Shown: piece after piece, positions 1 through 64,000 of the stretch
Position numbering within the stretch: position 1 is the stretch's first letter
Layout: every line of letters begins with the position of its first letter
Source of the DNA: Ulva prolifera
Taxonomy: Eukaryota > Chlorophyta > Ulvophyceae > Ulvales > Ulvaceae
NCBI GenBank assembly: GCA_023078555.1
Contig: CM041200.1
Span: forward strand, 5,050,936 to 5,114,935
Length of the DNA: 64,000 nt
Reading direction: 5' to 3'
Made by a program: the position numbers and the translations under genes
The notes under the pieces: generated by a model
Told to the model about the DNA's origin: nothing
Databases searched by the model: none
What the model saw: only the letters and a program-made list of their open reading frames with translations

Positions 1-1976
1 CACGGGGTGCGGCCGGCCGACGGCGAGCGCGGCCGCCCGCAGCTTGTGCACGATCGCCTTGCAGAACGGCACCGTGAAGTCTGGCGGCCGCACAAACTCG
101 TCGCGGATGTCGGTGTGCTCTTGCAGCCAGCACCCCAGCATCTTGTGGAGGTGCCCCTGCAGCAGCGGTCCACACAGTTGATAGGCGTGCGCGCTGTGGC
201 TACATGGTCACCTGTAGCTGCGGAGCCAAGAGAGGCGGTTGTGCACACATTCAACCGCCGGGGTGGACCGAAGAGCAGCACCGCTTTGTGCAGTGGGGAT
301 GACAATCTCTGCATGCACGGCAAAGCTAGCCCGGCGTGGCGCAGGGGTGGTGTCGGTGGCGCACCCGGACCATGCGCATCGGCACAGGGTGACTTTCTGC
401 GATGTCGAGGTACTCGAGGGCCAAGTCAAAGCGGGCGAGATCCGTGTGCGGCGAGGGGCCCTCGCGGGGGGGCCAGAAGAGCCCGGGGTCGTCCAGGAGC
501 GGCGACGCGGACATCACGCCATCGGCGCCGGTCGCGTGCAGCAGCCGCCGCGCGTCGGCGAGGCAACGGATGTCGCCGTTGCCGAGGACGGGGATGGAGA
601 GCGCGGCCTTGACTGCGCGGATGGCGTCCCAGTCTGCGCGGATGGCTTTCGCGTCTTTCTGGTCTCGCGTGCGGCCGTGCACGGCGACGAGGGATGCCCC
701 GGCGCTCTCCAGGAGGCGGGCGTAGCGCAGCGTGTCGTTGAGGTCCGGGAAGATGCGGATCTTGGCGCTGACGGGCGTCTTGATCGTCTGCAGGAGTGCG
801 GGATTGTCTGGCGGAGTGACTGGCTGTGTTGTGTGGAGTGACGCAGCGCCGCATAGGCAACATCGGATGTGATGCGGCCGACAACGACTGGTGCATCGCA
901 TCTGATGAGGTTGTGAGAATTCAGATGTCAGAAGGATGGCGTGGTGAAGCAACTCGGCATGACTGTAGCAAACGGCGTTAGACCATATAGGTGTTCAAGG
1001 TGGGTAATTTTTTAGGCAGGATCATGTCAGCGAACGGGTCCCGAGGGGCACCGCGAGCAGCGTGACTTGTTCGCACGGCGGACAGAGTGCACAAGCGTGG
1101 TTGCGCAGGCGTCTGCTCGCACTTCAGATGCGCGTATCATGTATGCAGCTGTACGTGTTGATCTACTCATTGCATCGATGGAAGTCTGGAGAATTCACAG
1201 CAAGCCTTCGGAATTTCGTCCTGTGCGCTACGCCAACTGAGCAGCCATGAAGCAGTATTGCCGGTCAGCATTCTTGTTATGTGTATTCGAAAGGATCGAC
1301 ATCACAACCATCTCGCCTCGGACTGTCTTACTGTAAACGTCTCGCTGGCGAGCTGGCAGCTCCGCACCTTGTGCAACGCGCGAATAAGGGATTCCACACA
1401 CTGTAGATCTTCCATGAGGAATGCACCATAGTGCCCGCGCTTTGCAATGCGCTGAGGACATCCGAAATTCAGATCCACGTAGTCGCAGGAGCCGTCGTCA
1501 ACATGTTTCGCAGCTTGCACTAAGACGTCTGGATCGTTGGCACAAAACTGAACGAACAGTGGTCGATCTTCGGCACACGTGGAGAGGTGCTCCGTGCGAT
1601 ACTTCTCGCTCTCTGAAAACAGCCGTGCATGAAGCATCGGCGTGTACGCTGCAGTGGCTCCATATCGCCGACACAGCAGGCGGAAAGGAAGCTCAGACTG
1701 CAGCAATTGGGCGCAATTCAGCAGCGCGGTACATACTCTGTTGCCGAGAACGCCGGTTACAACCAGTTTGAAGCGACCAGTATCAAGATCTCAAGAGGGG
1801 CATGAAGAGAAAGGAGGGCAGCATGCACATCGTCGATAGCCCGGTAGCTGAAGTGAAGTACGCGTTACCTGATCGACCATGGGAGCAACGGAGTACTTTG
1901 GCGCTCCCAGCTTGTTCCAGTGCTCCCATGCTCTCTTGGCGTGATCAGGTATAGAAACTGCTTCTTCCTGACTCAT
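1..1976 (-). CDS. DUS1: tRNA-dihydrouridine synthase, Dus1 type (3' end cut by the window)
   Basis: Flavoprotein that reduces uridines in the D-loop of tRNA to dihydrouridine. Four minus-strand exons join in phase: 1976-1869, 1697-1368, 787-365 and 156 to the window edge. Exon 1 carries the N-terminal APMVDQ signature. Exon 2 carries the DLNFGCPQ substrate/FMN motif, whose cysteine is the catalytic acid, followed by AKRGHYGAFLM. Exon 3 carries the SAKIRIF strand, the VHGRTRDQ loop, the VLGNGDI phosphate-binding strand and the TGADGVM motif, which completes a TIM-barrel. Exon 4 starts the C-terminal helical domain (GHLHKMLGCWLQEH), as in Dus1 proteins. Splices are GTAACG, GTGCGG and GTGCGC donors with TGCAG acceptors. 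The ATG at 1976 puts the core near residue 20; an in-frame ATG at 2093 is possible. The C-terminus lies outside the window. Confidence 0.9.
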
Positions 1977-3164
1977 CTGAAGATTGCTTTGGTGCAGTGT
2001 ACGTATAAGCGCTTCAAACAGGCCTGGCTCGTTGGAGCGGCCGCTGAAGACACGCTTGAAGCAGTGCATCAGCCGGTACCAACACCTGAACACTGATGAG
2101 CGCCTGCCACGCCCGCATCACAGTTGAATACTCTTCAGTGAAAGGTCCTCATGCATCAACGGGGCCAAGTTCCTGGCTGGATGCGGAAGCGTTCACTTGA
2201 ACTCCTCGTCGTGTGGCTTTGGGTGTCCTGTGGCGTGTGCATCAGCTGCAGCTGCTTCAGCTCAGCTGACCAAACTCATGCAGAACGCGTAGGAGCATCG
2301 ACCATCGCAACAGCTTTACAGCATTTCCAAGCCACCTTCTCTGCACCAAAACACGGTCAACGGCAGTCTGCTGCTGTGGCTTTGAGCGGTTCAATACCTG
2401 AAGACAGTGGATGTTGCCAGCACGAGCCACCGGGAATCGTGCGCCTGAAATAAGCCGACTTTGTTTTTGGGGCCCCCTCAAACAAACCATTTCGTGACAC
2501 CATGCCATACACATTGGCAGGCGTACTGACTACATCGACAGCAGCGTCAGTGTTATTGGAGATCCAATGGCGAACCATATTACGTAGAGAAGGCTTCACA
2601 GCAGCGTGACGGGGCAGCTCGTTGCATTGTTTCGGCCTGGGGTTGATACAAACCTCCAACATGGCAAGCGAGAGAGGCGTTTGCAGAAGCACACATAGCT
2701 CGAAAACATGCGGCGTGACGTTCGCTGTGCAGCTGTGCACCGGCAGATCAACCCACTTGTTCCACGCCCCAGCTGCAGGGTCATGGGCATATCGACAGAG
2801 GATAGCAAACATAGCTCTGCAACACTGTGAAGCATGTGCTGTTCCACGCACATTGCTGCCTGCAGCATCGGAAATCGCCACGATTACACTGACGATCCGA
2901 GTGCCTTGGGGCAGGCACGGAGATAACATGAGCGTTGCTAGCACACATTGCCGAGGTCGCTGCTGGCTTTGCCCCACTCGGAACACAAAAAACACCGGAG
3001 TTTGGACTGGGACAGCCTGTCACTACCATGCTGATGTTTGACACATTCAGATGGTTAGGCCTCTGCCGAGCCTGTCTGCATGTAGATGACCTGCAACGGA
3101 CAGAGCTTCCCACAAGAGCAGAGAGGTGCTGGTTCAGGCGTGCCCAGCCTCACGGTGCCTCGCT

Positions 3165-3290
3165 CTGTTCAGGAGACTCCCCGGATGGTGATGTGCAGAC
3201 TGCTGGCGGGAAAGAACGAATACAGCCCCGGGAACTTCATCTCGACCATCGTCTGGAACTTCTCGATGCAACCTGCAGCCCAGCAATCCT
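3165..3290 (-). CDS. possible exon with a 2H-phosphoesterase-like motif
   Basis: The minus strand reads CIEKFQTMVEMKFPGLYSFF and then ASSLHITIRGVS before a stop. The LHITIRG piece resembles the HxT/S motif of the 2H phosphoesterase superfamily (RNA ligase/cyclic phosphodiesterase fold). Only one such motif is visible and a second would be expected. It may be a later exon of the gene that starts at 4934, or a separate gene. Weak evidence; the boundaries are approximate. Confidence 0.28.
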
Positions 3291-4504
3291 GACAGGACCA
3301 CACCACCACATTGCTGGTCAGCTTTCACAGACACAGAGGCTTTTCCGGCTCAGACGCTGGTTGCAACCCCATAATCGCAGCGCTTGCCAGGCACAACACC
3401 ATGAAGACACAATGTACGGAAGCTTGACGATGTCTGCGCACTACTGCGTACCTAGAAGGCGCCGCTGGTGCTCTGCTTCAGCCACAGTGTCAGCTAAGAA
3501 GCAGCACAGGGTGGTGCCCGAGGCAGGCCTCAGGTAATGAGACCGCCGACTTCCGGGCTTGGCCACATGCCGCCTGCACATATCAACTGGCACTGCATAC
3601 TGTGTGACGGATGATTGCTGCAAGACCTCGAGCAGAGGGCAGCGCTAGCGCTGGGGCGAGGTGCCTCGTCTTCATGCTGATGCAGCGTCACAGAGAGGCA
3701 TCATCTGTGGTTCCTGTTGCCATGCACTCATGCGTACACACAGCGGCTATGAGCAACTGGCATTCCTCGGGTGCCCAAGTGGTGTGCATGTATCGGACCA
3801 GGCGCGTGAAGCTAAGCCTCGTCTGCAGCGGCCCGAGTGTGCCAGTCAGTGATTGATAAGGCTTTGCCTGTTGGCCACCGCTGTACGTGGGTCCTGTCCG
3901 CTCTGAAAGCAGCGATACATGCAAGCCTGTGTCAGCACCAAGGCGGGCCATGCAGCGAGGGCGCAGAATCTGCACTGCAGATGCGAGGGGACGCTGGGCT
4001 GACGTGAAGTCACGCCAGCAGCATCTAGCCTGATCATCAGTACACCGCTGCGGGTCGAGTATGATGCTGTTGTTGCTCGTGCAAGTGAGAGCACCAAATA
4101 CAGAACTAATGTAAAGACAGTGTGACAGAGGCAGGGAACAATCAACGAGGTGCTTTCAAAAAGTGAGCTACTCACTGCTGGAGGAGTACCAGTATTCGGG
4201 GTCATGTGCTTCCTTCACCACCATCTCGGTGTGGTGCACCTCTGTCAAGGGCGGCCACGCGTTTGCTTCCACTGGAGGTGAGACGACCTGCACATTGCCG
4301 ATTGCAGCGGTTGCTTCGCTAGTGACTGCATGGCCTCGCGGATCTGGAACTGCTGTGGCTGCTTGTTCCCGTGCCGTCGTCGCTCTTGGAGTCGCTCGGA
4401 GTGGGATTGTCAATTTTAGGAACTGTTCCGAGAGGCACCTGCACTCCTTGACATGTTTCACCTTGACCAAGCAGTCACTGACCCTGGAGCCGTTGATGCA
4501 CACC

Positions 4505-4934
4505 TGTTCTGATAGTGAACATACGACAAGCTATCAAAGCGGATTGGCATTTGATCGGCCGCAGCTGCCTGGAGGAGCGAGGTCGCAACCTGGCAAATGT
4601 CTTGGAGCTCCAAGAACTGCTCCTTCGTGATGCTAGGAGCGTCGTCGTTGACAGCAGCCAGGCCAGTCTTGGGCCATTTGGATCCAGGGTTTTCTGGGGC
4701 AATGCAGGAACAAGCTCTGCCTAAGTCGGCTTTGAGGTTCAGCAGGGTCTGAGGGAAGCCCGTGTAAACAAGGGTAAGTACTCCACACCAGCTGACGAAA
4801 AACTGTTTGGGGAAGAACGTCGCATAAGTGTGGCCTCTCTCGGAGTCTGGATCGACACACTGCAGCAGCGAGCCTTCCATGCTCCGGATGCCTACACCCA
4901 TGGCATCGAAAGCGAAGAAACTGAACTGACTCAC
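4505..4934 (-). CDS. conserved-looking hypothetical protein, first exon
   Basis: An ATG-initiated open exon of about 143 codons encodes a globular-looking sequence: GHTYATFFPKQFFVSW near residues 34-49, then a hydrophobic stretch, then ENPGSKWPKT and a helix beginning ITKEQFLELQDICQ. It ends at a plausible GTGTGC donor after LSYVHYQNR. Balanced composition and the motif-like ENPGSKWPKT argue for a real exon. I do not recognise the family and cannot place the downstream exons; candidates lie at 4168-4503 and 3165-3290 on the same strand. Confidence 0.45.
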
Positions 4935-6583
4935 AATGGCACGAACTATTCACTGATGTGAAGAGCGATCTGTCTTCGGCACGAGCGGTGATTACTACCT
5001 ACCCGGCAAGCACCGAGACCACGACCTATGACATAGCTCGCAATCAGTGATCAACTTTACATTGAGTTGTCGCGTCCAGCTCATGTATCGCTATGTCTGA
5101 TATGCCAAGGTCTTCAAGATGCGCAGCTGGACCACCTTCAACGCATGCGGATGGACACGGTCGTACGGTGCATTCCTCACACTTAGTCGTAGATCACGAC
5201 GCATTTGACTCAGCCTGAAGCAGATTTGTTGTACAGGGGTTTCAATCGGTGCACCCATGAAACGAGGACTGCCAAGATATGAGCTCTGCCTTCGAAAGCA
5301 CCATTTCAGGACAACACAGTGAAACCATACTGCCCTGCGGACCTCTGAGCGAGCACTTAAGTGTACACGATTGACATATGCCTTTCGAGCTTCACGATCA
5401 TCCTGTTGCTACAGGAAGCATAATTAATATATTCTGTCAGCTCGTTTGCTGTGCGGTGTTATGCTCCGGATTGTTGGCTGCCACTGCACTGGTGCAGAGA
5501 TGAAGTGGTGGCGGGTGCCAGTGAGGATCCCTGCAATATTGTGATTCAACATGTTTCCCCAGAATGCTTATGTCATCAGCGCGTAGATCTGCTCAGACAA
5601 CGCTCTGACGTTAATTGATTGGTTGACCAGATGCTTGGACTTGAGATGCACGGTTCCGGTCATTACCAGCTGCCTGCTACAGATTGTGTTCTGCACACAG
5701 GTCAATCTGCACACAGCTTCGCGCATACTTGTTTTCATGCACACGTATGCTGCTCCAATGATACATAAGTGACCACAGCTGGTGCAAAGCACGTGCATAT
5801 GTGCTGCAGCCGGGCGATAGACAGTTGGTACGCCAGACTGGAATGATTCTGCTGAATCATCAGCTACTTGCTTCCAGAGTGCTGATGCATTTTTACTTCA
5901 CCATTCAGTGTAAACATGCTGCCGATACAAATCCTGAGTAGACTAGATGTGATTGGCACTTGTCAAAACCTAGCAGTAGCTAGCCGCAGCTCAGGTGAGC
6001 TCGAGCGATAGAATGCGAGTTTATGCTCGGCCGATGTCGCAACGGTGCTCCGGGCGTACCGTCATGCCGCTCGTGCACTGGCCGAATCTGCACTTGAAGC
6101 GCAGAGGCCAGGCTGAGCGAGAGGCAGCAGTAATCAGTTAACACTGTGATGTGCTACACTTTCTGCAAGAAGAGTCCATGCTGACATCTCCAACTTACGC
6201 GACCAGGGCTGATAGAGGCGTCCAGGCAACAAGAAGATGGTGGAAACACGCCGGGCGCCGGGAAGAGACCAGGCATGTCCTACAGTGAATTGGACAAGCA
6301 TGTGTGGCATACCAAGTAGCAATACGAGCAAGAACGCTCTTGGTTGCAGACCTGTGCCGCAGAATCGCTACGAAGTGCGGACCTTCTGGGCCTCAAATGT
6401 GTCGAGGTGCAGAAGGCTGCAACGGGTAACATGAACCCGCTCGATCAACAGTCCAGCCACATGTCACGGATGCTCAGAGCTAAGTGCTCCATGCTACGTC
6501 TAAATCCTTCCCTGCCCCGTCCATCGCTGCACTTGGTATCCTAGCCTGTTCTTCGTTAGTCCAAGTCAAATCCGCAGATCGAG
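4935..6583. other. intergenic, no gene seen
   Basis: No open frame with recognisable content and no RNA gene seen. It holds the shared upstream region of the minus-strand gene at 4934 and the ferredoxin gene at 6584. I could not identify a convincing TATA element. Confidence 0.5.
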
Positions 6584-7640
6584 ATGATCCACAACGTGCG
6601 CACTGTCAAGCCGGCTTCCATCGGCGTCGCTGTCCCCAAGACTCGTGTGACGGCCTCTGCTCGCCCATCTGTTGCGGCAAACTTCAAGATCACTCTTGAG
6701 ACTCCGGACGGCACTGAAACGGTCGAGTGCGAAGGCGGACAGTACATCGTTGATGCTGCTGAGGTAAGGCACAGTCCTGTGCAAAGCAGGCTACAGACAT
6801 GTGCATATCCATCCGCTGGCAGAACAGGATTGCTGCCGGGCATCCTGCTGTGCGCACCCTGGGCAGCCGTCGGTACAGTGCACAACCTAGTCCTCGAAGC
6901 TCTGCAAAACGCGAAGCATCTTCAGTGGAGTGCCATTGCTCGGATATTCGTGTATTTGAACGTGATTCTCTTCGTCTCCGGCGTTCTGCTCTCTTCATGG
7001 CTTTGCATTGTTCTGACTGCTATTGACTGGGACAAGTGTACGGAAGGACAACGGTGATCACCATCATGTGGCAGGTGTGGGAGTTGAGCTGAGAAGGTTA
7101 CGTGTGGCCACAACTGGGTGAGTGTGCAAGTGCGTGCAGGCCGCAGGTGTAGCGATTCCATACTCATGCCGCGCTGGGGCCTGCTCCAGCTGCGCTGCTA
7201 CTTTGACAGTGCGCCCTGCCTTCTTCTATGTGCAGCCTGGCTGCTGAGCCAGCCATGGGCTGCTTTGTCTGTTGCATGGTTTGGCGACCTCCAGTTCACA
7301 CCTATGTGCGCCCTGACTGCACAGAAGCACACCCAAGGTGCCCTGGACCTGTATCTCCCGGATGGGATAAGTAATAGCTTATCATAAAACCATCGTTGGT
7401 TTAAAAATGCATAAACTTGAAGTGTAGCGCTCATGCTGCAGCCATTGCACATGTGAATGTACAGCCAGGCAGCATGCAACCATGCTGAGCGAGGGCGCCC
7501 TGCAGGCGGGCGAAGTCGATCAGTCCGACCAGTCGTACCTGGACGAAGACCAGATTGCTGAAGGCTACGTTCTTACTTGTGTCGCCTACCCCAAGTCCGA
7601 CTGCACCTTCAAGACGCACCAGGAGGAGGCGCTATACTAA
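6584..7640 (+). CDS. chloroplast [2Fe-2S] ferredoxin (PetF-like), copy 1
   Basis: Soluble plant-type ferredoxin that passes electrons from photosystem I to FNR and other stromal acceptors. Three exons join in phase 0: 6584-6763 (60 codons), 7140-7208 (23 codons) and 7506-7640 (44 codons plus stop), giving 127 residues. About 30 N-terminal residues rich in Val, Ala, Arg and Lys fit a transit peptide; the mature part starts near [12 protein letters not shown]. Exon 2 holds the cluster loop [12 protein letters not shown] with three ligand cysteines. Exon 3 supplies the fourth in [14 protein letters not shown] and ends in the typical HQEEALY. Introns start GTAAGG and GTGCGC and end GCAG. The third gene at 13486-14812 shares exon lengths and phases. 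Which isoform this is cannot be told from sequence alone. Confidence 0.93.
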
Positions 7641-9343
7641 TTGATGAGGTTGCTCCCTGACACACAGCCTCTTCGAGCTGAAAAGCGCATGTCAGGCCGA
7701 ACGTGAGTGTCAGTCGCAAAGAAAAATGGCCTTGCAGCAAACAGATTGGCTAGGTCCTGGCAATTGTTGGCTTGGCCCCCTGCTACGTTCAAGTGGCTTA
7801 AGAGCGTGGCGTGCGCATTGCCGCTGCCCCTGGAGCTCAAAGCTTGCATTCTCATGATCTGATGAACACTCTGGTAACACGATGCGCTGCCTCCACACGT
7901 GAATAGTCGGCCGTGGAGCCACGCAAGCTATCTGATGCTGTAGCCCCTGTAGCCCCAATTCACATGGCAATCTCGAGCTCCCGCAAGTTTTCTGTATCTG
8001 AGATACAGCTTGTCTCCTCCTCTGGCCCGTTCGCCTGGTGCTTGTGCGGTGCCAATGGATTTACCTGGGCGACCTCACAAATCACATGCTCGAATTCAAA
8101 TTCTGTGGCTCAGCCGCTTAAGAACAACCTGTGCATAGCCCACGGGTCCATTGTGAAGCCACTGGTGTAATGTTGTGCGTGCCAGTTGGCCTCCGACCCT
8201 GGCTTATGGGGTAACTTGCCCTCTGCTGTGGAGCTGGCAGGCCACAGTACGCATCACCTTGTTGTACATGTACACATTCATAGAGTGGCCACCGACCCAG
8301 AACCTCCCTCACTGTGGCGGCTCAAGCATGCAGCAGCTGTTGCTATTCCTATGCACATGATTGTGCCAGGGGTGATGTGCCCGCCTTCCAGATGTGCGTG
8401 CAAGTGCCCTCCTCTGGGAGGTCTACCAATGCAGCAATGCCGTACGCATGTCACCTCAGGTCCGGAAGCTGCTGATTCGTGCATGTGACGTATCTGCTTG
8501 CAGGGAGCACTCGCACACTGTTCAGCGCACCTGATGTGCCCGGTGGAGTGTGGCAGACGTGTCCAGGCTCGCCTGGAACAGCCGCAGTGTGAGCGCAGGC
8601 AACCCGATCAGCGGCATCCATATGATGTCTCATGAAACCACTCACGCCATTCGCACCAGGAGGCGGACAGGCCACACGCACGATCACCATCCGACTACGC
8701 ACATATCCGCCAGTGTTGCGCACGTGGAGCTGCCTCTCCAAAGCTGCAGCCCATGGGCATAGCCTCAGGCTGGCAAGGCTATGTCGCTGCACATGTGTCT
8801 GTGTACCCCATGAAGTAGCCAGATTATTATAATTATTGTAATTGGAGTAGTCGAGTAGCCAATTTAAGTGGAGTGCTGAGGAAATACTCAACTAGCCGCC
8901 ACTTAGTCTCAAGCTGCCGTATATAACAACAGGAAAGGGCCAGGTCGGTGCTTGCGCAGTCGCCACTCCTCTGTGTCTGGCGGTGGCGAGCCGAAGATTC
9001 TAGAGTTGTACTCCATGCACTTTTTGCTTAAGTAGTAGCAGGAACGAGTGAACTTTCTGCTTCGGTTAGCATATGCATGTGCATGTCTGTCTACATACCG
9101 GCTCCCGCACAAACTGAGTACTATTTACAGAAGGGTCAACGGGAACAGACAAGGCACATGCATTTTCGGCATACCCCGGGTGTTCGAAATCAGATTTGAT
9201 CCCGGGTCCTTGGGTCTGAGCATGCAGACCGCCATGTGGTGGCTGCGGGATCTCGAGATGAGGCGCACATGTGATATGTGGTGCATATGCACCAAGGACT
9301 GGCCCTCCCCTGCAGCATCTCACGGCTGCACTGGTGTATGCGT
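7641..9343 (+). other. 3' flank of ferredoxin copy 1 and spacer
   Basis: No gene recognised. The first several hundred bases after the stop match the flank after 9985 in patches (for example TGTCAGTCGC followed by ATGGCC), so the duplication that made the second ferredoxin copy included its 3' region. The 1.7 kb spacer holds no sequence resembling ferredoxin exon 1. Confidence 0.55.
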
Positions 9344-9985
9344 GAAGAGGGTATCGACCTGGCCTTCTCGTGCCGCTACGGCGCGTGCTCATCCTGCGTC
9401 GGCGTGCTCATGGTGCGCCCTCCCTCCTGCCTCCTCCTCGTCGAGCACTTGCGCCTATTACCAGTATGCATGCAGTCTGCCTGCTGAGCCAACGTACCTG
9501 CTGCGGCGATGGCACCTCGGTGCCGCGTCAGTGACGTTCAGCTTCTTTGTCTCTTGCATTGTGGTCAGCCCGATTGCCTCAAATTTGTGCGTGTCAAACC
9601 AGCCGCGTGCTCTGGTCGCACGCTTTAGAGCCAAGCACTTCAGCTCTGCTAGGCATGCCGCGTCGCGCGTGCCATGTGTTGCTTCACTGATGGCCAGGAG
9701 GTTGCCGTATGCACCACCCGTCCCTGGCATGACGCTCCGGACTCTGTCGGTGGCACGTCTTGAAAAGGGTTGTATTCTTGCTGCAGCCGTTGCAAATGTG
9801 ACTGTGGAGTCAGCTACAGGGCAGCCATCTTGAGCCATGCCACCTTGCAGGAGGGCGAAATTGATCAGGCAGAACAGACTTTCCTTAATGATGACCAGAT
9901 TGCGAAAGGCTATGTTCTGACCTGCATCGCCTTCCCCACGTCCGACTGCACAATCAAGACTAACCAAGAGGATGTGTTGTTTTAG
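9344..9985 (+). pseudogene. partial ferredoxin copy 2 (exons 2 and 3 only)
   Basis: Tandem duplicate of the 3' two thirds of the ferredoxin gene. An exon-2 equivalent at 9344-9412 keeps exactly 69 bases and three cluster cysteines (SCRYGACSSC), and a GTGCGCCCT donor shared with copy 1. An exon-3 equivalent at 9851-9985 keeps the fourth cysteine (VLTCIAF) and is open to its stop (NQEDVLF). Two defects are visible. No exon 1 occurs between 7641 and 9343, and the bases just before exon 2 are GCGT where copy 1 has GCAG, so the AG acceptor is gone. Reading frames remain intact, so the copy is either young or was recently used as alternative 3' exons of copy 1. Pseudogene is my preferred call. Confidence 0.7.
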
Positions 9986-11193
9986 CTGCGGAGATAGCTC
10001 TCTGATATTCCGTCTCTGTGAGCTGGAAGATATTCATATTAGGCCAAATTTTGGGTGTCAGTCGCGGAGGATGATGGCCCTGTAACAACCAGATTTAACA
10101 ATCAGAGTCAGCTATGCGCGGTTTCATGCTGTGTGTGAGTGCATTGCCACCGTGACATGGCTCAGGAGCATGCTGTATGACTGGCTGCTTTCCTTCGCAC
10201 ACTGCAGTGGTGATATCTGCAGCATCATCTGACAGATGCATGCTCTGGTATCAGAATGTGGTGCCGGTACGCATTCATTTTGATGCTTGCCCAAAGCCAC
10301 ACAAGCACTCAAGTAGCGCTCCTGCTGTGCTAACACGAACTCCAGCCCAAGGCTGGTGACCACCACTGCGTCCTCCTCTGGCTCCGCCACCACTCACGCT
10401 CATGCCGTTTTCTTTCAAGTGGACTTACCTTTGCAATTCCCGAGAAGAATCACCAACTGGGGGCGTGTACATGCATCCATGGCTCAATCACTCGGGAGGA
10501 TCCCAAGTACCGCCCGGCAGTTCAGTACAGTTGAAGCCGATATGTCATGTTTACATTAGACACTGCTGTCAAGGCGATTGCTGGAGTGCTGCCGCAGCAG
10601 CCGGAGGGCATGCATGGTCCAGGCGTGGACGCCATGCGTGTGGTGGGCCCCGGCCATGCTGTGCTGCCGGCGGTTGGGCGCTTGAAGTCATCTCTGTGCC
10701 GCGGAGGGCAGGGATTGCCGATATCGGCGCTAGCGACAGAGGCCGTGGGCGCGGTGTTTGCACCTGCAGCCGAGTGCTCCCCTTGTAACATGTTGCACAT
10801 GCTGCGCATGCGCGGGGAGCTCAACCTTGCAGGCCGCCGTCGCGCACTCCTCCCCCTCCAGGTGTCCAGCCGAATAGCTCGTGCACCGGCTGTTAACATT
10901 GTTGACAGATTTGACAATGAATCCGTGTGCACGAGCTGCTGCCGCGGGGGTCACGCGCGGCCGCGGCGTTCCGGCCGCGTGCGTGGCCGGGGCGGCGCGG
11001 GAAGCCGACCGGGTGGTGGCGCATGCGGCGTGCATTTGTAGGCTGCTCACACGGGCAATCATCATTCAAAGCATTTTCTCCTTGGGATCTGCGAGCTGGG
11101 CATGCTAGCTGGCCAGCAGGAGGCAGCCTGCCCCGCAAGGCGGGCCGGCTGGAGCCTTGCTCTCGGCGCCTCCATGGCTAGGTCGCCCCCATG
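9986..11193. other. intergenic, GC-rich patch
   Basis: Starts with the duplicated ferredoxin 3' flank. Overlapping open frames at 10522-11140 on both strands reflect high GC; none has a recognisable domain or splice logic. No RNA gene seen. Confidence 0.4.
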
Positions 11194-11203
11194 CATGCAT
11201 ATG

Positions 11204-11510
11204 GCTGCGGCTGACCGAGGGCAAAGATCTTTGCATGATCTAGGCATGTACATGTACACCATGGCGGTGCAGCTTGTGCACTGTCTGGTTGGTGGATCCG
11301 CAGCCCAGCTGCACATGCTGCGTGGGTAGTTGTGGCTGTTGGCGCCTTCGTGGGTATGGCTGTTGGCAGATTGGATGCTGGCGTCAGCGGTGGCGTACGC
11401 GGCTACGTAGGTGTGCCGGTCTGTGTTGCATGCTGGTTACGGTGTCTGCGCCGATGTGTTTTTGCCTTGTACGCGGTGCTACCTGCCTCTCTGGCGTCGT
11501 CCATGTGACA
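11204..11510 (+). mobile_element. possible old SINE-like copy
   Basis: The right end (GCGGTGCTACCTGCCTCTC to CCATGTGACACATG) resembles the 3' end of the SINE-like family seen elsewhere in the window. It may be flanked by a 10-bp repeat, CATGCATATG, at 11194-11203 and 11511-11520. That word is itself palindromic and common, so the boundaries are tentative. Confidence 0.4.
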
Positions 11511-12120
11511 CATGCATATGTCGCGCCCCCCGCCGTGCAAATATTATATAAATGCAAAGCCGTGCATGTGAAGGGTTTGCCGCAGAGGCAGATCTGGGTG
11601 GAATTGCTTAAGCCACGCCATGGTGGCGATCTGCAGATATTGCATGCATGCATGTGACAAAGATGCGCAGGCTCGAGATCTCATGACCTGGCGCATGCCG
11701 CACGACGGCGGCCTTGCACATTGTCGCCTCCGCCGCCTCACTTAAGATCCTATCCCAATATGCTCTCTACAGCCATGCAGCCGCACCACCTCGGCCGCGA
11801 GGCCGGGGGGTGCGGGAGCCATGTGGAGGGATACCGACGGAGATCACATGCATGCCCATGGGGTGCACGAATGACGGCGCTCACGTGGCCATGGACACAG
11901 GTCCCTTTGAATGACATAGCACTTTCACACGGTTACTCTTCTGAAATGTAATACACTGTAGTGGCGAGTCGCGTCGCTGGTATTGCGTCGAAGACGTCTG
12001 CGTTATGACTCATGAGAAAAGCGAGCGCAGATACTGACGACAGCAATAACCACAAAGTTCGGAAGTCGGGGGTTAACGTTTTCCTCTCGCGTGAGCAAGG
12101 GTGGCGGTGTGGTGCGGCCG

Positions 12121-12170
12121 GGCCTGGACGACCCGATCCTGCCGGGCCGGGCCGGGCCGGGCCGAGGTGT
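12121..12170 (+). repeat. GGGCC pentamer array in a dispersed repeat
   Basis: About five tandem GGGCC units. The preceding bases (GGCCTGGACGACCCGATCCT) closely match a stretch at about 51189-51217, so this and the adjoining GT array appear to sit inside a dispersed repeat. Confidence 0.6.
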
Positions 12171-12182
12171 GGTGTGTGGTGC

Positions 12183-12285
<103 letters not shown>

Positions 12286-12687
12286 AAGCTGTTTCAAGAG
12301 GGGTCGTTGTACTGTTTTGGCCTGTTCGTCCATGATTGGTAAATCATATGAAAGTCTTGGCGCAAATCGTAGTTCGTCGGCACGTCGTGAATCGTCTAGA
12401 ACTGTGCATGTGGCCCCTGCAGGTGTCAGTCTGTGTTCGCGGTTCTTCCTTCCGAGTCAGCATTGTGCACAGCCCCGCCGTGGACCAACACTGCTCCGCA
12501 ACATACAAAATGTGCAAAGGTGCTACCATGCAGTGCTTTTCCCGGGCAGACTGTGTGTGTGAGCCCGGCCGCATCGAACAGTCTGAGCGTTGTCACGGCG
12601 CAGTTAGCATGAGAGATCAATGAGAGATCAGTCATCATCATGCCACATGTGCACATCACATAGGCTCACACACACCAGCACAGATGC

Positions 12688-12759
12688 GTGGCTTGTTGCA
12701 TGGTGTGCGGCTCCCCTGGTTCTTGCTTACGGTGCTACCTGCCTCGCTTTATCCTTTTG
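12688..12759 (+). mobile_element. 5'-truncated SINE-like insertion with 20-bp target-site duplication
   Basis: A 72-base piece ends in the family 3' sequence (CGGTGCTACCTGCCTCGC and then TTTATCCTTTTG). It is bounded by perfect 20-bp direct repeats at 12668-12687 and 12760-12779 (ACACACACCAGCACAGATGC). The long duplication and truncated left end indicate target-primed reverse transcription. Confidence 0.78.
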
Positions 12760-12779
12760 ACACACACCAGCACAGATGC

Positions 12780-13485
12780 ATACTCAAGAGTGTGAAGCTG
12801 CTTCGTGTCGAACCAAGTCTTCCTTGTGTGATGTTGATGATGCGGGAACTGCATTCACTGGAGCTCCACTGCACAACAATGTGTTGTCCGTGTTTGGAAG
12901 ATAGATTTTCTTCCAGGGTGGCCCCACCCGCTTACATGGGTGAGTTTTATCCATACATTTTGCAGCTACTGCAGGGGCTCAGCAAGGAACGCAAACATGT
13001 AGCATATGCATGCACTGCTGCATCACACAACTGACACACCATTGTGTGAGACCTGGTTGGCTGCATCGTGCAGGTTGCTATGCCGGATGCCCCTGCACGG
13101 GCCCTAGCAACTGTGCAATATCAGCTGGCCATACGACATCTGTGCATTACAGTCTGCAACGGGCACGAGACTATGGTCTTGCCCTCACTATGACAGGTCT
13201 GTACTTTTTATGCCCGTGACAGTTGTACCACACCTACCAACTACGTGGTGCGTATCTCGGTTGCATTCGCCAGTGGCATAGTGAGACACAGTAAGGGGAA
13301 CTGTATGCTGTATGTAGGGCATGTAAGTGCCTTCATGTGTTTTTTGGATCGACAGTTGCAAAGTGAGGGTAGATGGAAAAGTGGCACATTCTGGCCAACA
13401 TCTATGTTGGATGATCAAATGCCTCATTTTACTAACATCTCAGGACGCAACCATCATGTCTGGAAAATTGCTACCACCGAAATAC
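12780..13485. other. spacer, no gene seen
   Basis: AT-richer spacer 3' of the minus-strand ferredoxin gene. No supported coding or RNA feature. Confidence 0.45.
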
Positions 13486-14812
13486 TTAGCTGGTCAGCTC
13501 CTCCTCCTGGTCCGTCTGGATTGTGCAGTCGCTGGTTGGGTATGCAACGCATGTCAGCACAAAGCCTGCGTCCACTTGATCATCATCAAGGAAAGCCTGC
13601 TCCGACTGGTCAACCTCACCAGCCTGCAATGCCAACATTTGGTGATTTGGAGTTTTCTGATAGCTGGAACAGGATTGAACAATCCTGATGTTGCACACGA
13701 AAAATAGCCATAATAGCTGTGACCTATTGCCTTCACAAGTCAGTGTGAACATACTTACCACGCTTATGGTCAGCTGTGTATCTGGGAACATCTACAAAGG
13801 TATTTCAACAGCATTGGCACTGTGAACGATATACCTGTGCTACATCCAGAGGCAAATATGAGCCAGACACAGAATTTAACAATGCATCATACCAGTTGCA
13901 GAGTTGGAGCACACCTTGAGCATGCCAGCGCAGCTCGAGCAGGATCCGGCACGGCAAGAGAATGGCAGGTCAACACCCGCCTCCTGTATGCACAAGAGAG
14001 AATGAAGCATTTTGAAAAGCATGAGTCATACATTGTACTTATGATACCGTGCTCACGTCGACAGAGGCGGACGCGATCTACGAGATGCACTTCGAGTCGC
14101 GTCCGTGTACATTGTGCACACATGAAAGCCCCGAATGATAAACGAAAAAGATTATAACTTCGGCGTATGTCACTGCCAGTTATACATGCCTTGCGCGATA
14201 GGAGGCTTTGCATGAAGCAGGCATGCGCTTATTCGCAAATCGGCACACTGGTACCCACAATTTGAAGTTTCACATCCGTCACAAAACTAATCTACATATT
14301 GGGACTCGCAGTCGTGCAAACAACATCAAGGTGCTGCTTGGTCAGCAGCGCAGCCGGCACAGGGTGCAGTCAACCCAATCCCAAGAACTACACACGCCTG
14401 ATTCTAGCAACTGTGCCGACCATCCACGAGACACTGCGACCGTAATTCAGATCGATGTGCCTTTCGGGGTTCGTGCTGCGACAAGGACACAGCCTCCGCA
14501 GGGGCGAGATCCTTCGGCACGAACGATTGTGACCGCAGAAACCAGCATGCCAGCAAGGCCGCATTCGAGAGAGCCATTCGATCGCATATAATATTCAAGA
14601 ACACTTGTCTGCCGGTTGTAGTATGTACGTACCTCAGCGGCGTCAACGATGTATGTGTCGCCATCGCACTCGATCTCCTTTGTGCCCTCTGGTGTCTCAA
14701 GGGTAATCTTGAAGTTCGCCTTCACTGAAGGGCGGGCAGCGGCCATAACACGTGCCTTGGGGACGGCAACGCCGAAGGAAGCCGGCTTGACGGTGCGGAC
14801 GTTGTGGATCAT
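13486..14812 (-). CDS. chloroplast [2Fe-2S] ferredoxin (PetF-like), copy 3
   Basis: Minus-strand gene of three exons: 14812 to about 14633, 13983-13915 and 13623-13486, all in phase 0. Exon 1 has the same [12 protein letters not shown] start as copy 1, a short transit peptide, and ends IVDAAE before a GTACGTAC donor. Exon 2 is 69 bases and holds [14 protein letters not shown], three cluster ligands, after a CATACAG acceptor. Exon 3 supplies [14 protein letters not shown], the fourth ligand, and ends QEEELTS. The protein is about 128 residues. It converges with copy 1 and shares its architecture, so the two arose by inverted duplication. Both are intact and likely functional, possibly with different expression. 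Confidence 0.93.
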
Positions 14813-14839
14813 CTTCGTGTGTGGAAGAAATTAAGAAGG

Positions 14840-16005
14840 AATGGTGGAATGTGAACTGGAAAACAGCGTTGGGCAATTGTATGACGGCGCATGTCTGGGC
14901 CAATTTATGTGCTCCTCGATGAACATTGACCCAGCTCGATCAAGAATCATGCAGCGGCGGCACTCACGACACAAGCTCATGCATGATGTTGCACGTGGGA
15001 GGGATGACACGTGTGAGGCTCACAAGGGCCTTGACGGTCCTCATCCCTCATACGACTCCAGATGTCTAAGGAATGCTACTCAATCTGAACCCATCGGCGA
15101 GATGGATGCCTGGAGTGTGCAGCTTTTCCCAGTGGCATGGCTCAGCGGGGATTCGGCAACGTCCCACAATACGGTGTCGTGAATCGCACTGGGCGCGCAG
15201 GTGCGCATGCGCAGCACTGTGCTACTCGGGTGCCCGATCCCTCCCTTTCACATGGACGCGGCATTGCCATCGAGTGGAACAAGCATATCCGAATCAGCAG
15301 GTCAGATGCTGCTGGCCATAGTTCGCGGCGTATACGCTGGGATCCATTTGACAGTCCGCACATATTTGCCGTACTGCACGTACACGCTGCACAGCTCCTG
15401 GAACATGCTGCCACCAGTCATGCTGCTGAACTGTACTTCAAGCAGGTTAAGGGCTACACACATGATGGCAGTGTCGATCGAACTCGCGGCGCGGCAGCAT
15501 CGGCCGTACATCCGCACAGTTCGCAACAGCTTGTCGCCGTGCTGTACGACAGTATCGATGGCTGCTGCAAGATTCGCCATGTCGAGCAGACGGTATTGTC
15601 ATTTCGCGAAGTAGGCTCAGCTTTTGTGTGTTCATCAGCATGAGCACAGCTCACCCAGGCTCCATGGATTTTGTGAAGCTGTACATGCACTGCTGCATTT
15701 TGAGTAGTGCTTCATCGTCAGCGGCTTCAGAGACGGTCCGGTGACAAAGCTTGTTGACTCAGATATTGTGCAATGCTAGGTAGTGATCATCCACCAACAA
15801 ACCAAGATCTACAGCTGCCGCAGTGCCGCTTGGTCGTTTGGCAACGTTACAGTGGCACAGAGAGGTTCACCATGAATCTTGAGAGGAGAACATTGATTAT
15901 GACTCTTGCAGCACGCAAAATGTAGCCAGCGAAAGGCACACTGCCCAACAACTGTCTGGGCAGCCTCGCTTCATACGACAGGTTAGATCAAATGCCACCA
16001 TCAGC
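14840..16005. other. intergenic, no supported gene
   Basis: Contains an open minus-strand stretch at 15302-15580 of reasonable composition (DKLLRTVRMYGRCC and onward) but no recognisable domain and no ATG-to-stop gene model I could build. Confidence 0.35.
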
Positions 16006-16009
16006 ACTG

Positions 16010-16073
16010 TATGTAGTTACAAAGGACAGAGGCCGGGCAGCGAGCCGTTGCCAGGAATACACACGCAAATCCA
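16010..16073 (-). mobile_element. LINE 3'-end fragment
   Basis: 64 bases matching the 3' end of the LINE at 16076-16918, reading on the minus strand toward CTTTGTAACTACATACA. It directly abuts the tail of the larger copy, so it is a separate heavily 5'-truncated insertion or a tail duplication. Confidence 0.7.
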
Positions 16074-16075
16074 CT

Positions 16076-16918
16076 GTATGTATGTAGTTACAAAGCACAG
16101 AGGCCAGGTAGCGAGCCGTTGCCAGGAATACACACGCAAATCCACTCACTCAGTCATGGCACTAGGCCGGGCACGAGCACGTACCACAGCTCGGCCGGTG
16201 ATGCCAGCCAAAGACTGAAGCCCCGCACGGAGCACAAGAGCATTCCCCTTGCACAACGCCACACTCAACCGGCGCAGAGCATTCGTCACAAACAAAGCAC
16301 GGTTCACCTTGCCACACCGAGACGCAACCTCCGCCAGCCGATTCAAGTGATTCATGGCAGGCCGTCCCAATCGACCATGCGTCTCATGCGACAACGGCAC
16401 GAAACTATACGCATCAGAGTCGTACAAACGATAAGCAGTGCGTTTCTGCACGTCCCGCGTCTCCGCAGCACCCCCGTCCTCGCGGGCCGCCCGGCCGCAA
16501 TAGGAACCAGCACAGGGGTTCACAACCGACACATCTCCTATGCACCAAGGGTCACCCGGCGGCATAAACATGATGTCCCCCAGTTTCTCCTGGGCCACTG
16601 CCCTGAACACCTGCGCCAGCGCCGTTGCCTGCGCGGCAGCGGCCTGCTCCCCAGGCCCCGCCGGATCCTGGCCACCCGGCGCCGCTGCCGCCGCCAGGGC
16701 CGCAGCCTGCGCTGCGTCTGGCGCGTGGCGCCCCGGCTGGGCGCTGTGCCCGGCATCGGCGTCGGCGGCCGGAGCAGTCGCAGGTGCCGGCGCCGCGTCC
16801 GCACGCGCGACCGGCGGCGGCGGGGCTGCAGGTATCGGCTCCGCGGGCAAGGTCGCCCCGCGCGAAGGGCCCGCGACCTGGGAGGCGGGCTGGGGCGGAG
16901 CAGGGGGGGTCGGTACTG
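16076..16918 (-). mobile_element. 5'-truncated non-LTR retrotransposon (LINE), C-terminal ORF2 part
   Basis: A minus-strand open frame down to 16146 encodes a Pro/Ala-rich segment, then LGDIMFMPPGDPWCIGDVSV, a CAGSYCG cysteine pair, and a C-terminal domain reading SHETHGRLGRPAMNHLNRLA and NRALFVTNALRRLSVAL. This resembles the C-terminal region after the reverse transcriptase in algal and plant LINE ORF2 proteins. The reverse transcriptase itself is absent, so the copy is dead. The 3' UTR follows and ends in CTCTG, TYCTTTGTAACTACATACA and short TACA repeats in place of poly-A. Remaining amino acids upstream of 16918 in the same frame come from an inserted fragment. Confidence 0.65.
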
Positions 16919-16967
16919 TATGTATGTAGTTACAAAGGACAGAGGCCGGGCAGCGAGCCGTTGCCAG
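16919..16967 (-). mobile_element. nested LINE 3'-end fragment
   Basis: A third copy of the LINE 3' tail (GTTACAAAGGACAGAGGCC on the plus strand) lies at the 5' edge of the larger copy. GGTACTGTATGTATGTA occurs on both sides, partly as a target-site duplication and partly as element tail. Confidence 0.65.
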
Positions 16968-17170
16968 GTACTGTATGTATGTATGCATGATTACATAAAC
17001 AATAATCATATGGTGCCGGACATAGCCGTATCCACTCTGATGCCCTTGGCTGTGCTGATGGCCCGGCCTGCGCCTGTTTCTCATGCAAGGACGGAACGGT
17101 GAACTGATGCTGGTGCCATACATGATCCTCAGTCTTTGCTCCCCGCATCATGTATACGTGCTCTTGCCTG

Positions 17171-17214
17171 TCCTGTACAGGAACGTTCGAACGTATATCC
17201 TGGATCCAGGATAT
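17171..17214. repeat. three abutting perfect palindromes
   Basis: TCCTGTACAGGA at 17171-17182, ACGTTCGAACGT at 17183-17194 and ATATCCTGGATCCAGGATAT at 17195-17214 follow one another without a spare base. Each is a perfect palindrome. Confidence 0.95.
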
Positions 17215-18959
17215 TGGCGGCACACGTGTGCCACTCTTGAGCACCTCCCCACCATGGCCTTGCATGATCACTAGCTGGTGGATGCAAGACACATGGCAGA
17301 TGCCGAAGCATTGCTCACCGCTGCCCAGGGCCAACATATGCTGCTGCCATCACACTTTTGGACCCTTTTGCACAAGCAACAGCATCGAGTCGCTGTCGTA
17401 GTCTCGAGGAGGGAACTTCGCATGTGCATCCCTCGTAATCCCACTGCGCAGAACCGCAGCTATCCCAACTTGGGCTGATCACAGCCCCGAGCGTCCAGTA
17501 GGTCACGTCCGCCTGAACTTGGATCTTTGAAAGTCTGCACAAGCGGCGTCGGGCCCTGTTTCACACCAGGGTGGTGGCTGCATGCTCGGGCAATGCCGGC
17601 TGCCCTGTTTCCCCTCTTCCTGCTCAAACCATGTGTCGCTTGAGAGGAGCGACCGGGATAGTGCTGCACAACTAGCACGTGTGGAACTGAGGCCTGGCAA
17701 GCCCGAGGTGGTCCAGCAGTACATACGCACTCTGCAGCCCCTGCTCTCCTCGCTCCCAGTTTCCTCCTAGCTTCCTCCTCCCAGAAGGTAGCGGAGCTCC
17801 GGAGGACATGTCAGCCGCGGAGACAGGCGCATGCATGTGTGCAAGGACTGGTGGTACTCTCCCTGGTGGTACTCTCCCTTGTGCCTGCGCAACGGACCTG
17901 TAGATCCCGGAGACTGTAGTCAGGTTCGGCTCAGGAGCTTGGATCCACAAGGCAGCTGTTGATCCTGGTAGTGTAGGCGCAGCCTCCTGGAAATTGTCCC
18001 ACCAGCAGTGTGCGGACTTACGCCAGTGCTGTGGGATGAGTATGCTCCGATGGGCCCTTGTGCGATTGTCTGTCCTCCAGGGCTGTTTGTCTGTCCTCTA
18101 GGGCGCTCAGGGCGACGCCATGTTGGGTATGGTATATACCCAATCACATGCTGCTAGTGCTGGCATCGCAAGGTCGGTGAGTGCTGCAGTTCTGGGTGAC
18201 GACACCCCACACAGCTTGCTCACCGCCTTGTCTCAGCGTTAGCCACTCTGTGGCCCTTGTCCAACTTCTGTTGGCCTTCTCCCAGGTGTCAGACAGAATC
18301 AAGGCGCCGTTGCTGTACCAGTGTCATGTTCCTTGCCAATTGCAGAAGACGGACACACACATTACTGCAATCTGTTCGGAACTTGGTCACCTCTGAGCGA
18401 AATGCAACTGGAGCCACGGCGTCAGGGCAGCTGGGTTGTATCTTTTTGGTACCGGACCAGGCATTGAGCCTTGTTGAAGCACTGACGGCCACGTGACAGG
18501 TAGTTGGAGGTGTTATCAGTATTCCCTACTGGATGGGCGGAGGTCAGCACGCTGGTCTCCATAGGAGCAGTCAAGGCCTTCCCGGGAGCGGTGACTGAGA
18601 GTTGTGCAATACTGTATGCAGTCGTGACAGTGACACAGCGGCCATAGGGCACTCCATACTGCGGAGCTGCCTATGTGTGGGTGTATTGAATGACAATACT
18701 GATGCCAGGGACTAGACGTGTTGTGACCTTGGGGCAGAGCTGCTTTTGTACACAGGGTACGTCGATTTGATTCATTTCGGGTAGGCTTCAGCAGCACACA
18801 GAAAGGGGCAGCAACATGATGTGACTGAAGATAATGTAGGTGCCTGCCTGTGGCAATCCAGTGATATAGCGGCCATACCACCGGTTTTGCCAAAAAAAAG
18901 TTGGGTTCGTGAGGTCGGTAGTTCGACACCCGCCTTGCACAGTCAGGTGGCGGCTACTG
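17215..18959. other. probable decayed retroelement DNA
   Basis: No intact gene. Probably the eroded upstream part of the copia element, but I could not match individual pol motifs. Confidence 0.3.
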
Positions 18960-19500
18960 GTGTCGTATTAAGTGGGCATAGGATCACTGCTGCTGGTACT
19001 CCAGGAAGGAGCAAGCACATTGACATCCAGTATCATTGCATTAGGAACAGATTTCTGCGACAGGAGATTGATGTCCCGTTTGTGCCGACAGCTGAGCAGA
19101 AGGCTGATATGCGGACCAAGGCTTTGGCTGGTCCAGCGCTAGGAAAGGCAGTGGCTGGTTTCCGGTTGATAACTGGACTCCCAACGACAGCGCTTGAGGG
19201 GGTGTGTTGGAAGCAGAGCTCCCCAGGTGCAAGCGTGTCGTAGCTGTGCTAACACGAGTGCAGCAGGTCACATGCATTTCGCTGTAAGTCTGCGGGCAGA
19301 CCATACGTCGGCTGTCCAGTGCACTGAATATAGGAAGTAGCTGTCGATTCCAGGTCATCTTTGACTGGTAATTGACATGTGAGAATGCTTTGCTGTTTAC
19401 TGACTATAGCAGAGATTAGTGTGCTGAGCGTGACACGTGGTGCAGGAGTCTGTACTGTATGACTAGTGATCATAGCAGCTAACAGAGCTCATATTGCCAC
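18960..19500 (+). mobile_element. Ty1/copia retrotransposon remnant: RNase H end and putative LTR start
   Basis: The plus frame ending at 19243 contains GRSKHIDIQYHCIRNRFLRQ and VPTAEQKADMRTKALAGP, the C-terminal RNase H signature of copia polyproteins. About 50 bases on, a purine-rich TTGAGGGGG is followed at 19205 by TGTTGGAAG, a typical copia LTR start. Upstream (17.2-18.9 kb) no intact integrase or reverse transcriptase is visible. The right end of the LTR was not located. Confidence 0.65.
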
Positions 19501-19687
19501 ACACCAATCATTGGCATGCTGCTATGACGTGTACATCCAGCATGATGCCAACTCAGGAAGTGCAGCCATGAACGGCAGAAATGGACTAATGAAATGGCGG
19601 TGGTAGCAGGTGATCGAGGATGATCTCAGTAGGATCTTTGCTCACTCCCAAGAAGGTACTGCTATCGCTTGCAAAACAAGTGGGACG

Positions 19688-19884
19688 CTCAACTGATATA
19701 TTGAACCTAAACATAGAATGCCGGCCGACAGACCGGGTCCACGGCTTCCACCTGGCAGACATAATGCTGAGCGTGGCTGCTCACCCTCAACTGATGTATT
19801 TAACCTTAACATAGAACGCCGGCTGATAGAGTGGGTCCACGGCTTCCACCTGGTAGACATAATTCTGAGCGTGGCTGCTCAAGG
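19688..19884 (+). repeat. 98-bp tandem duplication
   Basis: Two copies of a 98-base unit starting CTCAACTGAT (19688 and 19786), each containing GTCCACGGCTTCCACCTGG and ending GAGCGTGGCTGCTCA. They differ at roughly a dozen positions. Shadow frames on both strands are open but unrecognised. Confidence 0.85.
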
Positions 19885-20010
19885 TGACACAGAACCACAG
19901 GTTACGCAAGTGCCAAGAAACAAACAACAAGCACACAATCGCCACTGTTGACTTCTCCTGGCCACAGGCTATGTGCAGCTCTGCACCTCTTACAGGTGCG
20001 CAGGACGTGA

Positions 20011-21134
20011 CTAGAACACAAATTCGCCGGTGGCCTTGCTGAAGACATATTCCCGACCGTCGATGTGCACTATGCCATTCTTCATCGTGCACTTCCACTT
20101 GTTTTTGTTTCTAACAACCTGCAAGCAACATTCATCTCCGGACAAGCCGATGACCAGCCAGATGCAGCTGTGACACAGTTTCCAGCCCCCCCACCGCCCC
20201 CTTCGTCCAGGCCATAGCAGCCACATTTTGACAAAAGCAGGACGGAACACATGGCATCATACGTATTCCCCTGCTTGTTCAGAGGGTGACACATGATCCT
20301 GAGAAGAAGCACCTTGTCATACTGAGCCAAAACCATATTTTGGACGTCATCTTCCCCTCCTTCATCGTCCTCGAGATCCGAATCTAAGACATCTTTGTCT
20401 TTTTCTTTTTCAGTTTCTTTTTTGCCATCCTCCGCCTGTGCTGCGCTTCTGCAGCAGCGGCAGTGCCTCATCGATTCGTTCCAACACGCAGTATTGCAGC
20501 ACAATTCACATTTCACTGGTGAACTTGTTTTCCTTAGAACACACACGTGCTAGCTCCAGCCGTGGCAGTTTTCAGGGCTTGGTCAGTCGTCTTACGTTTC
20601 TTGCTTGCAGGGCCATCCTCAGAACCATCTGATGGCCGCTTCCCTGCCTCTGCTCCACCAGCGTCTTCATCTGCCTCACCGGGGTTGCTGGCCCCTTCGG
20701 CTTCCCTGAAAACATTGCAAGACAGATGAACGAAATGGTCACAGCGGTCTGGAAAGCTGCTCTGCTGTTTTGTCAGGATCAGGCGCACTCTTTCGCCTCG
20801 TCCACTTCACCCTCCGCAGAATTGAAGATGTCGCTGCTTGCAAGTTTTGCTTCCCATCTCAGCTTCAGCTCTTCCAAGACAGACCTGTGAAAAGCGCAAC
20901 GAGGTTCCAGTGCTCTACTGTATCATGCTGCAGGAGACCTGCTCGCCAATTCATACAGCTAGTGGCCTCAAGAACAACAGCGCCACTGGGTTCTTGGTTC
21001 TTTCGCTACTGATCACACGCACACAGGGCGCACTCATCCACTCCATCTTGCAGAAAGTGTGCCCGCGCATGCGCGATCACACTGTCCACGATATATGTAT
21101 ACACTGGTCTAACATCGGGAAGTTTCTTGTCCAT
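20011..21134 (-). CDS. TFIIA-L: transcription initiation factor IIA large subunit (alpha/beta)
   Basis: General RNA polymerase II factor that stabilises TBP on TATA DNA. Five exons: 21134-21034, 20884-20789, 20705-20547, 20448-20313 and 20118-20011, summing to 600 bases (199 residues) with phases intact at every junction. The N-terminal half (YIVDSVIAHARAHFLQDGVD, then SVLEELKLRWEAKL) is the four-helix-bundle alpha region. A short acidic/basic linker (SKKRKTTDQ, then KETEKEKDKD) follows. The C-terminal beta part is DVQNMVLAQYDK joined to NKWKCTMKNGIVHIDGREYV and ending ATGEFVF, the beta-barrel that meets TFIIA-gamma and TBP. The linker is much shorter than in animals or plants. The gene is divergent from the heme lyase gene, with 400 bases between start codons. 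Confidence 0.92.
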
Positions 21135-21534
21135 CACGTAGTTTCAAGAAGGCCATGCCACGAATGGCCAGGTTGTTGCTAGGTACCTGGTCCGGGTCGG
21201 GTATAGATACGACACACTACACCTGCAACATGAAGTAGCTGAGCACAACCCCGATGTGAAACTGTATAAAGCATTGTATACGGCTGTCGGCGCAATATAC
21301 AAGCTCTATGCAGTTTTTTATGCTGAATGGCGTCATCTAGCAGTAGCGCGACACGAGCTTACATCTGCGAAACCAAGCATGCATGGCAATGTGTGGCCCC
21401 ATACATGTTGCCCTGTGGATCAATCATGTGAAAGCTCAACGTCTGAACCAGCATAAGTAGTTTCATGGGAGCCACACCTTCCCTCTCAGGGTCGTGTCGT
21501 CGCGTTGTCGCACAACACAGCCCCAGTGAAACAT
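21135..21534. promoter_or_regulatory. shared divergent promoter region
   Basis: The 400 bases between the divergent start codons of TFIIA-L and the heme lyase gene must hold both promoters unless unseen 5' exons exist. CTGTATAAAGC near 21259 is a possible TATA element on the plus strand. Confidence 0.45.
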
Positions 21535-22535
21535 ATGTCCAAGCCAGCCGCTGCGCACGACCTGTTCGTCCGCAGTGCACAAACTTCGGGTGCGTTCAGG
21601 TGTTACGAAAATTTATGCTGCTCAGTAGGCCTTTGTGTTGCGCCAGACATTGTTGTATCAAGTGAAACGCGTTGTCGCAGCTTGCAGGCACTTGTCCGGT
21701 CAAGCAGGACGACAATGCGTGCACGCGGGAGCCGGAAGCAGCGACGGCAAAGTCAGAGTGTCCTGTAAACCCTCGCAATGTGATGCCTTTGCAGTTAGCT
21801 AATGCCTCGGCAGAGGATGCGGACCCAGCCCTGTCTACCAACAGAGCTCATTCCACAATCCCCGTGGCACAGCCCGAGTCCTTGCCAAAGCATCAGCAGG
21901 TTTCCGAGGGGCATGATGGGAGCTCAACATGGCTTTACCCTTCTGAAAAGATGTTTTATGCAGCGATGAAACGCAAGGTGCACACTCCTGAATTGATGCA
22001 TGCAACCATGCCGCTTTTGAGTTTTGCCTTGTGAGCCACACCTGACATTCACCCCGGTGCACTCTGATGTCGAAGGTATGAAGTCTGGACCTTGACTTAC
22101 CAATATGGTAGCTCCCACTGTGCCATTACGTCGCAGGGATGGACACCAGCATCAGAAGACATGAAGTGGGTGGTCAACATCCATAACATCGTGAATGAGC
22201 GAGCATGGCAGCATATTCTGCAATGGGAGCAATTTCACTCAGGAGAATGCGACTGCCCGAAGCTGAAGCGCTTCCAAGGGAAGCCTAAAGACTACAGTCC
22301 TCGTGCAAGATTATTGAATTTCTTGGGTTACACATTGCCATTTGATCGCCATGACTGGTATGTGGACCGATGTGGGCAGGAGGTCAGATATGTGATAGAT
22401 TTTTATAGTGCAGACTCTAAAAAACAGTCTGCTCCAGCCGCTATGTATTTAGATGTCCGGCCAGCCCTGGATTCGTTTGGTGCATGTGTCGACAGAGCCA
22501 GAATGTCGATTATTCAGATGCTTGCGCTATGGTAG
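21535..22535 (+). CDS. HCCS: holocytochrome c synthase (cytochrome c heme lyase)
   Basis: Mitochondrial intermembrane-space enzyme that attaches heme covalently to the CXXCH motif of apocytochrome c (System III). Exons 21535-21589, 21688-21977 and 22137-22535 join in phase (744 bases, 247 residues). The N-terminal part has CPV heme-regulatory motifs (TCPVKQ and ECPVNP). Next come WLYPSEKMFYAAMKRKGW, the conserved VVNIHNIVNERAW block containing the essential histidine in a IHN context, YSPRAR, LPFDRHDWYVDRCG and EVRYVIDFY, and the terminal LDVRPALDS. All are hallmarks of the family and the length is normal. Donors are GTGCGT and GTGCAC and both acceptors end GCAG. Confidence 0.95.
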
Positions 22536-23286
22536 GACCATGTATTGGGCCAAAAATGCGCTGGGTGACTTCAGCATGCACAATGCAGGCTGTGCCATTA
22601 TTGCATATGGCTTGTATCATCCGATACAAATTGTTATGGACTGCTATGATATACATCAGTTGAATGGAAAGAACATCTTTGGCAAACATTGTGAACGCAA
22701 ACATTGTGAAAGCAAACATTGTGAAGTCAGCAGATCACGTTGATCGTGGTCCGTTTCGCGGTTGCGAAGTTCTGATTCAAGTGCTCATTCCATTGACCGT
22801 GAATCTCTATATACTGCAGAGGTGTGCCACAGCACAATATCACATTTGATCGCATATATTTGCATGTACGCAAATCAGAAAAGATCGACATACAACGATA
22901 TAGAGTATGCACATTGTGCCAAGCGCAGGTGATTGGCTACCTGTCACAAACAGGTACTCCACGGGAGAAGAGCAGATTGAATTGGGCTGAGCATGTCCAC
23001 AGCACTGCAACCAGTGACCGCTCAAGTGTACACGGCAGCAGCCCCTGCATGACTCATAACAAGATGAAGATGTGTTTGATATTCTATAAACAGAAAGTTT
23101 GCGCGCAATTGCGTCAGCTGTGTACTGGTCACAGGCACAGCACGGCCGCACCACACCACAGCACGGGGCATGGTACTGCACAGAGAGCTGAAAGTGCGGA
23201 GATGGACATCGTACCCCGGCCGTGCACGGTCCGATTCATGCTGATGGCACTATAGTGCGTTACAACTTGTTTCACTCCGGTACGGC
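22536..23286. other. intergenic with a small tandem repeat
   Basis: Three tandem 15-base units (GCAAACATTGTGAA plus one base) at 22682-22726. No gene recognised in the remainder. Confidence 0.6.
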
Positions 23287-23446
23287 TCAAATGCCCCGAA
23301 TCGCGGGTGCCACGATTGGCAAGCTAGACTGCCTGCCAAACATGTAACCTGAGAATCGCGTGTGATACATCATGGGACTGACCCCCAAAACAAGCCTGTA
23401 GTTGCACTTGGGCTGATGTTTGATGAATTCCACGTCTAAGCAAAAG
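23287..23446 (-). CDS. possible C-terminal exon of an unrecognised gene
   Basis: Open minus-strand stretch ending MYHTRFSGYMFGRQSSLPIV and APAIRGI before a stop. The preceding TTGCGGGCAG could be an acceptor. Composition is protein-like, but upstream exons and family are not identified. Confidence 0.25.
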
Positions 23447-24067
23447 CCTGCCCGCAAGAAACAGGTATGCATGTGCCCAGGTAACAAAAGCCATAGCGAC
23501 ATCACGTCGCCAACACGCTCAAATGCAACGAAGCAGAATGTGCCACAGCAATGCAAAGCAGCGCCGTTTCCGCCTTCCTCGTCGTGTCTAGTGTATCTAG
23601 TGTTTTGGCTAGACAGGGCACAGCGCAAATCCATGCGCGGGAGTACACCTTCGCGGGCACCGTTTGCACCTGTGCGCGAGGAAAGACACAAATAAACACA
23701 ACTTCTATGTCCAGGAGAGTCGCTTGCGGCCAGGATGGCATCACGCACCTGCAGCAGCTTTGCCATTCCGCAGTGTGCGAAGGGCCACATCGACGCATCG
23801 TGAAGCCTCCCATCTCGAACGTCCTTGCGACGATGGTGACCTTGCTGGCCACCAGATATCAGAGTATGCTCTTCTGTCAACTTTGGATCTATATTGGAAG
23901 GACTGCCTAGCCCTCTGAGGCAGTACATCTTCTGCAGTGCTACACACTGTGCTGTTGCTTATGCCCTTGTGCGGCAACTCATACACAGCCACATTACAGC
24001 CACCACGAGCACATTTTTGTGATACGTAGGCCTGCGTGCGTCATGCACGCGGCCTTCGTTCATCAAC

Positions 24068-27000
24068 ATGCACGGATTGTGCAGGGCAGACCTACCAGAT
24101 GCTGTCGAGCAAAACAATCCCAACATGCTAAAACTCTTCCGAAGAGACTTTGCTGAGCCCAGAAAACTGGCGAGACCACCTGATGAGCTTGTTGGACCCA
24201 CTGCCGATGCTGACGAATGCCTGGGGCTGCTGGCGGGAGGTGCACCAACGAAACGTGCAAAGCTTGCTGCTCACTTGCAGTCACACGAAGAGATGGCGGA
24301 GATCGTCTCCCGTGTCATGGCTCCTCCAACGCATGTGCCCACCAGCGCCCCCCTTCAGCGGGTACAGGCGTGTTCAGGGGCGGATGCCATGGGCTTGGGC
24401 CTTGCTCCAGGAGCAAGTAAGGAGCTTGCAGCAGTTCTGCCGCACAAGCACGCTGTTAATGTGATAAACGGCAATCAAATCCACTCGAAGCAAACCCTGC
24501 CCATCAGCCCAATCGATGAGGGGCTTGACCTTTTGCATCAAGTCTCACTGGCAGCTCACACTCCACCCTCAAATGCGCTTGCATCAAAGCTGGACTCCGA
24601 TGAACAGCAGCTGCCCAGGCAGCTATCGGACCCCCCCAGTAATCGATCTCTAATCCTTGACACTCCAGAGTCCCTTCTTCAAGATCCCAACTCTTGCAGC
24701 CGCGAAAACTGTGCTGTCACCAATCCGATCCCATCTCCTGGGCAAGCTCGGGCACCCATTCTGAATTCTGCCCAGCCAATGCATGCAGAAGCAGCAGAGC
24801 TGTCATTTCAGGGCTTCAATCCAGGCAGTGAGAAGCTTGCACCTGCATTGGATGCACTCATCAGGGCAGACTCCATGCTGCAGCTGCATGGGCCTGGGCA
24901 TCAACAGCTGCAGTCTGCACCGCCCGCCATCGCTGCAGACGGTGATTTCAGCGGCCGTGTTTCGCCATGTATGACTGATGCAAGCCTCGGTGGGCATACT
25001 GTCCCTGACACTCCAGATGACTCCTTTCAGCGCACCCGTTTCCCTTGGATGGCACAGCTTGGCAGTGGTGTGGCACAGGCTGGTGTGTCAGGAGCACTGC
25101 CAGGACCTGCATCTTGCCACACCTCCCTGCCATTCGAGCAAGGCATGATGCAGCCACAATTTCCAGGTCCTGTCCCATCTGCTCAAGGTCACACGGCTGC
25201 AGCTTCCGTTGATGCAACTTGGCCAGGGGAGGAGCTGTTAGCACCGCCACAGCAGGTGGGGTATGCTAGCAGCGAGCTATGGCATGATGCTTCAGCTACT
25301 GCATCACCCAGTGCCCCAAAGAAGCGGCGCCGGAACCGCAATCAGCACGATATCGATCCCGCATTTGAGGTTGGCCGTCCAGGCAGTGCCATGCAGACCA
25401 TGTCACCTTCCACTGATGGATCGGGTGGGGCTGCTCACCCATGGCAGTCATTAGGGGGTGGCACGCCCAGCACTGCAGCGGACGGGGCTGCTCCGCCGTC
25501 ACTGGAGATGCACGTGTCTGCAGTATATCCTCAGCACGATGACATCACGCCAGTGTGTGTCACATGCGCACCTGCTGCTGGTCCTCCGGGCCCGCTTGGT
25601 CTGGGATCTTCGGGATCCGATGGACAGCCGGGCCATCCATCTGCAGTAGCAAGCCATGTGTCGCCCAGTGCGGCGCGTGAGCGGCAGATCAGTACCTGGC
25701 TGTCAGAGAAGATTGCAACTGTGTTGAAGAGCAAGTGCGCACATACCAACTTGGCATGTATCGGAACATATTTTGAACCTGTTGTTTCATATCATGCTTG
25801 ATGCGCACCAGCGCGAGCTGGACCTCCGGTGAGATCAGCCCGCACGCAGTTCTACATCTGCAGCTGGCTATGCATCACGCGAATATCCACAGGTGTCCAC
25901 CGGCTCGTTGCACAGTCGAGTTGTGCGTGCTTTGATGGATGAGTGTTCATAGCAACCATACGGAGGGTGATCATGTCAGGCTGTCAGCCTGGAGATGCTG
26001 TTTACTGGTGCTGTTTACTGGTGCTGACTGAATGTGTCTGCATGGTGTATGTACCTTCGCACCGATGCTCTTGGTTGCAATTCCTGGTAGCATGCTATAT
26101 GCTGCTCTGCCACGCCATGGCCTGACCTTTCAAGATTGAGCTCCGTTGACTGTGCAGGGTCGGTGGAAATATCGGCGACTCTTTGCTCCATGAGTGGCAG
26201 GTCGAGGTGCTGAAGCAGGACAGGGTGCTGCAAGGGCGCAATGTTGTGTACTGTGCACCCACCAGCGGGGGCAAGTCCCTCGTTGCAGAGATCATCGCCC
26301 TCCACCGCATCTGCAACACCGGAAAGGCTGCGATGCTCGTCCTGCCGTTTGTGACGCTGTGTGACGAGAAGGCCCGGCACTGGGAGAGGCTGCTAGAGTC
26401 GCTGCACCTGAAGGTCTGCCCTGCTCCACACGCCTGGCGCGCCTGCCATATCTCACAGCATCGACAGCCCTGCAGAAGGAGATCTTCTCATGCACATCCG
26501 GCTGTCCCAGCCATGCAGACCTGGCACTGATTTCTTCAGAGCGTTGTGGCTTTCCAGTGCAAACTCACATGAAGTTTCACCGCTGCGATCGCACTCGCTT
26601 ATCCAAGTAGGCCAGTGTGCCTGCGCCGAGCGAACCACATTGTTCTGCATGGCGTTGCAGCCAGAACTCCACCGGGAGCACATTTTCAGACTCAGGAAGC
26701 AGCGTCCGCGCATCGACGGCGCTCATGCGTGCAGGTGCTGCGGCAGTACTCCGGCCTCGGCCGCACAACCGCGAAGATCCCAGATCACACCGGCGTCATC
26801 GTGTGCACGATTGAGAAGGCCAACGCGCTCGTGAACTTCATGACGGCGGAGGGCACGCTCGCACAGAGCATCTCCACGGTGATCGTCGACGAGCTGCACA
26901 TGGTCGACGATGCCGACCGCGGCTACCTACTGGAGCTTCTGCTCACGAAGCTGCGCTTTGTGCTGCCGCCGGCAGACCCGGAGGCGCCGGCGGAGGCCCC

Positions 27001-30000
27001 AGGGAGCAGCCCCGCCGCAGCGCTGGCGCGCACTCAGGGCCTCGTGTCGCAGCTGCTGGGGTCTGCGCAGGCGACGCAGGCCGGCGCCGCGACGGGCATG
27101 CAGCTCATCGGCATGAGCGCGACTCTGCCCAACGTCGAGCTGATTGGCAGTTGGCTGAATGCTGTAGTATATCGCACGAATTTCCGGCCGGTGCGTACAC
27201 ATGCCAGCCCACGGCATGGCAAGCCCTGCCTGCATGCATGCGCAGTGCTGCACCCCCGCAGACTCCACTGTGTGGGACAGCCGGGTGTGGCTTTAGCATG
27301 CACTGCTACTGCTGGATGCAGCTCCTCTCAGCCACAAGCACATGCGAGCGTGTGCCCGCAGCTGTAGTGCTCGGCGCTGAAAGCTGACTTTCGGTGATCG
27401 TCGTGGGGTTGCGTGGTGGAGATTGCCACATACGTGTGGAGCCTTTGGTGGGAAGCTGGCTGTGGCATAGCTCTGACTGGTTGTGGCCATGGGCATGGCA
27501 GGAAGGCGGGCGCTGTTGAGGCACGACGGTGACCCCTGTGACCGCGAGTGCAGGTGGACCTGCAGATGAGTGTCTTGAGAGGCGACACCATTCACAGCCT
27601 GCGGGAGCATGGCGGTGATGATGGCATCGATTGGCAGGAAGGCACTCTGCAGCTGCAAGGCTGGGATGAATCAGGCGACCCTGCACATGTGAGGCGGGAC
27701 ACTGAGGACCACCTGGGCTTCCTGGTCAACCAGACAACCTCGGTGTGCCCCCAGGCTGCCTTCACAAGATCACTAAGGCCTCTTGACTGCCTGACACCTG
27801 CATCGCGCGATGTGGCCACTCCTCCCTGGCGGCAAGCATATTCCTGCATGTACGTCAAGGTGGAGTGAGATCAAGGTACCGTGCTGATTACATGAGCAGT
27901 CGAGCTCCCACGCTGGTAGGCGCCTCTTCTGAATGATCGGCCTGATGGCTCAGCACTGCTTGACCTCCAGCTAGCGAGCGTTGTGTTCACATGGTTCAAT
28001 TCAATTTCGAGTGTGCAGGAGCACAAATCGGTTCTCATTTTTTGTGGCACCCGGCCGAATGTGGAGCACACAGCGTCCGAAGTCGCACAGATGTGCGAGG
28101 CCGGCCTGTTCACGATCAGCGAGCGAGCCACGGTGTTCAACAGCGGCAACTCCGCCTCGAAGCGCGCCCAGTTCCTCGCTGACCTGCCCAGGGCGACTCC
28201 GCCGAATCTGCTGCGGTGCCTGCGTGTGGGCATAGGTTTCCACCACGCTGGTGCGTCCTTTATCTGCCCTCCTTGCACAGACTGCTCTGCAGACGTGCGG
28301 TGTCGTGCTGTGATACCATTACGCATGTGCACACATATGCACATCACACGGAGGCGAGTGAGCGCCCACATGCGTGTTTCAGCCGATGGTTCCTGCCAGA
28401 CTGAACTGACTCACCTGTGCTGACAGCTGTGCCGGAGTCCGAAGGGGGGCTGCCTGCCGACACAGCTGGTCAGCAATCAGTGTGCCCCCTCTCGATCCGT
28501 TTCTACAAGGCCAATAGCGTTGCAGAATGTCGCATTTTGCTGTAGGCATGCCTGTTGAGTTTCGGAATGCATGCGAGCACGGGTTTCGCTCCGGCGCCAT
28601 CTCGGTGCTCGTGGCCACGTCCACGGTCGCGACCGGCATCAACCTGCCGGCTCAGCGGGTGATCGTGCGCGACCTCTTCCTGGGGCAGCGTGGCAACTTG
28701 CTGGACTCGAGCAGGATGCGGCAGATGGCCGGCCGTGCTGGGCGATCAGGCATCGACAGCAAGGGAGAAGCCGTGTTCATTGTCGGGCGCAGGGAGCCGC
28801 CCTCGCGGCTACAGCACACCATGAAGCTTCTTGCTGCACCGGTGCGACACCTCCATAGCCAGGTCGGGGGTGCTTGGCACGCGGCTGGATGCGTACCCCT
28901 TCATTGCAGGGTCGCCATCAGCAGGTCATGCCTGTGGGATGTCTCCGGTGTGTGCAGTTTGCAATCCATACCCTGCGTTCTGTTGCCATCGGGACCGTCT
29001 GAGGAGTTCTGAGCCGGCGCAGCAGAGGAAATCGTCGAGTATTATGCTGCGGCTGTGCCAGACAGTGCACGATGTCTAGCTGTTTACAAACGTCGGACCA
29101 TCAGCAACACGCGAATCTGCGCCCGTCACAGTAATCACAATTCCAAACACATGCAATTGAAATCTGCAGCATCCAGGTTGTGATGTTAATTCTATACAGC
29201 TATAGATGCACTTCACTGGCACCCAGGTTCGTGTGTGGACCGGCACCACAGCCGCACACTCGATGTCATCCACGTCCTCACTGTATGCACCAACTGTGTG
29301 CAGCCCAAGCCGGTGTCCAGCTGCTTGAGCGCAGACAAGCGCGGCATGCAGCGGCTGATGCTCGAGGTCGTCGCCTCGGGCTGCGTGCGCAGCCCCGCCG
29401 ACGTGAAGCGCCTCATCGAGAGCACCCTCCTCTCCGCGGAGCACAGCCAGGGCTCTCAGTGGCAGGAGAACGTCGCGCAGGGCTGCATCGCGGGCCTGAA
29501 GGTTCTCGGCAGCCAGGGCTTCCTCGCCTGGCAGCAGGCGCCGGACGGCAATGAGGGTGGCTACAGGCCGCTGAAGCTCGGGCTCGCGGCGGTCGCGGCG
29601 AGCCTGTCCCCGGAGGCCGCGCTGACGATGCATGAGGACGTGAGCAGCGTGTCGAGCGCGATGAACGTGGAGACGGACCTGCACCTGATGTACCTCGTCG
29701 CGCCGGCGGAGCCCAACCCGGCGCTGCAGTGGTCGCAGGTGGCGGCGGCGCTGCAGAAGGTCGCGCGGCAGGTCGTCGTGCAGCGCATCTGCAAGCTGTC
29801 GGGGATCAACCTGGAGCGGTTCCTGCAGAAGGCGTCGTGCATGCGGCGGGGCTGGGCGCCGGAGGTGCGCTTGCTGCACGCCTGCCTGCTGCGTGATTCA
29901 GCCCTGCAGGTGCCTGTGTGCAGTGCATAATCCCACTCCCCTGCATCTGCACGTAGCAAGCAGTGACACAGTGGTGGCAAGACAAGGCGGTGCTTTATGT

Positions 30001-33000
30001 CTGCATTCACATCATCGCCTGTGATCCAACCTTCCTGTGTTTGTGTGTGTCAAATTTGTGTGAGTGCGGCGTCGCAGCACGGGTCAGTTGTGATGGTACC
30101 GGTGAGTACGGTCAGTCAGTGCTGAGGGATCGGGGTTGTGCAGAAGGGGACCTACGTACACGGCAAGAGGGAGAAGCCAGATGAGCCTCGGAAGGTGTAC
30201 AAGCTGTACAACGCGCTCATGCTGACCGACATCGTGGCAGAGATGCCGCTGCCGGACGTCACGGAGAAGTTCTTCCGGTGCCACCCGGGCCTCGATAAGC
30301 ACGAGCACTTCCGGCGCCACAAGCAGGAGATCAAGATCCTGCAGGCACGCCCTTCCGGCAGTCTTCCATTGTGCTTGACAGCATGCTCAGGTCTGCCTGG
30401 GCTGGCATGTGAGGACTCACCACCACTTTTCCTGCACTGCGCATGTGGCTGGCACCCATGCTGATCTGGGCCCAGCAGCTGAAACCGCTCTGCACAGCTC
30501 CTGGGAATGTCGCCCCGTTGTTGTGAGGGTAAGCGAGCTGAGGTGGTGGGCATGCAGGAGCAAGCAGAGCGGGCTGCGGGTATGATTGCAGCATTCTGCG
30601 ACCGCATGGGCCTGCCGGCGCTGGATGTGCTGGTGTCCAAGTTCCAGGGGCGTGTGCTCCACGGGATCAAGGACGACCTGATCGATCTGACGAATGTCAA
30701 GGGCGTGAAGGGCTACACCGCCCGGCTGCTGTACTCTGCCGGCCTGCAGACGGTGGAGGAGGTAGCCAAGGCAACCGTTGAGGAGGTCCACGCAGCCCTG
30801 GTCAAGGGTAAGACGCCTCAGGAGGCGAAAGGAGAGTGGCAACAGGCCCGCAGGCTCCACAATAGCGCCATCAAGGTCTGGCGGGTGCGGCCCCGTAGCT
30901 GAATTGCTGATTACGCCCCTTTCCGTTGCAGCCCCCTGTGGTGGCTTCACAACGCTGTGCACCTGCTGCAGGACCGGTTGGACGAAAGCAGGGCGGAGCT
31001 CGAGCTGCAGAAGAGCCTCCTACTACAGACTGAGGACCAGGCGCCGCCAAGAGGCGGCCCTGCTGCTGACACTCCGGCCAGGGACAGCGACCACGGGCAC
31101 TCACAGCCGCCAACACCCCCGCCCCCTCATCCCCCTGCTGCCCAGCCTGCGGGTGTCTCGCCAGGCGTCCGCTTGGCAGACGACCGCACTTCGGTGCAGC
31201 AGCCCAGTCACCAGGAGCCGCAGCAGCTTGCACTTGCGCCTGCTGCGGATCAGACTGCGGCTGGAAGCACAAGCATGCTTTCCCCAGCACAGCCAGCGGG
31301 GCTTCTGCAGGTGACGGCATCGCAACCCGCCGGGGATGTACTGCACCATACACCAAACAGCATCCATTTGGGATCTGGGCAGCACATGCGCGCTGGCATG
31401 GTGGGGTACGCAGCTGCTGCTCCAGCAGCGCCTACTCACGGCGACGCTGCCAACCTACACCACCCCGGTGCGATTGTGCGCGCCGGCTGGGCGGACGGCC
31501 ACCGCTCCCCCCCGCCGCCTGTCCGCCGCGTCACTGCGCCAGCCGGCGCACCGGCGGTGGCGGCATCCGTGGCCGGTCCAGCACAGCCTGCCCGCAGTTC
31601 AGTGCAAGCCCCCATGCCGCCGCTGGGGCGTCCCGTGTCGATGCCCGGGCCGCAGCCGCACGTGCAGCTCCCGCACGAGCGTAGCGTGTCTACCCCCAAC
31701 GCCGCTGTCCTGGCGACTGCCGCGGCGGGACACGTTTCAGCACGCCCGCACGCTGCTTCGGCGTTTCGTCCTGCCGTGCCGCGGGCCAGCGGCGTGCGAG
31801 AGAGCAGGCCTGTGCGTGTGCCGGGAGGCGCATGGGCACTGCCGGTGCCAGTTGGTGGGTTAGTGGGGGCATCCTGTGGATTCAATGCTGCCACTGGCAG
31901 CGGGGTGTTGATGAGCAGGGTGGCTGCGTCAGGCTCGAGCTCTCCGTTACAGGTGCAGCCACACGCTGCACAGCAGCCGGTCTCTCGGCCGTGTAGGCCG
32001 CTGCTGGCTCCCCCGAGCCTACCTGACCAGCTCCGCCACCACCAGCCGGCTGCCCCGGCGGCTCCCCGTTGGCCTGTGTCCGCTGCCGCGAACGTCACCA
32101 GCGCCCCAGCGCACCGGCCTGTTGCGCCTGTGGCGCACGCTGTGGCAGTCAGCATGCCCGCTGGCCAGCATGTATCAGCGCCAGCGCCGGCATGCATGCC
32201 GAAGAGCGCCGGAGTCCAGTGGGCTACCGGTAGTGCAATTCAGGCTGCGGCGCCCAGAGCTCCTGCAGGTCTGCTGTCTAGATACGGTGGCACCGTGCAG
32301 CCGTGCGCTCCGGTCCTTCCTCTGCGGGGGGCCGCTGTGTCACGGCCCGGTCCGACAGCGCAGGGGAGCCACCCGGTGAGCGCGGGCCCGCCGGGCGCAA
32401 TACATGGGCCGCCGAAACAGGAGAACGCTGGTCACGGGGTGCCAGTACAGCAGTGGCCGGGCATGCCGTGGCCTGCCCAGCAGGATCACCAGCAGAGGCC
32501 GCGTGCTGGCCCTGGCACCGGCGGTGGATGGCAACAACGCCGCAGCCGCCCTGTGCACGACCCGGCCACATCGGCGGCGCCGCGAAGCGTGGGGGTTGCC
32601 ACGAGGGACGTGGTTGTCATAGAGGCTGCTGGTGGTGGGCAGCCACAGCATGGGCCTGCCGCAGCAGCACAGGGACGGCCTGGGGCGGGCTTCATGGGTG
32701 GGGAGGCCCCGGCGCTGCCGCCTCGCTCGGGCGCTGCCGGAGGCCCCGGCGATGGTGCACCCGCGCGTCCTTCCGCATGGGAGCACGGGCACAGCGGCCA
32801 CGCACCACCTGCCCACCAGCCCCCAAGTGGCAGCGCGTTTCGGCGCGTCGCCAATGGCGATGCTCGTCCAAGTCCAGAGAAAGGCGGGACGCGTGCTGTT
32901 GCGCCACCGCCCGCTGTGCGGCCGTGGCCGCAGGCTTCCTCTCCGATACGGACGGCACAGCTGGCGCAGCCGCACCCTCGTGTGGCCGCACTCAACAGCG

Positions 33001-36000
33001 TGGCTGCAGGTGCTCACACTGCTGCGCCCCCCCGGCCGGTGACGCCGCCAGTGATGTCGCCGATCAGGGCTGCTCCAAGCCGGCCCTCCCCCTGTGCCGA
33101 TACAGGCCAGGAAGACGACGACGATGTTGTGCTTGTGCGGAGGAGCACCACGCCTGACGCTGAGGCAGAGCCGGCCGCGCAGCGGCCGCGGTGGCAAGGC
33201 CCGGTGCCGAGCGCAGTGACTGACAGTGCAGCGGCGTGCAAGGCGTACATGGAGAGCCTGCCGCCCGGCCTCCACCTCATGCATACGGAGGACATCGCGC
33301 AGACGCTGTGCAAGGCACTGCAGGCGTGCGATGAAGTCACGCTGGCCGTCCACCGGCCGGAGCTGCACGCAGGGGAGGTGTACGAGCCGGAGGCCCGCAT
33401 GCCGGCGCCGCCCGGGCGCCCGGGCTACGCCGCGCGGCAGCCCCGCTGCAGCGCCGCCACTGCTGCCGCCGCGCCGCGGACCCCCTACACCACCATCTCC
33501 GGTGTGGTGTTTTGCTGGGACCTGGAGCGTGCGTTTTATGTCAGCATGGACGTGAAGGAGCGCAAGGCGGGGCGCGTGCGCGTGCGGAGGCACTGGCAGG
33601 ACGTCGCGCGGGTGCTGCAGCGGCCGGTGCAGAAGGTGATGTTTGCAGCGAAGGAGGTGGTCAACCTGTTCCGGGGGCTTGGATGCGGCCACGGACCCGC
33701 CGATGGCTCGCTGCCGCCCGAGGGGCTTGCAATCACGATTGCGCCGCCACACGCGGATGTGCGTGTGCTCGCAAGCATGCTCCACCCCGGCGGCCCCGCA
33801 GTGCAGGACGACGCGTCTCTTCTGCCGCGCGGCGGCCGCTCTGCCAAGGCGGCGGCGGGGCAGTGTGGGCCGGCAGAGGCCCTCGCGCGGCTGGTCACGC
33901 GGATGCCGGGGTGGGACCGTGAGCGCTTTGGCGCGGAGCTGCGGCACCTGCCAGAGGGGGCACCGGCGCTCGCGCCCGGGCAGGACGAACGGCTGCAGCC
34001 TGGGCGACTCGCGGAGCAGCTGGGGGTGGCGCGCGAGGCGATGTATGCGCTCGTGCTGCATCAGCAGGTTGCGCCGGTTGTGGCCGCGCAGGGCATGCGG
34101 GCGGCGCTGGAGCGCGTGGAGTGGCCGTTGACGGCGGTGCTTGCAGACATGGAGTGGGGCGGGATGCCGGTGGACCCTGCGGCGGTGGAGGCACAGCTGG
34201 AGCCGCTGACCAAGCTGCAGGGGGACCTGGCAGCGGAGATCCGGCGGGTTGCACGGCAACACGGGATCGCGGACTTCACTGAGCCGACGCCGAGCAACCG
34301 GCAGGTGAAGGACCTGCTGTGGAACCGCATGAAGCTCACCCCTCCGCCAGACACGGAGGTCCGCCCTCACCTGCTCCCCGCTCACAGTAGCAGCGCCGGC
34401 GTGGCTGTGTCTCATGGCCCTTTCGCGGTGGCCTTGAGCCTCCTGGGGTATGTCATCAACGCACTGTTCGGGCGAAATGCCGGGATGCAGCCTTCAATAG
34501 AGGCTGCCCTCCTGCATCAATGCAATGTTGATGTACACGGTCTTGATGTGCTTGGTCATGGATGCATGCTCTGTGTGCAGTCTGCGGTGGGGGCTCGCCA
34601 CACTGTTGACGGTGGGGGGTGTGCATGGGAGGTGTAGACGGTGTGCCTGGCAGTCCAGGACAAGGCGAGCGGCAAGTCAACGGCGTGCTCCGTGCTGGAG
34701 GCGATGCTGCAGGCGCAGCCGAGCTGCCCCGACGTCGTGCGCTACATCATGGAGTGGCGCAGCAACGCGACACTGACGAAGTTCATCGAGGGCGACCGCG
34801 AGCCTGCGTTCAAGCGCGGCGCGGCGGGGGAGTCCGGCCTGCGGGCGCTGCTGGCGCGCGCGCGGCCGTTCCCGGCTTCGCAGGCGAGCCAGAGCGGCGG
34901 CGTGCTGCTGCGCCTGAGCGCGGACATCCACCAGACCAAGAGTGAGACTGGGCGGCTCACAACAGACGCGCCCAACCTACAGGTGCGCTACCTCGGACCG
35001 CCGTTGCTGCCGGTCGACGCCTTACGCGTTGACCCGCCACGTTTGTAGTTGTTGCTCGTGCTGGGCTGGCCGGTCAAGGGCGCGCGAGATTACGGTCTTG
35101 CGCCTGGCAATGGTCCTGCACCACAGCAGTCAAACTAGCATGCATACACGCAAGCAACCTTGTGTGCTTGCTGCCGACGGGACAGGTGTTGTCCTCTCCC
35201 TGTACGTTCCGCAGTGATCGGGCACTGGCAAGTGGCCGTTCCCGGCCACCCCGGCAGCCTGGCGTTCAGCATATCCCGCACCACCAACTCCTGCACCGGT
35301 GACGGCCTGGCAGCACATGCAGTGCACCCCAAACCCGCGGGCCGTGAGCGGGCCCGTGCGCTCCGACGGCTCCCGCGAGACCGCCCACATCAACCTCCGC
35401 TCCGTCTTCAGCGCGCCGCGCGGCTGGTGCATGCTGTCTGCAGACTACCGCCAGGTGGAGCTGCGGCTGATGGCGCACCTCGCGGGGGAGGCCGGCCTGC
35501 AGCAGCTCTTCGCCGAGGGCCTCCTCGACCCCTTCACCCGCATGGCCGCGGAGGTCCGCGGCATAGCCGAGGCCGCCGTGACGGCAGAGCAGCGCGCCGA
35601 GATCAAGCAGGCGTTCTACGGCCTGCTGTACGGCATGGGCGCGAAGATGCTCGCGACGAAGCTCGGCTGCGACGTCAACACGGCCGCGGCGCTGCGGCAG
35701 CAGCTGCTCTCGCAGTACCCCCGGGTGAGCCCCCGGCGCCGCCCAGCACGGCACTGCTCCAGGTTTCGTTTGCATGCATGCCGCGCGGCGGCAGCGTAGG
35801 TTTTCCGGCTGCGCCACGGGCCGTGCCGGGGCATGTGTGACAGCAGGGCTCAATTGTCACGCTGGGAACAGTGACGTTCGCAGGTGTTGTGTATGCTGCT
35901 GCGGATGCAATGCTTCTATGTACACGATCAACACTGAAGACTTCTACATTGTGTTCTAAGGGTTTCAGAGGTATGCTGGCGGCATGTTGATTGGAGAGCA

Positions 36001-36828
36001 GCAGGGGCGGTGGAGGCCCGTGCGCATGCCCGCTACCTGTGCCTGCCGGGTGAACTGTGCGATCGAGCCCGATCTTCAGACGACTTTGCGAAATCTGCGT
36101 CACAGTTTGCGGCCACTGCGCCAGCGAAACTGCGATGTGGTCCAGCGCTGCTGTGGCGGATGCCGTGGGGCCGTGGTGCGGCGGAGGTGACGGCAGCGGT
36201 GCGTTGCAGATACAACAGTGGCAGGACGCAGTCGTGCAGCGTGCCGAGGAGACAAAGTACGTGGAGACGGTGACCTGCAAGCGCCGGCGGTGGCTGCCGG
36301 GCATCGACAGTGCCGACAGCCGCGCCCGCAGCGCAGCCCAGCGCTGCGCCGTCAACACGGCGTGCCAAGCGGCCGCGGCCGATATCTCCAAGTGGAGCAT
36401 GCTGCGCGTGCAGCAGGCCGTGCGGGAGCACAGCATGCAGGACGACGTGTCGATGTGCCTCCAGGTGAGATGTTGATATGATTTCGAGCTCTCACCATGA
36501 ACAGCAAGGTCCCTGCCGTGTTGGGATGTCTGTGCATGAGGTGGCCAGTCTGGCCATTGCATGTCTGCCTGAATGCTGCTGGACTCGGTGGCCCCTTGCG
36601 GTATGTGACAGTGGTGGCAGTGGTGTGCAGATCCACGATGAGCTGCTGTTCCTCGTCCGGAAGGAGTGCCTTTCAAAGGCGGTGGGCGTGATCCGGTCCA
36701 CGCTGGAGGCGGCCGTGCAAGGGGGTGACATGTGGAGCCTGACCGTGCCTCTACCTGTCAAGATATCTGTTGGGCCGTCATGGGGTGAGCTAGAAGAGTA
36801 CGATGAGAACCAGTTCCGCGACAAATAA
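24068..36828 (+). CDS. POLQ: DNA polymerase theta (helicase and family A polymerase)
   Basis: Repair polymerase that drives theta-mediated (microhomology) end joining. Fourteen exons join in phase: 24068-25734, 26158-26413, 26735-27190, 27554-27742, 28019-28250, 28546-28841, 29304-29909, 30144-30344, 30558-30875, 30972-34358, 34659-34982, 35314-35724, 36225-36464, 36631-36828. They give 8,781 bases, about 2,926 residues. Residues 1-555 are disordered with a basic PKKRRRNRN near 419. The superfamily 2 helicase follows: APTSGGKS (589-596), DELH (693-696), SAT (769-771), FHHAG, ATGINLPA and QMAGRAGRSG (993-1002), then winged-helix and helix-hairpin regions. Exon 10 encodes a Pro/Ala/Gln-rich linker and a decayed exonuclease-like domain. 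Polymerase motifs are intact: A, SADYRQVELR (Asp 2688); B, KQAFYGLLYGMGAK (Lys 2742, Tyr 2750); C, IHDE (Asp 2864). Intron 8 appears to use a GC donor. An exon upstream of 24068 cannot be excluded. Confidence 0.94.
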
Positions 36829-38953
36829 TATCTGAGAGCAGCTCTCCGATCGTTGTACCTTTGCTGTGTTAGTTGCGCCAACAGCCTGAGGTTTTTGGGA
36901 AGAAGGTAGGTTGTTAGGCTGAGGAAGGTATCGCCCGCTCTGGGTTTATCTCAGTGTCGTGTATTTGACAAGACATTGAATGGTTATGGCATGATTCCAC
37001 ACGTGCAGACCATTGCGGCTCCAGCATGTTCCTGGAAACACTGAGCGCAGTAGGAATACCAGCTTGTCCCTTTGCTGTGTTGAGTAGAATAGCATGCGTG
37101 CAAGGCTCAGGAAGCCACACACTTACACATGACGTTATTCAGCTTATCCCGGCATTAGCTACGTTGCAATGAATGGTCCTGCGTCCTCACATGCAATGAC
37201 CGCATCATGAGACACAATGTATGAGCACCAAGGTATGCAAAACATGGCTCTCGTATGCTGCATTCAAGTGTCCGTGCAAATCCATTCTCACAGTCAATCA
37301 ACCTGCGCGCTCTGGCTTTCAGCCATTGCTACCAGTCGACCAAATGCAAAGACGTGGTTGGGATGTCCATTTGGAGTCCAGCATGAGAAGCCATGCCCTC
37401 TGAGCATTCATGCAAGACCCCTGCGGTTTGACTCACACACACTGTAGCGCCGCGTTGAGGCTCGTCAACGATGCGCCTCACAGCATGACGGTATCACAAA
37501 CAACCCAGCTCTGGTCCCTGACAGCTTCCTGCTACTATTGCGTTGGAAAGCGGGGGCCACACATCACAGGCGGACAGTGTAGGCGGTTGCAGGTGCTCCA
37601 CGAGTATACACCACAGCACTCATGCGCTGTGTTGCTACGGCACGCCAAAGAACGTTGCCCCTGCCTGCACAGGCTTGGAATATTGGATCGCCCGGGAGGG
37701 CAGCCGCAGCCCTTGTTATCTCACCAGGGCCAACACAGACGGCCGGACAGTGGGGGGTAAGAGCCGCAGATCAGGCTGGATTGCCTGCACGCAGCAGGAA
37801 GTCATTTGTCTGAATGCCCGAGCCAAACAGAGGGGCCTGCATGATCATCCACGGTTGGAGGGGTGCAAGAGCATCCCAGGCAGCCACTGCGGACATAACG
37901 CCGAGTGGTCAGGGCGGGTGTCCACCGGGTACGTGCTCCGTGTCCACGCTACTTCTTGCAGCCATCTGCGCGGTATTGTTCAGCAATGAAAAGGCATCAC
38001 ACAGTGCGAGCCAGTGCGGCAGCCGAATTGTAGGAATTGCGTCGCTCATTCCCAAGAGCCTCATCGTTCGGCTGCATCAAGGCGTGCCTGCACTGCACGC
38101 ATCGAGCAGCAGTTCGAGGTGCGACGTCTATGGTGCCACTGTTGAGGTGGTTCCAAGTATAGTTCAATCGTACAAGCAAATCATGGGGGCCTCCTGAACA
38201 GGCATGCCCCAAGCGTCAAGGATGGCAGCATGTCGCATCTCACCGCGATACGCCGCAGCGTCGATGCATGTAATTCACTGCTCTAACGATGACAGCATCT
38301 CGCAGCACGCAGACATGCAAACAGTTGAGCTGTGACGAATTTCACCACGACGAGGGACGGTGAACAGGGCTCTGAGCCAATGCTCAGACAGTGCAGCAGG
38401 CATCACCTTGGGCGTGAATCAAACATGCAGCAGCAAGCAATGCAGGCGTTCATCGTGCGTGCCCACGTGGCAACACTGCGACTGCTGCACTGGCACTTAC
38501 AATATGTCTCGCCGATGTTTTGGGCTATTTTCACGTCACTGCCCCTCTCAGCACACTAAGCACACTCCACAGACCCACGCCCGGCCGCCGCATTTCTTTG
38601 TCCACACCCAAATGAGCGGCGCCAGCCTGCTGGGCCGTTATTCTTGCCTCAAGATATACACAATCTTGCACAGTCGGCTCAAGCCGGTACACTCACGCAC
38701 TCAACTAGAGCCGCAGCAGGCGGATGCGCCAAGCCCTCCTGATCGTGCTCCACCACGCCGCCCAGCCTACCCACACACCAGCGACTCCCACCAGCGCCGT
38801 GTGGCTAAACCTACGCAGCGGCCTCACACCTCGGCTCCACCGCACCTCCAACTCTCAACTCGCCTCTGCTCACACATACACGCCACCTCCGCTCTACTAC
38901 ACACATCTTCAGCCTTGCACAGTCACCGCCCCCACACGCACACCGCCACGCGC
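36829..38953. other. intergenic, no supported gene
   Basis: Lies between the convergent ends of POLQ and the minus-strand gene at 38954. A plus-strand open frame at 37543-37989 is unrecognised. No RNA gene or repeat of note. Confidence 0.4.
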
Positions 38954-40871
38954 TCACGGGGCGCAGTCCGAGCTGAAGGGCCCGCTCAGCAGGCCGCAGT
39001 CATCCTGCACCACCTCCGACACGACCACGCGGGTGTCGGGCGTGATGAAGCCGGACACCTTGACGGGCGCGGCCACACCCCCGGAGGCCATGCACGGCGC
39101 CGTCGCCTCCCACAGTGCCCGCACCTGCTGCGCCGCCTCCGCCAGCCTCTGGAACAGGATCTGCCTGCACCCCGACACACGCTGTGAGCACCGCCAAGTT
39201 GGCCACAGCACACAGCACACAGCACGCCATGGCAACGGCCGGCACACCACGCAAGCTGAACCCGCTCGCACGCGCACCCGGACAGAGACAGGCGCAGAGG
39301 CAGTGGCGGCAAGGCTGTGTGCAGGATGTGCAGGGAGCGCACCTGTACCGGGGGACGACGAGCAGGTTGTCCCCTTCAAACGTCGGGCGCGCCGGCGGGA
39401 ACGCGAGGCGGCCGGCCGCGTGGTGCATGCACGCCGCCGCGAGCTGCGCCGAGCCGTCGAGCTCCACCAGCGTGTTGTGGCTCGACGTCATGCACTGCGG
39501 GCAGGGGTGGCACACCGTGCGCGGCGCGCTCTCGTCGCCGCCGTCCCACGAGAACCAGATCCCCCGGTCCGCGCTGAACGGCACGCGCAGCTCCGCGTGC
39601 ACTCCACCTGCACAAGCCCAGCACGCTCAGCGCACAGCACACTCAGCGCACAGCACACTCAACACGTCCACCCGCAGAGGCCCGGGAGACTGCGCGTGCA
39701 CGCACGGGGGCACGGGTGGACGCCTCAAAAGCGAGTGTGCTCTAGTCAAAGACGTCTGTAAAGCAGGCGCGGCCACGCCAGACCAGCCGCGGCAGACGGA
39801 ACCCGGATCTACGCCTGCATCTGCTGTATAAGGACAAGGTGGCTGCATGAGAAGGGCGTATGACAGCAAAGGGCGACACCGTACGAGGCCACAACATTAT
39901 CTGCGGGAACACGTGACGTGGGTTCGGCCGAGGCATGGCCGTGCGATGCGGTGTGGCCACAGCACAGCACGCGCACGGGGCCGCACCCGCTTCCGAGACG
40001 AACGCGGTGAACTCGTATTCGCGCTCCCGGCGGTCGCGCAGCAGCACGGACACCGGCTCCTTCAGCAGCGTGCTGCAGCCGCTGCGCACGTTGTGCACCG
40101 TGAAGATCTGGCTCACCGCGTCCGCGATCTGGCTCTCCAGGAGCTTCCAGCCCTCCACGTCGGTCGGCATCGCCATGCGCGCCGCGAGGAAGGCCTCCAC
40201 GAGCTCCGTCTTCGCGAGCTCCGGCAGCGTGGTGCTGCGTATCACGTGCCTGCAGCAGGGCGGGTGTTGCGGGGTGGGTGTTGCGGGGCCGCACGCCGGG
40301 CGGCGGGGCGTGGGCGTACGAGCGCGGCACTGCTAGTCACAACCCCGCAGGTGCGGCAGCAGCAGCTGCTGCTGCCCCTGATTGTTGGCGTCTGGCCACG
40401 CAGCGAGGCCTGCTCGCCACTCGCCGCACTGGCGTGCGTTCGGGGTTCGCAGTAGGGCTGCGGCGTGCCAGCCCGCATGTGTCCTCGGCAACCAGGGGAG
40501 CTGTGGCAGCGTTGAGCAAGGCACAGGACAGGGTGCGGGGTGTGTGGGGCGGTGTCGGGCAGCTCACCTCGCCTCGAAGAGTTGCCGGCTGATCTTCTCG
40601 CTCTGGACGGTGGCGCCCTCGGAGCCCGCGGCGTGGTCGTCCATGAGCTCGTCGATGGACTGCTGGACCTTGGAGGCGTGCCGGTTCTGAGCCGCGTTCT
40701 CGTAGTGGCTCTCGAGGAGCTGCTTGACAGCGCCGAAGGGCAGGGACACGGTGTTCTCGACCTCGAGGCCCGCAGGCTGCAGCATCTGGCGCAGCTCGAG
40801 CAGGTGCAGTGCCTTCCCCCCCACACACGAGGCGTCGTAGTCATCTTGAGCCAACGCGTACCGATGCACCC
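38954..40871 (-). CDS. unrecognised multi-exon protein with a GGKA motif, C-terminal 346 residues
   Basis: Four exons chain with consistent phases: 40871-40568, 40249-39987, 39607-39343 and 39164-38954, using GTGAGC and GTGCG donors and TGCAG acceptors. The first visible exon begins in frame right after a TGCAG acceptor, so 5' exons must lie further upstream; I could not place them. It reads HRYALAQDDYDASCVGGKAL, then VENTVSLPFGAVKQLLE. This faintly resembles the VGGK and LPFG elements of the PPDK/glucan-water-dikinase N-terminal fold, but the following sequence (PVSVLLRDRREREYEFTAF, then ADRGIWFSWDGGDES with CHPCPQC) does not match that family as I know it. I leave the function open. CxxC pairs may bind metal. 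Confidence 0.6.
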
Positions 40872-43800
40872 TGCAGTCGTCCGGCGCTGAGGCTACTGCC
40901 TGTGCGCTGCATCAGGCGGACTCCCATGGTGATGCATGTCATGGCAAGCCTCGGGAACTTTGGCGGATGGCAGGTTGGAACAATATGCTAGGGCACTGGC
41001 GAAATGCCTGCCCGAAATGCACATCTGTAAGCCCACAAGCAGAAATTTTGCGTGGGAGAGATCTGGGAAGGTCAGCGACGTCTCGCTCTGCAGTTGGAGC
41101 CCCGTGGTGCGCAGGTGCTGACCATGTAATGAGTGTACCATAGTCAGTTCCCACAGATGGGTTACCGTGGTGAGGACCACGACGAAAGGATGCGTGACGC
41201 ATTCATGACCAGCTTTAACTGTGATGGTGTGTTGAAACGTGCTCAGATGTCGCTCGTGAAGGTCGAGGCAGAAACTGGTTTGCGTGTACAACTCATCGAG
41301 ATCGAGTTCCACTGACGCAGACAAAACCCGCGTCGCGGCAGGTCCACGACGCTGAAACCGTCCAATCAAACATACAAGCAGTGCTGCAGTGCTGCATGTG
41401 AATGAATCCTCAACCGCGGTTGTAAACCGCGGCGGACACAGAAGTAAAGATGCACGTGCACACCGACAACTTCTGACACAGGGCACGCTAGAGACCTCTG
41501 CTGAGCAAAAACGACGCACTCTGTCATCTTACTTTCATCTAGTGTCCTCTGTGAAGCTGTTTCTTCCCGGGCGACTTGTCTTGGTTGCACCACCTTCACC
41601 CCGGACTGAGGTGATTCTCGTGCATCAACGCTCGATGCCATGGCCTGAACACGACCACCGCGCACCGAGCTACGGCACCACATTTTACTGAGCATTTCTG
41701 TTTCAATCGCGCATGCAGTGGTCAGTATTAAAAGAAAAGCCACGGAGAGAGAGTGTAGGTCCTTTTGCTGTCTGACGTGGATACGGCCCAAGGCTGAGTG
41801 CAAAGCAACGACATCATTGCACTCGAGCACTTTTTAATCACTCCTCTCGCTGCATGTCGTTGGTCCTGCTCTAGGCTGCCACATCGCAGCACTGCACTCA
41901 TCTCACAGACCGCATGCATACGATAAGAGGCCGCGTCAGCAGCCAAGCTAACCTCAAATGCCCCATGGCTCGCGTAGCTGCATCGGTATATACTCGACAC
42001 AAATGCGCAGCAAGTGCATCATGTGCCTGCCTCAGGCTCAGGGCTCGCCTGGGCGCCACCTGCCTCAAGCACACGATCTTCAGCGAATCTTGCCCATATG
42101 GCCCACTGAGTTAGCAAGCAACAGCGTCCGCGAGCTAGCAGAGTTCCTGTTTTCTTGTCTATGAAACTATAGATGTCATGCTGATCTCGGAAATTAGGAT
42201 GTGCTGTACGAGTCCGTTTACGCAAGGCTCGCTGTGGCGGTGAGACAGAAGGGCAGCAGGACAGCTCGCTACAGCAGCATCGAGGCAGGAACTGCACCTC
42301 GATGCTATAGCTAGTCAGGCCCTATTTTTATGCATGATTCTGAGCGTGCGGCTTCCCCTGATCATCAGCCGTGTAGCAGAAGATTCCATGTAGTGTGGCG
42401 AAGCACCTACACAGCATCAAGCAGCATGCTGCAGCAGTGCAACCCCATGGGGCCCCACACGGCGCATACGGAGTGGCAGAATCGTGATCAGTGAAGAGCA
42501 TGCTGTCTTGCTCAGAGCAGTGCGTACTGCCTGCACCCGACATCTCTACATCACAGAATTTGCAATCAGGCATCGGCTATCTTTGGGGATATCGGCCGAT
42601 ACCATACACTGAGTCATACGCTGGGGTCCCCAGCCTGGTCAAAGTCTCATTTCAGGTCAGCAGTGGTTGTTGTGTCCATGTGGCCACTTCTCACTGCATC
42701 TGCAACCAATGTGCACTGGCATAGTCTACAGTGTGCTGCAGATCCTCAACTCCATTTAATCAGCAGGCTACCTTTTGTAGGCACAAACATGTAGCCTGTG
42801 GAGTCCAGCGTGGACTGCAGCTGGTCCATCGAGCGTGAGGCAACAGCACTGCCGATTCAACTTGGCTCACGCTCACACCAAATCGTCCGGACGCACTGGC
42901 AGCCAACGAGCCTGCAGATAAATGATTCCGACGTTGTGCACCACGGCAAATTGTCAACCGGTTGCTGCAGTAACGTCAGCCAACTGGGACATCCCGACTC
43001 CGACGTGTCTGGGCCAGATCACACAGTTGAGGGAAAGGCAGGCTACATTGCATGACATCAATCCGCGGGGGTGCAGGCGCAGCATGTGACTAGCAACCCC
43101 AGCCGTAGCGTATGTGCACAGCCAAGTTTGGGGCAGGACCGGGACGTGGCATCCCCTGAGCGCTCTGAAGCAGAGGGTCCTCGCTGTCAGAGGCGCCGCT
43201 CGCTGCTGTGCTAGCTGCTAGCTGCTCCGCGGGCTGCGCTGTCAACGGCGGTGCTCTGGCCATGAGCAATACGGCCTGGCATGCTGAGGTCGATGGCGGC
43301 AGCGTGATCACAACGCCCTGCGCTGCACTGTGCGCACGATCATCTTCCATGACCGCATTACCGGATCTGGTGTCATTTCCACGTCTCCAGAGTGTCCTGG
43401 CCGTATGGTGCCGGGCAGATCAGTAGACTGGGGCAGGCGTGTTGGGCAATGACAGGCATGTGTCGGCCCCAATGCTGTGCATGGCCCATGCAGTCTCTCT
43501 GTTGCTGCTTAACCACCCTCCGAAGCTGAGGTTCACACGGCACTTGGCGCCCTAGGCCTTGGGCTGGCCTGGGCACATAAAACTGGATGGAGAAGCCATC
43601 GCCAGTCCCCTCGCTGCTGAGGATCGAGCGGGAGAAACCACGTCGGAAGCTCGGGGACGTGGCGGGTTTGACTGGTGTACATGGTTTCACACTGCGTTGT
43701 TCTGGACGGAACAATGCGGGCGGCGGCATCTGCTGGCTGCATCTAGGCAAGCACAGGGCCAGAGACCTGCATGGGCTGATGCTCATCGTACGGCTATGCT

Positions 43801-46175
43801 GCACCATGCAGGAGTGGCCTTCGACCCATGTGCCCTGCAGCCTGTGCCATACAGCTCTTCAGGACAGCCGCGGCACACACCACCATGCATCTCAGAGCCA
43901 CCTGATGGGTGATTGGATCAGACTGTGGTAGCACTGGGCCGCCTCCGCAAACACCCGCAGTCAGTGCATCCTGAAGAAAAGGCAGGCTGACAGGGATGAC
44001 TCCCGTACATGCCCGGCAAGCTGCTGAGGTCGCAGTAGCACTGTGTAGAGTGAGGCAGAGGTGTGTGGGCCTCTGTGTTGGTGACTCTCACCAGAGAGAG
44101 TGATTGGCCGGCTGTCGCAGAGGCAACACACAGCCACTTGTGAACAGGCACTTAGGCGGTGGCATTCAGGTGACAATCAGGGATGCACCCACCAGGTTGC
44201 CCTACGCGATTGTGGGACTGTTGTTCGTCGCTGTTCCTGGTCTCTGGAGGCGTGCGTTGGTCTGTGTGCCAGTTCGTGCCAGAGCAGGTGGCCATGCCTA
44301 CCTGCAATGGATGGACACCCAGCTGCATTCATCCTGTCAAATGTGAACAACACGTTGTAGCCACGTTGGAGTTGAATCTCCAAGACATGGCCAACAGCTG
44401 GGTGGCTGTTTGGTGTGCCAGCTGCTGCCCGGCTGCTTCGGCTGCTTCGTTGGTCTTGGCTTGAACAGCGCTTGATGAAGAAACAGCTTTTTAACAGCGT
44501 GTGTCAGCAATCGTGCGTGCTTGGAAGCTGCGATGCACTGGTAGTGTTCACACAGATTATTGATCACACAGCTTAATGAACATGATAACGAGATATGGTG
44601 CTCATGTGCTATTGGGCATTCACTGCAGCTCCACTGTTGCATGACAAATAGGGACAACAACTTCAATGGTAAACATGATTTTTGCGGTGAGCTCTGCTTC
44701 AGAATTTGGTGTCAGGTTGCTTCCTAGAGGCAGCACGGTTGCAGTCCATCTAGGGCAAATCTTTCTAACTGTTGGTCAAAGGTGGGGAAGCCAGGGGCGC
44801 ACAAATGCAAGTGTGAACGTTTCGCCATTCGACATCGATGCAGCCACATACAATGATAGCATCAAGATCTGCCACTGTGCAAAGGGAGTACGCAGCTGTG
44901 AGGCTCAACCCAGATCCAGGGAATTGCGCGGCGTCCGCATGGCTGTGCACAGCTGTGACAGTACATCACATGCTCTCTGGAGGGCTTGGAAAGCTGCCAG
45001 TCGCGGGAGCATCAGCTTTCGAATCAAAGTCTGGTAGTACATATTAGCACGTGCGATCATAGCCCTCAGCACACGAACAAACAAGGGCGAGCATCACACA
45101 TCATGCAGCTCGGAACGCAAGCCACGCACGTACGATCTACGCGGATCATTTGGGGACATTACGAATCGCAGAGCCACTGATTCAGCAGTGGATTGGCAAA
45201 TGTTTGATAACCCGGGTCGCAGATCTGGTGGCCGTTGTATGTGCATGCCCCGTGCACTGCGCATCAACGCAATAGGCAGTCGCGCACCAGCACGATGCAT
45301 GATGCTCAAACCTTCGCAAGCTACACCGTGCATCCCAATGATCATGATTTCATCCAGCTATTGCGAACAATTGCTGCCGCTTTGCTGGATGACACGTGGA
45401 CAAGCAGTGAGGTGGCACAAGCAACGCGGGCGGAAGCAAGACGTGTAGGAGCACTGCGCCCGGAATTGCGACAAATCCACCGCTCCATTGTATCTCACCC
45501 AGCGTACTCCTCCTCTTGAATGCCGCAACTCGGCATCGTGGACGATCCCACTCCCGCGCGCAGGAGGACAAGCGCGCAAGCAGCTGTGCGGCTCAGGTAA
45601 CATCACTGCAAACTTGACCTGTGCTTCCAACAAGGCCACAAGGTTGCCTTGCAATTCTCCGCAATCTCCGAGACAGCAAGTGCCTGTGCGCGTGTCCGAG
45701 ATCCCTTCCACTAGTACTGGTAGACGTCCAGAGATCCGTGTCGGGAAGGAGAAGCACCAGGGGCATATTTCCACTGTGCACATGTCGTCAGCAACTCTTT
45801 GTAGAAATTCCTAGGCGTAAGGCCTCCGATTCGCCAGGGTGACCCAGCCAGCACTGTGTGGGTCCATGCATACGGTCACAGCAGCTGTGAAGCAGCGGAG
45901 TCCCTCTGTCGGGGTGTGACTGATTATGCAACTCTGAAGGATAGACGGTGTGGGAGGATAACTGGCATGCTGGGTAATCGGCGGTCCGCGGTGTCGTCCA
46001 GTGTCTCGCAATTTGTCGCAAGTCGAAGGATGTAATTTCACAGCGCCATGCTGAGGTCCTCGTCGCCACAACTACCAGACAGGCAAGCCCTGCACGAGAT
46101 CGCTCGCATCAACGATCTCGGACCGGCCAGGAGCTGCGATGCTCTCTTGGCATTTCAATCGCGCTGTTCTGATGA
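40872..46175. other. long intergenic stretch without a supported gene
   Basis: Short open frames occur on both strands. The best are plus-strand pieces at 40936-41315 ending LVKVEAETGLRVQLIEIEFH and minus-strand pieces at 43090-43807, but none shows a domain or joins into a model. An 8-bp inverted repeat (CCGCGGTT, 3-base loop) lies at 41414-41432. Missing 5' exons of the gene at 38954-40871 may be here. Confidence 0.35.
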
Positions 46176-46182
46176 TATATAA
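46176..46182 (+). promoter_or_regulatory. TATA box of secreted-protein gene 1
   Basis: TATATAA 144 bases upstream of the start codon at 46326. The paralogous gene has a similar element at the equivalent place. Confidence 0.6.
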
Positions 46183-46325
46183 GCAGCAGGCTGGTGCATT
46201 TCATCATTGTTTCCCACTGCAGCCAACCACCACTACTACGGTACACAGTTGACTGCAAGCACAAGACCTCTTTACCAGCCCTGCCCAGCTTTGTTGCAGC
46301 CTGTTCACCTCAATCTGTGAACAAG

Positions 46326-48591
46326 ATGATGTACGGGTAAGACACCACTCGCAATGTTTTACAATGTCCTGCTATAGTGACTGCAGCATACCTAGCACTC
46401 TGAGGATCTCGAATGAGCCCGTCAGAGGCTGCAGTAGCAGGCATTGCGTAGCAAGCATCACTCTCATTGGTCAGAAGCCTGAGCTGGCGTAGTCCAGTTC
46501 AAGGTCCCCGGAGGGATGGCCACAGTGGCCGTTTGGAGCAAGCTGTAAACAGAATTCTTGGCCCTGCATCCACTTAATTGGTCGGGCACACGCGGCCACC
46601 TGCATGCAACCAGCATCCGTTGTGACCCTCCTGTGGTACCCCCTTGCAGCTGCAGCAGAGTTCACTATTTCGTAGCGTCCCTCGTACACGTGACATCCAG
46701 CTGCAGTGTCCATACATGTGCACATGTATGCACCTACAGGACCTTCCATCAGCCACATTGCACTAACCCGCGATCATGCCATCACCAATGCCAGCAGGCA
46801 CTCTGCAGATCCATGATTGGTGCTGTTACCCTGGCGCTCGCTGCGTCCGCTGCCGATGCTCGCAAGAGCTTCGATGAGATCTCCGCAGGCCTCAACGACA
46901 ACGACAACGGCTACACGAGCAGCCACACATCCAACTCTGGCACGAAGCACGTCAGCGCCTCGGTCCGGTGCTCCTCGTCGGCGTGGGCCGACAGCTACAA
47001 AAGCCATGAAAACAGCTACATCTCGGCGGGTGCGGCCCCCCTCCCTCACCCTCCACAATACGTCGAGTCTGTAGCGTTGTATACTGTGGCCACTGCTTCT
47101 CTAAGCCACCCTGACCACTCGATCTCCCCCGCGGCTCGCGGCAATCTGCTGCGAGCCTGTCGTGGCTAGTCACCTGAGCCAGCTGCTCAACCTCTCCACC
47201 CCTACTTGCCTCACCACCATGCATGCACGATTCGCCCCTGCGACGACGCTTTGTTCCCTGGTACCAGAAAACAAAACAGCATGAGCGCGAGATTGCACTC
47301 TGAGGTGGGGTGATGTACAGTTGTGGACGTGATCGCGGACGTGTGCGACCCCTACTGGTACGGTGATGTCGCCTCAGCCAGGAAGAAGATGTACGGCTGG
47401 GCCTCTGCCTACGCAAGCGTGCGCCCCTGCTGCCTCTCCCCACGCCGACCGCGCGAGGCATCTGCATGCCGGAACTAGAACAGTTGGCCTGTGTTGCGCG
47501 AATGCACACAGCACGTGGACCTGATGCCGCCACCACCTCCGAGCATGCCCGGCTTTTGCCCACTCGGTGCAGTTCAGCTGTTGACCACCTAGACCCGCTT
47601 CAGTCGCAGTTCACCACGGATCTCCGGTGCCGGCGACGCGCCGGTGCTCAGCACGCCGGCCTGAGCTCGATCGAGGCACTAGCCCATGCACACCCATGCA
47701 AATTCTGTCAGCAAGACAGGGAGTGTGATGATGCAGGCGGCCGCGTCTGCCCATGCTGCGTGCACAACCCGCGTCCGCGGCGGCGGCAAGGCCAAGGGCT
47801 GCGCGTACTCCGAGGCCGACTCCTACGCCGCCGCCTCGGCCTACGCGACTGTGCACGCCTCCGCATCTGCCGAGGCGTTTGCTGACTACTGCAACTGCGC
47901 CAACGCCGAGGCCTGGTCCTTCGGCGATGCGGACATCTTCCTTGAGCTCTGGGCCTCTGCATATGCGGAGGCCACGGCCGCCGCCTGCGCTGAGGGTGCG
48001 CCTCCATGACTGTTGCATGATCTTTTCCAAACCGAATGCTGCTAAACCCTGTCTGCAGACAGAGCATGGAGCTCTGCTTTAGCCAATCACCCAGCCCGCA
48101 TTCGCGGGCGCCTAGCTCCCAGGCCTGCTGCAGCAGGACCGGCAACCGTCACAAATGTACAGTCGGCGTTGCACAGCCTCTTTGTGAAGCGGTGCGATTT
48201 TTTGGTGTGAATCATGCTGGCCACGTCGTGCCGGACGACAACAGAACTGACCCGTCAGCCTTGCGTCCGAAGTGCAGACACCATATGCAAAGCCAATCCC
48301 ACAGCGGGAGCAGCGGGGTGACGGGCGGTGTGGGGTGCAGGCAACCAGCACTCTGAGGCTTCCGCATACGTCAGCTGCTACGCCGACATTATCGCCGAGA
48401 CCTTTGCGAAGGCGGCCGCCAGGGCTTCCGCGGACGCCGGCTGCTACTATGGCTACGCCGACGCGCACGCCCGCACTGAGGTCGAGGCGATCGTCGATGC
48501 GTACGTCACCAACTACGAGAGCTGCTACATCTCTGAGCACGAGACGGGCCTGGCCGAGGGTGACGGCGACGGCGGCGCACACACCGGCTCC
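46326..48591 (+). CDS. secreted Ala/Ser/Cys-rich protein, paralog 1
   Basis: Function unknown. Five exons join in phase: 46326-46336, 46809-47029, 47321-47418, 47737-47995 and 48341-48591 (280 codons); a terminal exon after the poly-C intron was not located. The 11-base first exon encodes MMYG and is spliced onto a signal-peptide core (MIGAVTLALAASAADA). The mature chain has conserved RCSSSAW and VCDPYWYG blocks. Two long Ala-rich segments follow with repeated AYA/AEA spacing (SAYATVHASASAEAFADYC, ANAEAWSF) and about ten cysteines in positions shared with the paralog at 57584. The pattern suggests a disulfide-bonded helical extracellular or wall protein. Start choice rests on the matching micro-exon in both genes. 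Confidence 0.8.
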
Positions 48592-48596
48592 GTAAG

Positions 48597-48597
<1 letters not shown>

Positions 48598-48640
<43 letters not shown>
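48598..48640 (+). repeat. 43-base poly-C tract in intron 5
   Basis: Uninterrupted run of C starting six bases after the first base of the exon-5 donor (GTAAGA). The paralog has a 10-base C run in the same position after GTACGC. The G-rich complement could form a G-quadruplex. Confidence 0.97.
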
Positions 48641-50524
48641 TGAGACCACACCCTGAGAGCAATTGTGAAGTCCAGTCGTCACAGATGTCATCGATTGATA
48701 TGTAGCCATTGTACCACAGCTGCCATACCAATTCACATCTGCTGCATGATCTCAATGCGAGCCTACTTGCTGCGGCCGAGTGTTCGATGCCTTGTCAACC
48801 AAGGGCGGGTCTCGCCCCTGCGGGGGCGATGATGACACTGTGGCGTGCTTGTTGTTGTGAATGCAGGTGTTGTGTTGGTGTGTCGACGCAACGCACTCGT
48901 CGCCCACCGAGGCAGCCCCGGGATAGATGCGGTGTTGCAGCCGCAGCCGCAGACACGGTCGTGTGACAAATGTCATGTTTTAAGCCGTTTGCGCCGTGCA
49001 GAGCACCCACTAGAAGGCCTGGACGTGCATGGAGACACAGGCAGAGCGAATCTGCTGTGGTGATTGAGGTGCAGCTGCCGGACAGCGGCTGCCACGGCGG
49101 CCCACATGCCTTTCAAGGATACTTGGCATGTCTTTTGCGGCACGATAGATCGGATCTTGAGGTCATGATTGCGAGTTTACATGTACAGAGCGGGTGGAAG
49201 AGATGAGAATAAGCGCAGTGGACGCGCCAGGAATTGCTGGTGAGATATGTGCCTTCAGACAATGGCTGCGACTGGTCTACGTCTAGGAACAGAGGCGCTG
49301 CGATGAATATGAGTTTGCTGATATGTCGTTAGATCAGCTTGATTGTTCAAGATGGTCAAGATGAAGTTGTAATTCAATGCTTTCGACATCCGTGCTTGGT
49401 TTGTACACTTGTGCCTGAATGTATCGTCTTGTGATTTATGCTTGTTGACATCACTTCGTGGCTGTGATTGAAAGTGCATGCTGCTGTGCAGCTGCAATGT
49501 GACGGCGCTTGATCCCGCTTGCAACCATTCATGAGCTGAGGACGGGACACGTGCCTGGTCCCTTGCTGCCTGGTAATCACGTAGACGCCAAGGCTTCACC
49601 AGGTACACGTGTCGTGCTTCTTGAAAGTTCCATCGATAGCTCCGTCGATGCACTCTAGAGCCAAAGATCTTTGGCGTTATTAAATGATAGCATGCACTTC
49701 AGCACTCAGTTCCAGTTGCAGCAATGTCCCTGTGGACGACAAGGCATCAACTGGCTAGCCACAGTCACCCCTAGCCACAGTCACCCCGATTCGAGCCACC
49801 ATGCGAATGTCCTGGTATACACAGTCAGATCTATAGATCTGACTCTTGACTAGTTGTGGCATGCCGCAGGATGCCCACGCCACTCACTGACTGTCGGCTT
49901 ACGGGTTGAGTTGCTCACAGTGAGAACACAGCAAGCTCATATGTACATACAGCATGACCTTACTGCCTTATACCATCATTCCCATGCAAGGCACCACCCT
50001 CTTGACCTCGTATGCATGCAGTGCAAGGGTCAGTGCATGCACATGCAGCCAGATCATGAAGCTTACTGCCCATGCCAGTGGCTACCAGTGCACCGGGTGC
50101 GGGGTGCGGGACCTGGCCGCGGGACCTAAGGTCCCACGGGTGGCGTTGTGGCCACCGGGTTGTCTGCAGACCTGGAGGCTTCCTGCGTGCTAACGGACTG
50201 GGGAAGTGTGTGTATGACTAGAATTCGAGAATTTGCCATCGGCCACATACACCTGCACAGCTGGTGGATTAATCAATTGAGCCAGCACCAGCCGTGGTTC
50301 GCACTGACCTTGGCAGTGGGCCGGTGCATCCATGAGTGCACAAGCACGTGCTGGTCTTTCCCCACAACTGCGGACATGCTTGGATCTGGCTGTCGTGTTC
50401 AGGAATCATTACAGAAACGTGAACAGGCCCACACGATCACAGGACAAGGATCTCTTGAAAGGCAGCTCTATAGACTCTCCCTGATACCAGTGTCGTACCG
50501 GCGTGCAGGCTGCTGCCCCTGCCT
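48641..50524. other. downstream flank, no separate gene seen
   Basis: Should hold the terminal exon of the secreted-protein gene. A 16-base tandem duplication (CTAGCCACAGTCACCC) lies near 49755-49787. Nothing else supported apart from the palindrome listed separately. Confidence 0.4.
49823..49844. repeat. 22-bp perfect palindrome
   Basis: Perfect inverted repeat with no loop, arms AGTCAGATCTA and its complement. Confidence 0.95.
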
Positions 50525-50533
50525 CACTGGCTT

Positions 50534-50624
50534 TAATATTGCATTTGCTTGTGTGGGTCTGTGCTTGCGCTGCTTGCTTCTTTCGCGGTGCTGCATGCCC
50601 GCCTCGCCGCATTTATCCCTGTAA
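50534..50624 (+). mobile_element. SINE-like copy with 9-bp target-site duplication
   Basis: 91 bases containing TTCTTTCGCGGTGCTGC and ending in TATCCCTGTAA, the family 3' end. CACTGGCTT flanks it at 50525-50533 and 50625-50633. Confidence 0.68.
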
Positions 50625-51276
50625 CACTGGCTTGTCCTTGCGACACAGGCTGGCTGCACAGGCCAACACGCACCCACACGTTCCCCAGTCCGGCTGGACA
50701 GCCTGAGGGACCTCGTGCCCTAAGGCGAAGTGCAGTGCCTGCTCACGCGAGAGCGCAAGGCTGTCTCGGAATCAACAGAGCCGTGTGTAGCTGTGATCAT
50801 GAGGTGTGTATGCCTCAACAGGGGCTGCCTGCAGCTGTAGCTGATTGACTAGAAATAAGAGGTGGAAATGGAAGCATCCCACCTAGCAACAAGAGGTCTC
50901 TGCACGGGATGGTCTGCGCCGGTGTGGGTCGATGAAGGGCTTGAGGGGCAGGGGGAGCGAGCTGCGTGCGACATGGCCTTGTTGACGGACACAGCCTTTG
51001 AAGGCGACGAGGCAGAGGTGAATGCGTACGGAACAATGCCGCGAGAGCTCAATCTTATGACACGGCATGACGTGGGCTGATTCTGCACGACATCCCGAAG
51101 CCAGGATCGCGTGTGCACTCCACGTGGAGATCTCTAGAGCCGGAAGATCTGGAGAATTGTCGTGGCCGAACACGTATATTTTCGTGAGAGGGCCTGGAGG
51201 ACGCGATCCTGCCGGACTGAGTTGTGAGTGCGGTTGTAGTGTTCGTGTGTGTGTGAGTGTATGTTGCAGTTGCTTC

Positions 51277-51327
51277 GGATGGGATTCGGTTTCGGTGTTT
51301 GTTTTCTCCCGTTCACTCTTTTGTAAA
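51277..51327 (+). repeat. dispersed repeat, copy A
   Basis: About 50 bases (GATTCGGTTTC to CACTCTTTTGTAAAT) recur at 51831-51878 with one difference. The sequence just upstream (51189-51217) matches the repeat beside the GT array at 12121, so these belong to one dispersed family of unknown type. Confidence 0.7.
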
Positions 51328-51371
51328 TATTTTCGTGAGATGCTCTATGGAATATTCGAACTGGCTAGCGC

Positions 51372-51473
51372 AATAGTTACAAAGCACAGAGGCCGGGCAG
51401 CGAGCCGTTGCTAGGTTTCACACGCAAATCCACTCACGCAGTCATGGCACTTGGCCGGGTACGAGCACGTACC
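51372..51473 (-). mobile_element. 102-base LINE 3'-end insertion with target-site duplication
   Basis: Matches the last ~100 bases of the LINE at 16076 in the same strand orientation (GTTACAAAGCACAGAGGCC on the plus strand). A 7-bp repeat, CTAGCGC, flanks it at 51365-51371 and 51474-51480. Confidence 0.78.
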
Positions 51474-51547
51474 CTAGCGCTACAGTAGTGTGTCCAGCCG
51501 CGGCATATGCTCGCGCGCACGCGCGGAATGCACATCCCGGGGGACGT

Positions 51548-51577
51548 ACCTGCCTTGCTTGCTTTGTCCTTGAGACA
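51548..51577 (+). mobile_element. 30-base SINE-like 3' fragment with 17-bp target-site duplication
   Basis: Only the last 30 bases of the element (CCTTGCTTGCTTTGTCCTTG) lie between perfect copies of CACATCCCGGGGGACGT at 51531-51547 and 51578-51594. An extreme 5' truncation. Confidence 0.8.
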
Positions 51578-51830
51578 CACATCCCGGGGGACGTGTGTTA
51601 CCAGGACAACGTCGGAGAGCCAGGTGTAAGGGCTGTCAAGTCAGGAGTCATCGAAATAGAGATCTGTCTGCATAACTCTTGACTTGTACAGTCCTTACAG
51701 TCCTTGCACCAGCGCTAGGTGGCACCGCAGAGCACCCCACACCGGGTTTCCACGCGACCAGATCCGGAAGCTCAATCATGCAACCAAAACACGCAAGTCC
51801 AAGTGCGTGAGTCATGATCACCACCAGCAG

Positions 51831-51878
51831 ATTCGGTTTCAGTGTTTGTTTTCTCCCGTTCACTCTTTTGTAAATTAC
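51831..51878 (+). repeat. dispersed repeat, copy B
   Basis: Second copy of the 51277-51327 sequence, about 550 bases downstream in the same orientation. Confidence 0.7.
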
Positions 51879-53956
51879 CAGCACTCTCGGGGGGTATGCT
51901 TGTATGCGTTGCCGTGTGAGTACGGTCGCGTGCCAGCGGAACCCCATGTCGTGAGATATTATTGTATTGTGTTTGTCACCGCCTGCGTCCAATCGCGATC
52001 GTCTGCCACACTCGTCTGCCACACATCGATAGATCTATGGCCACCGCGACCGCGCTTGTGCGCACAGTGAGTTCGCAAGCCCTCCACCTGGCAGCATACA
52101 TGCATCAATTGATTCAAACACGATGGCTTTTGTTGAAATGTGACTCAGCATCTAGAAACATCTGGAAGCTAGTATGTGTCACGGCCTAGAGAGGCCTAGA
52201 CAGACCCAGACCTAACAGAAAGATCTGGACACACGGATGTGTGTATGCTGTCTAGAGAGCAGTATATCACAAGCATTAGGTCTGGTATGTGGAACATATA
52301 TAAGCACGCGGCGGTGCTTGTGTTGTTCACCTATCGCAACTCTTCGCACTGTTGGTCCGCTGTAACACCGATACAGACCAATTTTCAACACTGTTAACAA
52401 TTGACCCTCGCGAGGCCTCGCGGATAGACTCGTGTGTGCCAGGTTTCAGTCGCTGCAGGCATGCGAATTGCCGCAGCGCGGGCGTCATGACGGTCGTGTT
52501 CGATAAAGTGCTAGCGCTTCGACGCGATCTCGAGTTCGCAGCTAAACAGTACCCATCGAATTGCAAATGAGGAATCTGGCGCTGCATATGGCGGCTCACT
52601 GGCAGAATTCACAGGCGGGGACTGTGCTGCAGCGTGCTGATTGGGCATATACCAAGCTGGCAGCTGATTGGATGTCCACCGCGAACTCTGACCGCCCACC
52701 GGGCCGGCGGCGGCTTGCTCCCGAGAGCTTGCAATTTCAAGCATCCATGTGTGCGCGCGGAACCGGCGGGAGGGCTGTCCACACGCGTACGGGCACGCAT
52801 CTGCACAGATTTCTGTGGCCACGCATGAGCTGCCAGTGCACGGTGTTATTTGCGATGTACACCGAAGGATATTGCATATTGCGACGGGGAATTGACCGTC
52901 ACTCACGCGCGTCAGCACCCTCGTTGCTGTCGAACCACCCACATGTGTACACGATGTCAGTCAACGCGTCGACACTATCTTTCTGCGATGGCGACTTTGC
53001 GAACGCTCAGCTCCGTATGGGATATACCATGTCTTACGAAACGAAACATGGGCCTGTAGCTGCAGCTAGCATTTGTCGCTCCACTTGGGGTACCGCCAAC
53101 CCTCTCGTTCCTCGCTGCACTAGTATGGCCTTGTGCAGTCCCAAGCTGTCTCAAACATCGGTGCATGCTTGGCGCACGCGCGGCGGTGTTGCGCTAGTAG
53201 CTTTGCAAAGCTTTGCCACGCTTTGACAAATGTGGCGCCGCGCGAGCGCACGTGACCTTGCACACCTTCCCAGTACCCAGGAATCTGCATATGATATCAG
53301 GCACCCGATTGGCGTGAGATGACGCAATGGCCATTCTTGTCGCGTACCGGCGACCACGCTCGCTCGTGTGATCAAAAGCTTGGGATCGCATCCGCATGTT
53401 CGATTTGGCTTGTACATCGCGTTATAACGGCATGCGGCACACCCCGGCTACGACGAGCGCTTCGGCTGCACTGTTCATCCATGCTATCTCAATGGTTCGT
53501 GCCACGTCATGCCTGGCGCGCGCTTTCTGGCTACCTGTGCTCGTCTGCACTCGTATGTCTTTCTGCGGCGCTGATCAGATCGACGCTTGGCGCGTGTTGG
53601 GGTCGAGCATCGTGAGTCGACCCACATCGATATCGATATGATACAAGATCTAGATGTCTCCCCTGCGATTGTGACCATGCCTAGTGCTTCATTCACCAAC
53701 AGCTGCGCGCGGACGTGGCTTTGGTGAAGTGTATATCGCGAAGGTGACGACATGGGTACAAGAGCTGCCAACCGTAAGAGGAGGTACAATTTCCATCACG
53801 GCAGGATGTTTCTGATCGTACATGGGACACGCCACAGGGCACTCTGAAGCCGTGAATGCACAGTGGATGTACCATTCGGACCAAACTTCCACGGCTGGGA
53901 GGCGTCCGGAGGGCTAACACAACGTGTCTCAATCTCCGAGACAGATACCGCGTTAA

Positions 53957-53985
53957 ATCCATCTCGCACGGGTGGCGAGATGGAT
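53957..53985. repeat. hairpin, 11-bp stem and 7-base loop
   Basis: ATCCATCTCGC pairs with GCGAGATGGAT around ACGGGTG. Confidence 0.9.
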
Positions 53986-54508
53986 CTCGCTACCACATGT
54001 GGCCACATGCCGGCCGCAATGGTGAAAGGCCTGAGTTCAAGGCCGAATCGTCGAACGCGCATCGTGGTTCTGACTTTGTGACCCAGGGAATCATGTGATG
54101 GGCTGCTTCCATAATCGGGCTGTGACGGCTGCACAGATCGTGACCGTACCGCGGGTCGTTGCACGGGACAGCGGCTGTTCAGTAAGTAGACCGTGCAGCT
54201 GCTGTGAAAAGTGAATTCAATAGCTGTAGGATACGCATTCCGGCACGGGAGTTATTCGCATACCCACACACCTAGTGCTCTTGCGCGTGGCAAATGCTTG
54301 ACACATGCTGCGATGGCCATGGTCCCCGCATCAAAACCCATGGCCGGGAAGGTACCACCAACAGAAGATATGACATACGGGAGTAACTCCTAGGCGTTTA
54401 CGCCCGTGCACACGTGACGTGATGTCGGTTAAGCAAGTCCTTTGCAGCCCCAGGCGAAGGGGCGCCCAGCTGGTGCAGATCATTGTGATTCCCGATGTTG
54501 CTGGTCGA

Positions 54509-54575
54509 CGCGTCCGCACATTCTCTGTGCGGACGCGGACGCTGGTATTACTCACATTCTCTGTGAGTAATACCA
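54509..54575. repeat. two adjacent hairpins with the same loop
   Basis: 54509-54537: 11-bp stem (CGCGTCCGCAC) around ATTCTCT. 54543-54575: 13-bp stem (TGGTATTACTCAC) around the identical ATTCTCT. Both stems are perfect and share only the CAC/GTG next to the loop. Confidence 0.95.
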
Positions 54576-55147
54576 TCCTACAGCAGCGCCTGCTTGGCTT
54601 GTCTGGTTGTGCTGTTACACTGGCGCTCACACGGAGTCACCGAGTCGAGTCAAATTGGCTCAGCACCTGGGCGGGCATCAACAGGCATGCAGGCCGGCAC
54701 ACCGTCCTTGCCAGTGTCTGTGGGCCGCTGCAGTCCACAGCATCCGTTTGCCACAGATGCATGATTCATGTGGGCATCACTCACAAGGATTTTGGCTGGC
54801 TAGACCTGAGGCTGGACCTGATCTACCGGCCAAGCCCTCATGATGAAGGGTGAACACGTCTGATCAGCTTTGGCATTGCAGCTCAGGCACTGCGACACTG
54901 CATGTGGCAAAAAGCATGCGATCTGCTCCCAGTCACAGACGCTTCAATGGTATCCCTACACGCAAGCAAGGCTCTAGACTGGAACACTTTGTCACTTTAT
55001 GCCTTGGCTGCCTGCCATCCCTCCTGGAACCTCTCGGCTGTTGCTCACCGGCCAACAGCACCAGGCCGTCCCTCCACGGGTGCAATTATAGCCTGTGTGA
55101 CTCTATACACGGCATGCCAGCTATCGGACAGAGTGTGATACATACTG

Positions 55148-55243
55148 CCGGTGCTGGGTGAGATATTCGTGGGTGTCTTGGTGTTTGCTTCGTCTGCTTG
55201 CTCCTCTCGCGGTGCTGCCCGACTTGCTGCCTTTGTCCTTGTA
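55148..55243 (+). mobile_element. SINE-like copy with 8-bp target-site duplication
   Basis: 96 bases ending CGGTGCTGCCCGACTTGCTG and CCTTTGTCCTTGTA. ACATACTG flanks it at 55140-55147 and 55244-55251. Confidence 0.68.
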
Positions 55244-55806
55244 ACATACTGTGTGTGGCATGCCTGCTTCAGACACACACCTTTTGCCGGCCACTGGCAG
55301 CGACCAACACTTAGCTGCATGGGTCCAAGCTGAAAGCATGCATGGGGGTCGACGTCTCACAGATGTACCAAACTACTCGTAGCACAGTGTACGTTGATTG
55401 GGCATTGTGCTGTGGACGTGATGGGTGTGATGGCGGGGTGTGTGTGTGCACCTCAGGGAAGCCCCTCAGGGGAACCGAGAGAAAGACATTTATGCCCACC
55501 TCACATAGCACAGGAGGAGCCCCTTGGAGCTTCGTGCGGTCATCTGGAGGAGCTCTTCAGCCAGGAGGTGTGCCCCTGAGGCATGCGGGCTGCAGTCATC
55601 TGGATTTGTCAAGATTCAATCAGGATACGTACATCCAAAGTTGCTTTCCTCCACACTCAAAATCCACTAGTGGATGGTCAGAGCGCACACGGCTGCCCCG
55701 GAGTCGTGAGCAGGGCGGCTCACGGCGCCGAGGCGGGCCCGGATAGTGTACACCGTCCCCCGCCGCACCTCACCAACAGCGTTCACACACTTAGCGCTCA
55801 ATTGTC

Positions 55807-56015
55807 TGGCTGTGGGCCGTGGGGTCTGTGCGTGCGTGTGTGGGTGTGTGGGTGTGTGCTTGGCGCGCCTGCGGATCTGTGTCGTTTGCTGCGCCGGTGA
55901 TGGGTTTCCTGGGCGTGGTGGGTGTCGCGTGCGTGGGTGGCTGGGTGTTTGCTTCGTCTGTTTGCTTCTTTCGCGGTGCTGCCCGCCTTGCTGCCTTTGT
56001 CCTTGTTACACACTG
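55807..56015 (+). mobile_element. SINE-like element, longest copy with a clear duplication
   Basis: 209 bases between perfect 14-bp repeats AGCGCTCAATTGTC (55793-55806 and 56016-56029). The duplication extends to about 22 bp with one mismatch. The body is G/T-rich with GCGGATCTGTGTCGTTTG near its middle, then the family 3' end TTCTTTCGCGGTGCTGCCCG and CCTTTGTCCTTGTT. No coding capacity. Confidence 0.8.
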
Positions 56016-56029
56016 AGCGCTCAATTGTC

Positions 56030-56058
56030 CTCCTTGCCACCTTCCTTGTGACACACTC
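56030..56058 (+). mobile_element. possible second SINE-like 3' tail
   Basis: Immediately after the duplication of the preceding element comes TTGCCACCTTCCTTGTGACA, a diverged version of the family 3' end. Confidence 0.4.
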
Positions 56059-57397
56059 ACAGCTCAACCGCCGGCTGTGCTGCAGCCCCACACCGGCGCA
56101 GAAACACATCGCAAGAGCCCAGCGCCCTTGCGACAACACAGGTCACATGTGCAAGGGCACCATGCTTATGTAATGTGTCGCGGGCCTCAGCAAGCCGAGG
56201 GCGATCGAGGCGTGCCTGTAGCCACAGTGCAGCCTAGCTTATAGCCATCAGCATGTACGAGGTGTAAACAGAACTGTGCATGCACGTGTCCTTTCAATTT
56301 CCGCATGCTCTGTTGAGACGTCTCCGTCCATAGACGTATATTAGCACACATATAGGTGAACTGCCTGCTGTAGGTATCTAGTGCTGTAGCAGTGTGTACA
56401 CATCATCAAACAATCCCCTCTTCGAATTTGGCCTCACAAGGAAACAAACTCATGACGCAACCTGCCAGGCTTCCTGCAAGGGATGCATCTCCACCACAAA
56501 ATGCAAGTTGTATGAACTGAAAATATGCACGCCACATCTGAAGTTGCATACACGTGTATAAATACATGTCCTTTGTAACTACATGTATATACATGTGGTG
56601 TCTTCACTGGTGTACCGATGCATAGGGTACGGTACAGCGCTGACAAGCATCAGTTTGATGATGTGGCAGTCTAGTGATTCCAATTGCAGCTGCCATGATC
56701 ATCGATGGCTGATTGGTATTGATCACACATGTGTGCACTTGCATGTGAATCCCTGAAGGTCATGATCAGGGTCGCCATGTCAGAAGACAGTATCTCCACG
56801 ATTCTTCGGAGATATCTGCAGATTCAGTTGCGCAGGCACAAGCTGCACGATTAATCACACAAGACTTTTGCTGGCAGCTGCTGATGCGCGCATGCGGGGT
56901 CCGGTCAAACAAGCCGTGCACAAGTATTTGGGTCAGTCATCGATGGATATCCTGCGGTGCTCCCGTGCATGCACGGCTACTTCCGACACCGGCCGGTTCC
57001 GCGGCGCCGTCAGTATTGTTCTACATGGGTACACCTTTTAGGGTGGGTACACCTTTTGGGACATGCACCGTAGCTTGCTAGCGCCCACCAGGCGCGCCAG
57101 GTGGCCTCGGCTGACTCGGAGGTTCTCGGCGTCAGGTCCAGAATTCTGGCCGGTGGCGTGGCCTGCCGGCGCCCACGCAGCGCGCGGAGGTTCGCCCTCG
57201 TTCGAATTCGCACGTCGATCCGTCGAGGCCGCACGTGGGCCTCCCCAGCCACGAGAAGCCCGGTAGCCGGCCTCTGCGCATGCATGCGCCAGGCCAGCTT
57301 TCGCACCCGGAGGAGCTTGGCGGGCGCCCGTTTCGCTGCGCTGGAGCTTGAGCTTCCCGAGCTCGGTTGCAACAGCTGCGCCGAGGCACGGAAAACA
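56059..57397. other. intergenic, upstream of secreted-protein gene 2
   Basis: Contains an 18-base tandem repeat (GGGTACACCTTTTAGGGT) at 57027-57060 and a 16-bp palindrome at 56581-56596. No gene recognised. Confidence 0.45.
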
Positions 57398-57405
57398 TAT
57401 ATATA
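57398..57405 (+). promoter_or_regulatory. TATA box of secreted-protein gene 2
   Basis: TATATATA 179 bases before the start codon at 57584, matching the layout of paralog 1. Confidence 0.6.
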
Positions 57406-57583
57406 GGCTTGCAGCCGCACCTTAGCTATCAACAACACCGCATGCCTCTACGTTTCGCTGATCCAACAGTACATTATCCCCGGCTGTTTGCACAACTATC
57501 CTGCAATTAGAGCCTGTCCAGATCTCGTGACTGGATCACCACCAGTATCATCCCAGTTGAACAACTCTCACAAGTCTTCTACA

Positions 57584-60534
57584 ATGACTGTCGGGTGAGC
57601 TTCTGTCAGGCTGTGGTCCTGCTGCATGCTTTGTTCTGTTCATGAAAGCCAATGTTAACATGTGATCATGTTCGAACTTGAAGCGGCAATTGCATGATCG
57701 ATATCACTGTCGTCTTGACCTCAGGCAGCCCAGCTCGAGCAGCCCCAGTCACTGGTCCATCCAGCGCCTGCAAATGCGATGCACCTCGCCCTGTTTCATT
57801 CGAGCTTTGTGGCCAGGCGTCACGGCTGCCGACGTACATTTGCAGCAGTGGACTGGTCCCGACTGTCCTGCCGTTGCGAAGCTCGATCCAAGTGTGTGCA
57901 CGCGTATGCAGCACGTGATACGAGTATGCAACACGTGTTACGGAATTCCGCGGAAGCCTCGCCTTTAGAACGGCACGAAACTCTGTGTATTGCGGGCGGC
58001 ACCACGTGTTTCCCCTTCGTGGCCTGGGAACCATGATAGCAGCAATCTTGCGAGTTCCTGGTGTTGTGGTCAGAGATGAATTCGGCCTAGAGCCAAGCAG
58101 CTCAAAGCGCCGCAGCTGGCGCTCTCCATCTCTTGCATGATGCATATAATTTGAATCTACATATCTTCAGCTGTTCTACGGCGAGTGCATGATGTTACTG
58201 TAGATGCCCGCATGCGCACCGGTACCGCGTCGTGAGTACTTTTGATACTTTTGATGCGCACCTTGCAAGCGTTCAAGCTTGCCTGTTTGTGTCACTGCTG
58301 CATGCTGGCCGTGGATCAATGAATGCTTCGCAAGCAGGCTTATGCGATGCAAGGCTTTGCGCTTCCGGTCCTCTTCGCGCGCTCTCTCAATCACGTCAAC
58401 GCGACACTGTGGCTGAGCGCAATCATGGTTGCGTGAATTACGTGTGTCACCGCATTCCGTACCTCGGAATATGCGCTCCGAGACGTTGCACGCGAGCGTG
58501 GATGCTGGGCCTCTAGTACACCTGTAGGAGACACCCACACCGCGCGCCAGCCTCATGACGATTTGCCACCTCATTTTCAGGCCCGATGCATATTCGTAAG
58601 CCCTTGGCGCCTAAAGTACCAGGTAGCGACGACGGTGGCATGTAACATCGGTCCAGTGTGTAGAAATGGACATCAGCATGAGGTTCCACACTGGTTCCAC
58701 CTTGCTTGCTGGCTCACACGCTTCACCCACCCAAGCACCGCTTGAACACGGATTTTTTTTTTTAGGCAGTACTTTTCCTGCCTCTGTCGCATCCTCGACT
58801 GCTGTCAGGATGCAACCAGTGGGGAGGTCCCTGGTCTGACCCAGGGAGCCACATGTACTCCATGAATGAATGAATGAGACCGTTCCTCTGTACGCTGCTG
58901 ACATGACCTCTTGCCCATGCAGGACCCTCGCAGCCGTGGCCACCGTCCTGCTCCTCAGCGCCAGCTGCGCAGATGCTGCCAAGCGAAGCTTCGACGACCT
59001 CTCCAAGGGCCTGAACACCAAGAACCGCAAGAGCACAAAGGGTAGCTTCAGCAAAAGCAAGACCAAGAGGGTTAGTGCATCAGCCAAGTGCTCCAGCTCA
59101 GCCTGGGCATCTCAGTACGAGAGTCACATGGACTCCTACATCCAGGCTGGTACGTGTCCACTCTAGTAGCTTTGCATATAATACAAAAGCTGTGAGCATA
59201 CATGCAGCTGCCAGAACCGCCGTGCAGCGCACATATGCCATAAATCTTGCATTTGCATCCCACTGCTCCTGCTGTCTCTGGTTTCAGCCTACGTTCACAT
59301 CGAAGCATTGACGGGGTGGTGTGCTGCAGTCGCGGATGTGGTGGCCGGGGTGTGTGACCCCGCCTGGTACGGTAGCCCGGTTGCTGCTAAGGAGACCATG
59401 CGTGGCTGGGCCTCTGCCTACGCTGAGGTGCGCCCTCCTGCTTAATTGCTGCGCACACCCACTGCATTGCGTGCCTGCCTGCCCCCACTGGGCAGGCACC
59501 AAACAAGGGATTCAGCAAGTGGGTAGGACCTTGGTTGGGTGCCTGCCAACCCCATGCTGCAGGCATACAGTTCATCCTGCACCCCCACTGCAAGTCTCCG
59601 CAGCATGCTGTTTAGACTACCTAGTTGTTACTGCTGTGCTCCTGGCAGATGGTCATGCAGTGGCTCGGAACTCTTATGCGGACAGTGCCTGATGTCTAGC
59701 TGCCTGCACTGCGGGGCTGGCAAGCAATCTCTGTGTTTCGGTGCAGGCTGCTGCCTCAGCGACAGCAGAGTGCCAGACGAAGACGTCTGGAGGCGGCAAG
59801 GCTCAGGGCTGCGCCTACTCCGAGTCGGACTCGCAGGCTGCCGCCCGCGCCTACGCCGAGGTGCACGCGAAGGCCTCCGCCGAGGCGTTCGCCACGTTCT
59901 GCTCCTGCGCCAACGCCGAGGCCTGGTCCTTCAACGAGGCCAGCATCTTCCTTGACCTCTGGGCTGAGGCCTACGCTGAGGCTGAGGCCGCAGCCTGCGC
60001 CTCTGGTGCGCTCTCCCTGGAGTCTGATCCTACATTGCATTGTATCGAGCCAAACAAGTGTTTGTGGCGGCCTTCTGCCCCAACGCCGCATGCTCTTTTT
60101 GTGCTGCGATCTCTTGAGTCTTTCTGTGCCTTGTACATACATATGTGCTCCGAGAAACATTCTCGCGCGCACCAAGCCTGGGCTTCTGCTCTGTTGTCGC
60201 TGCGGCATTTGCAAACCAGTAGCTGGGCCTGGGAACCGGTCACGGCCATCTGAGCATTCCCCACGACCTGATCTCGCATGCAGGCAACCAGAAGTCGTCG
60301 GCGGAGGCATATGCAAGCTGCTACGGCAACGTCATCTCCGAGACGTTTGCCTTTGCTGCCGCAAAGGCCTCCGCGGACGCCGGCTGCTACTCGGGCTACA
60401 ACAACATTGATGTCCGCACTGACGTCGAGGCTCGCGTAAAGGCCGACACGAACGAGTACTCCAGCTGCAGCATCAGCACATCAAAGAAGGGTCTCTCCAA
60501 GGCCGATGCCGATGGCGGCGCCAATGCTGGCTCC
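57584..60534 (+). CDS. secreted Ala/Ser/Cys-rich protein, paralog 2
   Basis: Paralog of the gene at 46326. Exons 57584-57594, 58923-59149, 59330-59427, 59747-60005 and 60284-60534 (282 codons before the unplaced last exon). Exons 1, 3, 4 and 5 have exactly the same lengths as in paralog 1 (11, 98, 259 and 251 bases) with the same phases; exon 2 is six bases longer. The MTVG micro-exon joins TLAAVATVLLLSASCADA, a clear signal peptide. Then come a Lys/Ser-rich segment (KNRKSTKGSFSKSKTKR), KCSSSAW, VCDPAWYG, FCSCANAEAWSF and AGCYSGY blocks. Intron 1 is long (1,328 bases). A candidate last exon is at 60976-61007 (VSAREAYEFV). I do not recognise the family. Confidence 0.82.
57904..57943 (+). repeat. 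20-base tandem repeat in intron 1
   Basis: Two near-identical units starting GTATGCA (57904 and 57924), each containing CACGTG. Confidence 0.7.
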
Positions 60535-62780
60535 GTACGCCCCCCCCCCTACCCAATGCTGTCACTCTGCTAAACCACATTGATACAGCACTTGCTTTTG
60601 CAAGTTTGTCTGTCTTGCTCAAACCAGGCAGAGGGTTCTGGTGCTTTGCCGCCCCTTTTGCCCCGCTTCCATATGATCCACAACACCCGAACCATGCATT
60701 GTCTCTCTGCTGTGGATGTCCTTGAAGGTCTGGCCGGCCGCTCGGGCCGCGTGGGGGTGTATCCAGGCGTCTCCTGCTGAGTGACGTGTCTCAATTGCAT
60801 TGATGCATGGAGGCACACTCCGGTCCAGCGCTGTCTGGACACTTCTCTGATTGCCAAGTCCGTTCATGCAGAAGACCCGCCATTAGGTGCCAATGAGGAT
60901 AGCCAGGGAAGCGTGGAGAAACAACGAGAAATGCGCTAGCCTCCCACACAACGCGTGCGGTGCGTGGGCGCAGGTGTCTGCCAGGGAGGCCTACGAGTTT
61001 GTGTGAGAATAAGGAGGCTTGCAATCAAGGCGGCCGTTCAGAATGCCTGTTGCTGGCCTCAGCATGCTGGCAGTTTCGATGCAGCATGATCGTGCTCGAT
61101 CACATCAGGACAAGGTGGAACTGTTGAGGAGCTGCCGATTTTGAGCGCCGCTCAAAATCGGCGGGGAGGGGTTGGGATGCAACCACCTGCAAGGCAGTAG
61201 CTGAGGGCAGAATGCTGTCATAGAATGCGGTCATAGCTGTGCTGATTTATTGGGCACATGCCCGTTTTGTTTTGGGTAGATTCTCAGCGAGATTTATATC
61301 AGGCAGAGCAGAATGCCATCCACGACGTGGACTTAAGGCAAGCTCAGTAGCCCTGCGTGGCAATCGTTTCCAGATTGTCCGTCATACAACACACTGGCCA
61401 GGTATTCATGGACCATTTTAATGTGCAACTTACCAGCCACCCATGGCCATGTCAATGCCGTTGACGTTCATGTTGACACTGTCCACGCCTCATGCACTGC
61501 CACCTCTGCATATCCGTGATTGTATATATACTTGGCCCAGTCCCACTTGGCGACTTTCACCACACCTGCCCGGTTTTACCACCACCCCTAACCACCACTA
61601 CTTTTAGGAAAAAAAACGGCCACGGCGTCCGACAGCAGCAGCGGGTCCTGATCTCAGTTGGAGGAAGAAACCCAATTCTTCACCTGGGCTCACCTCTTTC
61701 ACGGGCGATCGCCACTTCAGAGAAGTTTGCAAAGTTTGCAAAGTAACAACAAAATTTGCAAAAAAGGGTCTTCTAGCTACCTAGACCTGGATACCTCCCT
61801 CGCGCCCACCTCCTCGAGGGATCAGCTGCATTCTGCGTGACCTGCGTTACATGGGGTCTAGATCGAATCATTCTGATATTGATTGGGTCAGTCACCCCGA
61901 AAATCATGATGAACTGTACCTAGCTGAGTACCTAGAAAACCCAGCGATACATGTTACATGTCGATGCAGTTAATCTAGTACGGTACTTTGTAGGGAACCC
62001 GCGACACATGCATGGCTGAATATCATTGACTGACCACTAGCACATGGGCAGCTGGCCTAGGTGCAGCCTGAGCCATGGCCAGTGGGGAGTTGCATCACCA
62101 CATGCATCAATCGGAAGTTCGGTATGCTGTAATTACACTGTGTGGGCCTCAAGGAAGGATGCAGTTGTGCAATGCTGAGTGTCCCTCAGCTAGGCATGGC
62201 AGCAAGGCAGCAGATCGGAGTCTACTTTGGGCACAGTTCAGAGGGTCATGAATGTATATGGAATGAATGTGGTCAGAGGGTCAACGCCAGCGGAACGGAG
62301 GCGACATCATCTCTCAGGAATGCCTCTGTTCTGTGGCGCATCGGCCCTCTGGTCAGGGCATGTCTGCGTCGATGGCCATGCACTGGAGCATGCAGCTGAC
62401 CTCAACTTGGCTTTGCGCTTGCTATGTCGGAGCTCCAGCATGCTGCAGCGGGGCACAGCCACAGCCACAGCCGGCAGCCCGCACCAACCCTTCAAGTTAA
62501 GGACCATGACCCGCGGCGGCGATCGAGCTGGCCGATTGCTCACACTGGCCACTGACACCTCTATGGACGAGGCACTGCAGACCGGCGACCGATGCGGTGG
62601 GTGTCTGGCTGGTGCAAAGAAGGCCACGCTGCGAGGTGGTGGGCTGTGCTGGCAGGGTGCGCTGTGGGTCTGGGGGTGGGGATGGGGCCTGGGGCGGCCC
62701 CCGGCCGTCGAGCGTCCCGCATGGGCGGCCTTGGGCGGCAGTGTGTTTGGCGCGGCCCTGCCGTGAGGCGACAGGCATTG
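60535..62780. other. intergenic, no supported gene
   Basis: Presumably holds the last exon of secreted-protein gene 2. A small TATATATA near 61524 is not followed by a recognisable gene. Confidence 0.4.
61134..61162. repeat. 29-bp near-perfect palindrome
   Basis: 14-bp arms (GCCGATTTTGAGCG and its complement) around a single C. Confidence 0.93.
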
Positions 62781-62789
62781 TTGAATAAG

Positions 62790-63000
62790 GTGTGGTTGTG
62801 TTTGGGGCGTTGTGTTTAGGGCGGTGTGTTTGTGTTGGTTTGCGTGGGGGGGGGGGGGGATGTACTTGGCGGTCTGCGGATCTGTGTCGTTTGATGAGAA
62901 CGTGGTGGGCCCACAAGTCCGGACTTGTGTGTGCTGCGTGTGTGGGGATCTGGGTTTGTGCTTGCTCTGCTTGCTTCTTTCGCGGTGCTGCCCGCCTTGC
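62790..63000 (+). mobile_element. SINE-like copy lacking its last bases
   Basis: Aligns with the 55807-56015 element through TTGGCGGTCTGCGGATCTGT, GTCGTTTGATGA and TTCTTTCGCGGTGCTGCCCG, then diverges after CCGCCTTGCC. It includes a 13-base G run. No target-site duplication found; the ends are approximate. Confidence 0.65.
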
Positions 63001-63469
63001 CAACAAACAAGGCCACAGTTCAGAACCTCGGTTGGCCATGATCGCATGCGCAGCACAGAAAGACTCTCATGAGACGCCGAAGCTTTGGGTCTGGGAGCCC
63101 AGACCCCGTCCCATGTGCTGGATGTTCAGCAGGAGAGAGTCACTTTGATGGCTACACTGCTGCCAGTCTAACAAATTGTACTGGCCTGCCTCGGGCTGCC
63201 TTCGTGAAGCACCCCAAAGCCTGTGAGGCAGTGCCCTCCAGTGCTGTTGGCGGCTCGTGCTGCGCTGGAGATGGTCTGGGATGGAGCTGCCCAAGGAATG
63301 GTCCCGTCTGTGTCTCTGACGGATGTTGACAGCTGTGCTGGCATTAGTGTTGCAGGTGACAGGCGAAGCTTCGGAGGACACGAGCACTCTTGGGCCTCAG
63401 CGTTCGCGCCGATCCCGACATGTACATCATCCGCCTTGTTGTTCCGTGCCTGGAAAATCACCCAAGAGG

Positions 63470-63600
63470 GTGCTCAAGCGCACTTGCTGAGCATGACACC
63501 CGGAACAGAAGGATGTCGTAGTATGTCGTGTTGTCGAGGATGTGCTCATGTGCTCAAGTGCATGTACTGAGCACGAACGACGGAACAGAACGATGTCGTG
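63470..63600 (+). repeat. tandem duplication with an 80-base period
   Basis: GTGCTCAAG, a variable piece, CGGAACAGAA and GATGTCGT recur at 63470-63521 and 63550-63600. No gene recognised in the surrounding 63.0-64.0 kb. Confidence 0.7.
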
Positions 63601-64000
63601 GACCGTTTCGGCATGCATTGTTGACGAGTTTCATACCGCCACGCCAGTACCGAGGCATTGGCGCTACCGACATCTGCTATCAGCGTTGACGGCAAGCAGA
63701 GGCTGCGCAGTGCCACGCTCTTGGCTCGTTTGGACATATCCGCTTCTTTCACAGCCTTCACATCTGAACGGTGCACAGCGCAAGTAGAACGATTAGTCCG
63801 AGGCGCCCTCAAACGTATCTAGGGTGCGCAGAAAGGCCATTGAAATCGCCCTGTGCTGATGTATATTGTTTTCATATGCGATTGCAGCTGCATACTTTGT
63901 AGAAGGCGTGAGAGCACGGCCATTTCTGCAGCTCGACTCCCACCCTCAGCACGGCTTACGTGACACGATTTGGCAGCATTTGCTGCCTATCACCCGGATC

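Follow-up and report, generated by a model that had tools for sequence, protein, structure and literature searches.

The two genes analysed here, both on the forward strand of a 64,000-nucleotide stretch of Ulva prolifera DNA (the window), belong to an apparently undescribed family of secreted proteins whose shared domain, roughly 200 residues long, keeps ten cysteines and has alanine on alternate residues. By sequence matching, the family is put at about 80 places or more in this genome, in two architectures. A plastocyanin encoded in the genome matches PDB 7pcy at 98 of 98 residues and marks it as an Ulva. On the reading to which we assign a probability of roughly 0.5, both genes code for structural proteins that Ulva secretes into its cell wall or extracellular matrix or as an adhesive. 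The first-pass annotation had seen two paralogs of a possibly undescribed algal family here; its description as algal, cysteine-rich, probably secreted and matchless (in the libraries searched) stands, whereas the pair was too narrow a frame, the paralogs numbering dozens. Ulva is a common fouling seaweed that anchors its spores with glycoprotein adhesives (excerpt of PMC11966768), and an excerpt of a review calls its matrix glycoproteins 'essentially uncharacterized' (PMC8307928). As concrete wall or adhesive candidates the family offers tens of proteins that are disulfide-rich, regular in pattern and probably secreted, and whether the alternating pattern is built as helix or strand is a well-defined structural question.

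Gene structure of the two paralogs

Both gene models look real in their exon structure and splice sites. Gene 1 is assembled from forward-strand exons at 46326..46336 (11 bases), 46809..47029 (221 bases, with the remainder of the predicted signal peptide, the start of the domain and Cys 1), 47321..47418 (98 bases, with CDPYWYG and Cys 2), 47737..47995 (259 bases, with Cys 3-7 and CANAEAWSF) and 48341..48591 (251 bases, with Cys 8-10, then GT). The exons of gene 2, on the same strand, lie at 57584..57594 (11 bases), 58923..59149 (227 bases, with the remainder of the predicted signal peptide and Cys 1), 59330..59427 (98 bases, with CDPAWYG and Cys 2), 59747..60005 (259 bases, with Cys 3-7) and 60284..60534 (251 bases, with Cys 8-10). 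The locked exon architecture that had been proposed, with identical lengths of 98, 259 and 251 bases, is thus borne out, and all eight introns (four per gene) are GT-AG, in phases 2, 1, 0 and 1 common to both genes. Exon 4 matches the family profile at E 1e-35 in gene 1 and 1.6e-33 in gene 2, with a profile seed that contains both genes themselves. Intron lengths do differ as widely as first noted, intron 1 measuring 472 bases in gene 1 against 1,328 in gene 2, and the protein identity described as moderate is 62%. The CDP-WYG, CANAEAWSF and AGCY blocks said to be kept are indeed conserved between the genes, as are the ten domain cysteines; the predicted signal peptide of gene 2 carries one additional cysteine. 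With dN at 0.37 and dS at 1.08, the resemblance of the two genes is more than chance.

The 11-base start micro-exon of the first-pass annotation is present in both genes and has counterparts of the same kind in two paralogs. In gene 1 it comprises the 11 coding bases ATGATGTACGG followed by a phase-2 intron, and its start codon lies 150 bases downstream of a TATA box (TATATAAG, 46176..46183, forward strand); in gene 2 it comprises ATGACTGTCGG, likewise followed by a phase-2 intron, with the start codon 186 bases downstream of a forward-strand TATA box at 57398..57405. An ATG-NNN-NNN-GG|GT start exon occurs in two of five further multi-exon paralogs inspected, L015 and L018, at 142 and 176 bases downstream of a TATA box, so that the TATA-to-ATG distance spans 142-186 bases over these four genes; the L018 donor, GTATGC, was identified by eye and falls outside the scripted pattern. 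The 11-base start exon was not found in paralog L012, nor a start exon in L010, where about 900 bases upstream hold no TATA box, and the upstream sequence inspected for L006 was only 320 bases long. In gene 2 another ATG precedes the start codon, at 57442, 44 bases past the TATA box, and an alternative donor at 46331 in gene 1, giving a 5-base exon of the same phase, is possible. Both products have an N-terminal hydrophobic stretch, which we infer, judging the N-terminal sequence by eye, to be a signal peptide.

At the 3' end, exons 1-5 of the earlier models hold up and their termination at 48591 and 60534 probably does not: both genes are likely to continue past these positions, through an intron after exon 5 to a putative tiny last exon. 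GT directly follows exon 5 in all 14 sequences compared (both genes and 12 paralogs), a count that is no blind test because the cuts were placed at a shared Val codon. Among the 12 paralogs, a tiny last exon is backed by DNA similarity in five and by peptide likeness in a sixth, and none was identified in the remaining six; the peptides, each followed by a stop, include RTVHK, RTVHKK, KSIHRKKKL and KSVHKGTK. The candidate last exon of gene 2 (60872..60886, forward strand) encodes KTRH and a stop and resembles those of the paralogs. That of gene 1 (49002..49013, forward strand), which would encode STH and a stop by analogy with the paralogs' last exons, is the weakest part of the gene model.

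A ten-cysteine domain with alternating alanine

The cysteine framework of the domain is fixed, and its alanine pattern is regular. All 25 domain sequences compared, near-copies counted, have Cys 1-8, and the 11 in which the reading frame continues to the end all have Cys 9 and 10 as well; both genes carry all ten. The alternation of alanine was stronger than in any of 2,000 shuffles for every one of 15 sequences, which are not independent because 13 are homologous and two were found through a profile of such sequences. Aromatic residues recur at lags of 4, 8 and 12 (1.6, 2.4 and 2.0 times expectation), and glutamate follows aromatics at lags of 2, 6 and 10 (2.4-2.9 times expectation). With alanine every second residue, aromatics every fourth and glutamate often two positions off, the domain has a tetrapeptide pattern of the A-aromatic-A-Glu type, but not a clean one, since aromatic-to-glutamate pairs reach 1.9 times expectation at lag 4 as well, and large hydrophobic residues taken together show no depletion at lags 3, 7 and 11. 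The long alanine-rich helices of the first-pass annotation are not sustained by this repeat, which alternates, unlike the usual amphipathic-helix pattern, and an AlphaFold model of exon 4 alone (gene 1/gene 2 pair) came out all helix at a pLDDT of 51 and is unusable. One continuous solenoid, considered from the alternating parity across the domain, was rejected, as the segment junctions that count independently are only a handful, and parity is reversed at the ends in gene 1 and after Cys 6 in paralog L042.

Consistent with the earlier statement that the proteins match no known family, no relative emerged from Pfam, NCBIfam or PDB sequence searches. In Pfam-A no family reached its gathering cut-off for the domain (best DUF459, E 0.011, 15.6 bits against 27.2), and the PDB sequence search returned a single match at E 2.9. 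A 13-sequence profile gave six PDB matches up to E 1, all to transcription or ribosomal proteins, which we judge to be compositional rather than relatives. The best of them, at E 0.0021, is the nuclear protein TCERG1 ('Transcription elongation regulator 1'), where the matched region is, we presume, a Gln-Ala repeat that has only alternating alanine in common with the domain. No relatives outside this genome were found in viral and genome contig collections, the eukaryote set covered being PDB chains. Among the titles and starts of abstracts searched, no description of the domain family appeared, and the text of an Ulva linza transcriptome study (PMC3532339) contains no words starting with 'collagen', 'adhes' or 'extracellular'.

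Comparison with known structural proteins yields likenesses of pattern. Silks and spidroins likewise combine alternate alanines, aromatics at fixed spacing, many copies and secretion, the last of these only probable for the Ulva proteins, whereas the Ulva domain is short, has ten fixed cysteines and lacks Gly-Ala blocks. Pherophorins and the hydroxyproline-rich wall glycoproteins of volvocine algae also form large families, made up of secreted matrix proteins as the Ulva family may be, but the 13 Ulva domain sequences have no Pfam match to such families up to E 0.1, and prolines in the domain are few (0-3 per sequence).

Family size, selection and an acidic collagen-like subfamily

We count the family strictly at 81 places, comprising 68 at 100 bits or more, two of them with one stop within the match, and 13 others that include gene 1 and gene 2. 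A broader union of weak and strong matches gives 109 places, one entry per place with further exons of the same gene left out; it is not used for family size, and it shows the clustering, 39 of the 109 (weak matches counted) lying within one 0.6-Mb region. Identical or nearly identical recent copies are found among the members, a few of which may be an assembly effect, since the start of contig C1 repeats the array at 1.25 Mb. The tree puts a gene on contig C5, at 4.88 Mb, closer to gene 1 than gene 2 is, though the support is weak (92/81). Purifying selection acts on the coding sequence: in each of the 13 paralog pairs measured (gene 1-gene 2 and 12 chosen pairs) dN is lower than dS, and over the domain as a whole nothing points to diversifying selection.

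A second subfamily places acidic, collagen-like (D/N)EG triplets ahead of the same domain. Of 23 reading frames with the domain (near-copies counted), 21 have such triplets, 12 to 49 of them, and in these 21 the longest runs, defined as X-E-G with X being D, N, H, A, E or K, reach 5-24 triplets. L052, the sole such protein scanned, matches Pfam Collagen (PF01391) at E 2.5e-11 (43.6 bits against a cut-off of 27.2). The likeness to collagen is glycine at every third residue, in this stretch only; the runs are mostly acidic and proline-free, unlike Pro/Hyp-rich collagen triplets, and the cysteine domain matches no collagen model. Gene 1 and gene 2 lack the stretch, so their role may differ from that of the sister subfamily. 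In part of this subfamily the start codon appears to be split by an intron (AT|G): a TATA box plus ATGTRCGY, a pattern that came from reading past TATA boxes partly in the same genes, is present in six of ten (D/N)EG genes with at least 900 bases upstream (longest upstream stretch per gene) and in one of four with less. The four misses among the ten comprise L042 and the near-copies L032, L033 and L034, in which the motif is present without a TATA match; a GGTRAG donor pattern gave no convincing start exon ahead of (D/N)EG genes.

Possible roles

The structural reading is favoured by the gene models and selection, the fixed cysteines, the alternating alanine and aromatic pattern and the (D/N)EG triplets, together with high copy number and clustering. 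The proteins may plausibly act in the wall or matrix. After removal of the predicted signal peptide, five disulfides would lock the domain, and the regular small-residue positions would let neighbouring segments pack very closely, as interdigitating helices or silk-like strands, to make a rigid unit. The acidic (Asp/Asn)-Glu-Gly stretch of the sister subfamily is a candidate for binding divalent cations, which could link it to the charged polysaccharide of the wall; the two genes of the window would be the form that lacks this stretch. A bolder and doubtful extension makes a new fold, built on the A-aromatic-A-Glu repeat and five disulfides, one of the chief materials from which the Ulva wall or the spore adhesive is constructed; in the larger subfamily it would be joined to a collagen-like stretch that is polyanionic, lacks proline and forms a gel with divalent cations. 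If true, this would be an equivalent, in a green seaweed, of silk or collagen, produced from tens of clustered genes.

Defence or recognition proteins, too, typically form lineage-specific clusters of secreted, cysteine-rich members, and antimicrobial, lectin-like or self-recognition proteins, with gene birth and death driven by interaction with microbes or mates, are an unlikely alternative. The concentration of 39 of 109 places in 0.6 Mb (weak matches included), the disulfide richness and the recent near-identical copies all fit it, whereas dN below dS in 13 of 13 pairs, as a whole-domain measure, the structural look of the regular pattern and acidic stretch, and the absence of any Pfam family above cut-off for the domain speak against it. 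Quite unlikely in our estimate is a spore or gamete adhesive, or another stage-specific secretion, cured by disulfide and cation cross-linking. Ulva spores do attach through secreted glycoprotein adhesives (excerpt of PMC11966768), and many near-identical copies and the TATA boxes would suit strong, timed expression, but the sequence has no adhesion-specific feature. Ice-binding or desiccation-protective secretion in an intertidal alga is very improbable: the family is alanine-rich, regularly spaced and disulfide-rich, as some antifreeze proteins are, but no regular threonine array was noticed by eye and the six PDB matches of the 13-sequence profile (up to E 1) include no antifreeze protein. 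A non-functional low-complexity expansion of a GCN-NNN type repeat through tandem duplication, which the strong period-2 composition and the many clustered copies might suggest, is already disfavoured to the point of being barely credible by dN below dS in all 13 pairs, the fixed cysteines, the splice phases common to gene 1 and gene 2 and the start exon found also in two paralogs.

Exon structure of the paired genes

Rebuilt from the window sequence, the two paralogs each comprise five exons on the plus strand, at 46326-46336, 46809-47029, 47321-47418, 47737-47995 and 48341-48591 in gene 1 and at 57584-57594, 58923-59149, 59330-59427, 59747-60005 and 60284-60534 in gene 2. Exon lengths are 11/221/98/259/251 and 11/227/98/259/251 bases; every one of the eight introns has GT-AG ends, and each gene shows the phase series 2, 1, 0, 1. 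The proteins are 62% identical, and the joined coding sequences give a dN of 0.37 against a dS of 1.08, so both reading frames are under selection. These models bear out and extend the shared exon architecture described in the first-pass annotation, including its 11-base start micro-exon, which lies downstream of a TATA box placed 150 bases before the start codon in gene 1 and 186 bases before it in gene 2; gene 2 carries an additional, earlier ATG at 57442. The same arrangement recurs in two paralogs on contig C2, L015 and L018, where a TATA box is followed after 142 or 176 bases by ATG-NNN-NNN-GG and GT, again giving an 11-base, phase 2 start exon (for L018 the donor was identified by eye). 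As judged from sequence, the micro-exon is common to these four genes, and an alternative donor at 46331 could conceivably give gene 1 a 5-base exon with the phase unchanged. Among other paralogs, no such start exon was found in L012, no TATA box was found in about 900 bases upstream of L010, and the sequence upstream of L006 was too short for this check.

The gene ends at 48591 and 60534 proposed earlier probably need revision, as GT begins the matching position after exon 5 in 14/14 sequences compared, including both window genes, with the cuts placed at a shared Val codon and thus not blind. The short last exon of paralogs has TGCAG or TGTAG as its acceptor, and similarity between paralog DNAs backs this exon in L007 (RTVHK*), L009 (RTVHKK*), L008 (KSIHRKKKL*), L052 (QAADHI*) and L054 (QAADHTP*); that of L012 (KSVHKGTK*) comes from peptide likeness only, and none was identified in the remaining six paralogs compared. 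By analogy, putative plus-strand last exons of the window genes would lie at 49002-49013 (STH*, a weak candidate) in gene 1 and at 60872-60886 (KTRH*) in gene 2. A run of 43 C at 48598-48640 stands directly behind the gene 1 exon-5 donor; in several paralogs too this intron opens with C-rich sequence, which in L008 is pure C for 24 bases.

A large family with two architectures

Searches of the same genome (88.9 Mb in 44 contigs; the window is G000:C5:5050936-5114935) showed that a count of two members was too narrow. The gene 2 product gave at least 123 matches in at least 95 places. With the domain of another member as query, at least 68 places reached 100 bits (two of the 68 with a stop inside the match), and a C2 paralog as query brought in at least 13 more at a score of 55 bits or above, genes 1 and 2 among them, for a stricter total of at least 81. 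The union including weak matches, which may be compositional, reaches at least 109 places, 39 of them in contig C3 between 1.34 and 1.97 Mb. These counts are lower bounds because only the best candidates were scored.

Most of the domain-bearing reading frames compared belong to the acidic, collagen-like (D/N)EG subfamily: 12 to 49 (Asp/Asn)-Glu-Gly triplets occur in 21 of these 23, near-copies included, the other two being L056, with no triplets, and L009, of the multi-exon kind. The single triplet protein scanned matched Pfam Collagen above cut-off, at 43.6 bits. (D/N)EG genes have fewer introns than genes 1 and 2, and exon 2 starts with G after the acceptor in the 14 (D/N)EG loci looked at. 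In 6/10 distinct (D/N)EG genes whose upstream sequence spans 900 bases or more, ATGTRCGY lies 60-260 bases after a TATA box, against 0.005 expected in mononucleotide shuffles; the start codon would then be split AT|G in these genes. A tree of 24 sequences, several long-branched and with L056 counted in the (D/N)EG subfamily, separates the two architectures with full support; the grouping of gene 1 with L006, and not with gene 2, is weakly supported (92/81).

Several features of the wider set were also observed. L048-L051 are 91-98% identical over the first ~65 bases of exon 2, yet their first introns share only short scattered matches. A (D/N)EG array that opens contig C1 (G000:C1:4011-18214) repeats that at C1:1256249-1276637, the loci of the two (L023, L024, L028-L031, L032-L034, L036-L039) partly following a 6,185-base period, with identical L023 and L024 reading frames; the cause would be either recent duplication of a subtelomeric region or faulty assembly. 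Opposite-orientation pairs with equal or near-equal scores, ~6-10 kb apart, at C8:230261 and C8:240162 and, more weakly, at C2:1094452 and C2:1100848, are perhaps recent inverted duplications. Further Pfam Collagen matches outside the cysteine-domain places (e.g. C6:464980, C10:1945560, C5:9243131) are either other triplet-repeat proteins or simple-sequence matches. Weak profile matches to distant multi-exon or proline-rich proteins (L040, L043, L044, L046, L047, L058) possibly point to a wider superfamily; L043 and L058, the two tested, also have the alternating-alanine pattern.

The ten-cysteine domain and its possible role

Cysteines 1-8 are present in 25/25 aligned rows, and cysteines 9 and 10 in 11/11 rows whose frame reaches the end, the other 14 frames leaving coding sequence earlier. 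Alanine falls on alternate residues, with an even/odd lag ratio above all 2,000 shuffles in 15/15 sequences, which are not independent tests (13 are homologous and 2 were found via a profile of such sequences); genes 1 and 2 each pass alone. In the set of 13 sequences, pairs of alanines two residues apart are twice as frequent as in shuffles and those at odd lags about half as frequent. Aromatics (F, W, Y, H) are enriched 1.6, 2.4 and 2.0 times at lags 4, 8 and 12 and depleted to 0.57, 0.65 and 0.74 at lags 3, 7 and 11, where large hydrophobic residues taken together stay near 1. Glu after an aromatic is enriched 2.4-2.9 times at lags 2, 6 and 10, but also 1.9 times at lag 4. The motif beneath these spacings is roughly A-aromatic-A-Glu/Ser/Thr. 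The description of this region as long Ala-rich helices was too sure: period 2 would fit a strand with a single alanine face, and period 4 would fit a helix that carries aromatic stripes on one face and acidic stripes on the opposite one. In the hydrophobic-moment spectrum the maximum (2.5) lies at 180 degrees, with a small rise of 1.2-1.3 at 90-100 degrees, Chou-Fasman averages put helix slightly ahead (1.06-1.13 vs 0.94-1.01), and an exon-4 structure model, all helix at pLDDT 51, was unusable.

No Pfam family reached cut-off for the domain, NCBIfam gave no match for the gene 2 product (the one scanned), no relatives were found in the viral or prokaryote contigs searched, and none of the papers listed by the literature searches describes such a family. 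PDB profile searches returned weak matches, the best of which, transcription elongation regulator 1 (E 0.0021), was judged compositional and rejected as a relative. The suggestion of an undescribed family of extracellular proteins appears right in direction, its novelty as far as these sequence libraries reach. In the mechanism we consider most likely, which builds on the conservation and splicing of the genes, their copy number, the patterned domain and the acidic triplets of the sister group, the proteins would be secreted (a putative signal peptide was judged by eye), five disulfides would form, the alternating-alanine segments would pack tightly, the proteins would serve as structural parts of wall, matrix or adhesive, and the acidic triplets of the (D/N)EG subfamily may bind cations. 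A review (PMC8307928) calls Ulva matrix glycoproteins "essentially uncharacterized" and the mechanism of ulvan gelation by boric acid and divalent cations not understood, and another (PMC11966768) describes glycoprotein adhesives anchoring Ulva spores; either class could include products of this family.

Other genes in the window are ordinary neighbours: a dihydrouridine synthase exon at 329-952 on the minus strand (Pfam Dus, 5.5e-30) and, at 26615-29927 on the plus strand, one exon of DEAD-helicase type and another that matches HTH_61 and, below threshold, POLQ_helical, probably from a DNA polymerase theta-like gene. The genome can be assigned to Ulva prolifera or a very close relation of it, since its plastocyanin, read from two exons that were joined by eye, matches PDB 7pcy, taken to be the protein of Ulva (Enteromorpha) prolifera, at 98/98 residues, and matches 1iuz, taken to be that of Ulva pertusa, less closely.
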